Shown in pieces: positions 1 through 64,000 of a DNA stretch of 64,000 bases. Source of the stretch: Serratia plymuthica. GTDB lineage: Bacteria; Pseudomonadota; Gammaproteobacteria; Enterobacterales; Enterobacteriaceae. The stretch is taken from the NCBI RefSeq assembly GCF_018336935.1, contig NZ_CP068771.1:2356001-2420000 (forward strand), written 5' to 3'. How positions within the stretch are numbered: position 1 is the stretch's first letter; each line of letters starts with the position of its first letter. A program made the position numbers and the translations under genes. The notes below the pieces were generated by a model. It saw only the letters and a list, made by a program, of their open reading frames with translations, did not search any database and was not told where the DNA came from.

Positions 1-2529
1 GAGGATAAGCCGCAGGTGATCGCCTTATCGGCGATGCGGGCCGACCGTTTGCCGCTGATGGCGGAAAATCTGCTGGCCTGGCTCCAGGAGGAGCAAACGG
101 CCGGCCGTACCGTCGATATGAGCCGGCTGGCTTATACCTTGCTGAGCGGGCGCCAGGCCATGACGGAACGGCTGGCGTTTGTCGCCGCCTCGGTCGGCGA
201 GCTGCAAGAGAAACTGGGCCGGTTTATCGCCGGGGATATTGCGACACCGCCACTCTTTAGAGGAACGGTGAACGGCAACCCGCCGGCGCTTGAGCGCCAT
301 CAATGCGCCAACCCGGCGGATCTGCACGCGCTGGCGGCGGCCTGGGCCACAGGGGCGGCGCTGCCCTGGGATTTACTCTATCCGCAGGCCGCTGAAGGCG
401 CTGAGCGCCGTTTCCCCCAAAGAATCAGCCTGCCGACGTATCCGTTTTACCGGCAGCCGTGCTGGTTCGAAGAGACAGACGGCGTGGTCGCGCCGGCACT
501 TTCGGCGGACGCCGCCGGGACAGCGCCGGCTGACGAAGAAACGCCATGGCTGCGGGCGACAGAGGCCTGGGTTGAGGTGAATGCCGATAAAGACACGCCA
601 TGGGTTGAACGCATCGAGGCGAACCGCGACAGGCAAATACTGGTGCTGGATCAGACCGCCGCAGACTATCGGAGCGTCGAGCAGGTGTGTCGGCATCTTC
701 AGCAGATCACCGATAACGCTCAACCGCTCTGGGATGTGCGGCATATCGCCTTGCCGAAGGATGCCTTAACGGCGGAGGCGCAGAGCGCCGCGCTGCAAGA
801 GGCGCTCTCGGCGGCGATCCCTCATCCCGATAAGCCGTTGGCGATTTTTCTGTTCCTGCCCGATAGCCCGGACGCCGAGGCAGAGTCTGGGCTGCGGCTT
901 GCCTATCTTTGCGTGCAGGCCGTCCAGGCGGTTGCCCGGCTAAACCCGGTGCAATTCTATTGCTGTCACCGGGCGGACTATGATCGCGGCCTGACAGCTG
1001 CGGCCGTGCAATATGAAGCGCTCTGCGGACTGCTGCGCTCTGCGATCCTGGAAACCGTGGGGCATAGCTACCGGAACGTCATCTTTTCTCCGCAGACCGC
1101 CCACCGGGAGACGGCGCTTCAGTTGATGCAAACCTGGCTGTGCGACGGCATGTCGGCGCCTGAAGCGGGCCGACAGACGCAGGCGATCGGCGCGTCGACA
1201 GTGCGTTTCTCTGGCGGCCGGCAGTACACGTTGCGCGTCAGTGAATCCGAGCGGCCTGAAACGGCGGATGCGCATTTTCGCACGGGCGCGACCTATCTCA
1301 TGGTCGGCGCTCTGGGCGAAACGGGGGAGCAGTTTTGCCGGGTTTTAGGGCAGCGCTATCAGGCAGAGTTGGTGATTTTCTCTCGCCGCCCGGAAAGCCA
1401 GGTAGCGCCGATTCTGGCGCGCATCCGGGCCTCTGGCGCCCGGGTTATTTATCATGCCGTCGACATTCTGGATATCGGCCAGATCGGCCAGGCGATGCAG
1501 CAGCTGAAATCTGCCGGCATCACCCTCCACGGGGTTGTGCAGCTGGCCCGACAGGTGAGCGACGGTTCCATCGTGAATAAGCCTTGGGATGCGTTTCGGC
1601 AGACGCTGGCGGCGAAGGTCGCAGGCACCCTGAACATCGACGCGGCAACGGCCAATGAACCCTTGGCGTTTTTCCTGATGTTTTCTTCCGTCGCCGCGTT
1701 CGGCATTCAAGGCTCTCCGGATTATGCCTATTCCGCCGCGTTTCAGAACGCGTTTGCCCGCTACCGGCAACAGCGGGTCGCCCAGAAACAACGGCATGGG
1801 CTCACGGCTTCCCTTTGCTGGGGGCAATGGGAAACTGACGGCGCCGTTGAGGCCGAGCGGCTGCCTGCACGTTTGGCGCATCTGGCGCGGCAGGGCATGG
1901 GCAGCATTAATGCCCCGGCGGCGGTACGGCAGATACAAGCCGGGCTGGCAGAGGGCGCCACGGCCCTGGTGGCCGTGACCGACTGCGACAAGGCGAGAGT
2001 GCTGTTGGGTTTTGACGCGCCACAGACGGTGGCCGTAAACGCCGGCGAGGCGCACGCGACGGCGGAAGCGGTGCGACAACACATCGAACGCTATCGGCAA
2101 GGGGGATTAACGCCAGCGGCGTTTGCGGATTATCTCTCTTCCTTGTCCTTGCAGGATTTGCCGGCCGAGTTGCAACAAGAGGTCGGGGCCGCGATTGCGA
2201 CAGCGCTGCATGAGCCTGCCGCCAACACGGCGCCCATCGAAGCGGCCAAAGACGCCGGCAGGGCGACGCCGAGAGAAGGCGACGGCGAACTGCGCAACGT
2301 GCTGGCCTTCGGGATCGAGAAAGTCATGAAGCTGGGCGACGATCTTGACTGGGATAAACCCCTGCAAGACTACGGGATGGACTCGATTATCGCCATGCAG
2401 CTGAGCACCACATTGGAAAAACAGATGAAGTTTCCCGTGCAGCCGAATTGGCTGATCGATCATCCGACCCCCAACTTATTGATGAAAAAATTGCGTGAAC
2501 AGGTTGGCGCAAGAGGGAACCGGTTATGA
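1..2529 (+). CDS. oocL: trans-AT PKS, C-terminal fragment (post-KS linker, KR, ACP); 5' end outside window
   Basis: The reading frame is open from base 1, so this is the last 842 residues of a larger PKS. Numbering from the first visible codon, it begins in the linker that follows a KS and passes the LPTYPF motif typical of post-KS linkers. A ketoreductase follows, with a GxxGxxG NADPH loop near 430-440, an FSS serine and active-site Tyr575. It ends in an ACP whose phosphopantetheine serine is Ser795 (motif DYGMDSI). The KR is odd: the residue four after the tyrosine, normally Asn (YxxxN), is Ala, so its activity is uncertain. No AT domain is visible, which fits a trans-AT line. The stop overlaps the oocM start by 4 nt (ATGA), so the two are probably translationally coupled. 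The symbol rests on gene order recalled from the oocydin cluster. Confidence 0.85.
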   Translation, partial: EDKPQVIALSAMRADRLPLMAENLLAWLQEEQTAGRTVDMSRLAYTLLSGRQAMTERLAFVAASVGELQEKLGRFIAGDIATPPLFRGTVNGNPPALERHQCANPADLHALAAAWATGAALPWDLLYPQAAEGAERRFPQRISLPTYPFYRQPCWFEETDGVVAPALSADAAGTAPADEETPWLRATEAWVEVNADKDTPWVERIEANRDRQILVLDQTAADYRSVEQVCRHLQQITDNAQPLWDVRHIALPKDALTAEAQSAALQEALSAAIPHPDKPLAIFLFLPDSPDAEAESGLRLAYLCVQAVQAVARLNPVQFYCCHRADYDRGLTAAAVQYEALCGLLRSAILETVGHSYRNVIFSPQTAHRETALQLMQTWLCDGMSAPEAGRQTQAIGASTVRFSGGRQYTLRVSESERPETADAHFRTGATYLMVGALGETGEQFCRVLGQRYQAELVIFSRRPESQVAPILARIRASGARVIYHAVDILDIGQIGQAMQQLKSAGITLHGVVQLARQVSDGSIVNKPWDAFRQTLAAKVAGTLNIDAATANEPLAFFLMFSSVAAFGIQGSPDYAYSAAFQNAFARYRQQRVAQKQRHGLTASLCWGQWETDGAVEAERLPARLAHLARQGMGSINAPAAVRQIQAGLAEGATALVAVTDCDKARVLLGFDAPQTVAVNAGEAHATAEAVRQHIERYRQGGLTPAAFADYLSSLSLQDLPAELQQEVGAAIATALHEPAANTAPIEAAKDAGRATPREGDGELRNVLAFGIEKVMKLGDDLDWDKPLQDYGMDSIIAMQLSTTLEKQMKFPVQPNWLIDHPTPNLLMKKLREQVGARGNRL

Positions 2530-3659
2530 AAACGCTGAATCAAAAGCTGGAAAACTTTTTCTCCGGTTACCACACCTCAGAGACCGCTGCGCGGAACGGC
2601 AAGCCTGGGACAGACGTTTCTTTCAGCTATCTGTTTTTTTCTGATGTCCGCAAAGATGTCTCGGATCGGGATAAATATCGTTTTGCCCGCGAGCTTGTTG
2701 AGTTTGCCGACCAGGCCGGGTTTGAATCGGTTTGCTTCCCTGAGCGTCACTTCTATGAGTTCGGTTCTATTTACGCCAATAACGCTATCGCCGCGGCTTA
2801 TTTTGCGCCGCTGACTAAAAACGTGCGCCTGCGTTCAGCCGCCGTGACCAATACGCTGCACCATCCGGTCGAAATCGTCGAAAACTGGGCGATGGTGGAT
2901 ATTCTCTCCGACGGTCGGGTTGAGCTGGGCATCGGCAGCGGCTGGAACAAGGCGGACTTTATCCTGTCACCCGAGACGTATGACGATCGGGCAAAAATAC
3001 GCGACCAGCGGATCCCGGTCATTCAGCAGCTCTGGCGCGGTGAAACCGTAGATTTTCCCGGCCCCGGCGGGGAGCTTTTCCCGACGGTCGTATATCCGCG
3101 CCCGATTCAAAAAGAGGTCGCCATTTGGTACTTCAGCGTCTCGGAACCGGGTTTTCGCTATGCGGGGCTGCAAGGGTATAACGTCTTCGGCATGCTGCAT
3201 GGGATAGACCTGCACGAGTTCGGCAAGTATGTGAGCAGCTACCGGGCTGCCCGCGCCGAAGCGGGGTTGGATCCTCTGAGCGGCCGGGTGACGCTGATGA
3301 TGCACACCTTCGTTCATCCGGACATGGAATGGGTACAGCGGGTGGTCTGCGAACCGTTCAAGGCTTATATCCGCAGCAGCATTATTCCCCAGATGAAAGC
3401 CAGAGATAAGCATTTCGATAACAGCCAAATCGATCACATTCTTGATTACGCCTATGCGCGCTTTTTCAAAACCGGAGGCATATTCGGCCCGCTTGATGAA
3501 TGCCAGAAACAAATTGATTTGGCGGTAGCGTGCGGCGTCAATGAAATTGCCTTTCTTCAGGACTTCGGCATGGACTACGCCGCCGTAAAAAACGCCCTGG
3601 GTTATTTGCAGCAATTGGTTGACCTTAATCTCAAGCGGGAGAAGTCTTTTTATGAGTAA
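2526..3659 (+). CDS. oocM: luciferase-like FMN-dependent monooxygenase of the PKS-associated type
   Basis: A 377-residue protein of the bacterial-luciferase fold. The ELGIGSGW signature of this superfamily lies near residues 132-142, and the length fits the stand-alone oxygenases associated with trans-AT PKS and NRPS lines. Such enzymes use reduced FMN and O2 on carrier-bound chains. The start ATG has AGAGGGAA about 9 nt upstream. The gene overlaps the previous PKS by 4 nt and the next by 8 nt. It sits directly before the KS-ACP didomain that opens OocN, whose KS lacks the decarboxylating histidine, so the pair is a good candidate for the alpha-hydroxylating station I recall being described for oocydin. 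The family call is read from sequence; the specific reaction is inferred from position and memory. Confidence 0.85.
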   Translation: MKTLNQKLENFFSGYHTSETAARNGKPGTDVSFSYLFFSDVRKDVSDRDKYRFARELVEFADQAGFESVCFPERHFYEFGSIYANNAIAAAYFAPLTKNVRLRSAAVTNTLHHPVEIVENWAMVDILSDGRVELGIGSGWNKADFILSPETYDDRAKIRDQRIPVIQQLWRGETVDFPGPGGELFPTVVYPRPIQKEVAIWYFSVSEPGFRYAGLQGYNVFGMLHGIDLHEFGKYVSSYRAARAEAGLDPLSGRVTLMMHTFVHPDMEWVQRVVCEPFKAYIRSSIIPQMKARDKHFDNSQIDHILDYAYARFFKTGGIFGPLDECQKQIDLAVACGVNEIAFLQDFGMDYAAVKNALGYLQQLVDLNLKREKSFYE

Positions 3660-6600
3660 GCAAGCAGCACAATTATCTTTCATTGCGCAGTGGATTAATA
3701 ATCATAAAACTGCTTCTTCAGATTCGGCATCAACGCTGCTGGCTGCCAACGGCAATATCGAGCCTTTGGCGATTACCGGCCTGGCGGGATATTTCCCGCA
3801 GTGTATGAGCATTGCCGAGTTATGGCGGCATCTCGATGCCGACGAGCCGTTGATCACCACATTGCCGGCGCAACGCGAAGCATGGTATCGGCAAGGCGAG
3901 GCCGAGGGAGACACGCCGTGGTCGGTGCTGGCAGGCGGGTTTATTCCCGATATCGCCTCTTTTGATGCGGCAAAGTTCGGCATCTTACCGATCGAAGCCG
4001 AAGAGATGGACCCGCGGCAACGTCTGCTGCTGATGTCAACCTATCACACGCTGGAGGACGCCGGCCTTGTTCCCGCCGCGCTGAGCAAAACGCAGACCGG
4101 GGTATTTATCGGCTGCGAATCCAACGAGTATGCCGCGCTGATGGCGCGCCACGGTTATCGGCCCGAGTTCGGCCTGACGCAGGCCGACAGCATGATAGCC
4201 AACCGGATTTCTTACCAGTTTGATTTGGCCGGGCCCAGTGAGTTAATCAATGCGACCTGCGCCGGGTTCGCCGTCGCGCTTCACCGCGCCACTTTGGCGC
4301 TCAGAGCCGGCATCATTGACCGGGCCATTGTCGGCGCAGCCAATATCATGCTGGTTCCGGACGTGACCAACCGATTGAATGACGCCAGCCAGCTCACTCA
4401 CCGTGGGCAGGTGCGCTCTTTCGGCGAAAATGGCGATGGATTCATCCGATCCGAAGGGGTCGGCACCTTGCTTTTGGAGCGCCTGGCGGACGTCGAGAAG
4501 GCCGGGCGGCGGGTCTATGCCGTCGTCAGGCATACCCGGGTTAACTTCAATGGGCAGGGCGGCGTGTCGATGGCGTCGCCGAATACGGATGCGCATTGTG
4601 AACTGATCAAAGACTGCTACCGTGAAGCCGCTATCGACCCACGCAGCGTGTCTTACATTGAGGCCCAGGGCATGGGGCTGCCGGTAGCGGACATTGCCGA
4701 ATGGACGGCGATCAACCGGGCGCTGAGCCAGCTTTGCGATGAACAGGGGCTGGCGTTCGAGCCGGGTTATTGCCGGGTCAGCAGCTTGAAACCCCTGCTG
4801 GGGCACATGCATTCCGCCTCGTCACTGGGCGCCTTGTTCAAAGTCATCCGCAGTCTGCAAACCGATAAAATTCATAAAATACCGGGTTTTGAACAGCCGA
4901 ATGACTATTGCGATACGCAAGACACCCCCTGTGTTTTTGCGAAAGAAACGCAGGCCTGGCCGGCAGGTGAACAGCCCAGGATCGCAGCGATTCATAGCTA
5001 CGGCTCCGGCGGCAATAATGCCCATATCCTGATTGAAGAATATCGCGGCGCTCACCCTGCGGGCGCCGAGTTTCCGGCGGCGTCGCCCCATTATGCCTTC
5101 GCCCGGGAATATTGCTGGTTCCAGCCCAGCGAGCGGCCAAGTCAAACCGCGCGCGCTCCTGACGCCCGCCGCCTGACTGAGACCGAAGCCGACGTGCGCG
5201 CGACAATCGCGCGCCTGCTGGGCATAAATGGCGCGGACGACGAAGCCTGCCGGCAGGCATTTACCGATCTCGGCCTCGACTCCGTCTCTGTTGCCGCCTT
5301 CGTCAGCCGACTGACGGCGGCGTACCCGGTTAAAGTGCGGCGTTCGGATTTGTTCAGTTACACCACGCCGGCGGCGTTGGCGCGCGTGGTTGCCGAACGC
5401 ATGCAGAGCGGCGCGGCGGCGAAAGCACCGCGCCAAACCACCGTCGCGCCGCGTGCGGCGCAGGGCGGCAATGACGACATCGCCATTATCGGCATCGATA
5501 TCAAGGTCGCCGGGGCAGATAATGCGGCAGAATTCTGGCAAGTGCTGCGAGAAGGCCGCAGCAGTATTGGGCCGGTGCCGCAATGGCGGCGGCAGCGCGA
5601 AGACCTGCAAATGAAAACCTCCCGGGGCGGTTTCATGGCGCATATCGATCGCTTTGACCCGCTGTTTTTTAAGATTTCGCCCCGTGAAGCCCATCATATG
5701 GATCCCCATCATCGCTTGCTGTTGCAGTCCGCATGGCGAGCGATTGAAGATGCCGGTTATGACCCGCAGGCATGGTGCGGGCAACAGCACGGCATTTTTG
5801 TCGGCATGGAAGAATCAGATTATCCATTGACCGAACACTCTGCGATTACCTCGGTGCATACGGGAACGGCGCCGGCACGTATCGGTTACTTCCTTGATAC
5901 CAAAGGCCCTCTGTTGGCCATCGGCACCGCCTGTTCCTCTTCGCTGGTTGCCCTGCATTATGCCTGCCAGAGTATTTTGAACGGAGAAAGCGAATTGTCG
6001 CTGGCCGGCGGGTGCAATCTGATCTGCCAGCCGGAGCGTCTGTTGCACGGTTTGTCGCGGATGGGGGATATGCTCTCGCCAGACGGCGCCTGCTATGCGT
6101 TTGATCACCGCGCCAACGGCATGGTGGTCGGCGAAGGGTGCGCGACGGTGGTGTTAAAACGCCATGAGGACGCATTGCGAGATGGCGATGATGTTTATGC
6201 CATTATCAAAGGCAGCGCAATCAACTATGACGGCAAAACCAATGGCCTGACGGCGCCCAGCGGCGCTCGCCAGAGTGAGCTTTACGCACAGGTTTATCGG
6301 CAAAGCGGCGTTTCTCCCGATCAGATCGACTATGTTGTCAGCCATGGCACCGGCACCCTGTTAGGGGATCCCGTTGAGTGCAATGCGCTGATCGATGCCT
6401 TCCAGCGCGAAGGGGCACAGAACAAGCAGTATTGCGCGTTAACCTCGCCGAAAACCAATATTGGCCATACGCAGGCTGCGTCCGGGATCGTGAACGTCAT
6501 CACGGCGGCGTTGGCGTTGAAACAGCGCGAAATCCCGCCGTCGCTGAACTATGCCCAGCCCAATGCGGATATTGATTTTGCCGACAGTCCTTTCTATGTG

Positions 6601-9600
6601 AATACCGAACTCAAGCGCTGGGACCGCGAGCGGCGTTTCGCGGCGGTCAGTTCTTTCGGCCACACGGGCACCAATGCCCACCTGGTGTTGCAGAACGCAG
6701 AGACGCCGGTGAAGCGCCAGGAGGAGCAATCAGGTCGGCATGAGCCGTATCTGATGGTGTTATCCGCTAAAAGCGAAGCCCGGTTGAAACAGATGGCGGC
6801 CAACCTGCTCGCCGCGGATGAACCGCACAGCATGGGCGATCTCGCTTATACCCTGCAAGTCGGGCGAACGCCGATGCCGCATCGTCTGGCGTGGTTTAGC
6901 GACGACTGGCATGGCCTGCAGGAAGCGTTGGGGCAATATCTAGCCGGCGAAACGAAGATAAGCGCTTCGCTCGATGTGTATTATGCCGACGTATCGGGAA
7001 CGGCCCGTTCCGCCGCCGCGCAGGCGTTGCTGCGTGACGAGGGGGGAGCTCACGGGCTTCAACCCGGCCAGACGCCGCCTCTTGCGCGCCTGCAACTGGC
7101 CGCCTGGCTGCGCGGCGAGACGGTGGATTGGGCGGCGTTATATCGCGATGCCGCGCCGCGCAGGATGCACCTGCCGACGTACCCCTTCGAGGAGGAACGT
7201 TATTGGTTCGCCTCGACGGATGAGGTAAAGGCTCTCGCGCCGCGCCGTGCGGCGGAGGCAGAGCAGAGTGACGCCGTTTGGATCGCTCGCGAAAGATGGA
7301 GGGAGCAGCCGCTGCCGGACGCCGTGAATCTCGGCGCCGGGCATTGCAACCGGCGCGTGATTTGCGTCCTGCCCGCCGCCGTTCAAACGACGCTGGGGGC
7401 CGGCATTATGCAGATTGCCGGAGAGGGTTCACCGGCGCTGTTCCTGCACGCGGCGCAGACAGACGCCGACGCCTGCAGCCGTTTCTTAGCGCAGTTGAAG
7501 ATGACCGCGCAAACGGCAAATGAACCCGAGTCGGCAAACGCGCTGTTGTGCGTTGTCGAACCTGAATCCGCGATGGACCAATTGGTGCCTCTGTTCCAGG
7601 GGCTGTTATCCAGCGGGCTCGCGGTCGGCCGTATCTTGATCGTCAGCGCCTTTACCGACGCTCTGGAACGTTGTTACGCCGATGCGTTGGTCGCTTTCGG
7701 CGCCTCTTTGCGACTGGTTCTGCCGGAAACGAGCGTCTCGTTTGTCGGGTTCGACATGGCGCCGGGCGTTGAGCGCTGGCAGGGTGTCGCCGCATCGCTT
7801 CCCGCCGTCTGGGCTGAATTGCAAAGCGAACCGGGCCAAAACGCGCTGTATCTTCAGGGCAAACGCCATGTGCCGACGTACGAACAGGTCCAGATGGCAA
7901 GCGGCGCTCATGCCGTAAACAACGATGAAAACGCGAAAGCGGAAAGTTGTTTGAAGGTGGGCGGATGTTACCTGATTACCGGAGGGCTCGGTGGGTTGGG
8001 GAGGATATTTGCGCGCTATTTGTGCGAAAACTTTATGGCGAAGGTGATCTTGATTGGCCGTTCTCCGCTTGAGCCGGGTAAACAGGCGGATTTGCGCGCC
8101 ATCGAACAACGTGGCGGTCAGATTTCCTACCTCCAGGCCGATGTGAGCGCGTTGTCGCAGATGGAGTCTCTGTTTGCAGACTGTCGGCGTCAAGGGATCA
8201 GGATCGACGGCATCTTGCATGCCGCAGGGGCGCAAACGCAGCAAACGCTGGCGGAGAAAGATCTCGCCGGGGTGCATCAGGTGCTGGCGCCGAAAGTTCT
8301 GGGCGTTCAGGCGATTGATAACGCCTGGCAAAGCGTGTTCGGCGCAGAACAGGCGCTGGACTTTATCGTTTACTTCTCGTCCAGCGCCGCTGTTTTCGGC
8401 GATTTTGGCGCCGGTGATTATGCCGTGGCGAATCGTTTCCAAATGGCTTACGCCAACCGCCGCCATCATGGCGTGCGCTCCGCCCGCAAGACGGTCGCTA
8501 TCGGCTGGCCGGTGTGGGCGGACGGCGGCATGACGCAGGGTTCGGCCGAACGGGAGCAGGCGACGTCCTTTTACCTGAAAACCAGCGGCCAGCGCGCATT
8601 GCGCAGTGAAGAAGGGTTGAGGGTGTTCGAACAGCTGCTCGCCGGCGAAGAGGGCGCGGCGCTGGTCATGGCCGGCCGGCCCGATGCGCTGCAACGCCTG
8701 CTGGCGGGAGGGCAGCGCCAACAGGGCGCGCAAAATCGACCGGCAGCCACCACCGTTACCCATCCTGAAATGAAAGGTCTGACGGTTGAACAGTGCGTGC
8801 TTTGGGAATTGCAGCAGAGGGTGAGCGATATTTTAAGCATTGAGCGGCATCGTTTGCAGCATGACCTGAATCTGGCGGATTTCGGTTTTGACTCAATCAG
8901 CCTGGCGGAGTTTGCCGCCGCGCTCAGCCGGCGCTGGAAAATCGCTGTGTCGCCGGCCCTGTTTTTCGGGCATGCCACGCTGTCGCGGCTCAGCCAGTAC
9001 TTTATGGCGACTCACGGGGCGCTAATGCACAGCTGTTACGGCGGTTCGCCAGACGAGCGTGAGTCGGCAGACCCGATCGCCCCTATGCTTCCTCCAGCAG
9101 CCCGCAACCCGGGCATGCATACCCCGGCGTCGGTGCCGTCTGCGCAGGAAGAGCCGATCGCGGTGATCGGCATGAGCGGCCGGTTCCCCGGCGCCCGCGA
9201 CGTGGAGGAAATGTGGCGCTATCTGGCGGAGGGCAAATCGTCCGTCAGCCAGGTGAGCGAGGCGTATCTGCGCGGCCGCGACGAATCTTGCCGAGAGCAT
9301 AGCAGCGCGTCGGCGCGCCGACTGTGGTGCGGCGTCATGCCTGGCGTTGCGGAGTTTGACCCGCTGTTTTTTGAAATTTCGCCACGGGAAGCGCAGAACA
9401 TGGATCCGGGCCAGCGCCAGCTGTTGCAGGAGACCTGGAAAGCGCTGGAGCATGCCGGTTATGGCGAACAGGCGTTGCGAGAGCACAGTATAGGTACGTT
9501 TGTCGGTGTCGAAGAGGGGGCCTACGGCCGTTTCACCGCCGGCGAACAGGTTGAAATCACCGCCAATCATAACGGCATTCTGGCTTCGCGACTGGCCTAT

Positions 9601-12600
9601 TTCCTCGATCTGCATGGCCCGGTGCTGGCGATCAATACGGCCTGTTCATCCGGCCTGGTCGCCGCGCATCTGGCATGCGCCAGCCTGCGCAACCGGGAAT
9701 GTGACACCGCATTGGCCGCCGGCGTCAGCCTGCAACTCTCGACGGAAGGTTTCGACATCATGGCGCGCTCGGGCATGCTGTCGGAGGACGGCACTTGTTA
9801 TACCTTCGATCAGCGCGCCAACGGCATGGTGCCGGGGGAAGCCGTCGTGGTGCTGGTGTTGAAACGGTTATCGCAGGCAGAGGCCGATGGCGACCGGATC
9901 CATGGGCTGATCCGCGCCAGCGGCATCAACTATGATGGCAAGACTAACGGGATCACCGCGCCGAACGGCGTGGCGCAGGCCGACTTGCTCAAATCCGTGT
10001 ATCGACGCGCCGGCATTAGCCCGGCGCAAATTGAGTATATCGTCACGCACGGCACGGGCACCCGCCTTGGCGACCCGGTCGAGATCAATGCGCTGAATGA
10101 GGCATTCAAGGCGCACACCGATAAACAGGCTTTTTGCGCCCTGACATCGACCAAAACGAATTTCGGTCATACTTTCGCCGCTTCGGGCCTTCTGAGCGCA
10201 GTGAGCCTGATTGAGGCTTTGCAGCGGCAAATCATTCCCGCAAGCCTCAACTGCCAACAGGAAAATGACTACATCACCTGGGCGGAGAGTCCTTTCTACG
10301 TCAATAAAACAGCCCGCGCCTGGCCGAGGGTGGCGAATAAACAAAGAATGGGGGCGGTGAGCGCCTTCGGCATGAGCGGCACCAATGCGCATCTTCTCAT
10401 CGAGGAATATGCGCAGGCGCCTGCGGCGCCAGAGCAGCAACGCAGCCATTATCTGCTGTGCTTGTCCGCCAAGACCGAGGAGGCGCTCTATCTCAAGGCC
10501 GGCGATCTGGTGTCGCATTTGCAAAGCTCGGAAACCGAGAGCCAGAGCTTGGCGGCGATCGGCTATACGTTGCTCCGCGGCCGCAGCCATTTCCGCTACC
10601 GCCTGGCTATCGTGGTCGAAGATCGCGAGGGCGCCATCGTCAGCCTGCAACAGGCCGAACATGGGCAGCGCCCCAATCTGTTTCGCGGTAACGGCATCCC
10701 TCCGGGCTTCATCGGGCAGCCGGCTATTCAAAAACACGTCGATGCGTTGCTGCGCCAATCGCAACACAGTGCAGGGCAGGAATATCAGGAGAATTTGTGC
10801 GCGCTGGCGGATTATTACTGCCAGGGGTACGTGCTGAAAGGCGACGAGCTGTTGCCGGACGTGTCCCGCTGCGTTGTCTTGCCGGCTTACCCGTTCGCCC
10901 GTGAACGTTATTGGGCGGAGGGCAGCGCGTCATTGCCGGCGCGAAGCGTCGCCGCCGCACAGGGCGCGCTGCATCCGATGCTGCAGGATAATGCCTCAAC
11001 GCTGGGGGAGCTGCGTTTTCGCGCCGAGTTCAGCGGCGAAGAGTTTTTCCTCAAGGATCACCGGGTTTACGGGCAGAAAGTTTTGCCGGGCGTCTGCTAT
11101 CTGGAGATGGCGCGTGCGGCTTATGCCTGCGCGGCCTCGCCGTCGGTTGCAACGCCTCAGCCGCTGCGCTTCAGCATGAAACAGGTTCTTTGGCTTCAGC
11201 CGGCGATCGCCGCACAACAGACCATGACGCTTTACGTCGGGCTTTGCGAGCAGAACGAAGGGCTTGTTGACTATCGGGTGTATTCGGAAAACGAAGGGCA
11301 GCAGCGCAGGATCCACAGCCAGGGCGTGATTGTGCCGCATCTGAATGACGCCATTCCGGCGCGCGGTTCTCTGGACGTGGAGCAGCTGAAAAGCCAGATG
11401 ACCGGCCCCGGCTATCTGCCGGCACAGTGCTACCAAAGGTTCAGCAGCATGGGGCTCGAGTATGGCGAGTCATTCCAATGCATTGAGCAACTGCTGACGG
11501 GAGAGCGCCAGGTGTTGGCCAAAATTGCGCTGCCGAATGCGGCAACCCGGCAGGGGTTCGGTTTGCACCCGAGTTTGATCGACGCCGCATTGCAAACCAG
11601 CCTGGGGCTGCATGGCTCTGAGCCGCGCCCCGACGCCGTCTATGTGCCGTTTGCGCTGGAGCAGTTAGAGATCTTCGGCAACATCGACACCCGGCTCTGG
11701 GTCTGGTTGCGGCTGGTCGCAACCGATAATGCGGCGGATCCGCAAGTGCAGAAAATGGATGTCGATCTCTGCGATGAACGGGGGCTTATCTGCGTGAGCT
11801 TGCGCGGCTTCTCGACCCGCATGCTGTCGGTAGCTCACCCGTCTGAGCAAGACGAGCCTGCGGCCGAGATGGCCGTTAGCTCACAGCGCAAAACGTTGAG
11901 CGGGACGGAGTACTTTTTGCAAGATCACGGCGGGTTGTTGCCGGGCATGCTGTCGCTGGCGTGGATGAGCGAATTGGCGGCGGCGCATCTCCAGCCGGAA
12001 GATCCCCCGGCCGTCATTGGGCTCAAACAGGTGGTCTGGCGGCAACCCGTGGCGGTGGACGCGCGCGGAGCCGATATTGATCTGCACCTGAGCCGGGATC
12101 AACAGGGTTATCGCTGCACGGTCAGTGCGCAGGGCGCGATGCACGCGCAGGCCCGAGTGATGATCGGCTCAGCCGGCGAACCGGCGCTTCAGCCGCTGCC
12201 GCTTGAGGCGATCGCGCAGCGCTGTCGGCAGCGCAGAGAACAGAGTGCCTGCGCCGAGTTTTTCGCGGCGGCGATCGGACCAAGGTTGCTCGGCATCACC
12301 CGTTATGACCAGGGGCATCAAGAAGCGTTGATCGCGCTGGAAACGCCAAGCGATGTTGACGGCGAGACGGCGGCGCTGCACCCAACCCTGATGAACGGGG
12401 CCGTTTTGGCCGCGATCATGTTGGCCACCGGCGGCGAGCGGCAAAGCGATCGCCCGCTGATGCCGTTTAGCCTGGATGAACTGCGGGTCCACCGGCCATT
12501 GCCGGGGAGCCTGCTGGCCTATATTCGCCAACACCCTTCAGAGAGCGGCTCGCAGCAGCCGATCGTCAGTTGCGATATCTGGTTTACCGATCGTCACGGC

Positions 12601-15600
12601 CATATCCTGGTCGAAATGAAGGGGCTGAAAATGATCGCAGCGCCGGCGGCGTCGCTGGTCTTCGCCCGGCCTCAGTGGGCCCGGCAGCAGCTTGCCGTTC
12701 TTTCGCACGCTGAACGCGCTCCAGACGCGCCGCCTTGTTTTATCCTGGCGCAGGGGAATGATGGGTGGCAAACCGCGTTGCAAAGCGCCTGGCCCGCTTG
12801 CCGGGTCATGCGCCTGTCGTCCGATGCAGATCAGACGCCGGCGCAATTGACGCTTTGTCTGCAGCAGCTGTTTGCCCAAATTAAAGAAAGCGTGCTTGCC
12901 TGCACGGAACAGGCCCAGCGGCAGGCGCTGTTTATACTGGCGGCGGAACCGGTTAACCCGTCCTGGCTGTCCGCGGCGGCAGGGCTGCTCAAAACGGCCC
13001 GCCAGGAACAGCCTGGCCTCAATGGAAAAGTGATCCGCTACCCGAATACCGCTGACGCGGCCATGCAACTGCCGGCCCGGCTGCGTGCCGAAATGCAGGA
13101 GACAGAGGGCGCCGTCGAGATTCGTTACGACGCGGCGGGCGGCAGAAGCGTGCGGGAGTGGCACCAAACCGCGCTGACGGACGCCGCCGGTGTGCCGCCG
13201 ATGGCTGCCGGCTCCGTTATCTGGATCACCGGCGGGCTGGGCGGTATTGGCTATCAGCTGGTCCGTGAACTGGGGGCGCGCTATCAGGCTCGTTTCGTCC
13301 TGAGTGGCCGTTCCGCTTTGCAGGGCCTCAATGAGCAACGCCTTGCGGCGCTGCGGCAGCAGGGCGCCCAGGTGACTTACTACCAGGGGGATATGACCGA
13401 CCCCGAGCAGGTTCGCCGCCTGGTGGGGCAAATCCTGCAGGATGAGGGCCAATTGAATGGCGTCATCCACAGTGCGGGCGTCACGCGTGACGCATTCATT
13501 GTCAATAAAACCGACCCTGAAGTGCTTGAGGTGTTAGGGCCGAAAGTCGCGGGCACTCTGGCTTTGGATCAGGCAACCCGGGATTGCGAGCTGGACTTTA
13601 TGGTGCTGTTCTCCTCGTTGAGCAGCGCGTTTGGCAATACCGGCCAGGCTGACTATGCCTGCGCCAATGGCTTTATGGACGGTTTCGCCTTCCAGCGTAA
13701 CCAGCAGGTTGCCGAGGGGTTGCGACGCGGCAAAACCCTGTCGTTGAACTGGCCGCTGTGGCGCGATGGCGGCATGGGGATTTCCGGGCAGGCGGCTGAA
13801 CAGCTCAGGCGCCAGTCGGGTTTGGTGCCGATGCCCGCCGCCGTGGGGATAGAGGCATTGCTGCTGGGGCTGCACGGCCCGGAGCCGCAGCTGGCGGTTA
13901 TGTATGGCGAAGCCGGGCAGATCGGGCGCCGGCTCTCGGAGACACGCGATCCGCTGCCTGCGGGTTCATCAAGCCGCGAAGAGGCGCCCCGTCAGCGGGC
14001 AGGCGAGAACGGCCCGGTTCGGGTTGCACGCGTCCACGCCATGCTGGTCGGCATGGTGGCTCAGTTGCAAAAGCTCGATGAAAGCAAGGTTGAGCTGGAT
14101 ATGGAACTGTCCAAATATGGCTTTAATTCTATCGATTTCACCGAGTTTGCCGGTCGTCTCAATAAGGCCTATGGCTTGACGCTGATGCCGACGGTGTTCT
14201 TTGAACATTCCACCCTGCGGGCGATGGGCCATCATCTGGCCGACACTTATCCCGACGCCGTCGCGCAAATCGCAGGCGCGGTGGAAATGGCGGCCGCCAA
14301 AGCGCCGGCGCCACTCATCACCGCCACCAGCCTGGCAACGCGGGATGACGGTGAAAAAACGGTTGGCTGGCGGGCGGCGGCTTCTGCGTCAGCGCCACAG
14401 CAAGAAGCCCCGGCCACCGCCTCAGCGGCGACGGACGGGCCGCAAGAGCCGGAAGCGATAGCGGTTATCGGCATGAGCGGCCGCTTCCCGCAGTCGCGCA
14501 ATCTGGATGAATTCTGGCGAAACCTGGAAGCGAATCAGGACTTGATCGGCAGGGTTCCGGCCGACCGCTGGAACTGGCGGGAATATTATGGGAACCCGCA
14601 TGAAACGCCCGGAAAAACCAACGTGACTTGCGGCGGGTTCATGCAGGATGTCGATTGTTTCGACCCGCTGTTCTTTGGCATTTCTCCACGGGAAGCCCAG
14701 TCATTGGACCCGCAGTTCAGGATTTTCCTGGAAACGGTCTGGGCGACGATTGAGGATGCCGGCTATCGCGCGAGTGATTTATCGGGCAGCAACACCGGGG
14801 TGTTTGTCGGGGTATCGACCTCCGAATACAAGGACGCCTGGCTGAAGTATTCCCACGATAAGTTCGGCATCGGCGATCCTCCTTGGCTTTCTCACTTCGC
14901 GCTGGCCAACCGCGTGTCTTACATACTGAACCTCCATGGCCCGAGCGAACCCATTGACACCGCCTGTTCCAGTTCTCTGGTCGCCATTCACCGGGCGATA
15001 GAAGCGATGCGCGCCGGCAGCTGCGATATGGCGCTGGTCGGCGGCGCCAACATTATCGTCAATCCGGGGATCACCATCACCGCCGGAGAAGCGGGGATCC
15101 TCAGCGAAGACGGCCGTTGCAAAACCTTTGATATCAGCGCAGACGGCTACGGCCGCGGCGAAGGCGTCGGCGCCATTCTGCTCAAACCCCTGCGCCAGGC
15201 GATTGCCGATGGCGATCGCATTCAGGGTCTGATCCGCGGCAGCGCCGAGAATCACGGCGGTAAAGCCACGTCGCCCACCGCGCCGAACCCGGTTGCGCAG
15301 CAGGCGCTGCTGACCCAGGCCTATCGCCGCAGCGGCATCGATCCGGCGAGGGTGGGTTATATCGAGACCCATGGCACGGGCACCCGGCTGGGCGATCCGA
15401 TTGAGATCAATGGGTTGAAAAAAGCGTTCGCCGCCTTGTATCAAGAGCGGGGGCAATCCATGCCGGGCGAAGCGGGTTGTGGGCTCGGATCGGTGAAAAC
15501 CAATATCGGCCACCTGGAAGCCGCCGCCGGCATTTCTGGCGTCCTGAAAGTGTTATTGATGTTCCGTCACCAGAAAATGCCTGGCAACGTTCATTTGCAG

Positions 15601-18600
15601 ACGGCGAATCCGTATTTGGATCTTGCCGATAGCCCGTTCTACCTGGTGCGAGAAACGCAGCCATGGCCGGCGATGCAAGACGCCGGTGGCCGGCCGCTGC
15701 CGAGAATAGCCGGCGTCAGCAGTTTTGGCATCGGCGGGGCGAACGCGCACATCGTTCTGGAAGAGTACGTTGCGGAACCGGCCGGCGGCGTTACTGCCCC
15801 TTCTGTGGCGCCGGTGGCGATTGTCTTGTCGGCAAAAAAAGCCGCTCGCCTGGAGGCGGTCGCACAAGGTTTGGCCACCTACCTGGATTCTGCGGCTTTT
15901 GCCGAGCAGCAGCCGAGCCTGGCGGATATCGCTTATACCCTGCAAGTGGGGCGCGAAGCCATGGATGAACGCCTGGCCTTCGTCGCCGACTCCGTGCCGG
16001 CCCTGCAGGACAGATTGTCCCGCTATCTGGCCGACCCCAAACCGGCGCCGGGCATCTATCGCGGCAATGCGAAAGCGGGCAATGGCGCCTTATTGGCCGC
16101 GGCTGATGAAGACCTTCAGGCCTGGTGCCGACAAGGCGAGTACCACAAGCTGCTGGCGGCCTGGGTGCAGGGTGCCGTCGTTGACTGGAAAACGCTGTAC
16201 TCTGCGGCAACGCCACCCCGCAAGATCGGCTTGCCGACTTATCCGTTCGCACGGGATCGTTTCTGGTTGAAAGAGAAAACCGGCGAGGCTATGCCATCCC
16301 GGCCCGATCGTTTGCACCCGCTGGTACACCGCAATACCTCAGATCTGACCGCGCTCAGCTTTACCTCCTGGTTTGACGGCAGCGAATTCTTCCTGTCAGA
16401 CCATGTGGTGATGGGAAAACGCCTTTTGCCCGGCGTCGCCTATTTGGAAATGGCGCGCGCCGCCGTTGAACAGATGGTGGGGCGTGAACGGCATCTGCAG
16501 TTGACTCAGATCGTCTGGATTCGTCCTTACATCGCCGCCGGCGAAAACGGCCTTTCCCCGGTGACGGTAAAATTGCTGCCGCAATCGCCGACGGTGATTC
16601 GGTTCGAAATTTGTTCTCGGATGGCGGATGGCCAAACCCAGACGCATTGCCAGGGAAAAGCGATCGTGGCGGACTCGTTTGCGGCGAGCGAAACGCGGCT
16701 CGATCTGTCGGCGGCGATGGCCGAGCACCAGGAAGGCACGCTGGAGAAAGCCGAATGTTACCGGGCTTTCCATCAGTTGGGGATCGAATACGGCGCCGGA
16801 CATCAGGGCATTGAACGGCTGCATGTCGCCAGGGGGCGCGTGCTTGCGCAGCTGGCGCTGCCTGAAGCCCTCAAAGAGACGCTGGGCGAGTATGTTCTGC
16901 ATCCCAGCCTGATGGATTCTGCATTACAGGCGACGCTGGGGTTGTCCCAGGATCATCGGCTGGGTTTGCCGTTTGAACTGGAATCACTGGAGATCCTGCG
17001 CCGCTGCACATCCAGAATGTGGGCCCGCATTGCGTATGAACATGGCGCCGAGCCTGCGCTGCGGGCAAAAGTGCAAAAACTGACCGTTGAGCTATATGAC
17101 GATGCCGGGCGGCTCTGCGTTCATTTGCGGGGATTCAGCGCCCGCGCGCCTGAACCCGCCACGCCGCCCGGCAACGGCACGCTGTTGCTGGTGCCGACAT
17201 GGTCGCGCAAACAGGTTCGGGGCGATGTCGTTGCTCCGCCGGCGTACTCCCACCGTCAAACACTCTTCTGCGGCGAAGCTTCCGTCGCGAAAGCCATGGG
17301 CCTGACGGATGATCTGATTTTCCCGGCGATGGGCCCTGAAGAACATATCGCCCAGGACTTTCAGCAGCAGGCGCTGGCCTTGTTTGGCCGGGTAAAATCC
17401 CTGTTGGATGGGCGGCCCAGGCAGCCGATGCTGTTGCAAGTGGCGGTTGCCGGGGCGCTGTCCGCGCCGTTTTCCGCCGCGCTCTGCGGGGTGTTAAAAA
17501 CGGCGCGTTTAGAGAATGGCCGGTTTATTGGCCAGCTGATTGAGCTGGAGGCGACGGCGCGCGCCGACGAGATTAACGCCAGGCTGCGGGAAAGCAGCCT
17601 GGCGCCGGAAGACATTCACATACGCTACGGCCGGGAGGGTCGGCAGGTTTTATCCTGGCGGGAAGTGCGCTCGCTCACCGAAACCTCCGCCGCGCCTTCC
17701 GCGTCAGGGGCGGTCCGCATGCCGTGGAAAGAGCGGGGCGTTTATCTGATTACCGGCGGCGCGGGTGGGCTGGGGCTTATTTTTGCCACAGAGATTGCCC
17801 GTCAAACCCGCGGCGCCAGGCTGATCCTCACCGGACGAACGCCGATGAACGATCGGATCCAGGCCGCCGTCAGCCCGTTGACCACGCTGGGCGCTCAGGT
17901 TGACTATTGCCGGCTTGACGTCTGCGATCGCCCAGGGGTCGAGGCGCTGGCCGCCAGCGTCGTGGCGAAGCACGGCGCCATCAACGGCGTGTTGCATTGC
18001 GCCGGCGTGCTGCGCGATAGCTACATCCTGAAAAAGTCGCCGGAGGATTTTCTGGCCGTACTCGCACCTAAAGTGCAAGGGACGGTGAACCTGGATCTGG
18101 CCCTGGCGCGGCATCCGCTGGATTTCTTTATTCTCTTTTCCTCGACTGCGGCCGCCTTGGGCAATCCGGGGCAGGCTGATTATGTTACGGCGAACGGTTT
18201 CATGGATGTTTACGCTCACTACCGCCAGCGGCAGGTGGCGGCTAAGGCGCGGATGGGCAGAACTCTGACGATCAACTGGCCGCTGTGGAAAGACGGCGGC
18301 ATGGCGGTTGATGACGCATCTGAAACCCTGATGTACCAGAACACGGGCATGATCGCGATGTCTGCGGCTGCCGGTCTGCAGGCTTTCTATCAGGCGCTTG
18401 AGCGGGAAGAAAACCAGGTGCTGGTGATCGCCGGCGACATTGACAAGTTGCGCCTGACATTGGCCAAGGGTAATGAACAGCACCGCGCTGAGCCGGCGGC
18501 AGGCAGTGTGCCGCATGAGGCGGCGCAGATTGACAACAGGGGGCTGGAAGAGGCGGTGCAGCAGCTGTTGATCCGCGAAGTCTCCGCATTGCTTGACGTG

Positions 18601-21600
18601 GCGGCGGCCGAGATCGATCTGGATCTCGAATTGACGGAACTGGGCTTCGATTCCATTTTGACAACCGGGTTCGCCAACAGGCTGAACCAGCGCTATCAGC
18701 TCGACCTGCTGCCAACCCTGTTCTTCGAGTATCCAACGATTGCGGCGCTGAGCGGTTATCTAACGGCAACCTATCGGACCGCATTCGCAGCAAGGTTTAC
18801 CGCGTTCGCCCAGCCGGAAAGCGGGGAGCAACACCTGGCTGAACAGGCTGCGCCTCGGATAGCCGAACAGGTGTCCGCCCAGGCGGTGGATTTACCGGCG
18901 TTGCATGACGCGGTTCAGTCGCTTCTGATGCAGGAAATTTCAGCGTTGTTGCACGTGGACGCCGCTGACATCGATAACGATATTGAGCTAAGCGAGCTGG
19001 GCTTCGACTCCATACTGACGACCAGTTTTGCCAATAAGCTGAACCGGCAATACGCGCTGGAACTGCTGCCGACCGTGTTTTTCGAGTACCCGACCGTTGC
19101 GGGATTGACGCATTATCTGGCCGAACGCTATCGGGAAGGCTTTAGCCGGCTGTTTGCCGCGCAAGTGATGGCGCAAGCACCGCAAAGCGATGAGGCGCCG
19201 GCGCAAGATGTCTCAGCCGAACGCGCGCCCCAGCCGAAACCGTCCGCTTCGCCCGCCGTTCACCACCGGAACGACGCGCAGGAAGCGATCGCCATTGTGG
19301 GGATGAGCGGCAGTTTCCCCATGGCGCCGGATCTGGACGCCTACTGGGAAAATCTATTGCAGGGGAAAGATTGCATCAGCGAGGTGCCGCCAGAGCGTTG
19401 GAATTGGCGGGACTCCCTGCAGGCGGTACACAGTGCTGAAAACCGCGACAGTATTCGCTGGGGAGGATTCATTCAGGATATGGCGGAATTCGATCCGCTC
19501 TTTTTCGGTATCTCCCCCCGAGAGGCCGAACTGATGGATCCGCAACAGCGGCTGTTGATGACCCATGCCTGGAAAGTGATTGAAGAGGCAGGTTACTCGG
19601 CCGCTTCTTTGGCCGGCAGTACGCTGGGCATTTATGTCGGTACGGGAAACACCGGTTATGCGGGGCTGATCGTCGATGCGAAACTTCCGGCGGAAGGTTT
19701 CACCGCAACGGGGATTGTGCCTTCGGTCGGCCCGAATCGTATGAGCTACTTCCTCAATGTGCATGGGCCGAGCGAGCCGATTGAAACGGCGTGTTCCTCT
19801 TCGCTCATCGCCATTCATCGCGGTGTTTCAGCCTTGCGCCATGAAGGCTGCGATATGGTCATCGTAGGCGGCATCAATACATTGGTCACGCCGGATACGT
19901 TCGTCAGCTTTTGCAAAGCGGGCATGCTCGCCGCCGACGGCCGTTGTAAAACATTCTCCAGCCAGGCTGACGGCTATGTGCGCGGCGAGGGCGCGGGCAT
20001 GCTGTTGCTGAAGCGTTTATCGGCGGCCGAAGCGGACGGCGATCATATCTATGGCGTTATCCGTGGCAGCGCGCAAAATCACGGCGGGCGCGCCAGTTCC
20101 CTGACCGCGCCGAATCCAAAAGCGCAGGCGGCCCTGTTGGCCAGCGCCTACCGCGATGCCGGCATCGACCCCAGGACGGTCGGCTACATTGAGGCGCACG
20201 GGACGGGCACCAAACTCGGCGATCCGATTGAGATCAATAGCCTGAAAGCCGCGTTTCACGATCTGCAGGCACGCTATCCGGGCGAGGAATACCCTGAGGC
20301 GGAGTGCGGCGTCGGGTCGGTGAAAACCAACATCGGGCATTTGGAGATGGCGGCAGGCATTGCCGGCGTCATCAAAGTGTTGTTGCAGCTGAAACACCAG
20401 ACGTTGGTGAAGAGCCTGCACTGTGAAGAACTGAATCCCTATATCGATTTCACGAACACGCCATTCTATGTGGTGCGGGAGAATCGCCCCTGGCGCGCAT
20501 TGCGAAACGCGCAGGGTGACGCGTTGCCGCGCCGGGCCGGCGTCAGTTCTTTTGGTTTCGGCGGCGCCAACGCGCATATCGTGATCGAGGAATATCGCGA
20601 CAATAGGTCGGTGCTGCCGGCGCCGCAATCGCGCTATGTGATCCCGTTGTCAGCCAGGGATGATGTTCGCTTGCGTGACGTAGCCCTGAACCTCAGGCGA
20701 TATCTGGATCAGCAACGGGAAAACCCTGAGCTGACGCTAATGAATCTGGCCTATACGCTGCAAGTCGGGCGGGACGCCATGACGGCGCGACTGGGCTGGA
20801 TCGTGCAGTCCCTCGACGAGCTGAGGGTAAAGCTGGACGACTTTTTACAGGGTAACGAAGAACCCGGCGAGGTCTACCGTGGCCGGCGCAGCAGCCACAA
20901 TGCTCTGGTGGCGCAATTCTCGGCCGATGAAGAACTGCGCGAAGCCATCGCGAAATGGGCGGCGCGCGGTAAATACGCCAGGCTGCTGAGCCTTTGGTGC
21001 CAGGGGCTGGAGTTTGATTGGTCGGGCTTATATCAAGGGCAGCAGCCGCTTCGCCTGAGCCTGCCGACCTATCCCTTTGAGCGCCAGGCGTTCTGGCTTC
21101 CCGCCGCTCAGGGGCAGGAACACGCCGCCCCCCGCGTCTTGGCGCATGACGTTCACCGCCAGCCGGAGAAAACAGACGGCATACCCGCGCCATCATCCCT
21201 GGCGGACGGCACGCCGCAGAAGGCCGAGGCGCGCTTTGATCTTGAGGCTTACCTGACCGCGCTGATCGGCCGGCAGCTCAAAGTGGCCGAAGCGGCGATT
21301 GGCCCGGATACCGCTCTGGAGGAGTTGGGCATGGATTCGGTCGTGTCCATCGCGCTGTTAAATGACATCCGCGAAACCTTCCCGCACGTCTCCCGCTCGC
21401 TGTTTATGGAATACCACACCGTCGGTGAAATTCAGCTGTATCTGCGCAGCCATTTCAGCGAACGGCTGGCCATGCTGGGCAACCCAGGGCCGTTGGCAGA
21501 AGCGGAGCCGGAGCGGCAGGCGGAGGCAAGCAAAATGCGCGCGGAGGAGGCGCAGGGGCAAAATATCAGCATCATCGGCATGGCGGGGATCTTCCCGCAG

Positions 21601-23448
21601 GCAGAGGATATCGCTGCATTTTGGGATAATCTGCGCGCTGGCCGAGCGGCGCATTCCACGCTGAGTGACAAGCGCAGACGCCTGATGGCCCTGGATGAAG
21701 AAGAGGTCGGCAGCAGCAGAATCGGCGCCTATCTGGAGGGGGTCGAGTATTTCGATCGCAAACTGTTCAAGGTCTCTCACAAGGACGCGCAAAAACTGGA
21801 TCCCCAGATCCGAAAATTGCTTGAAGTCATTTGGCAATCCATCACGGACGCCGGTTATACCCTGAGCCAGTTCCGTGAGAAACGGACCGGGCTTTTTGTC
21901 GCCACCCGCGGGCATTCAGGCTATCAGGATATTCAGGCCAAAGTGGATCCGCAGCAGGCGGCTCAGTGGCGTTTCCAGGCGGAGCAGATCTCCGCTTACG
22001 CCAACCGCATTTCAAACATTCTGAACCTGTCGGGGCTCAGCGAGATCGTGGAAACCGGATGCGCCAGCTTTTTGGTTGCGATCAGGCACGCCATGAGCGC
22101 CATCAGAGAGGGGCGTTGCCAGCAGGCGATTGTCGCCACCGCGGAACTGGGGCTTTCGCCCTTCGTGCAGAACCGCACCGACGATCAAGCGCTGTACAGC
22201 TCTCATCCGGTCACCAAAAGCTTTGCCAGTGATTCCGACGGTTATGTGAAAAGCGAAGTGGTCGGCGCCATTATCCTGAAAGCGGAGGAGGATGCCTTGG
22301 CGCAGGGCGATGCCATTTACGTCAATGTCAAAGGCGTCGGCGTCAGCCACGGCGGCAAAGCCCCGTTGAAATGGTACAGCCCCAATATTGAGGGGCAAAA
22401 AGCGGCCATCGCCGCCGCCTTCGCGGAAACCGGGCTCGATCCGGCGACCATCTCCTATATCGAACCCGAGGCCAACGGTTCCCAGTTGGGCGACGCGGCG
22501 GAGCTGGTCGCCATTCAGGCGGCCTATGGCCCCCACCTGCAGGGCACCCAGTCGGCGCCTATCGCCATTGGTTCACTCAAACCCTTGACCGGGCACGCCG
22601 AAACGGCATCGACGTTCCCTGTCCTGGTGAAAATGGTGCTGTCCATGCAGCACCGCCAACTGGCGAAAATTGCGGGGCTCGGCCCGTTGAACGAAGGGAT
22701 CGCTCTGACCGACGGTTTTGAACTGCTCGATGAAGATCGCCCCTGGCAGAAGCGGGGGCCTCACCCACGGCGCGGCGCCATCCATTCCATGAGCATTGGC
22801 GGCGTGAACGCCCATTTGCTGCTTGAAGACTATGAAACGGAACACCACGCCGAGTGGTCCCCGGCCGAGCGGCCATTCATTTTCCTGTTTTCTGAGGCGG
22901 ATGAGGCGGGATTGGATCTGCTGGTGAGCGATTACCTGGACTTTCTGCCGCGTGCGTCGGCAAACCTCTCTGCACACGACGCGGCACAGGAGCCCACGCC
23001 AGAGGAGCTGCGGGCGCGCGAGTCGCTCTATTTGGAACGGCTCGAATATACCCTGCAACAGGGCAGAGAGCATCGAGACGTGAGACTGGCGGTCAGCGCC
23101 GCCAGCATTGCGCAACTGCAAGAGAAGTTGCAGCGCCGGCTGTCGCATACCGGCCATCAGGATGGCATTTACGACAGCCGCGCGACGTCATCCCTAAAAG
23201 AGGAGGCGTTGTCTTCCTTGAGCGACGGCGTGCGACAAGCCTTGTTGAAATGGCTGGCGGGGGATGCCGTGGAATGGGCCAAACTGCGGCAGGACGAAGG
23301 GTGGCGAGACGGGCTGCGCAAGCTTCATTTGCCCGTCAACCCATTGCGGAAGCTGTTCTGCTGGCATGAGGGGTTCCACGATAGCGACGTCGCCGACGGA
23401 GATCATGCAGTGCCGACAAACGCGGAACAGCGTTCTGTCGTGGAGTAA
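3652..23448 (+). CDS. oocN: giant trans-AT polyketide synthase, six KS domains, ends in a non-elongating KS
   Basis: A 6,598-residue protein. I start it at ATG 3652, which has GGGAG about 9 nt upstream and overlaps oocM by 8 nt; the frame is also open 33 nt further back. Domains (residues): KS1 36-466 (Cys203; HGTGT His replaced by Gln339; His385 kept); ACP1 Ser544; KS2 608-1017 (Cys761); KR 1439-1625; ACP2 Ser1748; KS3 1833-2254 (Cys1998); DH 2439-2660 (His2470, Asp2644); PS-like domain (His2759 with a collapsed HxxxG motif, Asn2915 for Asp); KR 3187-3377; ACP3 Ser3493; KS4 3601-4040 (Cys3772); DH 4220-4440 (His4251, Asp4422); KR 4695-4887; tandem ACPs Ser5001 and Ser5120; KS5 5211-5647 (Cys5381); ACP5 Ser5896; KS6 5970-6390 (Cys6137; His replaced by Glu6273; His6315 kept). 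There are no AT domains. The protein ends without an ACP after KS6, and the free ACP encoded next probably serves it. KS1 and KS6 should be condensation-incompetent. The DH plus PS-like pair fits tetrahydrofuran formation. Domain calls are from motifs; product assignment is inference. Confidence 0.93.
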   Translation: MSKQAAQLSFIAQWINNHKTASSDSASTLLAANGNIEPLAITGLAGYFPQCMSIAELWRHLDADEPLITTLPAQREAWYRQGEAEGDTPWSVLAGGFIPDIASFDAAKFGILPIEAEEMDPRQRLLLMSTYHTLEDAGLVPAALSKTQTGVFIGCESNEYAALMARHGYRPEFGLTQADSMIANRISYQFDLAGPSELINATCAGFAVALHRATLALRAGIIDRAIVGAANIMLVPDVTNRLNDASQLTHRGQVRSFGENGDGFIRSEGVGTLLLERLADVEKAGRRVYAVVRHTRVNFNGQGGVSMASPNTDAHCELIKDCYREAAIDPRSVSYIEAQGMGLPVADIAEWTAINRALSQLCDEQGLAFEPGYCRVSSLKPLLGHMHSASSLGALFKVIRSLQTDKIHKIPGFEQPNDYCDTQDTPCVFAKETQAWPAGEQPRIAAIHSYGSGGNNAHILIEEYRGAHPAGAEFPAASPHYAFAREYCWFQPSERPSQTARAPDARRLTETEADVRATIARLLGINGADDEACRQAFTDLGLDSVSVAAFVSRLTAAYPVKVRRSDLFSYTTPAALARVVAERMQSGAAAKAPRQTTVAPRAAQGGNDDIAIIGIDIKVAGADNAAEFWQVLREGRSSIGPVPQWRRQREDLQMKTSRGGFMAHIDRFDPLFFKISPREAHHMDPHHRLLLQSAWRAIEDAGYDPQAWCGQQHGIFVGMEESDYPLTEHSAITSVHTGTAPARIGYFLDTKGPLLAIGTACSSSLVALHYACQSILNGESELSLAGGCNLICQPERLLHGLSRMGDMLSPDGACYAFDHRANGMVVGEGCATVVLKRHEDALRDGDDVYAIIKGSAINYDGKTNGLTAPSGARQSELYAQVYRQSGVSPDQIDYVVSHGTGTLLGDPVECNALIDAFQREGAQNKQYCALTSPKTNIGHTQAASGIVNVITAALALKQREIPPSLNYAQPNADIDFADSPFYVNTELKRWDRERRFAAVSSFGHTGTNAHLVLQNAETPVKRQEEQSGRHEPYLMVLSAKSEARLKQMAANLLAADEPHSMGDLAYTLQVGRTPMPHRLAWFSDDWHGLQEALGQYLAGETKISASLDVYYADVSGTARSAAAQALLRDEGGAHGLQPGQTPPLARLQLAAWLRGETVDWAALYRDAAPRRMHLPTYPFEEERYWFASTDEVKALAPRRAAEAEQSDAVWIARERWREQPLPDAVNLGAGHCNRRVICVLPAAVQTTLGAGIMQIAGEGSPALFLHAAQTDADACSRFLAQLKMTAQTANEPESANALLCVVEPESAMDQLVPLFQGLLSSGLAVGRILIVSAFTDALERCYADALVAFGASLRLVLPETSVSFVGFDMAPGVERWQGVAASLPAVWAELQSEPGQNALYLQGKRHVPTYEQVQMASGAHAVNNDENAKAESCLKVGGCYLITGGLGGLGRIFARYLCENFMAKVILIGRSPLEPGKQADLRAIEQRGGQISYLQADVSALSQMESLFADCRRQGIRIDGILHAAGAQTQQTLAEKDLAGVHQVLAPKVLGVQAIDNAWQSVFGAEQALDFIVYFSSSAAVFGDFGAGDYAVANRFQMAYANRRHHGVRSARKTVAIGWPVWADGGMTQGSAEREQATSFYLKTSGQRALRSEEGLRVFEQLLAGEEGAALVMAGRPDALQRLLAGGQRQQGAQNRPAATTVTHPEMKGLTVEQCVLWELQQRVSDILSIERHRLQHDLNLADFGFDSISLAEFAAALSRRWKIAVSPALFFGHATLSRLSQYFMATHGALMHSCYGGSPDERESADPIAPMLPPAARNPGMHTPASVPSAQEEPIAVIGMSGRFPGARDVEEMWRYLAEGKSSVSQVSEAYLRGRDESCREHSSASARRLWCGVMPGVAEFDPLFFEISPREAQNMDPGQRQLLQETWKALEHAGYGEQALREHSIGTFVGVEEGAYGRFTAGEQVEITANHNGILASRLAYFLDLHGPVLAINTACSSGLVAAHLACASLRNRECDTALAAGVSLQLSTEGFDIMARSGMLSEDGTCYTFDQRANGMVPGEAVVVLVLKRLSQAEADGDRIHGLIRASGINYDGKTNGITAPNGVAQADLLKSVYRRAGISPAQIEYIVTHGTGTRLGDPVEINALNEAFKAHTDKQAFCALTSTKTNFGHTFAASGLLSAVSLIEALQRQIIPASLNCQQENDYITWAESPFYVNKTARAWPRVANKQRMGAVSAFGMSGTNAHLLIEEYAQAPAAPEQQRSHYLLCLSAKTEEALYLKAGDLVSHLQSSETESQSLAAIGYTLLRGRSHFRYRLAIVVEDREGAIVSLQQAEHGQRPNLFRGNGIPPGFIGQPAIQKHVDALLRQSQHSAGQEYQENLCALADYYCQGYVLKGDELLPDVSRCVVLPAYPFARERYWAEGSASLPARSVAAAQGALHPMLQDNASTLGELRFRAEFSGEEFFLKDHRVYGQKVLPGVCYLEMARAAYACAASPSVATPQPLRFSMKQVLWLQPAIAAQQTMTLYVGLCEQNEGLVDYRVYSENEGQQRRIHSQGVIVPHLNDAIPARGSLDVEQLKSQMTGPGYLPAQCYQRFSSMGLEYGESFQCIEQLLTGERQVLAKIALPNAATRQGFGLHPSLIDAALQTSLGLHGSEPRPDAVYVPFALEQLEIFGNIDTRLWVWLRLVATDNAADPQVQKMDVDLCDERGLICVSLRGFSTRMLSVAHPSEQDEPAAEMAVSSQRKTLSGTEYFLQDHGGLLPGMLSLAWMSELAAAHLQPEDPPAVIGLKQVVWRQPVAVDARGADIDLHLSRDQQGYRCTVSAQGAMHAQARVMIGSAGEPALQPLPLEAIAQRCRQRREQSACAEFFAAAIGPRLLGITRYDQGHQEALIALETPSDVDGETAALHPTLMNGAVLAAIMLATGGERQSDRPLMPFSLDELRVHRPLPGSLLAYIRQHPSESGSQQPIVSCDIWFTDRHGHILVEMKGLKMIAAPAASLVFARPQWARQQLAVLSHAERAPDAPPCFILAQGNDGWQTALQSAWPACRVMRLSSDADQTPAQLTLCLQQLFAQIKESVLACTEQAQRQALFILAAEPVNPSWLSAAAGLLKTARQEQPGLNGKVIRYPNTADAAMQLPARLRAEMQETEGAVEIRYDAAGGRSVREWHQTALTDAAGVPPMAAGSVIWITGGLGGIGYQLVRELGARYQARFVLSGRSALQGLNEQRLAALRQQGAQVTYYQGDMTDPEQVRRLVGQILQDEGQLNGVIHSAGVTRDAFIVNKTDPEVLEVLGPKVAGTLALDQATRDCELDFMVLFSSLSSAFGNTGQADYACANGFMDGFAFQRNQQVAEGLRRGKTLSLNWPLWRDGGMGISGQAAEQLRRQSGLVPMPAAVGIEALLLGLHGPEPQLAVMYGEAGQIGRRLSETRDPLPAGSSSREEAPRQRAGENGPVRVARVHAMLVGMVAQLQKLDESKVELDMELSKYGFNSIDFTEFAGRLNKAYGLTLMPTVFFEHSTLRAMGHHLADTYPDAVAQIAGAVEMAAAKAPAPLITATSLATRDDGEKTVGWRAAASASAPQQEAPATASAATDGPQEPEAIAVIGMSGRFPQSRNLDEFWRNLEANQDLIGRVPADRWNWREYYGNPHETPGKTNVTCGGFMQDVDCFDPLFFGISPREAQSLDPQFRIFLETVWATIEDAGYRASDLSGSNTGVFVGVSTSEYKDAWLKYSHDKFGIGDPPWLSHFALANRVSYILNLHGPSEPIDTACSSSLVAIHRAIEAMRAGSCDMALVGGANIIVNPGITITAGEAGILSEDGRCKTFDISADGYGRGEGVGAILLKPLRQAIADGDRIQGLIRGSAENHGGKATSPTAPNPVAQQALLTQAYRRSGIDPARVGYIETHGTGTRLGDPIEINGLKKAFAALYQERGQSMPGEAGCGLGSVKTNIGHLEAAAGISGVLKVLLMFRHQKMPGNVHLQTANPYLDLADSPFYLVRETQPWPAMQDAGGRPLPRIAGVSSFGIGGANAHIVLEEYVAEPAGGVTAPSVAPVAIVLSAKKAARLEAVAQGLATYLDSAAFAEQQPSLADIAYTLQVGREAMDERLAFVADSVPALQDRLSRYLADPKPAPGIYRGNAKAGNGALLAAADEDLQAWCRQGEYHKLLAAWVQGAVVDWKTLYSAATPPRKIGLPTYPFARDRFWLKEKTGEAMPSRPDRLHPLVHRNTSDLTALSFTSWFDGSEFFLSDHVVMGKRLLPGVAYLEMARAAVEQMVGRERHLQLTQIVWIRPYIAAGENGLSPVTVKLLPQSPTVIRFEICSRMADGQTQTHCQGKAIVADSFAASETRLDLSAAMAEHQEGTLEKAECYRAFHQLGIEYGAGHQGIERLHVARGRVLAQLALPEALKETLGEYVLHPSLMDSALQATLGLSQDHRLGLPFELESLEILRRCTSRMWARIAYEHGAEPALRAKVQKLTVELYDDAGRLCVHLRGFSARAPEPATPPGNGTLLLVPTWSRKQVRGDVVAPPAYSHRQTLFCGEASVAKAMGLTDDLIFPAMGPEEHIAQDFQQQALALFGRVKSLLDGRPRQPMLLQVAVAGALSAPFSAALCGVLKTARLENGRFIGQLIELEATARADEINARLRESSLAPEDIHIRYGREGRQVLSWREVRSLTETSAAPSASGAVRMPWKERGVYLITGGAGGLGLIFATEIARQTRGARLILTGRTPMNDRIQAAVSPLTTLGAQVDYCRLDVCDRPGVEALAASVVAKHGAINGVLHCAGVLRDSYILKKSPEDFLAVLAPKVQGTVNLDLALARHPLDFFILFSSTAAALGNPGQADYVTANGFMDVYAHYRQRQVAAKARMGRTLTINWPLWKDGGMAVDDASETLMYQNTGMIAMSAAAGLQAFYQALEREENQVLVIAGDIDKLRLTLAKGNEQHRAEPAAGSVPHEAAQIDNRGLEEAVQQLLIREVSALLDVAAAEIDLDLELTELGFDSILTTGFANRLNQRYQLDLLPTLFFEYPTIAALSGYLTATYRTAFAARFTAFAQPESGEQHLAEQAAPRIAEQVSAQAVDLPALHDAVQSLLMQEISALLHVDAADIDNDIELSELGFDSILTTSFANKLNRQYALELLPTVFFEYPTVAGLTHYLAERYREGFSRLFAAQVMAQAPQSDEAPAQDVSAERAPQPKPSASPAVHHRNDAQEAIAIVGMSGSFPMAPDLDAYWENLLQGKDCISEVPPERWNWRDSLQAVHSAENRDSIRWGGFIQDMAEFDPLFFGISPREAELMDPQQRLLMTHAWKVIEEAGYSAASLAGSTLGIYVGTGNTGYAGLIVDAKLPAEGFTATGIVPSVGPNRMSYFLNVHGPSEPIETACSSSLIAIHRGVSALRHEGCDMVIVGGINTLVTPDTFVSFCKAGMLAADGRCKTFSSQADGYVRGEGAGMLLLKRLSAAEADGDHIYGVIRGSAQNHGGRASSLTAPNPKAQAALLASAYRDAGIDPRTVGYIEAHGTGTKLGDPIEINSLKAAFHDLQARYPGEEYPEAECGVGSVKTNIGHLEMAAGIAGVIKVLLQLKHQTLVKSLHCEELNPYIDFTNTPFYVVRENRPWRALRNAQGDALPRRAGVSSFGFGGANAHIVIEEYRDNRSVLPAPQSRYVIPLSARDDVRLRDVALNLRRYLDQQRENPELTLMNLAYTLQVGRDAMTARLGWIVQSLDELRVKLDDFLQGNEEPGEVYRGRRSSHNALVAQFSADEELREAIAKWAARGKYARLLSLWCQGLEFDWSGLYQGQQPLRLSLPTYPFERQAFWLPAAQGQEHAAPRVLAHDVHRQPEKTDGIPAPSSLADGTPQKAEARFDLEAYLTALIGRQLKVAEAAIGPDTALEELGMDSVVSIALLNDIRETFPHVSRSLFMEYHTVGEIQLYLRSHFSERLAMLGNPGPLAEAEPERQAEASKMRAEEAQGQNISIIGMAGIFPQAEDIAAFWDNLRAGRAAHSTLSDKRRRLMALDEEEVGSSRIGAYLEGVEYFDRKLFKVSHKDAQKLDPQIRKLLEVIWQSITDAGYTLSQFREKRTGLFVATRGHSGYQDIQAKVDPQQAAQWRFQAEQISAYANRISNILNLSGLSEIVETGCASFLVAIRHAMSAIREGRCQQAIVATAELGLSPFVQNRTDDQALYSSHPVTKSFASDSDGYVKSEVVGAIILKAEEDALAQGDAIYVNVKGVGVSHGGKAPLKWYSPNIEGQKAAIAAAFAETGLDPATISYIEPEANGSQLGDAAELVAIQAAYGPHLQGTQSAPIAIGSLKPLTGHAETASTFPVLVKMVLSMQHRQLAKIAGLGPLNEGIALTDGFELLDEDRPWQKRGPHPRRGAIHSMSIGGVNAHLLLEDYETEHHAEWSPAERPFIFLFSEADEAGLDLLVSDYLDFLPRASANLSAHDAAQEPTPEELRARESLYLERLEYTLQQGREHRDVRLAVSAASIAQLQEKLQRRLSHTGHQDGIYDSRATSSLKEEALSSLSDGVRQALLKWLAGDAVEWAKLRQDEGWRDGLRKLHLPVNPLRKLFCWHEGFHDSDVADGDHAVPTNAEQRSVVE

Positions 23449-23449
23449 G

Positions 23450-23474
23450 GGTGCAATTGCACCGTTGTTTTTTT
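23450..23474 (+). terminator. terminator-like palindrome plus T-run between oocN and oocO
   Basis: GGTGCAATTGCACC (23450-23463) is a perfect 14-bp palindrome, realistically a 5-bp stem with a 4-nt loop. A seven-T run follows at 23468-23474. It begins 2 nt after the oocN stop codon and lies 20 nt before the oocO start. The short AT-containing stem makes it a weak intrinsic terminator at best. It could act as an attenuator or 3'-end stabiliser that sets the ratio of the giant PKS to the small genes downstream. Confidence 0.4.
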
Positions 23475-23493
23475 ATTCAAATAGGGGTGTGCA

Positions 23494-23763
23494 ATGAATG
23501 AATTAGACGAAGCCCTGTCGGGCTACCTTGTTACGCAGGCTGCGAAAGTATTGAAGTGCAGCCCGGACGATATCGAGTGGGAAAGCGATATTGATGAATA
23601 TGGGTTTGAGTCAATGGAGGTCAACCAATATTGCGTCGATCTGAATAAATTTTTCTCTATCAAATTGACGCCGGTTGTATTCCTGGAAGTCAATTCGTTG
23701 CAAGGGCTGAGTGAGTATCTGAAAAAACATCACTTCAATCGTCTTGAAATGACCTTTTTATGA
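23494..23763 (+). CDS. oocO: discrete acyl carrier protein
   Basis: An 89-residue stand-alone ACP. The phosphopantetheine attachment site is Ser40 in EYGFES, inside the usual four-helix pattern. AGGGGTG lies just upstream of the ATG. It follows a giant PKS whose last domain is a KS with no ACP and precedes the halogenase-like oocP, so it is the natural carrier on which the chain would sit while OocP and OocQ act. Its base composition, and that of the next two genes, is visibly more AT-rich than the PKS genes around them. The ACP identity is firm; the role as halogenation carrier is inferred from position. Confidence 0.88.
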   Translation: MNELDEALSGYLVTQAAKVLKCSPDDIEWESDIDEYGFESMEVNQYCVDLNKFFSIKLTPVVFLEVNSLQGLSEYLKKHHFNRLEMTFL

Positions 23764-23787
23764 ACATGACTCTCAGAGGAAACTTTT

Positions 23788-24957
23788 ATGGAAAAGTATG
23801 ACATTCAAAGTGAAACGCAACGCAAAGCCTTCGACCTGATGCCACACTTCTTTCTCGATCAGGAGGAGCAGGCGAATTTCCACTTTATGATGCATATGCG
23901 GTTGCTGTTGAACGCGCCTGAGTTTATGGCCACCTTCGAACGCGACCTGTTTGAGAAGAAATTGGCCGACCTCCAGGCGAAATGCCCGGATCTGGCCAAC
24001 ATAGATTGCGCCGATACCTTCATAAAAATGAAGTCTTACGATTTCTCAAATATGGATCGGCATACATTCCAGCACATGATCAATGATGCAAGCAATCCGC
24101 CGATTATTGCCAAGGGTTTTCTCAACGACACGAAAGCCGTTCAACAATGGACCCATGAATACCTGATTGAGCATTACAAAGACACTGAAATTATCGCGGT
24201 GGGTTATGATGAAAAAGAAACCAGCCTGAAAAAACTGAAGCTGGAAAAAATACTGCGCTCTCAATTGGACAAAGATTCAAAGGTCAGCTACTACATCAAC
24301 AACTCTGCGGAAATATTTAACGACTATCCGGATTTAATTGACGAAGTGGGTGCTGAAAAAATACTTGATCTGTTTTATGGTCATTCGGCGAATAGTTTCA
24401 GTCAGTTATTTGTCGGCAATCTTCGCACCTGGGGAACCAACTGGCATCAGGGAAATGATATTTCCTGCGCACTGATGATCAGCGGGGTAAAACGGTGGTA
24501 TTTCGTCGATCCGCGGCTAGGGTATATCTTGCGTCCCTTCTTTGACGGCGCCAACGGCATGTCAGCCAAGATGGATGCTCGTCTGGATATGAACTTCCAT
24601 AAAATCCATAGTCCACTTTATGCGTACGCGCCCAAATTCTATGTCGATCTGGAACCCGGCGACGTCATCTTCTTCACGAAATACTGGCCGCATGCGGTTA
24701 TCAACACCACACCGCTGCAGATCATGGCCAATATGCGAATGACGGAAGTGAATCTGGATACCATGACCAAGGGCAAAGATGTCCCGACGCTGATGCCGGT
24801 GTACGACAACATTCTGAACTCAGATCCCTCCTTCATCAAATTCAAGTTCGATATCTTTAATAATCTGGGGAAAAAATCCAAAACTATCGGCGATGAGAAT
24901 TATTTCTCTGCCTATACGTCGACCGGCGATGTTCTGACCAATGGGGATAAACAATGA
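23788..24957 (+). CDS. oocP: JmjC/cupin-fold Fe(II)/2-oxoglutarate enzyme with HxG...H site; probable halogenase
   Basis: A 389-residue protein of the JmjC (FIH-like, cupin_8) fold. The core strands contain TNWHQGND, where a JmjC hydroxylase has HxD, and GDVIFFTKYWPHAV, which supplies the distal ligand. The iron ligands are therefore His220 and His302, with Gly222 in place of the usual Asp or Glu. Loss of this carboxylate (HxG or HxA) is the hallmark of Fe/2-oxoglutarate halogenases such as SyrB2, because it frees a coordination site for chloride. Oocydin carries a vinyl chloride, and I recall backbone gamma-chlorination being assigned to this protein with OocQ. AGAGG lies upstream of the start. 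The stop overlaps oocQ by 4 nt. The N-terminal ~150 residues match no fold I recognise. Ligand residues are read directly; chlorinating activity is inferred from them and the context. Confidence 0.85.
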   Translation: MEKYDIQSETQRKAFDLMPHFFLDQEEQANFHFMMHMRLLLNAPEFMATFERDLFEKKLADLQAKCPDLANIDCADTFIKMKSYDFSNMDRHTFQHMINDASNPPIIAKGFLNDTKAVQQWTHEYLIEHYKDTEIIAVGYDEKETSLKKLKLEKILRSQLDKDSKVSYYINNSAEIFNDYPDLIDEVGAEKILDLFYGHSANSFSQLFVGNLRTWGTNWHQGNDISCALMISGVKRWYFVDPRLGYILRPFFDGANGMSAKMDARLDMNFHKIHSPLYAYAPKFYVDLEPGDVIFFTKYWPHAVINTTPLQIMANMRMTEVNLDTMTKGKDVPTLMPVYDNILNSDPSFIKFKFDIFNNLGKKSKTIGDENYFSAYTSTGDVLTNGDKQ

Positions 24958-25313
24958 GCGAGTATCTGATAAATTCTGGCGAGTTCAACATGATTGTTTG
25001 TCCGGCAGACAAAGCCTATTACATCCTTAATGACGATCGGGCTTCGACGGAGACGCTGCAGGAATTTCTGGACGGTGAGAAGGTGCAGTACCACCGGCTT
25101 AAGCCCTTGTGGTTTAAGTATCGCGCCGATGAATCCTGGCAGGATCTCAATAAAAAAGAATACCGACTGGGTAAAGAGCTTTCCGAGGCGGAACTGATTG
25201 ACCGTTTTGTCTTGAAGGCATTTAACTTTGGCAGTTTGGTCGCCGTTCGTGACAGCCAAACGGGCGCCGTCAAGATATTTAAACGGGACAAGTTAAAAAT
25301 GTCCGTCCGTTAG
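24954..25313 (+). CDS. oocQ: small protein of unknown fold, obligate neighbour of the halogenase-like OocP
   Basis: A 119-residue soluble protein with no signal peptide, no membrane segment and no catalytic motif I recognise. It is rich in charged residues (many Lys, Arg, Asp, Glu) and has a single cysteine near the N-terminus. Its start overlaps the oocP stop (ATGA), so the two are translationally coupled and probably made in equal amounts. Its most likely role is as a partner subunit or PKS-docking adaptor for OocP. From memory the two act together in oocydin chlorination. No function can be shown from this sequence alone. Confidence 0.75.
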   Translation: MSEYLINSGEFNMIVCPADKAYYILNDDRASTETLQEFLDGEKVQYHRLKPLWFKYRADESWQDLNKKEYRLGKELSEAELIDRFVLKAFNFGSLVAVRDSQTGAVKIFKRDKLKMSVR

Positions 25314-25436
25314 TAACCGATTCGCCTGAATAAAATTGATGCACGCCTTCTATTGATTTCGCCCGGTTGTACTAGACTCATGGGGGGCGTGCGGCAGCGC
25401 TGTTAACTGCGCCAGGGAAAGTGATTGGAGAAACAA

Positions 25437-28400
25437 GTGACGAAGCAAAATAACGACAGTGAAAACGCCTCAATATTAAATAATATACATGATAAGGAAA
25501 TAGCGGAAAGTCTGAGCCCGGATGAGAAAAAAGACGCTGTCGCGATTATCGGTATAGGCGGGTTCTTCCCAGGCGCCGATTCTATCGAAGAATTTTGCCT
25601 CAAGTTGGATAAGCAAGCGTCGCTGTTTTCACCGGTGCCTGACAATCACTTTCCCGGGCCGGAAATGCGCAACAGATATGGCGCATTTTTGCACGATATA
25701 GCCGGCTTTGATCCTGACGTATTCAATATCGGCCCGATGGAGGCCGAGTACATGGATCCCAGGACGCGTTTACTCTTGATGTCGGTGTGGCATACCCTGG
25801 AGGACGCCTGTTATTTGCCGCAGCAGCTACGCGACGCCAATGTCGATGTCTATATCGCCTCGGAAGGCGCCGCTTATACGCCGTTTCTCGCCAAGGCTGA
25901 GCTGACGAGTTATTCCATATTGGGCATGATGTCCTGGTCTTTACCGAATTACCTCTCGCACGCTTTTCGTTTCAACGGCAAAAGCCTGTATATCGATACG
26001 GCCTGTTCCGGCGCCAGCGTGGCTTTGCATCAGGCCAAGGAAGCGCTGTTGCGCGGAGAGACGGATTATGCGCTGGTCGGCGCCGCTAACCTGTTATTCG
26101 GCGATGCGCTGGCCGGATCGTATTTGGGGCAGGAATCGCTGGGCATTCTCGGGGGCGAGGCGAGCTGTTCGCCTTTTCAGGCCGATGCCAAAGGCTTTCT
26201 GCCCGCCGAGGCGACGGTCACCGTGTTGCTCAAGCGGTTATCCCAGGCTATCGACGATCGGGATAACATCCACGGGGTTATTTTAGGCTCCGCCGTCAAC
26301 CATACCGGCGGCTACGGCAGCCTCACGATGCCGTCGGCCGAATCACAGGCGAAGGTCATTGTCGGCGCCTATCGTCAAGCCGGTATCGATGTGGATACCC
26401 TGGGCTATATTGAAGCTCATGGCGCCTCATCGCTGCTGGCCGATGCCGAAGAAATCAAGGGATTCAAGCGTGCGGATGCGCAATTGGCAACGCGCCTGGC
26501 GCCCTCGACGGGCACGCCCTGCAAAATCAGCACGCTTAAACCGAATATGGGGCATGCCAATTCGGCGTCCGGCCTGGTGTCGCTGATCCGCGTGCTGCAC
26601 GCGTTTAAAACGCGGAAAAAGCCGGGCATCAAGGATTTCACCGGCTGCAGTGAAAAAATCAAGCTTGAAGGTTCACGTTTTTACCTCAATGAGGAGACGG
26701 AAGAGTGGCCGCCGTTGGTGGATGCCAATGGCCGGGAGATCGCACGCCGGGCCGCGATTAACAACTTTGGCGCGGGCGGAGTTAACGCCCATTTGCTGCT
26801 GGAGGCGTTCTCCGGTTACGAGGATCGCCGCGAGAGCGCCGGTGATGAGGCGCATTCGCAGGAGAAGGGGTACTTTCTGGCGCTGTCGGCGCTGCATGAA
26901 TGGCAGTGGATCCGCTATGCGGAATCTCTCCTGGCCTTTTTGCAGCAGTCCCCCGACGTCCCGCCGGGCGCGCTGGAATATTTCTATCTGACCGCGCGCA
27001 ATAAGTTTGAGCACCGGGTGGTCTTTCGTTATACCGACACCGAAAATTTGCAAGAGAAGCTGACCCAGTTTATCGCCGCCAAAGGGCAGAAAGCTTACTA
27101 CCTGAAAAGCGGGGCGCGCGATGAGCATAAGGCGCTCGACATATTTAACCGCCACCACCGGCTGTCGGACTTGTTGACGACGCTGGATTGGGAAAATGAC
27201 AAACGCTTTCTTATCGATCTGTGGGTTCAGGGCGTCGACTTCCCGCTGCATCAGACCCTTGGCATACCGACGTTTAACAAGCTGTCGCTGCCGCGTTACC
27301 CTTTTAACCTTGAACATTACTGGAGCGCGGCGGTGTCGCCGTCAGCGCCGCCCGATGCGCAGACGCATCGGCACCTACATCCGTTAGTGCAGCAAAATAC
27401 GTCGGATTTTTATACTCAGCGCTACAGCAGTTTCTATACCGGCGATGAGTTTTTTCTGGCCGATCATCTGGTTAAAGGCCAGAAAGTGCTGCCCGGGGTT
27501 GCCTATCTGGAGTTGGCGCGCGCGGCGCTGGCCGATGCCTTGGGCCAGCCGGCGGCGATCAGGCTGGAAAATATCAGTTGGATACGGCCAATGCGCGTAG
27601 CGGCGCCAGGGTTGCACGTCGTGGTCGAACTGCATCCCGAAGGCGATGCGCGTTTCGGCTTTGAGATATACAGCACCGGCGCTTCCGCCGCGGGGAGCGA
27701 AAGAGTCACGCATTGCCGCGGACAGGCCGGGATAGCGCCTGCCGGGGCGTCGGCGCCACCTGCAATCGATATTCGCGCTCTGCAGCGCCAATGCGCCGTC
27801 AGGCATCTGGACAGCCAGGCATGTTATGCCGCTTACAGCGCAATGGGCATTCTTCACGGCCCGGCCTATCAGGGCGTGATCTCGATAGATGAGGGCGCTA
27901 CCCAGGCTATTGCCCGTATCGAATTGCCCGCCTGCGTGGCCAGGAGCCACAGTCAACTCTTTTTGCACCCCAGCCTGATGGATTCGGCCTTGCAAATGGC
28001 CGCCGGTTTGCTGGTCGACGCTGAACGCCCTGAATTCGCATTGCCGTTTGCATTGGAACATTTGGACATCTTCCCGCGAGAGGGCGCCAGCGCGCTGCCC
28101 GAACGCCTGTGGGTCTGGGCGCGGTATAAAACCGGGTCCGCTAAAACCGACAAAGTCAAAAAAATGGATTACGACCTGTGCGACGAAGCCGGCCGTGTTT
28201 GGGTCAGGCTCGGCGGCTTTTCTTCCCGAGGGGTGGACAATGCGCCGCCGGCCACCGACCGCACGGCGACAACAACCGAGACACGGCCCGCTGACCCGCG
28301 CGTCGCGGCGGAAAGCGCCGAAAACAAAGGATTGCAAGACAAGCTGCTCCCTTTGATGCAGCAGTCACTGGCCAGGTTGCGGAAGCTGGAAGCGGGGCGA

Positions 28401-31400
28401 ATCGATCCCCATGCCGAACTGTCTCAGTTTGGTCTGGATTCCATTCAGCTTACGGAGTTTACCAACCTGTTGAATCGCCAATACTCGCTGACATTGACGC
28501 CAACGGTATTCTTCGAATATTCCACCCTGGGGGCGTTTGTGGCTTATCTGGCGCAAACCCATCCGGCCGCATTCTCGACGCTGCTTGCCGCACATGAGCC
28601 GCTCGCGCAGCCCGCCGCAGACACTGAGCAAGAAAACGGGGGGCAATCACGCGAACCTAAGCGCCATGACGAGACGGCGCGCGCGCCCCGGACGTTGCCT
28701 CGACAAGGGGCGGTCTATCCCCCGGCGCCCACCGCGCCGGCAAACGAGCCGATAGCCATTGTCGGCATGACGGGTCGTTTCCCGATGGCGCAGGATCTGG
28801 ACGCCTTTTGGGACAACCTGGTGAACGGCAAAGATTGCATCAGCGAAATTCCTGAGCAACGCTGGGACTGGCGGGCACTGTATGGCGACCCCTTGCGTGA
28901 AGTGAATAAATGCCAGGTGAAATGGGGCGGATTCATTGATGGTATCGATGAATTTGATCCGCTGTTCTTTGGCATTTCGCCGAAAGAAGCCGAGCTGATG
29001 GACCCTCAACAACGCTTATTGATGACTTACATATGGAACGTCATTGAAGATGCGGGCTACAGCGCCGGCGAAATCTCCGGTACCGACACCGGCATTTTCG
29101 TGGGAACCGGCATGAGCGGATACGGCAGCCTCATCTCAGAGGCCAGGCTCCCCATCGAAGGGTATTCGCTGACCGGCATTGTCCCCTCCGTCGGACCTAA
29201 CCGAATGAGTTTCTTCCTGAATGTTCACGGCCCCAGTGAGCCGGTGGAAACCGCGTGCTCTTCTTCGTTGATCGCCATTCACCGCGCCGTTCAGGCTATC
29301 AACGCCGGCGAATGTGAACAGGCTATTGTCGGCGGCGTGAATACGCTGGTAACCCCGGACGGGTATATCAGTTTCAGCAAGGCCGGCATGCTGTGCCAGG
29401 ACGGCCGCTGCAAAACCTTCTCCAGCGCGGCTAACGGTTATGTGCGGGGAGAAGGCGTCGGCATGCTTTTCCTGCGCAAACTCAGCGTGGCGGAAGCGTC
29501 GGGCGATCATATCTATGGCTTGATTCGTTCCAGCGCGGAAAATCACGGCGGCCGGGCCAATTCATTAACGGCGCCCAATCCGAAAGCGCAAACGGCCTTG
29601 TTGAAGCGGGCTTACGCCAAAGCCGGGATCGATCCGCGCAGTATCGGGTACATCGAGGCTCACGGCACAGGAACGCCGTTGGGCGATCCGATCGAGATCG
29701 ATGGGCTGAAAAGCGCGTTTCAAGACTTATATCGCAAGACGCCGGCGGCAACCGATCTGCACGACCGGCCTCAACACTGCGGTTTGGGCTCGGTAAAGAC
29801 CAATATCGGCCACTTGGAAATGGCGGCCGGCATTGCCGGCGTGATCAAAGTGTTATTGCAGCTGCAGCACAAGACGCTGGTGAAGAGTTTACATTCCGAA
29901 CAACTCAATCCTTATATCCAGCTGGATAACTCGCCCTTTTATGTCGTGCGGGAGAATCAGCCCTGGCTTGCCCCTCAGGATGCGCAGGGGCAGGCGCAAC
30001 CTCGCCGGGCCGGCGTCAGCTCTTTCGGCTTTGGCGGCGCCAATGCGCATATCGTGCTGGAGGAATACACCGGCGGAACGACGGCCACGGACGAGCGGGG
30101 CAAAGAGCCTGCGGAACTCGCCATGGTGATCCTCTCGGCAAAGAACGCCGAGCGCCTGATGGCGGCGGCGCAGAATCTGCTCTCCCGCATCACGGCCGAA
30201 AACAAGGCGCGGCCGCCGTTGGATGAGCTCGCTTATACCTTGCAGGTCGGGCGAGATGCGATGGAGCAACGGTTGGGGATCCTGGTTTCATCCCTTGACG
30301 AACTGGCTGAGAAACTCAACCAGTTCCTGGCGGGGGAAGAGGCTATCGATGGCCTGTATCGCGGTAATGTCCGACAGAATAAAGAGATGCTGGCCATGTT
30401 CGTCACGGACGAAGACATGACCGCTACCCTCGATCTTTGGTTCCATAAGCGTAAGCACGCAAAAATCCTGGCGTTATGGGTGAAGGGGATGGACGTTGAT
30501 TGGTATCGGTTATACCCGCAGCAGCGGCCAAAACGCATCAGCCTGCCGACATACCCGTTCGCGACCGATCAATACTGGATCAAAGATGTCCGCCACGCGG
30601 CGTTGAGCCTCTGCGCCGCGCAAACGCCAGACGCCGTGCCCGAGGATCTCGCCACGAGCGCCGCGCAGAATCTGGCTCCAGACGATGACTTCAGCCATGT
30701 CGCGCTCTGGGAAACGGATGACGCCTCCCTGGAGAGCATCACGGCCTCGCCAATGACGGGAAAGGTGCTGATTGTCGCGGGGGAGCGGGATATGGCGCTG
30801 GAAACTGCGCTGATCGCCAAACTGAGCGGCCAAACCGCACGCCTGGTGCGTTTCTCCCTGAGCGACGCGGCGACGGGGGAAACGCGGCAGACCGGCCCCG
30901 ACAGCTGGACGTGCGACATCCGGAATGAAAACGCGCTCGGCCAGTGCCTGGATAACGTCGGCGGCATACAGCATGTCTTTTTCATTGCCGACGGCGCGGA
31001 TAGCCAACCATGGGCGGATGCGGCAACGCTCACGGCCAGTTTGCAGCGCAACGAGTTGCAACTGCTGCGTTTGGCAAAATCGCTGCAACAGCGGCTGGCG
31101 AAAGAGGATGCGCTGGATTTTACCGTGATTACCCAAGACAACCACGCGTTGTCAGCCGATGAGATTCGTTGCCACGGCGCCGGGATTACCGGCCTGGCTT
31201 ATTCCATCGCTCAGGGCGATCACCGTTTCAGGGTCAGGAATTTGGACGTTTCCCTGCGAGACGTGCAATCGCCCGCGCGGCGAGAAACATTGCTGCGGCA
31301 GATCATCAACGAAGCGCCCAGTGAGCGCGGCGAACAAATTCGCCTGTTTTCCGGCCGGCGCTACCGGCAAACCTTCTTCCGTCTCGATCCGCGCAGTTAC

Positions 31401-32219
31401 AGCGACGAGAACGCCATCAAACATGGCGGCGTCTATCTGATTCTGGGCGGCAGCGGGACAGTGGGCGGCGTCATCACCCGTCAGCTCTTACAACATTACC
31501 GGGCGAAAGTGATTTGGTTGGGCCGCCAGCCTGATTCCAGCCCTGCGGTGCAAAGCCGGTTGGATGCATTGGCAAGCGTGGGCGAGCGGCCTGATTATTT
31601 CCAGGCCGATGCGACGGACCTGGCCTCTTTGCAGGCGGCCCTGGCGCAAATCAAGCTGAAATATCCCCGCATCGACGGCGCGATATTCGCCGGACTGGTT
31701 TTTGACGCCGAAAATACCATCAGCCAGACGACGGAACCGGCTTTCTGGCAAATACTGCAGGTCAAAGCGTCAGGCAGCCTCAATTTCTACCGGGCGCTCC
31801 AGCAGGAATCGTTGGATTTCCTGGTCTATTTCTCTTCCTGTCAGGCCTTCTCGTTTTCCGGCGCCGCGACGCTGTCGGCCTATGCCGCCGGGATTACGTT
31901 CTCTGACACGCTGGTGCGCACCCTGCAGGCTCAGGCCGGGTATCCGGTGGGAATCATCAATTGGGGCTTCTGGCAAGCCTCACTGGCCGGTTTGCCGGCC
32001 AGCCAAAGCATTTTCGCATTAAGTGATGCGGAGGGTTTCACCTGTTTTGAGCGTTTTGTCACGCTGCTGCAGCAGAAGCGCCAGGGGCAGTTCGTCTGCC
32101 TGAATGCCTCTGCGCCGGTACAGCAACTGATGAATCTGCATCCGCATGAGTCCGTGCTGGTCAGCCATCAACGACAACCTTCACCCGACACCTTTAATCA
32201 GGGGATGATCAATGCCTAA
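25437..32219 (+). CDS. oocR: trans-AT polyketide synthase KS-DH-ACP-KS-KR (ends before its ACP)
   Basis: A 2,260-residue PKS. I choose GTG 25437, which has GGAG 6 nt upstream; a TTG four codons earlier is also in frame. Domains (residues): KS7 34-465 (Cys190; the HGTGT box reads HGASS with its His kept); DH 647-870 (His677 in HxxxGxxxxP, Asp849 in DxxxQ); ACP Ser1002; KS8 1104-1545 (Cys1274, canonical); KR 1998-2212 (GxxGxxG loop, Tyr2149, with Ile in place of the Asn of YxxxN). The protein stops after the KR, so the methyltransferase and tandem ACP that complete this module lie on OocS. KS7 follows the chlorination station and its module has a DH but no KR. KS8 strongly resembles KS5 of OocN. 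The stop overlaps oocS by 8 nt. Confidence 0.92.
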   Translation: MTKQNNDSENASILNNIHDKEIAESLSPDEKKDAVAIIGIGGFFPGADSIEEFCLKLDKQASLFSPVPDNHFPGPEMRNRYGAFLHDIAGFDPDVFNIGPMEAEYMDPRTRLLLMSVWHTLEDACYLPQQLRDANVDVYIASEGAAYTPFLAKAELTSYSILGMMSWSLPNYLSHAFRFNGKSLYIDTACSGASVALHQAKEALLRGETDYALVGAANLLFGDALAGSYLGQESLGILGGEASCSPFQADAKGFLPAEATVTVLLKRLSQAIDDRDNIHGVILGSAVNHTGGYGSLTMPSAESQAKVIVGAYRQAGIDVDTLGYIEAHGASSLLADAEEIKGFKRADAQLATRLAPSTGTPCKISTLKPNMGHANSASGLVSLIRVLHAFKTRKKPGIKDFTGCSEKIKLEGSRFYLNEETEEWPPLVDANGREIARRAAINNFGAGGVNAHLLLEAFSGYEDRRESAGDEAHSQEKGYFLALSALHEWQWIRYAESLLAFLQQSPDVPPGALEYFYLTARNKFEHRVVFRYTDTENLQEKLTQFIAAKGQKAYYLKSGARDEHKALDIFNRHHRLSDLLTTLDWENDKRFLIDLWVQGVDFPLHQTLGIPTFNKLSLPRYPFNLEHYWSAAVSPSAPPDAQTHRHLHPLVQQNTSDFYTQRYSSFYTGDEFFLADHLVKGQKVLPGVAYLELARAALADALGQPAAIRLENISWIRPMRVAAPGLHVVVELHPEGDARFGFEIYSTGASAAGSERVTHCRGQAGIAPAGASAPPAIDIRALQRQCAVRHLDSQACYAAYSAMGILHGPAYQGVISIDEGATQAIARIELPACVARSHSQLFLHPSLMDSALQMAAGLLVDAERPEFALPFALEHLDIFPREGASALPERLWVWARYKTGSAKTDKVKKMDYDLCDEAGRVWVRLGGFSSRGVDNAPPATDRTATTTETRPADPRVAAESAENKGLQDKLLPLMQQSLARLRKLEAGRIDPHAELSQFGLDSIQLTEFTNLLNRQYSLTLTPTVFFEYSTLGAFVAYLAQTHPAAFSTLLAAHEPLAQPAADTEQENGGQSREPKRHDETARAPRTLPRQGAVYPPAPTAPANEPIAIVGMTGRFPMAQDLDAFWDNLVNGKDCISEIPEQRWDWRALYGDPLREVNKCQVKWGGFIDGIDEFDPLFFGISPKEAELMDPQQRLLMTYIWNVIEDAGYSAGEISGTDTGIFVGTGMSGYGSLISEARLPIEGYSLTGIVPSVGPNRMSFFLNVHGPSEPVETACSSSLIAIHRAVQAINAGECEQAIVGGVNTLVTPDGYISFSKAGMLCQDGRCKTFSSAANGYVRGEGVGMLFLRKLSVAEASGDHIYGLIRSSAENHGGRANSLTAPNPKAQTALLKRAYAKAGIDPRSIGYIEAHGTGTPLGDPIEIDGLKSAFQDLYRKTPAATDLHDRPQHCGLGSVKTNIGHLEMAAGIAGVIKVLLQLQHKTLVKSLHSEQLNPYIQLDNSPFYVVRENQPWLAPQDAQGQAQPRRAGVSSFGFGGANAHIVLEEYTGGTTATDERGKEPAELAMVILSAKNAERLMAAAQNLLSRITAENKARPPLDELAYTLQVGRDAMEQRLGILVSSLDELAEKLNQFLAGEEAIDGLYRGNVRQNKEMLAMFVTDEDMTATLDLWFHKRKHAKILALWVKGMDVDWYRLYPQQRPKRISLPTYPFATDQYWIKDVRHAALSLCAAQTPDAVPEDLATSAAQNLAPDDDFSHVALWETDDASLESITASPMTGKVLIVAGERDMALETALIAKLSGQTARLVRFSLSDAATGETRQTGPDSWTCDIRNENALGQCLDNVGGIQHVFFIADGADSQPWADAATLTASLQRNELQLLRLAKSLQQRLAKEDALDFTVITQDNHALSADEIRCHGAGITGLAYSIAQGDHRFRVRNLDVSLRDVQSPARRETLLRQIINEAPSERGEQIRLFSGRRYRQTFFRLDPRSYSDENAIKHGGVYLILGGSGTVGGVITRQLLQHYRAKVIWLGRQPDSSPAVQSRLDALASVGERPDYFQADATDLASLQAALAQIKLKYPRIDGAIFAGLVFDAENTISQTTEPAFWQILQVKASGSLNFYRALQQESLDFLVYFSSCQAFSFSGAATLSAYAAGITFSDTLVRTLQAQAGYPVGIINWGFWQASLAGLPASQSIFALSDAEGFTCFERFVTLLQQKRQGQFVCLNASAPVQQLMNLHPHESVLVSHQRQPSPDTFNQGMINA

Positions 32220-35200
32220 GATCGCTGACAATCAATGGGACACAGAGACCGACGTGTTGTTGCAGTCCCATCATCCTCACGCCATTAACGCCTGGCTGGC
32301 TCAACTTCTGTATCTACAGCTCGATCGGCTTGGCGTTTTCTCAGCCTCGGCGCATCGGGAGGATTTTACTGAACACGCCGATCGTTGGGGCCTTGACCCT
32401 CAGTTCCAGCCCTGGTGGCGCGAGTCGATCAGGCTGTTGCTTGCAGCCGAATTGATCGCCTGGCGAGACGGCGTCCTGGTTTGCCGCGGACCGAGTGCGG
32501 AACAAGCGGAAGCGGTATGGCGGGCATGGGATGATTTTCGCGACGGCCACCGTCATGACCCTGCGCGCATGACCCAAATGAACCTGGTTGATGCCTGTTT
32601 GCGCCATCTGCCGCAGATCCTGACCGGCGAGCTGCCGGCGACGGAAGTGCTATTCCCCAATGCGTCGATGGAAAAAGTCGAAGGGATTTATAAGGATAAT
32701 CCGGTTTCAGATTTGTTTAATCGGGTATTGACGGAAACCGTCAGCGACTATGTGAGCGGCGTGCTGCGCCAGGATCGCGAAGCGCAATTGAGTCTGGTCG
32801 AGATCGGCGCCGGCACCGGTGGCACGACGGCCATGGTCTTACCGGCGCTGATGACGCACCAACGCAATATTCGACAATATTTGTATACGGATCTCTCGCA
32901 AGCCTTTTTGATGCATGCCCGGCGTTGTTATGGGCCAACCTGCCCGTTTCTCGATTATGCATTGTGGGATATTGAGCAACCCCTGGCGACGCAGCCGATC
33001 CCTCCCGCGTCTTTTGATGTGGCGATCGCGACCAATGTTCTCCACGCCACCAAGGATATCCGGAGCACGCTGCGCCATTGCAAAGCCGCCTTGCGCAATG
33101 GCGGCATGGTGATCATCAATGAACTGAGCGATAAGTCCGTGTTTACGCATTTGACGTTCGGGCTGCTCAAAGGCTGGTGGTTGCATCAGGACACCGCGTT
33201 GCGCATTGAAGGCAGCCCGGCGATAGCGCCTGACACCTGGCGAGAAATTCTGGAAGAAGAGGGGTTTCATTCGGTTGAGTTTCCGGCGCAGAAAGCCCAT
33301 GCATTAGGGCAAACCATTATTGTTGCCCTCAGCAACGGCGTCATTCGCCAGCAAGCGACGCTATCGAAGAAAAGCCATCAGCCTGCAAAACAACAGGCGA
33401 CCCCTCGTCCCGCCGCACCGGCTTCGGCGCCCGAGGCCGGCCTCACCGAAGAGCGCATGGCGGCGCACATCAGCGAGGCGATCCTGTCTGCTCTGGCGCA
33501 AGCGGTGAACCTTTCTCCTGAGCAGATCGATGCCGAAACCGCCTTCTCCGAATACGGCATTGACTCCATTCTGACGGTTAATTTCACCAATAAAATTAAC
33601 GAATTGATTGGCGTCCGCCTGAACCCGGCCGCGCTTTACGATTACCGTTCCGTCGCCTCGTTGAGCGGCCATATCCAGCGCAGCGCCAGTGAGGCCGTGC
33701 GCGCCTCGCTGGCCGCTTCCAACGCCCGCGAGGGCGGCGAGGCGGTTGCGGCGCATACGGATAAGCAAGGGCCGGCCGCCGCAAGCGCGCACGATGCAAA
33801 CAGGCTGAAATATATTACGGACAGCGTGATTGACGGGCTGGCAAAGACGGTCAACCTGCAGCCCGAGCGTATCGATGAGCAGACGGCATTGTCGGATTTT
33901 GGTATTGATTCGATTCTCAGCGTCAACTTTATCAATCAGATCAATCAATCACTGGGGATCGCGCTAAACCCGGCGGTGCTCTATGACTATGCGACGATAG
34001 AAGCCTTAAGCGCGCATATCTGCCGGGCTTATCCCGAGCTGCGCGTCATTGCTGAACCTCTCGCCGCGCCGCAACCCCCTGCAGACCGGCGCCGAGAGCC
34101 TGCGCCGCCGAAAGCCGCACCAGAAGCGAAAGCCTCCGGGCAGCGGAACGTTGAAACGGATGCCATCGCGGTGATCGGCATGGCGGGGCAGTTCCCCGGC
34201 GCCGAAGATATCCAGGGTTTCTGGGACAATCTTGCGGCAGATAATGCCGGGATTGAAGCCTTGCCTGACCATTATTTGGATCCCGCGAGATATTCCGCCG
34301 ATACGGACAAGGACGCGGCCGTCCGGGACGGGAAAACCTATTGCAAGTGGGGCGGTATCGTTAAAGACCGGGACTGTTTCGATGCCGGGTTTTTCCGCAT
34401 TTCCGCGCAGGACGCCCTGTCGATGAGCCCTCATCAGCGCCTGGTGCTGCAGGAAAGCTGGAAGGCGCTGGAAGATGCCGGCTATAACCCCAAAGCGCTG
34501 TCCGGCGCCAACGCGGGGGTGTTTATTGGCGCGGAGCCCGCCAATTACCATCAGGGCTCTTTTGTTGGCTCGTCCGAGGCGATCATCGCGTCGCGCGTCT
34601 CTTATTTTCTGGATATGAAAGGCCCGGCACTGGTGGTAAATACCGGCTGTTCATCTTCAGCCGTGGCGATACACCTGGCGTGTGAAAGCCTGCGTCGCCA
34701 GGAGACGGAGCTTGCACTGGCAGGCGGCGTCTTTACGGCGCTGGATGCCGACGCGCTGGCGAGTCTGTCCGGTATTGGGCTGTTGTCCCACCAGGCGGCA
34801 TGCCCCATTTTTGACCAGGACGCTGACGGCATGCTGCTGTCGGAAGGGATTGGGCTGGTGGTGCTGAAAAGGCTGGATCAGGCCATTGCGGACGGCGATC
34901 CCATCCACGCCGTCATCCGCGCCTCGGGGATCAATCAGGATGGTGCCAGCAACGGCATCACGGCGCCGAGCGGAACCGCGCAGCAACAATTGCTGGAACA
35001 GGTCTATCATAAGTATCGCATTAATCCCGAAGAGCTCAGCTACCTTGAAGCTCACGCCACCGGCGGCAAATTGGGCGATACCATTGAGGTGAATGCGCTG
35101 GTGCGCGCGTTTAAAGCGCTGACCGCAAAGCGGCATTTCTGCGCCCTGGGCAGCGTGAAATCGCATATTGGCCATACTTCTGCCGCGTCAGGCGTGATTG

Positions 35201-38200
35201 GGCTGATAAAAATCGTGCTGTCGATGCGCCACCGTCAACTGCCGGGTTTGAAAGATTATCGGCAAATCAACCCGTTATTCGAATTGGATGACTCCGCATT
35301 TTATCTTCAGAGCTCGGCCTCCGCCTGGCACGGCCACGGCGATAAACCCCGGCTGGCGGCCCTGAATTCTTTCGGCCACAGCGGAACCAACGCCCATTTG
35401 GTGATCGAAGAGTATGTCGCGACGCAAGCGGCAGCCGAACCGGTCAACGCCGGTTGGATTATTCCCCTGTCGGCCAAAACACCGGACCGACTGTACGCGC
35501 AGGCCGAGGCGCTGAGCGCCTGGCTGGAGACGATGGGGCGACAGGGCCGCGAGAGCGAAGCCTTTATGCAATCCATGGCGTACACGTTGCAAATCGGGCG
35601 AGAAGCGATGCCGGAACGCTTCTTGATGATCGTGCGCGATCATCGTGACTGCCTGCGGCAGCTACAGGCCTTTTGCCGCAAGCAAACCGCGACAAGCCAT
35701 GCCGCGAATGCCGCCAGGAAGCAGCCGCCGTTAAGCGCTGAGGCTTATCAAGATCGCGGTTTGCAGCGGCTTTCCCATGCCGAGCTGGAGACTATCGGCA
35801 GCGCCTGGCTGCAGGGCCGCCCCGTTAATTGGCAAAGCTTCTATTCGTCGGCGCCCAAAAGAATTCACTTGCCTGGCTATCGCTTTGCGAAAGAGATTTT
35901 CCGTGCGTCGGACGCCGGCCCCAGCGAAAAAAACCGGCAAGCGGGCAGCGCAATTGCCGACGGCCATTATCCGATTGGGAAAGTGGGATTATTTAGGGCC
36001 GGGCATCCCTGGAGCCGGCCTTTTAATCGCCATCATCCCGTTTTACGCCATCACAAGGCATTCGGCCAATCGCTGATGCCCGGCCTGGCGTACATCGATC
36101 TGCTGTTCCAATTTTTCCATCGCCAGGGCATGGATTATCGGCGGTTGGAAATGCGTAATCTGGTGATCCACCACCCCCTGACCATCGCCGACGATTACGC
36201 GGTGGAGGCGCACATCAGTTGCCAAAAACATGAGCAAGGGTACTGGCAGCTTCGCGTTGAAGGCAGCGAAGTGTTTGATGATCATCGGCAGTCAGAACTG
36301 AAGACCTATATGAGTGCGGAAATGCACTCGGTTCAGGCGGCGCCGTTTGATGAAACGCTTGATTTAGCCCCGTTGAAACAGGGCGCTACCGGGCGGTTGG
36401 GGCTACGTGAAGCCTATGAGACCTTTGGCGGCACCGATATTCGCCACAGCGGGCCGATGGTCGGCGACGGCGTCATTTATCACCTGCCCATGGCAAATCT
36501 GATCGACATTGCCGTGCCTGAAGAACCCTTGCCCGGCGCCGAAGACTATCTGTTCCATCCGGTGTTGATCGACGGGAGCGCCATCGGCTCCGGCAGCCTG
36601 TTTCTGGAGCAGAACGCGCAGCAGGATATCTTCTTGCCGCTTTATTACGAATCTTTCCGGGCGACGGCGCCATTATCGGCACAGTGTATTACCCGCATCG
36701 GCCGCGACTCGCTGAAACAAACGCCGCAGCTCTCCTACCTGACCATGGAGTTCTTTACTCCCCACGGAGAAAAGATTGGCGAGCTGAAAAATTTCACCTG
36801 CAAGCGCGTGCGCGACGCCGCGGCGATCAACGCATCACAACCTCAGGCCGCCGTGACGACGCAGGCCGCTGCCGCCGTCATGTCCGCCGAGCACATTGAG
36901 CCTATGAAAAATGAAACCCTGTCTGTAACCGCAGCCATAGCCGCGGATACGCATGATTCAGCATTGGAATGCGCTGAGCAGCGCGTGAAAAAGATCCTGG
37001 CGGATACGCTGACGAAAAGCCCTGAAGAGATTGAAACCGATATCGGTTATTACGAGTTGGGTTTGGACTCCGCCGGGCTGTTGCATATGGTGAAGTTGCT
37101 GGAACAGTCGCTCAAGGTGAAATTGAACCCGACGGTGCTGTTTGAATATGCCAACGTCGGTGAACTCGCCGCGTATTTGCTTGAGCAGTATCCGATGTCG
37201 TTCCTCGCGGCGGATAAGGCAAGCGCCGCACAGGAGGGCGTTTCTCCCCAGACGCAGAGCGAGAGCCAAACGGATGTCGCAGCGAACGACGCGAAACAGC
37301 AAGCGCCTCGTTCGTCTGCCGACATTCGGCAACCTGCGGCGAGCGGCGACGAAGATATCGCGGTGATCGGGATTGCGGGGCGATACCCCGGAGCGCGGGA
37401 CATGGCGGAGTTTTGGGCCAATCTCAACGCCGGCAAGGATTCCGTGACGGAAATTCCCGCGGAGAGATGGCGGAAAGAGGTCCTGGATGGCGTCGCTTCC
37501 CCTTCGGGCCGCCCGATTTCACGCTGGGGTGGATTTATCGACGATGTGGACTGTTTCGACGCCCAGTTCTTCCGCGTATCCCCGCGGGAGGCGCAATGGC
37601 TCAACCCTCAAGAGAGGCTGTTCCTGGAAACCTGCTGGACGGCGATCGAGGATGCAGGTTACACGCCGGAGACGCTGGTGGCTGAAGAGGGACCCAATAA
37701 ACGGCGCGACGTCGGCGTCTTTGTGGGGGTAATGCATAACGATTATGCCCTGATCGCGGCGGAAATCGTCAATCGCGGGCAGGTCATGCCGCTGTCGATG
37801 AACCATGCCCCCATCGCTAACAGGGTCTCTTATTTTTGCGGCTTCCACGGGCCTTCTTTTGCCATCGACACGGTTTGTTCCTCTTCCCTGACGGCGCTCC
37901 ATTTGGCTCTGGAAAGTTTGCATCGGGGGGAAAGCAAGGTCGCGATAGCCGGCGGCGTTAATCTGTCCTTGCATCCTTACAAGTACATGACCTATGGGCT
38001 GGCGGACATGTACTCCAGCGATGGCCGCTGCCGGACGTTCGGCGACGGCGGGAACGGTTTCGTCTCCGGAGAAGGGGTCGGCGCGGTGTTGCTTAAGCCG
38101 CTTTCTCAGGCGCTCAAGGACCGGGACAATATTTATGCGTTGATCAAGGGCAGCGCCATCAACCATGTGGGGCAAGTGAGCGGCATTACCGTTCCCAGCC

Positions 38201-41200
38201 CGGTGGCGCAGGCCGATTTGATGCTGCGCTGTTACGAAAAGACCGGCATCGATCCGCGCACCATCAGCTATATCGAGGCGCATGGCACCGGAACGGCGCT
38301 GGGCGATCCGATCGAGATTCAGGGGTTGGTCAAAGCCTTCAGGCAACATACCCCCGACAAGCAGTTCTGCGCGATCGGCTCGGTGAAATCCAACATCGGT
38401 CATGCGGAGTCCGCTGCGGGCATCAGCGGGCTCAGTAAAGTGATCCTTCAGCTGCATCATAAAACGCTGGTGCCCTCACTGTTGCATGCAGAACGGGTGA
38501 ATCCTTATCTGGAACTGGAGCATTCGCCTTTCTATATTCAACGCGAGGCGAAGGCGTGGGAGCAGCCAAGGGTGGAACGCAACGGTGAAGCGATCGCCGT
38601 GCCCCGGCGCGCCGGGATCAGTTCATTTGGCGCCACCGGGTCGAATGCGCACCTGATCGTCGAAGAATTTCTGCCGCCGGTCTCCCGCAGAACGGCGAGT
38701 GCTCAGCCGCTGATCGTGCCGTTGTCTGCGAAAAATGAAGACAGGCTGCGGGTTATGGCGGGCAATCTGGCGCAATTCCTGGCGAACCACCCGAATCTCG
38801 ACGGACTGGCGCCTGAGGATCTGGCGTTTACACTGCAGGTGGGGCGCCGGTCATTGGAAGAGCGCGTTGTGTTTGTCGTACGGGATCTCAGGGAGCTGGA
38901 GCAGAAACTGGCGGCCTTTGCCAACGACGCCAGTTTGCCTGAGCAGAGCTGGCGGGGAAGTGCCGTCAGCAACGGCAAAGACAGCGCCCGCAGCGGCGTT
39001 TTTCTCTCGGCGGAGGATAGCGCCGCGCTGCTTCAGCGCTGGATAGCGCAAAACGCCGTTCACAAAATCGCCCGTTTTTGGGTGGAAGGTTTTAAGGTGG
39101 ACTGGCCTCAGTTATACCCGCTGGCGACACCTTGCCGCATTAGCCTGCCAGGCTATCCGTTTGCCCGAGAGAAGCATTGGCTTCCCGCCCCGGACGACCT
39201 GGGGCGGATCGCTCACGCCGCATCGGCGGCCCCTTCGGACGTGACGGCGGCGCCAGGTTCAGCGCCTGTCAGCCCGGAAGAGCCCGAGAGGCTGATGCTG
39301 TTTACGGAGGCGTGGCATAAGATGCCTGCGCCGGCCGCGCCCCGGCCGCCGCGAGACTTCAACACGCTGATCTGCTTCTTGTCGCAGCCGGAAAGCCAGC
39401 GTTTGCTGCGATCGCACATGAAGACGCTGGCACCGCAAACCGAAGTGGTGTTTGTTTCCCGCGAGCCGGAACGCCGCGCAGAACGCGTTTTCTCGCTGCC
39501 GCATGCGGGCGAGGAACAGGCACTGACGGAGAACTATCACCGCTGCTTCACCCAGTTGCAATCGGCGCAGATCGACCCTCAGCGCAGCGCGATCCTGTAT
39601 CTATGGCCGTTGGAAGAGCGCGGCCATTTGCCGGATTATGCCGCGCTGCATCATCTTCTGTCTTCGATGGTGAAAACCGGCATGGCGCCACAACGTCTGT
39701 TGTTGGCCGGCGCCAGCCACCATTCGCTTGACCGGGCCTATCTGGAGTCGTGGATTGGCATCGAGCGTTCCCTGACGGCCGCATTGCCGTCCACGCAATG
39801 CGCCATTGCCGCCAGCGTTGTTTCAGGGGCCGCAGCGGCCGATGAACGCGCGGTATTGGCTGCGTACGCCGTCACCGAGCCTTACCTCTCGCGGCTTTAC
39901 CAGCACATAACGGCGCAAGATTTTGAAAGCGTTTGCTATGAAAATGAAGAGCGGCACGTCCTGCAGGTTCAGCCTGGCCCCGCGTCTCTGACGGGGCCGG
40001 AGGAAACGGGGATCAAGCAGGGGGGCACCTACCTGATCACCGGCGGGTTCGGCGGCCTGGGCTTGATTTTCGCCCGCTACCTGGCGCAGCGTTATTCCGC
40101 CCGGTTGATTCTGACTGGCCGCACCGCCATGAATGCGGAACGGGCCGCGGTGGTTGACGAGCTGGTGCGGTTGGGGGGACAGGTGCATTACATCCAGGCG
40201 GATGTGTGCGATGCCGGCGCCATGCGTTTTAATCTGGCGCAGGCCAGGCAAGCGATGGGGGCGATCCTTGGCGTGATTCACGCCGCCGGTATTGAAGCCG
40301 GGGAACCTGTCTTTGCCAAATCTCGTCAGGCATTCGAAGCGGTCCTGCAGCCGAAAGTTGATGGGCCGCAAAGAGTAGACGAATTGCTCACGCAGGATCC
40401 GCTGGATTTTGTCTGTTATTTCTCCTCCAGCGCCGCATTCTTGGGCGATTTCGGTTCTTGCGATTACGCGATGGGAAACCGTTTCCTGATGAGCTATGGC
40501 AAGCACCGCATGGAGCAGGTGAAACAAGGCCATCTGCGCGGCAAAACCCTGGTTATCAACTGGCCTTTCTGGGCTGAAGGGAAAATGGGCGCGCACGACA
40601 AAGAAAGCGCCGGCTTCTATCTCAGCGCGACCGGGCAGCGGGCGCTTAACAGTGCGGAAGGGCTGCAGGTCTTCGAGCAGTTGTTGCAGCAAGGCGAGGG
40701 GCAATATCTGGTTATTGCCGGAAAGCCCGCTCGCGCCGCCCAGTTGTTGGGATTGGATAAACACAGGGTGGCCGGTCCTGATTCGTCCGGCCCGTCGCAC
40801 GATGGCATGGCCACGGAGGTTACCGCACGCGATCTGCAACAACCGATTCTCCATGCCGGAAAAACGGCCGATATTCGCGCCGAAGTCAGCCACATACTGA
40901 AAACGCTGATCAATCGCTTGCTCGGCACTCCGCTTGATCGGATTGGGTTGGACAGCGGTTTTGCCGATTTCGGTTTTGATTCGATCACGCTGGCGTCATT
41001 TTCCCGGGAATTGAGCCAACGTTTCAATCTCGACATTACGCCAACGGTGCTCTTCGGCCATTCCTCGGTTAAACGGCTAACGGAATACTTTTGCCGTGAA
41101 CACGCGCCGGCGCTGCATGCCATGCTGTCGCCCCACATAGCCGAGGATACCGGCGCTGCCGCCATCCCCTTGGTTCAGCCGACGCCTGCCCAGGCGCCGC

Positions 41201-44200
41201 CTCCCGAAGTGGCCTCTGCGCCAACGCCGAACCGCGAGATCGGGGCCGCTGAAGAGCCGATCGCCATCATCGGCATGAGTGGCCGTTTTCCGCAGGCGGA
41301 CAGCATCGACGAATTCTGGGATGCGTTGATTCAGGGGAAAAGCGGTATCGGCGAGATGTCTGAGCCGCGTTGGGACTGGGGCGCAGTCACCGACAACGGA
41401 ACGGCTGTTCCGCAATGGGGCGCGTTCATGACGGATATCATGCGGTTTGATGCCGCTTTCTTTGATATCACGCCGAAAGAGGCGATGGACATGGACCCCA
41501 GACAGCGCATTTTTCTGCAAGAAGCCTGGCGCACGTTTGAAGATGCAGGTTACATGGGGCAGCGCATCCGCGGCATGTCCTGCGGCGTGTATGTCGGTGC
41601 GGAAGAGAGCGATTACGGCATGCTTGTCGGCGATCAAGGGTCGATAAATGGCAATCAGAACGCCACGCTGGCAGCGCGGATTTCATATGCTCTGGATCTG
41701 AAAGGGCCGAACCTGGCCCTGACCGCGGCTTGCGCATCGGGCCTGGTCGCCGTTCATCAGGCCTGCCTGGCGTTGCGCCAGGGAGATTGCGAGATGGCGC
41801 TGGCAGGGGGGATTAACCTGTTAATGACGCCGTGGGTGTATCAGAGCATGCATCGGAGCGGGATGCTGTCGCCCGACGGCAACGCCAGCGTATTTGATCA
41901 GCGCGCCAACGGGCTGGTGCCGGGAGAGGCGGTCGCGGCGGTATTGCTGAAACCTTTGTCAAAGGCCAAAGCCGACGGCGATCGGATCTATGGCTGCATT
42001 AAAGCCAGCGGCGTGAATTACGACGGGAAAACCAATGGCATCACGGCGCCGAATCCGCTGCGCCAGGCTGAATTGCTGAAAAATATCTATGATCGCTACC
42101 GGATTGATCCCCGCGCGATTCAATACGTCATCTCCCATAGCACCGGTTCGCAGCTGGGGGATCCGATTGAGGTTCAAGCGCTGGCCGATGCCTTCGCCGG
42201 TGGCGGCGGCGGTCCCCATCGCTGCGTGCTGGGTTCGATTAAACCGCTGATCGGTCATACTTTTGCTGCGTCCGGCGTGGTCAGTCTCATCGCCATGCTG
42301 AAAGCGATAACGCATCAGACGATGCCGGCGACCCATAGCTTTGAAACATGCAACCGCTACATCAATCTGGAGCGGACCCCCTTTACCATCGAACGACAGA
42401 ATCAGCCCTGGCTGCGCCGGGGCACGCAGCCCAGACTGGGGGCCATCAGCGCGACGGGGATCAGCGGCACCAATGCGCATGCGGTGATTGAAGAATATAT
42501 TGCGGACGACCCCGAATCCGGGCCGGCGTCAAAAACGCCGTTACCGGCGAGGGCCGCCGCGCATGCCACGATCGTACCCATTTCGGCAAAAACCCCCGAA
42601 GCGCTGCAAGCCTATGTCCAGGCCTGCGCGCAATTTCTCCGGGATCAGCCGGCAACGCGGCTTGATCGGCTGGCCTATAGCCTGCAAACCGGGCGAGACG
42701 CCATGGCGCAACGCGTCGCCTTTGTCGCAGCGGATGGCGCAGAACTGCGCGAACAGTTAGCGCGGTTTATTGCCGGCCAGGCAGCGCCGGGCGTTTATCA
42801 CATGAGTGCGCAAAGTGGTGACAATGTCACAAATGCACAGGCTTGGGGGGATGAAAACGTGGTGCCGCCTGAACAAATTCAGGCCTGGATCGCCGCACGC
42901 CAATGGCAAGCATTGGCCGACGCCTGGAGCCGCGGCGCTGAAGTCGATTGGTTTGAATTATACCGAGAGGCACGGCCACCGCAGCGCAGCGCGGGGCCGG
43001 TCTATCCTTTCCAGGGTAAACGCTACTGGGCCACGCTTTCGCCCACAACGCAGCGCGGGCCTGCGGTTGCGCATGCGCAACCGGCCAAGACAGCAAACGA
43101 TGCAACGATGAGCGAAAGCAAAACGTCGTCGCTTGACGCCATCGCGCGTCAGGTTCGTTCGTTACTGATACAGACGCTGTATTTTGAGGAGGATGAGGTT
43201 GCCAACCATCAGCCGTTTACCGATCTCGGGTTAAATTCAATCAATGCGGTTGGCTTTATTGAAGCCCTTAACCGGTCATTAGCGGCCGGGGTGACGATTA
43301 ATGCAATTTTTGAGCATCCCAGCATTGATGCCTTGTCAGCCTATTTGCACGCCTTGCCGCGTGGTCGCCTGGCCGAAAGCGCAGAAGCAGCAGCGCCGGC
43401 GCTGAGCGCCGAACAAGGCGCCGCCGCCCACGGCCGGCAAGTGGGCAAGGCCTGGTTGAAACAGTACCCGGAGTGCATTCCTCTCAGCCGACGACTGCGC
43501 GCCGGCGATGAGCGGGAACATGACCGCTCTCGGTTCTGGATCCACCCGCTGACGGGGTCTACCGGCTTATATCTGAAGGTGGCCGAAAATCTGGGCGATG
43601 ACTACGCCATATGGGGTATTCATTCGCGCGGTTTCCTGACCCGGTTCCCGCCGCTGAAAAGCATCGAAAACATGGCGAATTACTATATTGAAATTCTTCA
43701 GGCCGGCAACGCCACCGGGCCTTATGAACTGGCAGGCTATTCCATGGGCGGGATTATCGCTTATGAAATGGCCCGGCAACTGCAACTGGCGGGCTACCGG
43801 GTTTCGAGCCTGATCCTGCTGGAGCCGCCGTTCCCGCAACCCGAACCTCTGCGCCAGTCGTCGCCATTTGATTATCGCGACGCCTTGTTGATGAGCGCGA
43901 ATTTCTTTTTGCACTATAGTTTGAAAGAAATTTTGGCGTCGGAGCAGGCAGCGTTTGAAAACCTTGCCTACAGGGAGCAGGAATTAATGGGCATTGACGC
44001 CGATAAACAGGTGACGTGGCTGGCTGAGGGGTGCCTCAGAAAAGGCGTGGAGCAGCCATTGTCGGTGGTGAAAGAAAAAATCGAGAATATGGCTCAGATC
44101 CTGAAGCACAACCGCGAAGCCATGGCGGCCTACGTGGTGAAAGCGTTGCCGAATGCCCAGGATATCGATTTGCACTACATGACCCTGAGCCCATCACTCA

Positions 44201-47200
44201 ACGATGAACGGCCAGACAGGGGGAGTGCGTCGTCCGCTTTAGCTGAAAACAATCGCCATGTTCTGGGTGAGGCGCTCACCCATGACGAGAGCCATTGTCA
44301 GCGATGGCTAGAGTATCTGCCTGGCGCTCACGTGTTCCGCACCCGGGCCAAAGACCATTTTCACCTGTTGTCTGAACGCGAAAGCGTAGCCATGATTTCC
44401 GACCGTTGCCGGACGATTTATCAGAATGCCTCGGCGAAAAAAAACACAGTGGCCGATGCGGAAGAGCCTGTGGCGAAGCCGCGCCAACCGGGGCGAGAGC
44501 GCATTGCGATTATCGGGATGTCCGGGCAGTTCCCCGGCGCCCGAAATGCGGATGAATTCTGGCAACTGCTCGATCAGGGCCAATCCGCGTTTACGCCGCC
44601 GCCGGATGATCGCGGTTGGTCTGCCGGCCAGTATGAAGGCTACGGCGCTTTTCTCGCGGAGATAAAATCCTTCGATCCGCTGTTTTTCAACTTGTCTCCG
44701 CAAGAGGCGTCGATGCTGGACCCTTGCGAACGGCTGTTCTTACAGGAAAGCTGGAAAGCGATTGAGGATGCGGGAATGCGGCCTGATACGCTCTCCGGCC
44801 GGCGTTGGGGCGTTTTCTGCGGCAGCGGGGGCGACTACACGCTGCGCTTTGCCGCAGGCGAGCACTTCGCGCCGAATATCACGCTGTCCCAGATCCCGGG
44901 GCGCGTCTCTTACAGCCTGGACCTGTCGGGGCCTTGTCTCTCCGTAGAGGCCGGCTGTGCGTCATCGTTGCTGTCTATCGCGCAGGCTTGCGACCATTTA
45001 GCGCAGGGCCAATGTGACGTGGCCATTGCCGGCGGGGCGCAGATTTACTCCACGCCGAATATGTTGATCAGCGCTGCCCGCTTTGGGCTGTTATCGCAGG
45101 CGGATCGCGGCGGCGCATTTTCGACGCGCGCCAGCGGCATGGTGCCCGGCGAATCGGTGGGGGTGATTATTTTGAAACCCTTGTCGTTGGCATTAGCGGA
45201 GGGGGACCGGATTCACGGCGTGATCGAAGGCTGGGGCAGCAACCACAATGGCCGAACTCACGGGATGATGGCCCCGAGCGCCAAGGCGCAGGAAGCGCTG
45301 CTGTCCGATACCTATCAACGGTTTGATATCCGCCCGGAGAGCATTACGTTGGTGGAAGCCCATGCCACGGGAATGCCCGCCGCAGATGCGGCGGAAATAG
45401 CCGCCCTGAACCAGGTGTTTCGAGGCCAGGGGCGCGCGCGTCAATCCTGCGCGCTGGGCAGCGTCGAGAACAACATTGGCCATGCGTTTCACAGTTCGGG
45501 AATGAATCACCTGTTCAAGGTGTTGCTGGCGCTCAAGCACCGGGCGATTCCCGGCACGCCGAAGACCGAAGACCGGGAGACGTTGCCTGCGCTGGAAGAC
45601 GGCCCGTTTTATATCAATTCGGCAACGGTTCCCTGGCAGCCGGAAGCAGGGCAAGCGCGCCGGGCCGCAATCAGTTCATTCGGAGCGACGGGGATCAATG
45701 TTCACCTTGTTGTCGCCGAGCCTGATGCAAACGGGGAAGCGCGTGAGGGGGCGGATAGCCGCCTTTCGCCGGCTGCCTCGGGCTTTGAACGCGCAAGGCC
45801 GGTGTATATCGCACTGTCGGGAAAGAGCGAAAAGGCGCTGCGGCAACGTTGTCGTGAGTTGCTGGCGTTTGTGCAGGCCAGGCCTGAATTGGATCTGCAC
45901 CAGCTGGCGGCCAACTTGTTGTTGCGCCGAACGCATTTCGCCTACCGCTGCGCCTGCGCGGTTTCTGGCGTCGAAGAATTACGCCATTTCCTGGCTCAGG
46001 TGATAGCGGGTGCGGATTTAACCCCGGCGGACTCCGGCTACCGGGGCAAAGCGAATGCCGGCGGCCAGGAGCATGCGGCTTCGTCCGCCGTCGCGTGCGT
46101 GCGGCAAGCCATTCAGGATCCGGGCGATAGCGGGAATTGGTTGAGGTTAGCCCGGCTGTATGTCGATGGCATAGACTTCATGACCAAGGATTTCCACGCC
46201 GGGGCCGATATCGCGCAGGCGTTCTCTTCGGCGGAGAAGTTCCCGTTGTCGTTGCCGACCTATCCGTTTGAGGCGCGTTTATGCTGGGCCGGCAACGCCG
46301 AACCTGCGCCTGCAGGCAAATCATCGGCAGATCTTGCGCCCGCGCAGCCCCCGGCGGCCGCCCAGCCGATTGTGCAAAACTTGCTCGGCATCCTGGCGGA
46401 ACTGGCTGGCCTAGCCGGCACAGAGATTGATCCGGATGAGCCGATAACGCACTACGGCATCGATTCATTGTTGGGGCTGCGTTTGCTTAACCGGATCAAC
46501 TCTGCGTTTGGCACGGCGTTCGATGCCGAGCTGCTGACTCGCGGCACGCTTAGGGCGATTGCCGGGGAGATTGCCGCGAGTCCGCTCTCCGCGCCGGGGC
46601 CGCAAGACGCCGCAAGCGCGTCGCACCCAGCCTATATTCAATCGGCCTCGCTGGCGATACGCCGGTCGGCTGCCTTGACGGCCGATGAGTTGAGCCTGGC
46701 GCGCGCCGAGTTGGGCCGGCTATTGCAGCAGGGCGTTGGCGTCTGGAAAGACTCAGCCAATCTGCATGTTGAGTTTAACCGCAATGCCCCCTGCGCCCGA
46801 CAGGCGCTGGAACACGGGAATCAGGCGGATGTTTTGGGGATGTATCTGGAAGAGGGCGTGCGTTACTACCCGACCAGCCACATCCAGGCATTCGTTCTGC
46901 ATGAAACCGAGGTGAAAAAACGCGCAACCTTTAATATCGGCCAGGGCTTTTGGCTGGATATGCCCATCGATCTGGCGCTGTTGAATCAGGCGTTGAACGA
47001 CATGGCGCGCCGCCACGCGATTTTGAGAACCGGCGCCGAACGGGTCGCGCAACAGTGGGCGCAGGTCGTGCATGAGGCGTTAACGCTGGAATGCCGGGAA
47101 ATCTGTTGGCCTCATATCAACGATCGGGCAACGTTCGAACAGACATTCGCGCGATTCCAGCAGTCGGTGAACATGGCGCTGTTCCACGCGGATCGGATGC

Positions 47201-48240
47201 CGATGTTCGCTGTGTATCTTGTCCATAACGGCGCAGATCTGGGCGCGATTTACCTGGTGACGCATCACTTCCATGCCGATGGTTTTACCTTGTTCATGCT
47301 GCTGCAAGAGCTCTATCTCCGCTATACCGCGCTGCTCAGCAACACCGAGTTTGTTTGCGACAAACCCACGGCTGAATATGCGCATTTCGCCTTGAGCCAG
47401 TTTGGCGAACATCGGGATAGCGCGACTGCATATTGGTTGGGTCAGTTACGCGACAAACGCGCGCCCTTTGCGCTGCGCGACAAATGCATCGCACGCCAAG
47501 ACCAGCCAAACAAGGCCGGGAACGTTGGCAAGGCGGGGGTTTATCATCTGCCCGTCTCGGATGAGCTGCTTGGCCAATTGCAGGCATCGAATCGCCGCCA
47601 TAAGACCACGCTCACACAGCTCGCGACCTGTGCCTTGGCGGTGCTGGCGTATCGCATCACCGGCGTGAACATACCGATCCAGATGGCGTACAACCTCAGA
47701 GACCGGTATGAATTTGAGCTGGTATGCGGTGACTTCTCATCATCGGTTCCCCTGGTATTAACGCTTCAACCTCATTTCGACCTGCAACAAGTGTGGCGCA
47801 CCTATGAAGACGCCATCCTGCAGGTGCAAAAATATAAGCACTTTGATTTTGTTGCCCTGCATCGGCAACTCGCCCTCACAGGGAGCGCCGCCCACGAACA
47901 CACCCTGTTGGGCAGCCTGGCGGTCGACAGTAATGATCGGGACAGCTTTGTTGAGGTCACGGCTTTCGCCCGAAAATTGCTGCCGATGTCGCTGGAAGAA
48001 AGGGAGCCCGCAGCCCCCTTGTTAATGGGATTGTTGAAGACAAACGGCGTGCTGAGCCTGCCATTCGTCTATGACCGCAGATATTTCTCCCCGGATCTGA
48101 TTCAGGTGCTTGCTGAGCACCTGGGCTTTTTATTGACGCTGATGGTGGAACAACCGGAATTGAAAGTGGAGGACATTCCCGTTCCCGAAATGCTGATCGA
48201 ACGTTTATCGCCTGAGGAGGTGGCAGCTTTGGATGTTTAG
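32212..48240 (+). CDS. oocS: trans-AT polyketide synthase with internal TE-like domain and terminal condensation domain
   Basis: A 5,342-residue protein with AGGGG about 9 nt before the ATG. Domains (residues): C-methyltransferase ~110-390 (SAM motif VEIGAGTGG near 195-203); tandem ACPs Ser452 and Ser567; KS9 651-1070 (Cys813); DH-like 1250-1550 (His1281, Asp1454, but DxxxI instead of DxxxQ/H); ACP Ser1620; KS10 1714-2153 (Cys1889); KR 2605-2800 with YxxxN intact; ACP Ser2924; KS11 3014-3427 (Cys3174, HSTGS box); ACP Ser3676; TE-like alpha/beta hydrolase ~3775-4065 (GYSMGG, Ser3844; Glu3871 at the acid position; His4049); KS12 4096-4503 (Cys4249, HATGM box); ACP Ser4752; condensation domain ~4877-5320 (HHxxxDG, His5019 and Asp5023). 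The TE-like domain lies between an ACP and a KS, so it cannot be the release enzyme; in oocydin such a domain is recalled to O-acetylate the chain. The terminal C domain is the likely release or macrolactonising domain. The N-terminal MT-ACP-ACP completes the module begun on OocR. Confidence 0.93.
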   Translation: MPKIADNQWDTETDVLLQSHHPHAINAWLAQLLYLQLDRLGVFSASAHREDFTEHADRWGLDPQFQPWWRESIRLLLAAELIAWRDGVLVCRGPSAEQAEAVWRAWDDFRDGHRHDPARMTQMNLVDACLRHLPQILTGELPATEVLFPNASMEKVEGIYKDNPVSDLFNRVLTETVSDYVSGVLRQDREAQLSLVEIGAGTGGTTAMVLPALMTHQRNIRQYLYTDLSQAFLMHARRCYGPTCPFLDYALWDIEQPLATQPIPPASFDVAIATNVLHATKDIRSTLRHCKAALRNGGMVIINELSDKSVFTHLTFGLLKGWWLHQDTALRIEGSPAIAPDTWREILEEEGFHSVEFPAQKAHALGQTIIVALSNGVIRQQATLSKKSHQPAKQQATPRPAAPASAPEAGLTEERMAAHISEAILSALAQAVNLSPEQIDAETAFSEYGIDSILTVNFTNKINELIGVRLNPAALYDYRSVASLSGHIQRSASEAVRASLAASNAREGGEAVAAHTDKQGPAAASAHDANRLKYITDSVIDGLAKTVNLQPERIDEQTALSDFGIDSILSVNFINQINQSLGIALNPAVLYDYATIEALSAHICRAYPELRVIAEPLAAPQPPADRRREPAPPKAAPEAKASGQRNVETDAIAVIGMAGQFPGAEDIQGFWDNLAADNAGIEALPDHYLDPARYSADTDKDAAVRDGKTYCKWGGIVKDRDCFDAGFFRISAQDALSMSPHQRLVLQESWKALEDAGYNPKALSGANAGVFIGAEPANYHQGSFVGSSEAIIASRVSYFLDMKGPALVVNTGCSSSAVAIHLACESLRRQETELALAGGVFTALDADALASLSGIGLLSHQAACPIFDQDADGMLLSEGIGLVVLKRLDQAIADGDPIHAVIRASGINQDGASNGITAPSGTAQQQLLEQVYHKYRINPEELSYLEAHATGGKLGDTIEVNALVRAFKALTAKRHFCALGSVKSHIGHTSAASGVIGLIKIVLSMRHRQLPGLKDYRQINPLFELDDSAFYLQSSASAWHGHGDKPRLAALNSFGHSGTNAHLVIEEYVATQAAAEPVNAGWIIPLSAKTPDRLYAQAEALSAWLETMGRQGRESEAFMQSMAYTLQIGREAMPERFLMIVRDHRDCLRQLQAFCRKQTATSHAANAARKQPPLSAEAYQDRGLQRLSHAELETIGSAWLQGRPVNWQSFYSSAPKRIHLPGYRFAKEIFRASDAGPSEKNRQAGSAIADGHYPIGKVGLFRAGHPWSRPFNRHHPVLRHHKAFGQSLMPGLAYIDLLFQFFHRQGMDYRRLEMRNLVIHHPLTIADDYAVEAHISCQKHEQGYWQLRVEGSEVFDDHRQSELKTYMSAEMHSVQAAPFDETLDLAPLKQGATGRLGLREAYETFGGTDIRHSGPMVGDGVIYHLPMANLIDIAVPEEPLPGAEDYLFHPVLIDGSAIGSGSLFLEQNAQQDIFLPLYYESFRATAPLSAQCITRIGRDSLKQTPQLSYLTMEFFTPHGEKIGELKNFTCKRVRDAAAINASQPQAAVTTQAAAAVMSAEHIEPMKNETLSVTAAIAADTHDSALECAEQRVKKILADTLTKSPEEIETDIGYYELGLDSAGLLHMVKLLEQSLKVKLNPTVLFEYANVGELAAYLLEQYPMSFLAADKASAAQEGVSPQTQSESQTDVAANDAKQQAPRSSADIRQPAASGDEDIAVIGIAGRYPGARDMAEFWANLNAGKDSVTEIPAERWRKEVLDGVASPSGRPISRWGGFIDDVDCFDAQFFRVSPREAQWLNPQERLFLETCWTAIEDAGYTPETLVAEEGPNKRRDVGVFVGVMHNDYALIAAEIVNRGQVMPLSMNHAPIANRVSYFCGFHGPSFAIDTVCSSSLTALHLALESLHRGESKVAIAGGVNLSLHPYKYMTYGLADMYSSDGRCRTFGDGGNGFVSGEGVGAVLLKPLSQALKDRDNIYALIKGSAINHVGQVSGITVPSPVAQADLMLRCYEKTGIDPRTISYIEAHGTGTALGDPIEIQGLVKAFRQHTPDKQFCAIGSVKSNIGHAESAAGISGLSKVILQLHHKTLVPSLLHAERVNPYLELEHSPFYIQREAKAWEQPRVERNGEAIAVPRRAGISSFGATGSNAHLIVEEFLPPVSRRTASAQPLIVPLSAKNEDRLRVMAGNLAQFLANHPNLDGLAPEDLAFTLQVGRRSLEERVVFVVRDLRELEQKLAAFANDASLPEQSWRGSAVSNGKDSARSGVFLSAEDSAALLQRWIAQNAVHKIARFWVEGFKVDWPQLYPLATPCRISLPGYPFAREKHWLPAPDDLGRIAHAASAAPSDVTAAPGSAPVSPEEPERLMLFTEAWHKMPAPAAPRPPRDFNTLICFLSQPESQRLLRSHMKTLAPQTEVVFVSREPERRAERVFSLPHAGEEQALTENYHRCFTQLQSAQIDPQRSAILYLWPLEERGHLPDYAALHHLLSSMVKTGMAPQRLLLAGASHHSLDRAYLESWIGIERSLTAALPSTQCAIAASVVSGAAAADERAVLAAYAVTEPYLSRLYQHITAQDFESVCYENEERHVLQVQPGPASLTGPEETGIKQGGTYLITGGFGGLGLIFARYLAQRYSARLILTGRTAMNAERAAVVDELVRLGGQVHYIQADVCDAGAMRFNLAQARQAMGAILGVIHAAGIEAGEPVFAKSRQAFEAVLQPKVDGPQRVDELLTQDPLDFVCYFSSSAAFLGDFGSCDYAMGNRFLMSYGKHRMEQVKQGHLRGKTLVINWPFWAEGKMGAHDKESAGFYLSATGQRALNSAEGLQVFEQLLQQGEGQYLVIAGKPARAAQLLGLDKHRVAGPDSSGPSHDGMATEVTARDLQQPILHAGKTADIRAEVSHILKTLINRLLGTPLDRIGLDSGFADFGFDSITLASFSRELSQRFNLDITPTVLFGHSSVKRLTEYFCREHAPALHAMLSPHIAEDTGAAAIPLVQPTPAQAPPPEVASAPTPNREIGAAEEPIAIIGMSGRFPQADSIDEFWDALIQGKSGIGEMSEPRWDWGAVTDNGTAVPQWGAFMTDIMRFDAAFFDITPKEAMDMDPRQRIFLQEAWRTFEDAGYMGQRIRGMSCGVYVGAEESDYGMLVGDQGSINGNQNATLAARISYALDLKGPNLALTAACASGLVAVHQACLALRQGDCEMALAGGINLLMTPWVYQSMHRSGMLSPDGNASVFDQRANGLVPGEAVAAVLLKPLSKAKADGDRIYGCIKASGVNYDGKTNGITAPNPLRQAELLKNIYDRYRIDPRAIQYVISHSTGSQLGDPIEVQALADAFAGGGGGPHRCVLGSIKPLIGHTFAASGVVSLIAMLKAITHQTMPATHSFETCNRYINLERTPFTIERQNQPWLRRGTQPRLGAISATGISGTNAHAVIEEYIADDPESGPASKTPLPARAAAHATIVPISAKTPEALQAYVQACAQFLRDQPATRLDRLAYSLQTGRDAMAQRVAFVAADGAELREQLARFIAGQAAPGVYHMSAQSGDNVTNAQAWGDENVVPPEQIQAWIAARQWQALADAWSRGAEVDWFELYREARPPQRSAGPVYPFQGKRYWATLSPTTQRGPAVAHAQPAKTANDATMSESKTSSLDAIARQVRSLLIQTLYFEEDEVANHQPFTDLGLNSINAVGFIEALNRSLAAGVTINAIFEHPSIDALSAYLHALPRGRLAESAEAAAPALSAEQGAAAHGRQVGKAWLKQYPECIPLSRRLRAGDEREHDRSRFWIHPLTGSTGLYLKVAENLGDDYAIWGIHSRGFLTRFPPLKSIENMANYYIEILQAGNATGPYELAGYSMGGIIAYEMARQLQLAGYRVSSLILLEPPFPQPEPLRQSSPFDYRDALLMSANFFLHYSLKEILASEQAAFENLAYREQELMGIDADKQVTWLAEGCLRKGVEQPLSVVKEKIENMAQILKHNREAMAAYVVKALPNAQDIDLHYMTLSPSLNDERPDRGSASSALAENNRHVLGEALTHDESHCQRWLEYLPGAHVFRTRAKDHFHLLSERESVAMISDRCRTIYQNASAKKNTVADAEEPVAKPRQPGRERIAIIGMSGQFPGARNADEFWQLLDQGQSAFTPPPDDRGWSAGQYEGYGAFLAEIKSFDPLFFNLSPQEASMLDPCERLFLQESWKAIEDAGMRPDTLSGRRWGVFCGSGGDYTLRFAAGEHFAPNITLSQIPGRVSYSLDLSGPCLSVEAGCASSLLSIAQACDHLAQGQCDVAIAGGAQIYSTPNMLISAARFGLLSQADRGGAFSTRASGMVPGESVGVIILKPLSLALAEGDRIHGVIEGWGSNHNGRTHGMMAPSAKAQEALLSDTYQRFDIRPESITLVEAHATGMPAADAAEIAALNQVFRGQGRARQSCALGSVENNIGHAFHSSGMNHLFKVLLALKHRAIPGTPKTEDRETLPALEDGPFYINSATVPWQPEAGQARRAAISSFGATGINVHLVVAEPDANGEAREGADSRLSPAASGFERARPVYIALSGKSEKALRQRCRELLAFVQARPELDLHQLAANLLLRRTHFAYRCACAVSGVEELRHFLAQVIAGADLTPADSGYRGKANAGGQEHAASSAVACVRQAIQDPGDSGNWLRLARLYVDGIDFMTKDFHAGADIAQAFSSAEKFPLSLPTYPFEARLCWAGNAEPAPAGKSSADLAPAQPPAAAQPIVQNLLGILAELAGLAGTEIDPDEPITHYGIDSLLGLRLLNRINSAFGTAFDAELLTRGTLRAIAGEIAASPLSAPGPQDAASASHPAYIQSASLAIRRSAALTADELSLARAELGRLLQQGVGVWKDSANLHVEFNRNAPCARQALEHGNQADVLGMYLEEGVRYYPTSHIQAFVLHETEVKKRATFNIGQGFWLDMPIDLALLNQALNDMARRHAILRTGAERVAQQWAQVVHEALTLECREICWPHINDRATFEQTFARFQQSVNMALFHADRMPMFAVYLVHNGADLGAIYLVTHHFHADGFTLFMLLQELYLRYTALLSNTEFVCDKPTAEYAHFALSQFGEHRDSATAYWLGQLRDKRAPFALRDKCIARQDQPNKAGNVGKAGVYHLPVSDELLGQLQASNRRHKTTLTQLATCALAVLAYRITGVNIPIQMAYNLRDRYEFELVCGDFSSSVPLVLTLQPHFDLQQVWRTYEDAILQVQKYKHFDFVALHRQLALTGSAAHEHTLLGSLAVDSNDRDSFVEVTAFARKLLPMSLEEREPAAPLLMGLLKTNGVLSLPFVYDRRYFSPDLIQVLAEHLGFLLTLMVEQPELKVEDIPVPEMLIERLSPEEVAALDV

Positions 48241-48309
48241 CGCCAACGAAGGGCGCAAGGAAATGGAAGGTTAACCCGGTTAGCTATAAAACAACTGATG
48301 AGGATATCG

Positions 48310-49140
48310 ATGTCATTGCACCTATTTAAAAGAAAGTTCGCCGCCGTCGCGGCTTTTTCCCTGCCATTGATGGCATTCAATGCGTATGCGGATAGCCCTT
48401 TGCCGAAACCGATGGGATTTAACCAGGTGCTGACCTTTATGGGCTCCGGCGTGATTAATATCACCAAGAGTGAACCTTTCCCCGGGGTGACCGGGTGCCT
48501 GGGCACCTTATGCACCAGTGACTATTTCTACAGGCATATCATGGGATTCAATGAGCAGCAGGTGGCGCAAAAAAGAGAAGACGCCATCGCTTATTTTGAC
48601 CGGGAATTCGGCATTGACGTAAAAACGCTGGTCGCACAAAAACGCATTGAATTGAAACCTTATACCGGCAATCCGGATGGCGATTATCGCTTGTACTCCG
48701 TCGCCGGGATGGCGTTGCCTGCCGCCGGGTGGATTGTGCGTGACGGCGGTTTCTACATTACGGTTCTCGATAACGGCGGTATTCCGCTGGGCGGCCGCCA
48801 TAACGGCGAAAAGGCCACGCCGAAAAATCAGATGTATTACGGGAACTACAATATTCTGGCGACCAGCCCCCCGCACCAGCTGAAAGAAATCGTGATCAGT
48901 TATGAGTCGAACGAAATGGCGGTGATCTCCCCGGATGGCCTGCGTACAACCTTTAATACCCGCACGCACAATGAGCGCTGGGGGGAAGGCCAGAGCTACG
49001 TGAGCTACGAGTTTAAATTGAATGCCGACAAAACGGTTTTGACCAATGGCCGGGAAGTCATGACGTTTGCCAAATATCCGGCGACACGGGATTTTCCAGA
49101 CTATCCATCCTTTGCCATGAAAGGGGATGCCGACCGTTAA
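48310..49140 (+). CDS. oocT: exported protein of unknown function inside the PKS operon
   Basis: I take the second ATG (48310, with GAGG 7 nt upstream) as the start, giving 276 residues; an ATG 12 nt earlier is also in frame. The N-terminus is a clear Sec signal peptide: basic MSLHLFKRK, a hydrophobic stretch, then AYA before Asp, a good signal peptidase I site near residue 28. The mature part has a cysteine pair in GCLGTLC and many Tyr and Gly residues, with no catalytic motif I know. A periplasmic or secreted protein is unexpected among cytosolic PKS enzymes. It could act on the product after export or help in self-protection. The gene lies 57 nt after the oocS stop and 40 nt before oocU, with no terminator in between. 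Confidence 0.8.
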   Translation: MSLHLFKRKFAAVAAFSLPLMAFNAYADSPLPKPMGFNQVLTFMGSGVINITKSEPFPGVTGCLGTLCTSDYFYRHIMGFNEQQVAQKREDAIAYFDREFGIDVKTLVAQKRIELKPYTGNPDGDYRLYSVAGMALPAAGWIVRDGGFYITVLDNGGIPLGGRHNGEKATPKNQMYYGNYNILATSPPHQLKEIVISYESNEMAVISPDGLRTTFNTRTHNERWGEGQSYVSYEFKLNADKTVLTNGREVMTFAKYPATRDFPDYPSFAMKGDADR

Positions 49141-49180
49141 GGCTTTCCTGACTGCCTGAGTAAGTGAATGAGAGGCAATA

Positions 49181-50629
49181 ATGACCTATGTGAAAACGCT
49201 GGCGGAACGCCGCCAACACCCGCCTCATTCTGAGGCTGGCGAAGGACGGCAGCTGGCTCAGGCTGAGCGGTTGGGAAGTGCGGCGTTCCGCCAGGACTAT
49301 GGCGTTAAATACGCCTACTCCAGTGGCTCAATGTATCAGGGAATTGCATCCCGCAAACTGGTCGTGGCGATGGCCCGGGCCAGGATGATGAGTTTCTTCG
49401 GTTCGGGTGGGCTGAGCCTGCCGCTGTTGCGAGAAGCCATTTTAGGCATTCAGTCTGATCTGAACGGAGAGTCATTCGGCATGAACATGCTCGCTGACTA
49501 TGAGTTTCCGGAAAAGGAAATGCGCCGGATCGAGTTGTTCCTGGCCCATGATATTCGTTTTATTGAAGCCGCCGCTTATATTGCGATTACGCCTGCCTTG
49601 GTTCTTTACCGGCTGCGCGGCATTCACCTGGGGAAAGACCAACAGCTGGTCATTCCCCATACGCTGATGGCAAAGGTTTCACGCCCTGAAGTCGCCGAGG
49701 TTTTTGCCAATCCGGCGCCGCCTGATGTCGTTGCCCAGCTCTACGCGCAAGGGTTACTGACGCCGCAAGAGGCGGAGCTGGCGCCGCGGGTTCCCATGGC
49801 CCAGGATATTTGCGTCGAGTCAGATTCTGCCGGCCATACCGATCAAGGCAATGCGTATGTTCTTTTTCCGGCCATTGCCCGGCTTTGCCGGGATATTTCG
49901 GCCCGGCAAGGCTATCAGAAACCGCTCAGGGTCGGGGCCGCCGGTGGTATAGGCACGCCGGAAGCCGTGATGGCGGCCTTTATGCTGGGAGCTGATTTTA
50001 TCATCACCGGTTCGGTGAATCAGTGTTCGGTAGAGGCGGCGACCAGCGACGAAGTGAAAGACCTGCTGCAAAACATCAATATTCAGGATACCGACTATGC
50101 GCCGGCAGGCGATATGTTTGAGCAGGGCGCCAAGGTGCAAGTGCTTAGGCGTGGCGTGTTTTTCCCCGCTCGCGCCAATAAGCTTTACCAGCTTTATCAG
50201 CAATATAATTCATTGGATGAGCTGCCGCAGGCGATAAAAAACCAGCTTGAAGGTAAGTATTTTAAACGGCCGCTATCCGCCGTCTGGGAAGACGTGAAGC
50301 AATATTATCAAGCTCGCCGCCCAGAAATGCTGGAAAAGATAGAAGGGCAGCCGCGGCGTAAAATGGTGGCGGTCTTCCGCTGGTATTTTGCTTACAGCTC
50401 GCGGTTGGCGCTAGCCGGCGATCCGGAAAACAAGGTTGACTACCAGGTGCATTGCGGGCCGGCGTTGGGTGCTTTCAATCAATGGGTAAAAGGCTCCGCT
50501 TATGAAGACTGGCGTAACCGCCACGTGGATGAAATCGGGGAAATCTTGATGCAGGAAGCCGCCTCGATGCTGTCGACAAAGATCGGTTTGCTCAAAAGCG
50601 ATGTTTCACCTTCTTACTTCTATTCTTAA
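49181..50629 (+). CDS. oocU: trans-acting enoyl reductase of the PfaD / nitronate-monooxygenase-like family
   Basis: A 482-residue FMN-dependent TIM-barrel protein of the PfaD family, the usual trans-acting enoyl reductase of trans-AT PKS lines. The phosphate-binding stretch GAAGGIGTPEA and the following FIITGSVNQCSVEA (about residues 252-295) are characteristic. None of the PKS modules in this window has an ER domain, so this enzyme probably reduces enoyl intermediates on their ACPs. GAGAGG lies about 7 nt before the ATG. The gene sits between the exported protein and the AT genes, on the same strand and closely spaced. Confidence 0.92.
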   Translation: MTYVKTLAERRQHPPHSEAGEGRQLAQAERLGSAAFRQDYGVKYAYSSGSMYQGIASRKLVVAMARARMMSFFGSGGLSLPLLREAILGIQSDLNGESFGMNMLADYEFPEKEMRRIELFLAHDIRFIEAAAYIAITPALVLYRLRGIHLGKDQQLVIPHTLMAKVSRPEVAEVFANPAPPDVVAQLYAQGLLTPQEAELAPRVPMAQDICVESDSAGHTDQGNAYVLFPAIARLCRDISARQGYQKPLRVGAAGGIGTPEAVMAAFMLGADFIITGSVNQCSVEAATSDEVKDLLQNINIQDTDYAPAGDMFEQGAKVQVLRRGVFFPARANKLYQLYQQYNSLDELPQAIKNQLEGKYFKRPLSAVWEDVKQYYQARRPEMLEKIEGQPRRKMVAVFRWYFAYSSRLALAGDPENKVDYQVHCGPALGAFNQWVKGSAYEDWRNRHVDEIGEILMQEAASMLSTKIGLLKSDVSPSYFYS

Positions 50630-50647
50630 GCGGATGGCGCAGAATTT

Positions 50648-52522
50648 ATGAAAACAGTCTATACCTTTCCTGGTCAGGGATCGCAGTATCGCACCATGGG
50701 TTATGGCCTCTTCGAACAATTCCCTGAGCTGGCAGCGCAAGCCAGTCAGGCTCTCGGGTATGACATTGCCGAACTTTGCATCAAGGATCCGCAGCGCGTT
50801 TTAAACCAGACACAGTACACCCAACCGGCGCTCTATACCGTGAATGCGCTCAGCTACCTGGAGCGCAAAGCGCGCGGCGCGGCGCCGCCGGATATCCTGG
50901 CCGGGCACAGCCTGGGAGAGTATAACGCGCTGTTTGCCGCCGGCGCTTTTGACTTTATTACCGGACTTAAGCTGGTGCAAAAACGCGGGCAGCTGATGAG
51001 CCTTGCCCCCAAAGGGGCCATGGCCGCCGTGCTGGAAATCAATGTCGCTGATATTGAACGCATCCTGGCCGAAAGCGGTTTTCAGCACGTCGACATCGCC
51101 AATATCAACTCCCTTCAGCAATGCATCATTTCCGGCGCTTATGATGAAGTGCTGGCGTTAGAGCCTCGTTTTCTCGAGGCCGGCGCACGCTTTGTTCAAT
51201 TAAATGTCAGTGCGGCGTTCCATTCACGATTGATGTCGGATATCGAAAGGGAATTCGCCGATTATCTGACGCAGTTTACTTTTCAGCCCTTATCGACTCC
51301 CGTTCTGTCAAATGTTACGGCCCGCGCTTATCCCCGCACGGATTATCAGACGCTGCTGACCCGGCAAATATCCAGCCCGGTCCGCTGGTATGAGTCTATC
51401 TCCTGGTTGCTGGCGCAAGGCTGTGATGACTTTGCCGAAGTGGGCCCCGGCGATGTGTTAACGAAACTGCACCAGCGCATTACCGAAGCGCCAATGCCGA
51501 TTGCCCAACCTCAAGAGGCCGCAGCGCGACAGGCGCACCCCAGCGGTTCGCCGCCGGCTACGCCGCACAAGTTCGTTTTTATGTTCGCGGGCCAGGGGAG
51601 CCAGTACTATCAGATGGGACGGGCTTTTTATCATTCCGACGGCCATTTTCGCCAGACGATGGATCGCCTTTGCCACAAGGTTTATATGCTCAGCGGGGTG
51701 AACCTGCTGGAACAACTCTACAGCGAACGTGATACCGCAGCTGAGTTTGACGATATCCGCTATACCCACCCGGCGCTGTTTTGTTTTGGCTACAGCCTGG
51801 CTCAGATGTTGATAGCCAGGGGCATCCAACCCGCCGCCGTGGTCGGCCACAGTTTGGGGGAATACATCGCCGCCGTGGTCGCCGGGATGCTCCGGCTGGA
51901 CGACGCGCTTAGGTTGGTCGTTGAACAGGCGCATTTGCTGGAGCAACATGCGCCGGCAGGAAGATTGGCCGTCGTGTTGGCTGCGCCGGACATTTTTCAT
52001 CGCGCCACAGAGGTCTTTTCTCGCTGCACGCTGGCCGGTGTTAATTTCGGCAATAATTTCTTTATCTCGGGTGAACAGAGCGCTGTCGCCAGTGCGATAC
52101 AGAAGCTGACGGAGCGCGATATTTTGTCCTTGTCGCTGCCGGTCAGGTATGCATTCCATTCAGCCTCGATCGATGCGATCAAACCTTCATACCAAAAATT
52201 ACTGGATAAAACGCCATGTTTCGCGCCAACGATGCCCGTTTATTCCTCGGTGCTGGGGCGTGCCGTCGGTGCGATGCAACAAGCTGATGCCCAAGGCTAT
52301 TTATGGCAAGTCATCCGAGACAAGGTCGATTTTTCCACCCTGGTCGATTCCGTATTTTCCACCATGAGCGACCACTTTTTTATTGATGCCTCCGCCACTG
52401 GCAGCTTGTCCAACTTTTTAAAATATTCGCCGGATTTTACCTGTCGACACGGTTATGTCTTAAACCCGTTCAGTGACGGGATGACGTCGCTTGAAACCCT
52501 GTTATCGCAGGTGAAAGCGTGA
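50648..52522 (+). CDS. oocV: tandem acyltransferase (malonyl-AT plus second AT/acyl-hydrolase-like domain)
   Basis: A 624-residue protein with two AT domains. AT1 (about 1-285) has GHSLGEY with nucleophile Ser88 and keeps the conserved arginine (Arg113 in QKRGQLM) that binds the malonyl carboxylate, so it should load malonyl units onto the AT-less modules. AT2 (about 305-600) also has GHSLGEY (Ser402), but the arginine position is Gln427 in VVEQAHLL. Such ATs do not hold malonate well and are often proofreading acyl hydrolases or ATs for other acyl groups. The gene starts 18 nt after oocU. The residues are read from the sequence; the division of labour is inferred from family knowledge. Confidence 0.92.
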   Translation: MKTVYTFPGQGSQYRTMGYGLFEQFPELAAQASQALGYDIAELCIKDPQRVLNQTQYTQPALYTVNALSYLERKARGAAPPDILAGHSLGEYNALFAAGAFDFITGLKLVQKRGQLMSLAPKGAMAAVLEINVADIERILAESGFQHVDIANINSLQQCIISGAYDEVLALEPRFLEAGARFVQLNVSAAFHSRLMSDIEREFADYLTQFTFQPLSTPVLSNVTARAYPRTDYQTLLTRQISSPVRWYESISWLLAQGCDDFAEVGPGDVLTKLHQRITEAPMPIAQPQEAAARQAHPSGSPPATPHKFVFMFAGQGSQYYQMGRAFYHSDGHFRQTMDRLCHKVYMLSGVNLLEQLYSERDTAAEFDDIRYTHPALFCFGYSLAQMLIARGIQPAAVVGHSLGEYIAAVVAGMLRLDDALRLVVEQAHLLEQHAPAGRLAVVLAAPDIFHRATEVFSRCTLAGVNFGNNFFISGEQSAVASAIQKLTERDILSLSLPVRYAFHSASIDAIKPSYQKLLDKTPCFAPTMPVYSSVLGRAVGAMQQADAQGYLWQVIRDKVDFSTLVDSVFSTMSDHFFIDASATGSLSNFLKYSPDFTCRHGYVLNPFSDGMTSLETLLSQVKA

Positions 52523-52566
52523 CAGGGGTGGTGGCTAATAGATTCAATGAGAAGGAGTGTACGACT

Positions 52567-53703
52567 ATGCCAATTCGAGTTTATATGTTCCCGGGACAGG
52601 GCTCCCAGCAGCCAGGAATGGGGCGAGAACTGTTCAGCCAGTTCCCTGATTTAACCCGTATTGCCGACGATATCTTAGGCTATTCGATCGAGCGCCTCTG
52701 TCTTGATGACCCTGATGGCGAGCTTAATAAGACCCAATACACTCAGCCTGCCATTTATGTAGTTAATGCATTGTCTTATTACAAGAAACGGCAAGAGACA
52801 GGTATCCAACCGGATTTTGTTTTAGGGCATAGCCTGGGGGAGTTCAATGCGTTGCTGGCCGCAGAGTGCTTTGATTTCGCCACCGGCCTGAAGCTGGTGA
52901 AGAAACGCGGCGAATTAATGGCGCAGGCGGCGGGCGGCGGCATGGCTGCGGTGCTGGGGCTAAGTGAAGCGAATCTGCGGGCATTCTTGACGGAAAAAAA
53001 ACTGGATACCATTGATTTGGCAAACTTTAATACACCCTCGCAGATTGTAATTTCCGGTCAGCGTGACGATGTCACAAAAGCGGTAACTGAATTTGAGCAG
53101 AGCGGAATGCGCTGTGTTCCTCTGAATACCAGCGGTGCTTTTCACTCCAGGTTGATGCGGGGCTCAATGGACAAATTCGAAAGTTACCTGCAAAACTTTC
53201 AGTTCTCAGCATTGAAGATCCCTGTCATTGCCAATACAACGGCACGCCCCTATGACGATGACACGCTGTTAACCTGCCTGGCGCAACAAATCGCCAGCCC
53301 GGTGCGCTGGACCGCAAGCATTCAATATCTGATGAGCCTGGGCACACCTGAATTTACCGAGCTGGGCCACAGCGAAGTGGTCAGTGGCTTGGTCGAAAAA
53401 ATCAAAGCAGAAACGACAGAAGACGAGTTGCAGGCAATAAGGTTACAACGTCACGGAAATGACGCCATCAAGGAAGTGGCCGATGTGATTGACAGGGTTA
53501 AACACGGCGCTACACTGGCGCCAGCCGAGAAAATTGCGCAATGGAATAGCCGGTTCCCGATCGGGCAAAAGGTGCATTCCACTATTTTGAACGCAGAAGC
53601 GGAAACCCGAACCGAGGCTTTGTTGCTGTTCCAACATCGCGCGGCGATCTATCTGAAAGGTTATAACGGTTACTTTGAACTCGATGAGTTAAAGCCGGTT
53701 TGA
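52567..53703 (+). CDS. oocW: trans-acting malonyl-acyltransferase, last gene of the PKS operon
   Basis: A 378-residue AT. I start at ATG 52567, preceded by GAAGGAG about 10 nt upstream; an in-frame GTG 48 nt earlier overlaps oocV and lacks such a site. The nucleophile is Ser89 in GHSLGEF, and Arg114 in KKRGELM marks malonyl specificity. A C-terminal extension of about 80 residues follows the AT core. It is the last gene of the co-directional run. With AT1 of OocV it gives the pathway two malonyl-type ATs; which one serves which modules cannot be told from sequence. Confidence 0.92.
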   Translation: MPIRVYMFPGQGSQQPGMGRELFSQFPDLTRIADDILGYSIERLCLDDPDGELNKTQYTQPAIYVVNALSYYKKRQETGIQPDFVLGHSLGEFNALLAAECFDFATGLKLVKKRGELMAQAAGGGMAAVLGLSEANLRAFLTEKKLDTIDLANFNTPSQIVISGQRDDVTKAVTEFEQSGMRCVPLNTSGAFHSRLMRGSMDKFESYLQNFQFSALKIPVIANTTARPYDDDTLLTCLAQQIASPVRWTASIQYLMSLGTPEFTELGHSEVVSGLVEKIKAETTEDELQAIRLQRHGNDAIKEVADVIDRVKHGATLAPAEKIAQWNSRFPIGQKVHSTILNAEAETRTEALLLFQHRAAIYLKGYNGYFELDELKPV

Positions 53704-53706
53704 CGA

Positions 53707-53742
53707 CACGGCGGCAACCTTTACGCAAAGTGGGCCGCCGTG
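53707..53742 (+). terminator. hairpin just after oocW (possible operon terminator)
   Basis: CACGGCGGC (53707-53715) pairs perfectly with GCCGCCGTG (53734-53742). Inside the loop CTTT pairs with AAAG, which extends the structure. It begins 4 nt after the oocW stop. No T-run follows directly, so it may be a 3'-end-protecting hairpin or work with Rho rather than as a classic intrinsic terminator. Confidence 0.45.
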
Positions 53743-53805
53743 AACATACCTCGCGCAAAACAGGCCGTTTTTTTGGTGTGTTTTGAACAAATCTGTGAGT
53801 ACACA

Positions 53806-53847
53806 AGGTGCCAAATGCTTTCAGATTTCACGTAGCGCGATCAAAAA
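53806..53847 (+). repeat. left arm of a 42-bp inverted repeat pair
   Basis: The reverse complement of this arm recurs at 54907-54948. Bases 53821-53847 (27 nt, TCAGATTTCACG...GATCAAAAA) match without mismatch, as do the outer nine bases AGGTGCCAA; a 6-nt spacer between them differs. Similarity fades further inward (AGCAGGGGG against AAGAGGG). The arms bound a 1,143-bp segment holding a methyltransferase gene. Confidence 0.9.
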
Positions 53848-54016
53848 AGCAGGGGGTTTTAATCCAAAATCGGTGGGCGAAGATAAGCGGCCGGCAAACC
53901 GCATGACATAAAACCTGTGCCGGCTGCCTCTTTGGACGTTCGATACCAGCTCTCCCGAGAGGCCAATCACCAAGCCGTTTCATTTTCGAAAAACTGCGTG
54001 CAGGTAGAGTCCAGTC

Positions 54017-54157
54017 ATGAGTTGCCCAGTTGATGGCGGTACGCTCTTATTGCCCCCAGAACTCATAGAAAAACTTGATAGCCTTGCCTGGGTTAATAAT
54101 GAGATGATCAGCGCAAAACGCAATAGATATAGAGAAGGGGCAAACAGGTCGCCATAA
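54017..54157 (+). CDS. 46-codon open frame of doubtful reality
   Basis: An ATG-to-TAA frame of 46 codons inside the inverted-repeat-bounded segment. The ribosome-binding signal is poor and I recognise no family. The product ends in a basic stretch (SAKRNRYREGANRSP). It could be a real small protein, a fragment of a decayed gene, or chance. Confidence 0.18.
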   Translation: MSCPVDGGTLLLPPELIEKLDSLAWVNNEMISAKRNRYREGANRSP

Positions 54158-54286
54158 TGGGAAGGACAATCATGAACGAATGAACTCATGCATGTAATTT
54201 AACATAATATACATTATGCGCACCAAGGTAAGGATACGTAGATTCTGAGGTTTTGGCCTTTATCATGACCTTATCCGCATTCTGCC

Positions 54287-54895
54287 TCAGATCGTGCTTT
54301 GCGCTAGCCACACTGTTCGTCCTCGGCATTCAGGATCTTCGAAAACCATCTTCACTACGTGAAAGCCATTTTCATGCAGCAACTGTCGATACTCTGCCGG
54401 CGCCAGGCTCGAATGATACAATGGCTCGCCTTCAAATGTGCCAATCGCTTCGCCGTCACTTGTGCCACTGGTAAACATCAATGCTGCTTTGCTGCCTGCA
54501 TGCTTGCGGAAAACTTTGAACATTTGGCGTTGGTCATTACGCGTAAGATGAAAAAAGCTGTCCCAGGCAATCAGCCCACCAAAGGTTTCATCCAGTGCCA
54601 ATTCTCGCATGTCTGTCACTCGCCACTGTTGATGCGGGAATTTATTCAGGCATGCGTCGATCATTGATCCTGAGCTATCAATCCCCAGTACGCTAAAACC
54701 TTGTCGAATGAAATATTCAGCGATCGGCGTTCCATTACCACAACCGATATCCAGGAGCCTTGCATTTGTCGGCACCAGATTCAGGAATCTGTCCAGCCAA
54801 GGCCGCTCAAACAGATCCGTTGTCCGCAACCTTTTCCAGGCTTCGGCATGTTGTTCGTATAAAGTAATGATCCTCGCGGCCGCAGAATGTGTCAT
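54287..54895 (-). CDS. class I SAM-dependent methyltransferase
   Basis: A 202-residue protein with motif I LLDIGCGNG (about residues 47-55), an acidic GIDSS motif II and an aromatic substrate-pocket region, typical of small stand-alone methyltransferases. Its substrate is unknown. The start ATG has GAGGG upstream and lies only 11 nt from the right inverted-repeat arm, so its promoter must be in or beyond that arm. It reads towards the PKS operon and is convergent with it. The AT-richer composition and the flanking repeats suggest a separately acquired gene rather than a tailoring enzyme of the polyketide. Confidence 0.85.
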   Translation of the reverse strand: MTHSAAARIITLYEQHAEAWKRLRTTDLFERPWLDRFLNLVPTNARLLDIGCGNGTPIAEYFIRQGFSVLGIDSSGSMIDACLNKFPHQQWRVTDMRELALDETFGGLIAWDSFFHLTRNDQRQMFKVFRKHAGSKAALMFTSGTSDGEAIGTFEGEPLYHSSLAPAEYRQLLHENGFHVVKMVFEDPECRGRTVWLAQSTI

Positions 54896-54906
54896 TTACC
54901 CTCTTC

Positions 54907-54948
54907 TTTTTGATCGCGCTACGTGAAATCTGAGAAATATTGGCACCT
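54907..54948 (-). repeat. right arm of the 42-bp inverted repeat pair
   Basis: Partner of 53806-53847 in inverted orientation. The 27-bp core is 54907-54933 and the outer nine bases TTGGCACCT are 54940-54948. The arm ends 11 nt before the methyltransferase start and so overlaps the place where that gene's promoter would be. I find no target-site duplication just outside the arms. Confidence 0.9.
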
Positions 54949-55026
54949 CTGGCCTTACAGAATTCGCCAATATTTACCGGTGAAAATCATACTCAGCAAC
55001 CCATTTTTCAACTTTCTCTTGCGTAG

Positions 55027-55743
55027 TTAAAGCTTATTGCTGCGAAAAAACGCCTCAAGCCTAAGCTTCTGCGCACCATCTTCAGTGAAGTTTTCAGGTG
55101 AAAGCCAGCCAGCAAGAGACTTCTCAATGACCGGCCATTCAATATCTATAACAGACAACCAATCGGTATCACGGTTACGTTGTTTACGGGTCATGGCTTG
55201 ACGAAATCGCCCTTCAAATATGAACCCCATTCTCTCGGCGGCTTTCCTTGAAGCCTTATTCAGTGAATCACAACGCCATGCAACGCGGCGATAACCCAGA
55301 GAAAAGGCGTTATGCAGCAACAAGTAAATGGCCTCAGTTCCCATGGCGGTTCTTTGCATAAGCGGTGACCAAGTGACATGCCCAATTTCCAGCGCACCGT
55401 TAACCGCATCCATATTGCTAAAGCAGACAACCCCAACCGGAGCGCCACTTTTTACGTCCGTCACGGCCCATGAAACCAGGTTGCCGTCTTCGATTTTATT
55501 CTTAAGCCAAAACATCATGTCTTGTAAACAGACCGGCCTTTCTGCGGCAAGCCAGGTCCAGTCTCTGTCATCCTCTGCCAGAGAAAATGCATGGAATAAG
55601 CCTTCGCAGTGGCTTATTTCAAGGGGCAAGAGATTACAGTATTGACCGTTAAGCGGCCTCTGGTCCGGGAGAGATACCGGTTGCCACTCAGGTAAGGAGA
55701 AGCCAACCGGCTGACCATAAATATTGGTATTCAACGTGTTCAC
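55027..55743 (-). CDS. GNAT-family acetyltransferase, RimJ/RimL-like
   Basis: About 238 residues resembling ribosomal-protein Ser/Ala N-acetyltransferase-like GNAT enzymes. The second half carries the acetyl-CoA-binding pattern (MGTEAIYLLLHNAF) and the RVAWRCDSLNKASRKAAERMGF block typical of RimJ/RimL proteins. The start is uncertain: the longest frame begins with a GTG that sits almost on the AAAGGG Shine-Dalgarno site, while a TTG nine bases further in (55734) has better spacing. The acceptor is unknown. It stands alone, on the same strand as the methyltransferase and the dehydrogenase. Confidence 0.85.
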   Translation of the reverse strand: MNTLNTNIYGQPVGFSLPEWQPVSLPDQRPLNGQYCNLLPLEISHCEGLFHAFSLAEDDRDWTWLAAERPVCLQDMMFWLKNKIEDGNLVSWAVTDVKSGAPVGVVCFSNMDAVNGALEIGHVTWSPLMQRTAMGTEAIYLLLHNAFSLGYRRVAWRCDSLNKASRKAAERMGFIFEGRFRQAMTRKQRNRDTDWLSVIDIEWPVIEKSLAGWLSPENFTEDGAQKLRLEAFFRSNKL

Positions 55744-55829
55744 CCTTTGTTTTTTCAGCGATTTTTGGCCTGCAGATTTTTAACAAGATACGTCGTTTAG
55801 AGGCTGCAAATTAACACGCCTTGCCCTTA

Positions 55830-56780
55830 TTAAGTGACGTTGTCACCTGATATCACCTGTGTGAGCAGCGGTTCTGCCAGGAAATGAGCCGACAGATTAT
55901 CGATAACCAACTGGACCGTTGCGGCAATGGCCTCGGGAGACCGCCCGGCGATATGCGGCGTTAAAATAACATTGTTTAACCGTGCAAGCTCCGGTGGTAC
56001 GGCAGGTTCGCCCTCTACCACATCAAGCGCCGCGCCGGCGATGCGTTGATGTTGCAGGGCGTTGATAAGCGCCGGTGTATCTACCACGCTACCGCGCGCA
56101 ATGTTGATCAGAAAGCCGTTTGGGCCCAGAGCATCAAGCACCTCCGTGTTAACAATGTGGCTGGTTTGCCTGCCGCCAGGGGTTGCAATCACCATAAAAT
56201 CAGCCCATTCGGCCAAGGCAACCGGGCTTGCACAATAGCGATAAGGCGTATCGTTACGCGGCTGGCGGTTGTGGTAAGCCACGGGCATCTCAAAACCCTT
56301 AGCCCCGCGCTGGGCAATCTGCATGCCGATATTACCGAGGCCGAGGATCCCCATTTTTTTGCCGAAAACCATCGGACGCGGTTGCCGTGCTTGCTTCCAT
56401 TCCCCCCGGCGAACGGCCGCATCGGCCTGTGGGATCCCTCGGGCAATGGCCATCAGCAGCGCTATCGCATGGTCGGAAACCGAGGCATCATTGGTGCCGG
56501 GGCCATGCGTCACGACAATACCCCGCGCCTGCGCGGCCGTCAGATCGATATTTTCGTAGCCCGCACCGAGTGCGCAGATGATTTCAAGCGCCGGCAGCGC
56601 GGATATGTCGTCTCCGCTGAGTCCAATGGAACCGTTGGTCAGTACCGCCTGTATATCGACCCTTGGTTTTACCGTCCATGCCGCTACCGAACTAGCGGCA
56701 TGGACGGTAAAACCAGCCAATTCGAGGCGGGCATGATGTTCGTGCGCAAGTTCAACCAATATCAGAAGATGGTGTGTCAT
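55830..56780 (-). CDS. D-2-hydroxyacid dehydrogenase (hydroxypyruvate/glyoxylate reductase-like)
   Basis: A 316-residue NAD(P)-dependent oxidoreductase. The Rossmann motif GLGNIG is at 147-152. The catalytic residues of the family are Arg229 in NIARGS, Glu256 in DVVEGEP and His276 in TPHIAGR. It probably reduces glyoxylate or hydroxypyruvate or oxidises a related 2-hydroxyacid. GGGA lies about 9 nt before the ATG. A perfect 22-bp inverted repeat lies within the codons for residues 23-39, an unusual feature. It lies downstream of a LysR gene on the same strand with a 134-nt gap. Confidence 0.9.
   Translation of the reverse strand: MTHHLLILVELAHEHHARLELAGFTVHAASSVAAWTVKPRVDIQAVLTNGSIGLSGDDISALPALEIICALGAGYENIDLTAAQARGIVVTHGPGTNDASVSDHAIALLMAIARGIPQADAAVRRGEWKQARQPRPMVFGKKMGILGLGNIGMQIAQRGAKGFEMPVAYHNRQPRNDTPYRYCASPVALAEWADFMVIATPGGRQTSHIVNTEVLDALGPNGFLINIARGSVVDTPALINALQHQRIAGAALDVVEGEPAVPPELARLNNVILTPHIAGRSPEAIAATVQLVIDNLSAHFLAEPLLTQVISGDNVT
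56665..56714. repeat. perfect 22-bp inverted repeat with 6-nt loop, inside a coding sequence
   Basis: The left arm 56665-56686 (GGTTTTACC...GCCGCTA) is the exact reverse complement of 56693-56714; the loop CCGAAC is 56687-56692. It encodes part of the N-terminal domain of the D-2-hydroxyacid dehydrogenase without breaking the frame. Confidence 0.95.
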
Positions 56781-56914
56781 AGAAAAGGTCCCGGCGGCAA
56801 GAAAGGCTATCGCCAGAATACCGCGATGGTGCCCGGGACATTAAGTCGGAAAATGCTGATTCCGCTGCCAGGCGATCGTTAACTCCCCTATTACTTCCAT
56901 TAATAAATCAACCG

Positions 56915-57811
56915 TTAGTCCACTGCCGCGACGATATGCTCACGCAGCCATCGATGCGCCGGATCGCGGTGGGATCGTTCGTGCCACAACATGGCCATTT
57001 CAAATCCGGGGACCTCAATGGGCGCTTCAACCACCTGTAGCGCCCGGTTATTGCGCACCAGCCGCCAAGGCAGCATGGCCACCAGATCGGAACTGGCAAG
57101 AACAGACATGATAAACAAGAAATGGGGAACCGAGAGCACCACCCGGCGCTGCAGGCCGGCCTCTGACAATACGCTGTCCGTATTGCCGTAAAATCCCCCG
57201 CCGTCCGGCGACACCACCACGTGCTCCATCCGGCAGAATTGTTCCAGCGTAGGGGGAACCGCCAGTTGAGGATGACCGGCACGGCCTGCCAGGACGTAAC
57301 GTTCGCTAAACAAGGTACGCCGACGCAGATTCTCTGGCGCTCCTTCATGAGTATGGAAAGCGAGATCAATTTCCCCTTGCTCCGCCTGCCGGGCGAGACG
57401 CGCGGGCACGGCTTCGAACACCGCCAATCGGGTGCCCGGAGCCACTGAACGCAGGCCAATCAAGGCCGGCAAGATGATGGTCGATTCACCGTAGTCGGAG
57501 GCGGCTACCCGCCAGGTATTGCAGGCACCGGCAGGATCAAAAGGGCTCGCCGGCGCCACTGCTTGCTCCAGCGCCTCGAGCGCCTGCCGCAAAGGTTCGC
57601 GTAACGCCTCGGCACGCGCGGTAGGCCGCATGCCTCGTGGCCCCGGCAGCAACAGCGGGTCGCCAAAAATCTCTCTCAACTTGGCAAGGTGCACGCTAAC
57701 CGAAGGCTGCGAGAAATTAAGGCGTTGCGCCGCTCGTGTCACATTATGTTCGGCGAGCAAGGCATCCAGCGTCACCAACAGATTGAGATCCAGTCGTCTG
57801 AGATTAGTCAT
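56915..57811 (-). CDS. LysR-family transcriptional regulator
   Basis: A 298-residue LysR-type regulator. The N-terminal winged helix-turn-helix is clear (residues 4-60, with AAQRLNFSQPSVSVHLAKLRE), followed by an effector-binding domain. It is divergent from an NAD(P)H quinone reductase gene, and the 84-nt intergenic gap holds a 16-bp palindrome that is a likely operator. By the usual LysR pattern it probably controls that reductase and itself. The D-2-hydroxyacid dehydrogenase follows on the same strand and may also be a target. Confidence 0.92.
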   Translation of the reverse strand: MTNLRRLDLNLLVTLDALLAEHNVTRAAQRLNFSQPSVSVHLAKLREIFGDPLLLPGPRGMRPTARAEALREPLRQALEALEQAVAPASPFDPAGACNTWRVAASDYGESTIILPALIGLRSVAPGTRLAVFEAVPARLARQAEQGEIDLAFHTHEGAPENLRRRTLFSERYVLAGRAGHPQLAVPPTLEQFCRMEHVVVSPDGGGFYGNTDSVLSEAGLQRRVVLSVPHFLFIMSVLASSDLVAMLPWRLVRNNRALQVVEAPIEVPGFEMAMLWHERSHRDPAHRWLREHIVAAVD

Positions 57812-57828
57812 GTTAATACCTGGAATAT

Positions 57829-57844
57829 TAGAAATTCATTTCTA
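57829..57844. promoter_or_regulatory. palindrome TAGAAATTCATTTCTA, probable LysR operator
   Basis: A perfect 7+2+7 inverted repeat in the divergent gap, 18 nt from the LysR start and 52 nt from the reductase start. It has the AT-rich dyad form with T and A at its ends expected of LysR sites. Confidence 0.55.
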
Positions 57845-57895
57845 CTATACCTGACAAAAACCTACCCTGCTTTTATCTTGCAATGGAGGTCTACC

Positions 57896-58681
57896 ATGAA
57901 TGTTCTTCTCGTCTACGCACACCCAGAACCGCAGTCACTGAACGGTTCAATGAGAGATTTTTCAATCAAGCGGTTGGAGGATGCCGGGCATACCGTCCAG
58001 GTATCCGACCTTTACGCCATGCAGTGGAAAGCCGTGCTCGACGCGGATGACAGCACGGCAACACAAACGGGCGAGCGGTTCGATCCTGCACGCGATTCCC
58101 AACGGGCATTTGCCGATGGGCTGCAAAGCAAAGACATTGAACTCGAACAGCAAAAGCTGCTGTGGGCCGACACGGTGATCCTGCAATTCCCGCTGTGGTG
58201 GTTCTCGATGCCGGCGATCCTCAAAGGCTGGGTAGAACGGGTTTACGCCTACGGTTTCGCCTATGGCGTGGGGGAACACTCCGACACCCACTGGGGCGAT
58301 CGTTATGGTGAGGGCACGCTGGCCGGCAAACGCGCCATGCTGATGGTCACCGCCGGCGGTTGGGAAACGCATTACGGCCCGCGCGGCATCAACGGACCTA
58401 TGGATGATATTTTATTCCCGATCCAGCATGGGATTTTGCATTATCCCGGCTTTGACGTACTGCCGCCGTTCGTGCTCTACCGAACCGACAAGATAGACCC
58501 AACGCGGTTTGCCGCGGCCTGTGAGGTACTCGGGCAACGTTTGGACAGCCTGTGGGATACCCCGCCTATTCCGTTCCGGCGGCAAAATGCCGGGGAATAC
58601 CATATCCCCGAGCTGTCCCTGAAAGAGCATATCGCGCCAGGCCGCTCAGGGTTCACTGTGCATAGCAGCGATAATCCATAA
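57896..58681 (+). CDS. NAD(P)H dehydrogenase (quinone), flavodoxin-like fold
   Basis: A 261-residue protein of the NQO1/MdaB flavodoxin_2 family. It opens with the LVYAHPEPQSLNGS FMN-phosphate loop and contains FPLWWFSMPAILKGWVERV and the GGWETHYGPRG block typical of two-electron quinone reductases. I start at ATG 57896, preceded by GGAGG; the frame stays open upstream but crosses the LysR promoter and coding region. It is likely a quinone or electrophile detoxifying enzyme, controlled by the divergent LysR regulator. Confidence 0.9.
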   Translation: MNVLLVYAHPEPQSLNGSMRDFSIKRLEDAGHTVQVSDLYAMQWKAVLDADDSTATQTGERFDPARDSQRAFADGLQSKDIELEQQKLLWADTVILQFPLWWFSMPAILKGWVERVYAYGFAYGVGEHSDTHWGDRYGEGTLAGKRAMLMVTAGGWETHYGPRGINGPMDDILFPIQHGILHYPGFDVLPPFVLYRTDKIDPTRFAAACEVLGQRLDSLWDTPPIPFRRQNAGEYHIPELSLKEHIAPGRSGFTVHSSDNP

Positions 58682-58687
58682 CCCTAC

Positions 58688-58716
58688 CGCGCGCGCCATT
58701 TAATACGGCGCGCGCG
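58688..58716. terminator. bidirectional GC-rich hairpin between convergent genes
   Basis: CGCGCGCGCC (58688-58697) pairs perfectly with GGCGCGCGCG (58707-58716) across a 9-nt AT-rich loop. It lies in the 43-nt gap between the quinone reductase stop and the convergent KefF-like gene. There is no T-run on either side, so termination efficiency is uncertain. Confidence 0.55.
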
Positions 58717-58724
58717 CTACAGGG

Positions 58725-59279
58725 CTAGTTCAGATTGGCGATAAACGCTCGATACTCCGACGCGCTGCGTTCAATATCATGATGATTTAAGGGTTCAACT
58801 TCGGCGTCCGGGGTATTTTCCTTGCCGTAGAATGCATGGAATGAACCGTATTTTGCCCGCACATAGTTAACCGTGATTTCAAAAGGCCGCAAAATCTCAT
58901 CCAGTGAATACTTATATCTGCCCTCCTGCGAGTAACCCTTAGCGCTGATCCCCGCCGTGACGGCCAGTGCAATCTTACGATCTTTCATTTTATAACCGCT
59001 GCTCGAACCATAGGCCCAGCCATAAGTCAGCACATCATCCAGCCACTTCTTCAGGAGCGGTGGCGAACTGAACCAGAATACCGGAAATTGCAGAACAATT
59101 TTTTCATGTTGCTCAATCAGTTGCTGCTCTTTTTCGACATCGAACCGCCAGTCTGGATAGACTTTATATAATTCATGAATGGTATAAAGTTCGGGATATC
59201 TCCTCAGCTCGGTCAGCCAGGCTTTATTGATCATCGAGTTTTCGATATCAGGATGAGCGACTACCACCAGCGTTTTCAT
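58725..59279 (-). CDS. KefF/YwrO-like NAD(P)H oxidoreductase
   Basis: A 184-residue flavodoxin_2-family protein, shorter than the reductase next to it. Motifs: VVVAHPDIENSM (FMN loop), LQFPVFWFSSPPLLKKWLDDVLTYGWAYG, and TAGISAKGYSQEG. Relatives are quinone reductases, including the ancillary subunit of the KefC potassium channel; no KefC is encoded here. It is divergent from an HxlR regulator, which probably responds to quinones or aldehydes and controls it. Confidence 0.9.
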   Translation of the reverse strand: MKTLVVVAHPDIENSMINKAWLTELRRYPELYTIHELYKVYPDWRFDVEKEQQLIEQHEKIVLQFPVFWFSSPPLLKKWLDDVLTYGWAYGSSSGYKMKDRKIALAVTAGISAKGYSQEGRYKYSLDEILRPFEITVNYVRAKYGSFHAFYGKENTPDAEVEPLNHHDIERSASEYRAFIANLN

Positions 59280-59384
59280 TCAGACTTCCCCTTTCAATGA
59301 GTTCACCGGGGCATCATATGTTATGCTTTATTAATGTAAAATACGCACACTGACTACATATACTAACCTTTAGGAAAGTATCAG

Positions 59385-59753
59385 ATGAACCTCGAAGATA
59401 TCTGCAGCCCAACGGGCATCGACCTCGAACAGACCGGATACGGCTATACGCTGTCGGTGATCAGCGGGAAATACAAAATGATCATTATGTACTGGCTGGC
59501 GCAATATAAGCCGGTATTACGCTTCAACCAATTGCAGCGCTGTATCGGCACCATTTCTTATAAAACGCTAAGCTCGACGTTAAAAGAGCTGGAAAGAGAC
59601 GGTATCGTCATCAGAAAGGAATACCCGCAGATCCCGCCCAAGGTCGAATACAGCCTCTCGGAACGAGGCCGCACGCTGATCCCGGTCATAGATATGATGT
59701 GTGCCTGGGGGGAAACTCACCGCGCTGAAACGCTCAGCCCTGCGGACGAATAA
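59385..59753 (+). CDS. HxlR-family transcriptional regulator
   Basis: A 122-residue winged-helix protein of the HxlR family (YodB/HypR type), with VISGKYKMIIMYWL, the recognition region ISYKTLSSTLKELERDGIV and the wing VEYSLSERGRTLIPVI. A Cys near the N-terminus (Cys7) is in the position used for redox sensing in several relatives. It is divergent from the KefF-like reductase across a 105-nt promoter region, so it likely represses that gene. Its 3' end overlaps the convergent MarR-GNAT gene by 20 nt. Confidence 0.9.
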   Translation: MNLEDICSPTGIDLEQTGYGYTLSVISGKYKMIIMYWLAQYKPVLRFNQLQRCIGTISYKTLSSTLKELERDGIVIRKEYPQIPPKVEYSLSERGRTLIPVIDMMCAWGETHRAETLSPADE

Positions 59754-60687
59754 ATAATTGTTCGGTCATAGGTTGGCCCCACTGCTCGCCCTGCTGCTCT
59801 TCTGCAAGGACAAAGCCGACGCTTTCATACAGATGTCGGGCCGCATCCAGCCCCTTGAACGTCCACAGGTGCGTTTCACGGAATCCGCGTTCATCGCAAA
59901 AGGCCACCGCCCGGTTCAGCAATTTCCGGCCCACACCGCTGCCGCGCAGGCTGTCATCGATGATAAAGGCACGCAGATGAGCGCGGTTATCGCCCAGTGA
60001 TTCGCCGTCGATGGAAACCGAACCGACAATGCGCCCGCCGCTGAGCGCGGACCAGGTCTCGTTCAGCGGATGGGACAGGCGCCCGGCGAGATCGGCCAGC
60101 GCCGCTCCTACCGTAGATTCGAAAAACGCGCCGAACCCAACCGTGCGCGAATAATACTGCATATGCATTTCCAGCGTTCTGGCGACAAAACCGGGGCGGT
60201 AACCACTGGCAATCTCTGTCTCCGGTAGCGGCGCTGCCTCACCAACCCGGTGAGCGTGCAATGCGGCAGCATAGGTTTGCAGACCGGCGGCAATGCCGGT
60301 GCCGGCCGCCGTCGGCAGAATGTCCAGCGCATTCAGCACCTGCCGTTCGGCAAAACGATTAATCCCCGCCAACGTTTGCCGCCCTTGTTCCGTCAGCCGC
60401 AGAATTTTCTCCCGCGCGTCACGCTCGCTGGGTTGCGTAGCCAGTTGCCCTGCTTTGATTAACTTGTTCAGCATGCGGCTGACGCTGGATTTTTCCAGAT
60501 TGAGCACCGTACACAGCTGCGCGGCGGTATCAACCTGCCGATCGCCTATTTCGATCAGCGCATGCACGGCGGACGGTGGCAAATCGGTCCCCGCCAACGT
60601 GTTGCCCATAAAACCCAGCTCGCGCACCAGATGGCGTGAGGCATCCCTGATAGGCTGCAAATACGGATGGTTTTCGGCGCTGGGCAT
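59734..60687 (-). CDS. MarR-type regulator fused to a GNAT acetyltransferase
   Basis: I start at 60687, where AAAGGA lies about 8 nt upstream; the frame is open for 24 more codons but without a good site. The 317-residue product has a MarR winged helix (about 1-145, with AAQLCTVLNLEKSSVSRMLNKLIKAGQL) and a GNAT domain (about 170-317, with RAFIIDDSLRGSGVGRKLLNRAVAFC as acetyl-CoA loop). This fusion is a known bacterial architecture of unclear substrate. It follows the MFS transporter on the same strand by 68 nt, with a dyad in the gap that could be its own operator. Confidence 0.9.
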   Translation of the reverse strand: MPSAENHPYLQPIRDASRHLVRELGFMGNTLAGTDLPPSAVHALIEIGDRQVDTAAQLCTVLNLEKSSVSRMLNKLIKAGQLATQPSERDAREKILRLTEQGRQTLAGINRFAERQVLNALDILPTAAGTGIAAGLQTYAAALHAHRVGEAAPLPETEIASGYRPGFVARTLEMHMQYYSRTVGFGAFFESTVGAALADLAGRLSHPLNETWSALSGGRIVGSVSIDGESLGDNRAHLRAFIIDDSLRGSGVGRKLLNRAVAFCDERGFRETHLWTFKGLDAARHLYESVGFVLAEEQQGEQWGQPMTEQLFIRPQG

Positions 60688-60700
60688 AATGGTTCCTTTA

Positions 60701-60725
60701 ATATAGTTGCGCAATACAACCATAT
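60701..60725. promoter_or_regulatory. dyad ATATAGTTG-7-CAACCATAT, candidate MarR operator
   Basis: The arms 60701-60709 and 60717-60725 are inverted repeats with one mismatch across a 7-nt spacer. The site lies just upstream of the MarR-GNAT start, where autorepressors of this family commonly bind. Confidence 0.45.
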
Positions 60726-60755
60726 CAGAGAAAGCCACAAATTCAAGAGGACGAA

Positions 60756-61946
60756 TCAAAAACCTTGCTCTGGCCGTTGCAGGCGGTGTCCGTTTCCTGT
60801 CGCCCAGGCCGCCAGCAGCAGTAAAACTGCGCCGCCGATCAACGGCGCGGCCACGCCGATGGAATCCAACAAATGTCCGCCGACAGCCCCGCCCAGCATT
60901 ATGGCTAGCTGAATGGATGCCACCATCAGGCCACCGCCGCTTTCCGGTTCGTCATTAATCTCTCTGGCGAGCCAGGTAGACCAGCACACCGGAATGGCCG
61001 CATTCAGCATGCCCCATCCGGCCATCATGACCGCAACAGCGGCAAACACGTGGCCTGCTCCGACCATGCCTAAGGTCATCACCGCCAGGCCGACCGGCAA
61101 CCAAACCAGCAGCCGATACAGATGATTGCGCTGCAGCATGGCGCTGGCGAAATGCGTGCCGGCGAAACCTGCTGCCCCCAGGCCCAACAACAGCAATGAG
61201 AGTTTGTCTGAGTCAACACCTGTCGCGCCTTCCAGAAAGGGACGGAAATAGGTAAATGCGGCAAAGGCACCGGCAAAGGTCAGCATGACCGCCAGCATAC
61301 CTATGGCGACGTAGCGGCGTTTGAGCAATCCGAACAGGCGCGTGACCGGAATGGCGGCCTGTGGCGGCATCGACGGCAGGCTTTTCGCCTGCCAGACGAG
61401 GTTAATCAAAACCAGGGGCACCAGGCCCGCAAACACCCAACGCCATCCGAAGTGTCCACCCAGATAGGCGCCAATCGGTGCCGCGAACGCGGTGGCGACC
61501 GCATTACCCATGTAAACGGCGCCGAGCGCGTTGGGGACCCGGTGTGCAGGAACCAGGCGGATCACCGTGGCGGTAGCCAGCGACCAGAAACCGCCCACGG
61601 CCAGACCCAGCAGTGCGCGGGCGACCATTAACAAGGAAAAGCTGGGTGCCAGCGCGATCAGAATCAACGACAGCAGCATAAGCACCGTCATGCTCATCAA
61701 GACATAGCGGCGATCAAAGCGGCCTGCTAGCGGGCCGATAAATACGCTGGCCAACACCGCGAACAGGCCCGAGATGGAAATTGCCTGCCCCGCCATCCCC
61801 TGCGTAGCATGCAAATCGCCGGCGATAGGCGTCAGCAGGCTGACAGGCATAAACTCCGAGGCGATCAGCAGTGCGACGCACAGCGCCATTGAGCCGACGG
61901 CACTCGCCAGAGAGCGTCTTGACGAGGATCGGGTTGAGGTGGTCAT
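60756..61946 (-). CDS. MFS drug/metabolite transporter, DHA1 family
   Basis: A 396-residue membrane protein with the pattern of twelve hydrophobic segments. The loop-2/3 motif GPLAGRFDRRYVL and the SEFMPVSLLTPIAGDL opening are typical of AraJ/YdhP-type DHA1 exporters for small molecules or sugars. It is probably co-transcribed with the MarR-GNAT gene that follows. It is about 7 kb from the PKS operon and separated by unrelated genes, so a role in polyketide export is possible but not supported. Confidence 0.9.
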   Translation of the reverse strand: MTTSTRSSSRRSLASAVGSMALCVALLIASEFMPVSLLTPIAGDLHATQGMAGQAISISGLFAVLASVFIGPLAGRFDRRYVLMSMTVLMLLSLILIALAPSFSLLMVARALLGLAVGGFWSLATATVIRLVPAHRVPNALGAVYMGNAVATAFAAPIGAYLGGHFGWRWVFAGLVPLVLINLVWQAKSLPSMPPQAAIPVTRLFGLLKRRYVAIGMLAVMLTFAGAFAAFTYFRPFLEGATGVDSDKLSLLLLGLGAAGFAGTHFASAMLQRNHLYRLLVWLPVGLAVMTLGMVGAGHVFAAVAVMMAGWGMLNAAIPVCWSTWLAREINDEPESGGGLMVASIQLAIMLGGAVGGHLLDSIGVAAPLIGGAVLLLLAAWATGNGHRLQRPEQGF

Positions 61947-62036
61947 GGGTTACTCCGAAATGAAAATATCCCGTAAAACAGCAGGACATATTATGGGTGG
62001 CGAAGATGAGTGAACGCAGTCAAATCCACATCAGAT

Positions 62037-62522
62037 TCAATTCCCAAGGGTGATTGTTACGCGTAGGCTTCCCGGTCGGTTAAGGGCCTCAAGGCCTGAA
62101 GTGATTTTGCCTATTTTGATAACCCCTGCGGCTTCAGGTCCGCGGCCTCGGTAAAAAGCCATGTTCCCCCAGGGAGCATAGTAAGCAATGTCCCCGGTGG
62201 CGCCGGCATCAGACTCGGGGGCCGCGTCTTGCGAAAGACGCTGTGGCAGCGCGCCGCTGATTTTCTCCGCATCACCGTAGTCTTTAAGCGTTAAGGTGAG
62301 TGGCAGCAGTTTGACGAAGTCCCGCGCCGTCGGATTATCCTCAAGCGTCGCCGTCAGATGGGTGGAACCTATGGCTATCCGAATATCATGCATTTTTACC
62401 TGCCGGGTTACGGTTTCTCTCTGGTTCTCAGCACTGGCCTGGGCTGCTTGTAATGTGCCGACTGTCGGCAGCATCAAGAGTAAAGCTGCATATTGGCTAA
62501 CCCGCATAGAGGTCTTTCCCAT
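62037..62522 (-). CDS. secreted cyclophilin-like fold protein
   Basis: I take the sixth codon of the longest frame as start (62522), since GGA sits about 9 nt before it; the product is 161 residues. A signal peptide ends near LQAAQA. The mature part resembles the cyclophilin-like family: an IRIAIGSTHLTATLEDNPTARDFVKLLPLTLTLKDYG opening, then YYAPWGNMAFYRG and a closing beta strand. These proteins often sit beside oxidoreductase or hydrolase genes; their role is unclear. It lies downstream of the secreted hydrolase on the same strand. Confidence 0.8.
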   Translation of the reverse strand: MGKTSMRVSQYAALLLMLPTVGTLQAAQASAENQRETVTRQVKMHDIRIAIGSTHLTATLEDNPTARDFVKLLPLTLTLKDYGDAEKISGALPQRLSQDAAPESDAGATGDIAYYAPWGNMAFYRGRGPEAAGVIKIGKITSGLEALNRPGSLRVTITLGN

Positions 62523-62565
62523 GGCATGTCCTTTCATTACCCGTGAAATAAACTCAGGTTGAAGA

Positions 62566-62581
62566 CCGCGCCAATGCGCGG
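62566..62581. terminator. small hairpin CCGCGC-CAAT-GCGCGG
   Basis: A 6-bp GC stem with a 4-nt loop in the gap between the hydrolase stop and the cyclophilin-like gene. No T-run follows on the transcribed strand, so it may only attenuate read-through. Confidence 0.25.
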
Positions 62582-62605
62582 CCCGAGGTTACGGAGACGA
62601 AACGC

Positions 62606-63634
62606 TTACTTCAGATTGCTGTGGAAGAAAGAAGCCAGCTTGGCGAACGGGATCAGGTCGGTGCGGTCGTACAGATCCACATGGCCCGCGCCCGGCACGA
62701 TGACCAGTTCTTTCGGTTGGCCGGCCAGTTTATAGGCCGCTTCGCTGAACTCACGCGAATGAGCTTCAGAACCCGTGATGAACAGCATCGGGCGAGGAGA
62801 GATCGTCTCAATGTCGTTGAACGGGTAGAAGTTCAGGAACTTGACGACGCTGGTCAGCGTCGGATGGGTCGTCAGCGCCGGCGACGAACCTTTAGGGGTG
62901 AATTCGCCACGCGGCGTGCGGTAGTAGTCATAGAACTCCCGCTGGATAGCCGGCGTGTCCGCTGTCAATTCATGCACGGTACCGCCGACGTATTCGGTTT
63001 TTCCGCCCGCGAACTCCACATCGCGCTGTTCGGATGCGGCGGCGATCATCTGCTTTCTCTGCTCCAGCGTTTGCGAATGTTTGATCCCATTGCGCATTGC
63101 CGCGCCCATATCATACATACTGACCGTAGCAACGGCTTTGATGCGCGAATCGATTTTCGCGGCGCTGATGACGAAGCTGCCGCTCCCGCAAATGCCCAGC
63201 ACGCCAATCTGCTCTTTGTCTACCCACGGCTGGGTTCTCAGATAGTCAACCGCTGCGCTGAATGCTTCCGCATAGAGGTCCGGTGCGACGGCATTACGAG
63301 GTTGCCCCTCACTCTCACCCCAGAAAGACTGATCGATAGCCAGGGTGACAAAACCTTGCTCAGCGAGCTTCTGCGCATAAAGGTTCGAACTCTGCTCTTT
63401 CACCGCCCCCATCGGATGGCCAATGACGATGGCAGGATAGCGGGTGCCCGGTTTCAGGTTTTCAGGCATGAACAGATTCCCTACAATCTTCATTTTGAAT
63501 TGATTGTTAAAGGTGATCTTTTGCGTCGTTACCTTATCGCTCCGGTAAAAATTATTTGCGCCGTTAGACATATCGGCTGCCATAGAGGTGAATGAACTGA
63601 CCAGCAGGGCCAGCGATAACGCTATTTTCTTCAT
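62606..63634 (-). CDS. secreted alpha/beta hydrolase, dienelactone-hydrolase-like
   Basis: A 342-residue protein with a signal peptide (MKKIALSLALLVSSFTSMAA, cleavage near residue 20). The nucleophile elbow reads GICGSG, so the nucleophile would be Cys149 rather than Ser, as in dienelactone hydrolases. The family's later acid and histidine appear in FITGSEAHS and GAGHVDLYD. The substrate is unknown; esters or lactones are likely. The Cys nucleophile in an exported enzyme is noteworthy. It is divergent from a LysR gene at the window edge, which probably controls it. Confidence 0.88.
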   Translation of the reverse strand: MKKIALSLALLVSSFTSMAADMSNGANNFYRSDKVTTQKITFNNQFKMKIVGNLFMPENLKPGTRYPAIVIGHPMGAVKEQSSNLYAQKLAEQGFVTLAIDQSFWGESEGQPRNAVAPDLYAEAFSAAVDYLRTQPWVDKEQIGVLGICGSGSFVISAAKIDSRIKAVATVSMYDMGAAMRNGIKHSQTLEQRKQMIAAASEQRDVEFAGGKTEYVGGTVHELTADTPAIQREFYDYYRTPRGEFTPKGSSPALTTHPTLTSVVKFLNFYPFNDIETISPRPMLFITGSEAHSREFSEAAYKLAGQPKELVIVPGAGHVDLYDRTDLIPFAKLASFFHSNLK

Positions 63635-63941
63635 CTGATTACTCTCGGTTGAAATAGTGAGGTTAATTTCTTCGGCGTTCGTATAAATAAATCGGCGAAT
63701 AACAACTCAAACCTGAACGCAGGTCATTTATTTAAACGACTCATTTCAAGTTTTATTTAAAGGGCCTGTCGACGCAGTCAATATAGCAACAATGATTAGC
63801 GCAATTAATGCCAAAAATCTTTACGCTTTTGTGAGAAAAATTCATCAATGGTTTTCTCTCAACCTGCATTTGGATAAGATAAGACACACTCAGGCACCGG
63901 CCCCCATCAACGCCTGGACCCAGCCCCAGAGGAGAAGCTAC
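63635..63941. promoter_or_regulatory. 307-bp divergent promoter region (hydrolase / LysR)
   Basis: An AT-rich gap between two divergent starts. It contains GAGAAAA (63833-63839) inverted as TTTTCTC (63852-63858), a small dyad ACCTG-AACG-CAGGT (63711-63724) and two copies of TTATTTAAA. Either dyad could be a LysR site. I can place no clear -35/-10 pair. Confidence 0.4.
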
Positions 63942-64000
63942 GTGGATGATCTAAAAGCGTTTCTGTGCATAGCCAGATTGCGGAGCTTTACCAAAGCGGC
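63942..64000 (+). CDS. LysR-family regulator, N-terminal fragment (3' end outside window)
   Basis: A GTG start preceded by GAGGAG opens a frame reading DDLKAFLCIARLRSFTKA, the standard first helices of a LysR DNA-binding domain. Only 19 full codons are visible. Its divergent position relative to the secreted hydrolase matches the usual LysR arrangement. Confidence 0.8.
   Translation, partial: MDDLKAFLCIARLRSFTKA

Follow-up and report, generated by a model that had tools for sequence, protein, structure and literature searches.

OocP of the oocydin polyketide synthase, a published JmjC-fold halogenase, and relatives with Asn or Ala at the carboxylate position of the iron site

The window (the whole stretch of 64,000 nucleotides of Serratia plymuthica DNA that was analysed) carries genes of the oocydin trans-AT polyketide synthase (PKS), among them one for a protein, OocP, in which the carboxylate ligand of a JmjC-type iron site is replaced by Gly. 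This raises two questions: whether OocP is a halogenase, and what has become of the same site in its relatives. The genes lie in the order OocN (a large PKS, ORF 3619-23448), OocO, OocP, OocQ and OocR, their names being taken from the oocydin papers (PMC4552970, PMC11260071), which, like the AspH paper (PMC6817910), are cited here from portions of their text. The features of this region and of the related loci are collected in Table 1. OocR is presumed to receive the chlorinated chain.

Table 1. Positions of features in the window and, for the last three lines, in the related loci named.
Feature	Position	Strand	Remarks
OocN last ketosynthase domain, EANGS	21559..22815	+	Glu (22468-22470) for first catalytic His; Cys kept
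OocO, free-standing acyl carrier protein (ACP), 89 aa	23494..23763	+	Pfam PP-binding E 1.5e-12
OocP, 389 aa	23788..24957	+	Pfam Cupin_8 E 1.4e-14; 8a82_A phmmer E 4.4e-271; model and fold search
His220, first iron ligand	24445..24447	+	His in 48/48 rows
Gly222 (GGA), carboxylate-ligand position of JmjC hydroxylases; presumed chloride site	24451..24453	+	
Lys235, presumed 2-oxoglutarate-binding lysine	24490..24492	+	Lys in 47/47 rows reaching that position
His302, second iron ligand	24691..24693	+	45/45 rows reaching that position
OocQ, partner protein of OocP, 119 aa	24954..25313	+	8a82_B phmmer E 3.6e-77
OocR, downstream PKS	25425..32219	+	Start is the mechanical ORF start; named by position, after PMC4552970/PMC11260071
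HCA gene, L027	9681-10739	-	
HCA gene, L028	5912-6976	+	
HxN OocP homologues, L005-L010	10001-11113 to 10001-11167		

The sequence, motif, fold, gene order and conservation of OocP were all established in this analysis. His220-Gln-Gly222 and His302 align with the His-x-Asp and His of JMJD5, Gly222 standing in the place of Asp, and OocP lacks the HxD/E...H facial triad; judged from its sequence, it appears to possess the two-His site with Ala or Gly for the carboxylate found in Fe(II)/2-oxoglutarate halogenases. Lys235 was assigned on the assumption that the His+15 spacing of FIH applies here too. Asp224, two residues beyond Gly222, was considered as a substitute ligand and rejected, as several relatives have Ala there (HLGNA).

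The AlphaFold model of OocP finds its best fold match in chain A of PDB entry 8a82, with JmjC enzymes next, and this predicted model has the double-stranded beta-helix fold of the 2-oxoglutarate oxygenases. In Pfam the protein scores above the cut-off for Cupin_8, and at 16.3 bits remains below the cut-off of 24 for JmjC. Entry 8a82 bears the title "Fe(II)/aKG-dependent halogenase OocPQ" and the release date 2023-03-08. Its chain A matches OocP over residues 1-389 with two residue differences in the printed alignment, and its chain B is OocQ, specified by the gene after OocP and matched over 1-119; by sequence the two adjacent genes of the window thus encode the OocPQ pair. The observation made in the first-pass annotation, an HxG...H motif at the HxD...H positions of a JmjC/FIH-like fold, is therefore confirmed and its interpretation supported; because the structure has been out since March 2023, the finding was already known and OocP is ruled out as a new halogenase. 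We take 8a82 to be the structure of Fraley et al. 2023. Modular gamma-chlorination and the structure of the heterocomplex were reportedly described by Hemmerling et al. (2022, Angew. Chem.) and Fraley et al. (2023, Structure).

The genetics are likewise the work of others. OocP has been termed a trans-acting halogenase and OocQ its auxiliary protein (Science 2024, PMC11260071); in the same paper deletion of oocQ and oocR, not of oocP alone, abolished chlorination, which returned when oocQR was supplied from a plasmid. Earlier, bioactivity was lost upon deletion of oocP and nearly lost upon deletion of oocQ, and an oocO deletion mutant made no oocydin A (PMC4552970, 2015). In the portions of that paper cited here OocP is described as cupin-like with no function assigned, and both halogenation and hydroxylation were predicted for the flavin enzymes OocK/OocM, a prediction that the later papers supersede. 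The 8a82 title and the 2024 study (PMC11260071) agree with the view, given in the first-pass annotation, of a JmjC-fold enzyme that chlorinates a PKS-bound chain.

We put at roughly 95% the probability that OocP is the JmjC-fold Fe(II)/2-oxoglutarate halogenase of the oocydin PKS, working as follows. His220 and His302 would hold Fe(II), and Gly222 would leave vacant the place of the Asp of JmjC hydroxylases, so that chloride could bind the iron there. By analogy with SyrB2-type enzymes, 2-oxoglutarate and O2 may then give rise to a chloro-ferryl species, which would take a hydrogen from an ACP-borne acyl chain and give back chlorine in radical steps; the same analogy makes OocO, the product of the adjacent upstream gene, the most likely carrier. 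OocQ pairs with OocP as a heterodimer, as in the 8a82 heterocomplex, and is required for chlorination. That OocP is instead a plain two-His JmjC hydroxylase, the chlorine coming from OocK or OocM, seems very improbable: AspH and FIH D201G do function without the carboxylate (PMC6817910) and Matilla 2015 did predict the flavin enzymes to halogenate (PMC4552970), but chlorination disappears and returns with oocQR, and the roles given to OocP and OocQ in PMC11260071 agree with the 8a82 title.

Searching a protein database with OocP (E <=1e-5) returned 47 matches, giving 48 rows with that of the window; position 222 is Gly in 46 of these and Asn in the other two (P0045, P0046), which group with flavobacterial loci. 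A scan of species genomes yielded ten loci (L001-L010), four of them HxG (Serratia marcescens MSU97, Dickeya oryzae, a verrucomicrobial MAG and Tahibacter harae) and six HxN (Flavivirga jejuensis, two Bizionia, Aquimarina sp. RZ0 and two uncultured Flavobacteriaceae). An OocQ homolog lies directly 3' of the OocP homolog in all ten (E 4.6e-20 or better). Counting the window, 11/11 cases have an upstream free ACP that bears the motif DEYGFxSM (x is E, D or T), the one in the window being called by Pfam; the last upstream ketosynthase is of the EANG type, with Glu for the first catalytic His, in the same 11/11. In L005 and L010 this ketosynthase is followed by a KR. In the window it retains its Cys together with EANGS; the 2015 paper, in the portions cited, calls the triad absent (PMC4552970).

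The flavobacterial loci (L005-L010) have the EANG ketosynthase, free ACP, OocP homolog and OocQ homolog in that order in 6/6 cases, and in every one the third ligand position is occupied not by Gly or Ala but by Asn (codons AAT/AAC). A profile search with the HxN rows added ten proteins, with Asn in all nine that reach the site (P0067-P0075); P0076 stops short of it and was left out of the count. Among solved structures P0069 matches 8a82_A best (E 9.4e-76), this being its sole match below 0.1, and the L005 protein shares 38-44% identity with eight HxG forms. The equivalents of Thr217, His220, Lys235 and His302 are invariant in the eight HxN rows of alignment A3. Values of dN/dS were 0.057 and 0.021 in the two pairs with unsaturated dS, dS being finite in 4 of 15 pairs; the structure model of an HxN protein has a pLDDT of 69.2. 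Between the PKS and the ACP, L010 carries a gene (8132-9499) for a 455-aa protein with no Pfam match, and L005 one (9108-9608) for a DUF3237 protein. A literature search, with most subscription journals outside its scope, returned no report of HxN or HCA forms, which may still have been published.

Three readings of the Asn form were weighed, their ranking being a matter of judgement. The HxN relatives may still be chlorinases, at a little under an even chance, with Asn turned from the iron or displaced and chloride bound as in OocP. The EANG ketosynthase, DEYGFESM ACP and OocQ partner, kept in all six loci, argue for this, as do the conserved His, Thr217 and Lys235 equivalents and the identity of the L005 protein to the HxG forms. 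To our knowledge, on the other hand, the known Fe/2-oxoglutarate halogenases carry a small Ala or Gly at the carboxylate position; Asn is bigger and its amide oxygen can bind metal. The AspH paper, too, names His-Xxx-Ala as the halogenase motif (PMC6817910). No product has been found, which weighs on this reading and on the next.

In the second reading, a plausible one to which we give only slightly lower credence, the reaction has changed: Asn would serve as a neutral third ligand, chloride would be shut out and the chain would be hydroxylated or desaturated. Decay does not explain the change: every copy examined that reaches the site has Asn, and selection on the gene is purifying. Retention of OocQ, a part of the halogenase module in OocPQ, counts against a changed reaction, and Asp-to-Asn variants of other 2-oxoglutarate enzymes are usually poor catalysts. 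It is unlikely that the HxN proteins are catalytically dead scaffolds, since although pseudo-enzymes often have Asn where a metal ligand would be, the four invariant residues and the purifying selection speak against it.

Ala, the third state, occurs beside a PKS in two Cupin_8 proteins with a His-Cys-Ala (HCA) motif (L019/L027 and L023/L028; 54% identical), each of which lies beside a free ACP behind a PKS. The closest solved structure to the L028 protein is that of OocP (E 8.9e-25), followed by JMJD5 (E 1.1e-11). These two are possibly a second type of JmjC-fold PKS halogenase. Small proteins of 77 and 86 aa without a Pfam match are specified beside the L027 and L028 genes. The EANG signature was ruled out for these loci, as Cys-His-His is intact in the ketosynthases read there (L027 and L028). 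No OocQ homolog was detected beside HCA or Bacteroidota HNA proteins, either in L011-L026 and L031-L057 (2.8-4.2 kb each) or in the longer L027-L030 and L058-L063, L010 serving as positive control; within the loci searched, the OocQ matches all adjoin HxG or HxN genes. L017 and L020, HCA proteins that are more distantly related, lack an adjacent ORF of PKS size, the longest being 529 aa (L030) and 741 aa (L029), and the L017 contig is only 5.5 kb long. The HCA gene at L029:8957-10018 directly follows genes that, judged by their first residues, are ketosynthase III-, P450-, acyl-CoA ligase- and epimerase-like; short genes with a leader-like MKTLKGGG stretch lie about 6-7 kb from it.

Five of 349 genomes of the window's phylum match: that of the window itself, G760 with an HCA protein, and three with remote HxD proteins. 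With the HCA profile, matches come from five of 343 genomes of the window's family, again that of the window and G760, the remaining three having HxG proteins with OocQ. On the flavobacterial side, three of 397 genomes from the family of G003 match at E <=1e-30, all already known; 13 of 295 genomes of its class match at E <=1e-10, in 22 places that include the HxN gene of G003. Four of 66 genomes in the genus of the Aquimarina locus match at E <=1e-6 (two HxN and two HCA), and in the genus of G004 all three are HxN.

The carboxylate position holds Ala (15), Glu (3) or Ser (1) in the 19 rows that represent a wider Bacteroidota group in the tree set, and all 19 retain both the lysine and the second His. 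The Glu rows fall among Ala rows in the tree, and the carboxylate may therefore have been regained. Of the further proteins, L047 has Gly and L048 Asp. Six stretches of Bacteroidota DNA contain Cupin_8 genes in tandem (L058-L060) or singly (three, including L061 and L063); no modular PKS was seen in these six by ORF reading, as the longest ORF measures only 836 aa.

In a tree of 46 rows, a branch supported at 99/97 has on one side the HxG and HxN proteins together with the two HCA proteins linked to a PKS, with supports of 100/99 for HxN, 94/85 for HxG and 87/87 for HxD. Four long rows (L048, HxD; L017 and L020, HxA; L047, HxG) had been left out of it; with all 50 rows the branch stands at 97/91, and two changes of the Gly label are required, because L047 carries Gly while falling outside the OocP branch. 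Two sequences were dropped from the aligned set, L072_1 for its wrong reading frame and L054_2 as a fragment. The tree includes 16 of the 57 distinct proteins from the OocP-database and HxN-profile searches, and the PKS setting is known from the loci only, not from each database-search protein. HxD proteins are under-sampled (6/50 rows) because rows were gathered with carboxylate-less profiles. The topology is compatible with a single early loss of the carboxylate, after which the Gly, Asn and Ala states arose; with HxD thin and the root not fixed, a single loss is not thereby established.

We tentatively suggest, at somewhat less than even odds, that one JmjC (Cupin_8) lineage gave rise to a PKS-linked family without the carboxylate, comprising Gly with OocQ, Asn with OocQ and, at two loci, Ala without OocQ, and that the Asn form is functional with a two-His plus carboxamide site. 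If so, the Asn form either chlorinates with Asn present or has switched reaction within a complete PKS halogenation module. One clade with Gly and a second with Asn in the same module would offer a natural comparison for chlorination versus hydroxylation, a question that AspH, in the text cited, leaves open (PMC6817910).

Of the known systems the OocPQ of the Serratia oocydin PKS (8a82) is the same protein pair as that of the window, with no difference of substance. JMJD5 and FIH retain the Asp ligand and act on proteins as hydroxylases, whereas OocP has Gly and works with a PKS and OocQ. FIH D201G (PDB 3d8c) and AspH resemble OocP in having a two-His iron site without a protein carboxylate. 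AspH binds metal via two His only; unlike OocP it is a hydroxylase and displayed no halogenase activity in chloride, and FIH D201G is a variant that stays catalytically viable with the carboxylate removed (PMC6817910). The HxG motif, offered in the first-pass annotation as the signature of chloride binding, is thus not diagnostic by itself; since AspH, which also lacks the carboxylate, displayed no such activity, loss of this ligand alone is insufficient for a halogenase. SyrB2-type halogenases share with OocP the His-x-Ala/Gly...His logic and acyl-carrier-bound substrates. They belong to another, PhyH-like subfamily, whereas OocP is a Cupin_8/JmjC protein in which a Pfam scan to E 1 matched Cupin_8, JmjC, Cupin_2, Cupin_1 and Cas9_C_2 and not PhyH. 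SyrB2 is absent among the best 50 fold-search matches listed, although a ranked list that omits it does not test likeness. The origin separate from SyrB2 that had been proposed is made likely by the Pfam assignments, if not by direct comparison with SyrB2, and a JmjC-fold halogenase suggests that the exchange of carboxylate for chloride also arose outside the PhyH-like enzymes.
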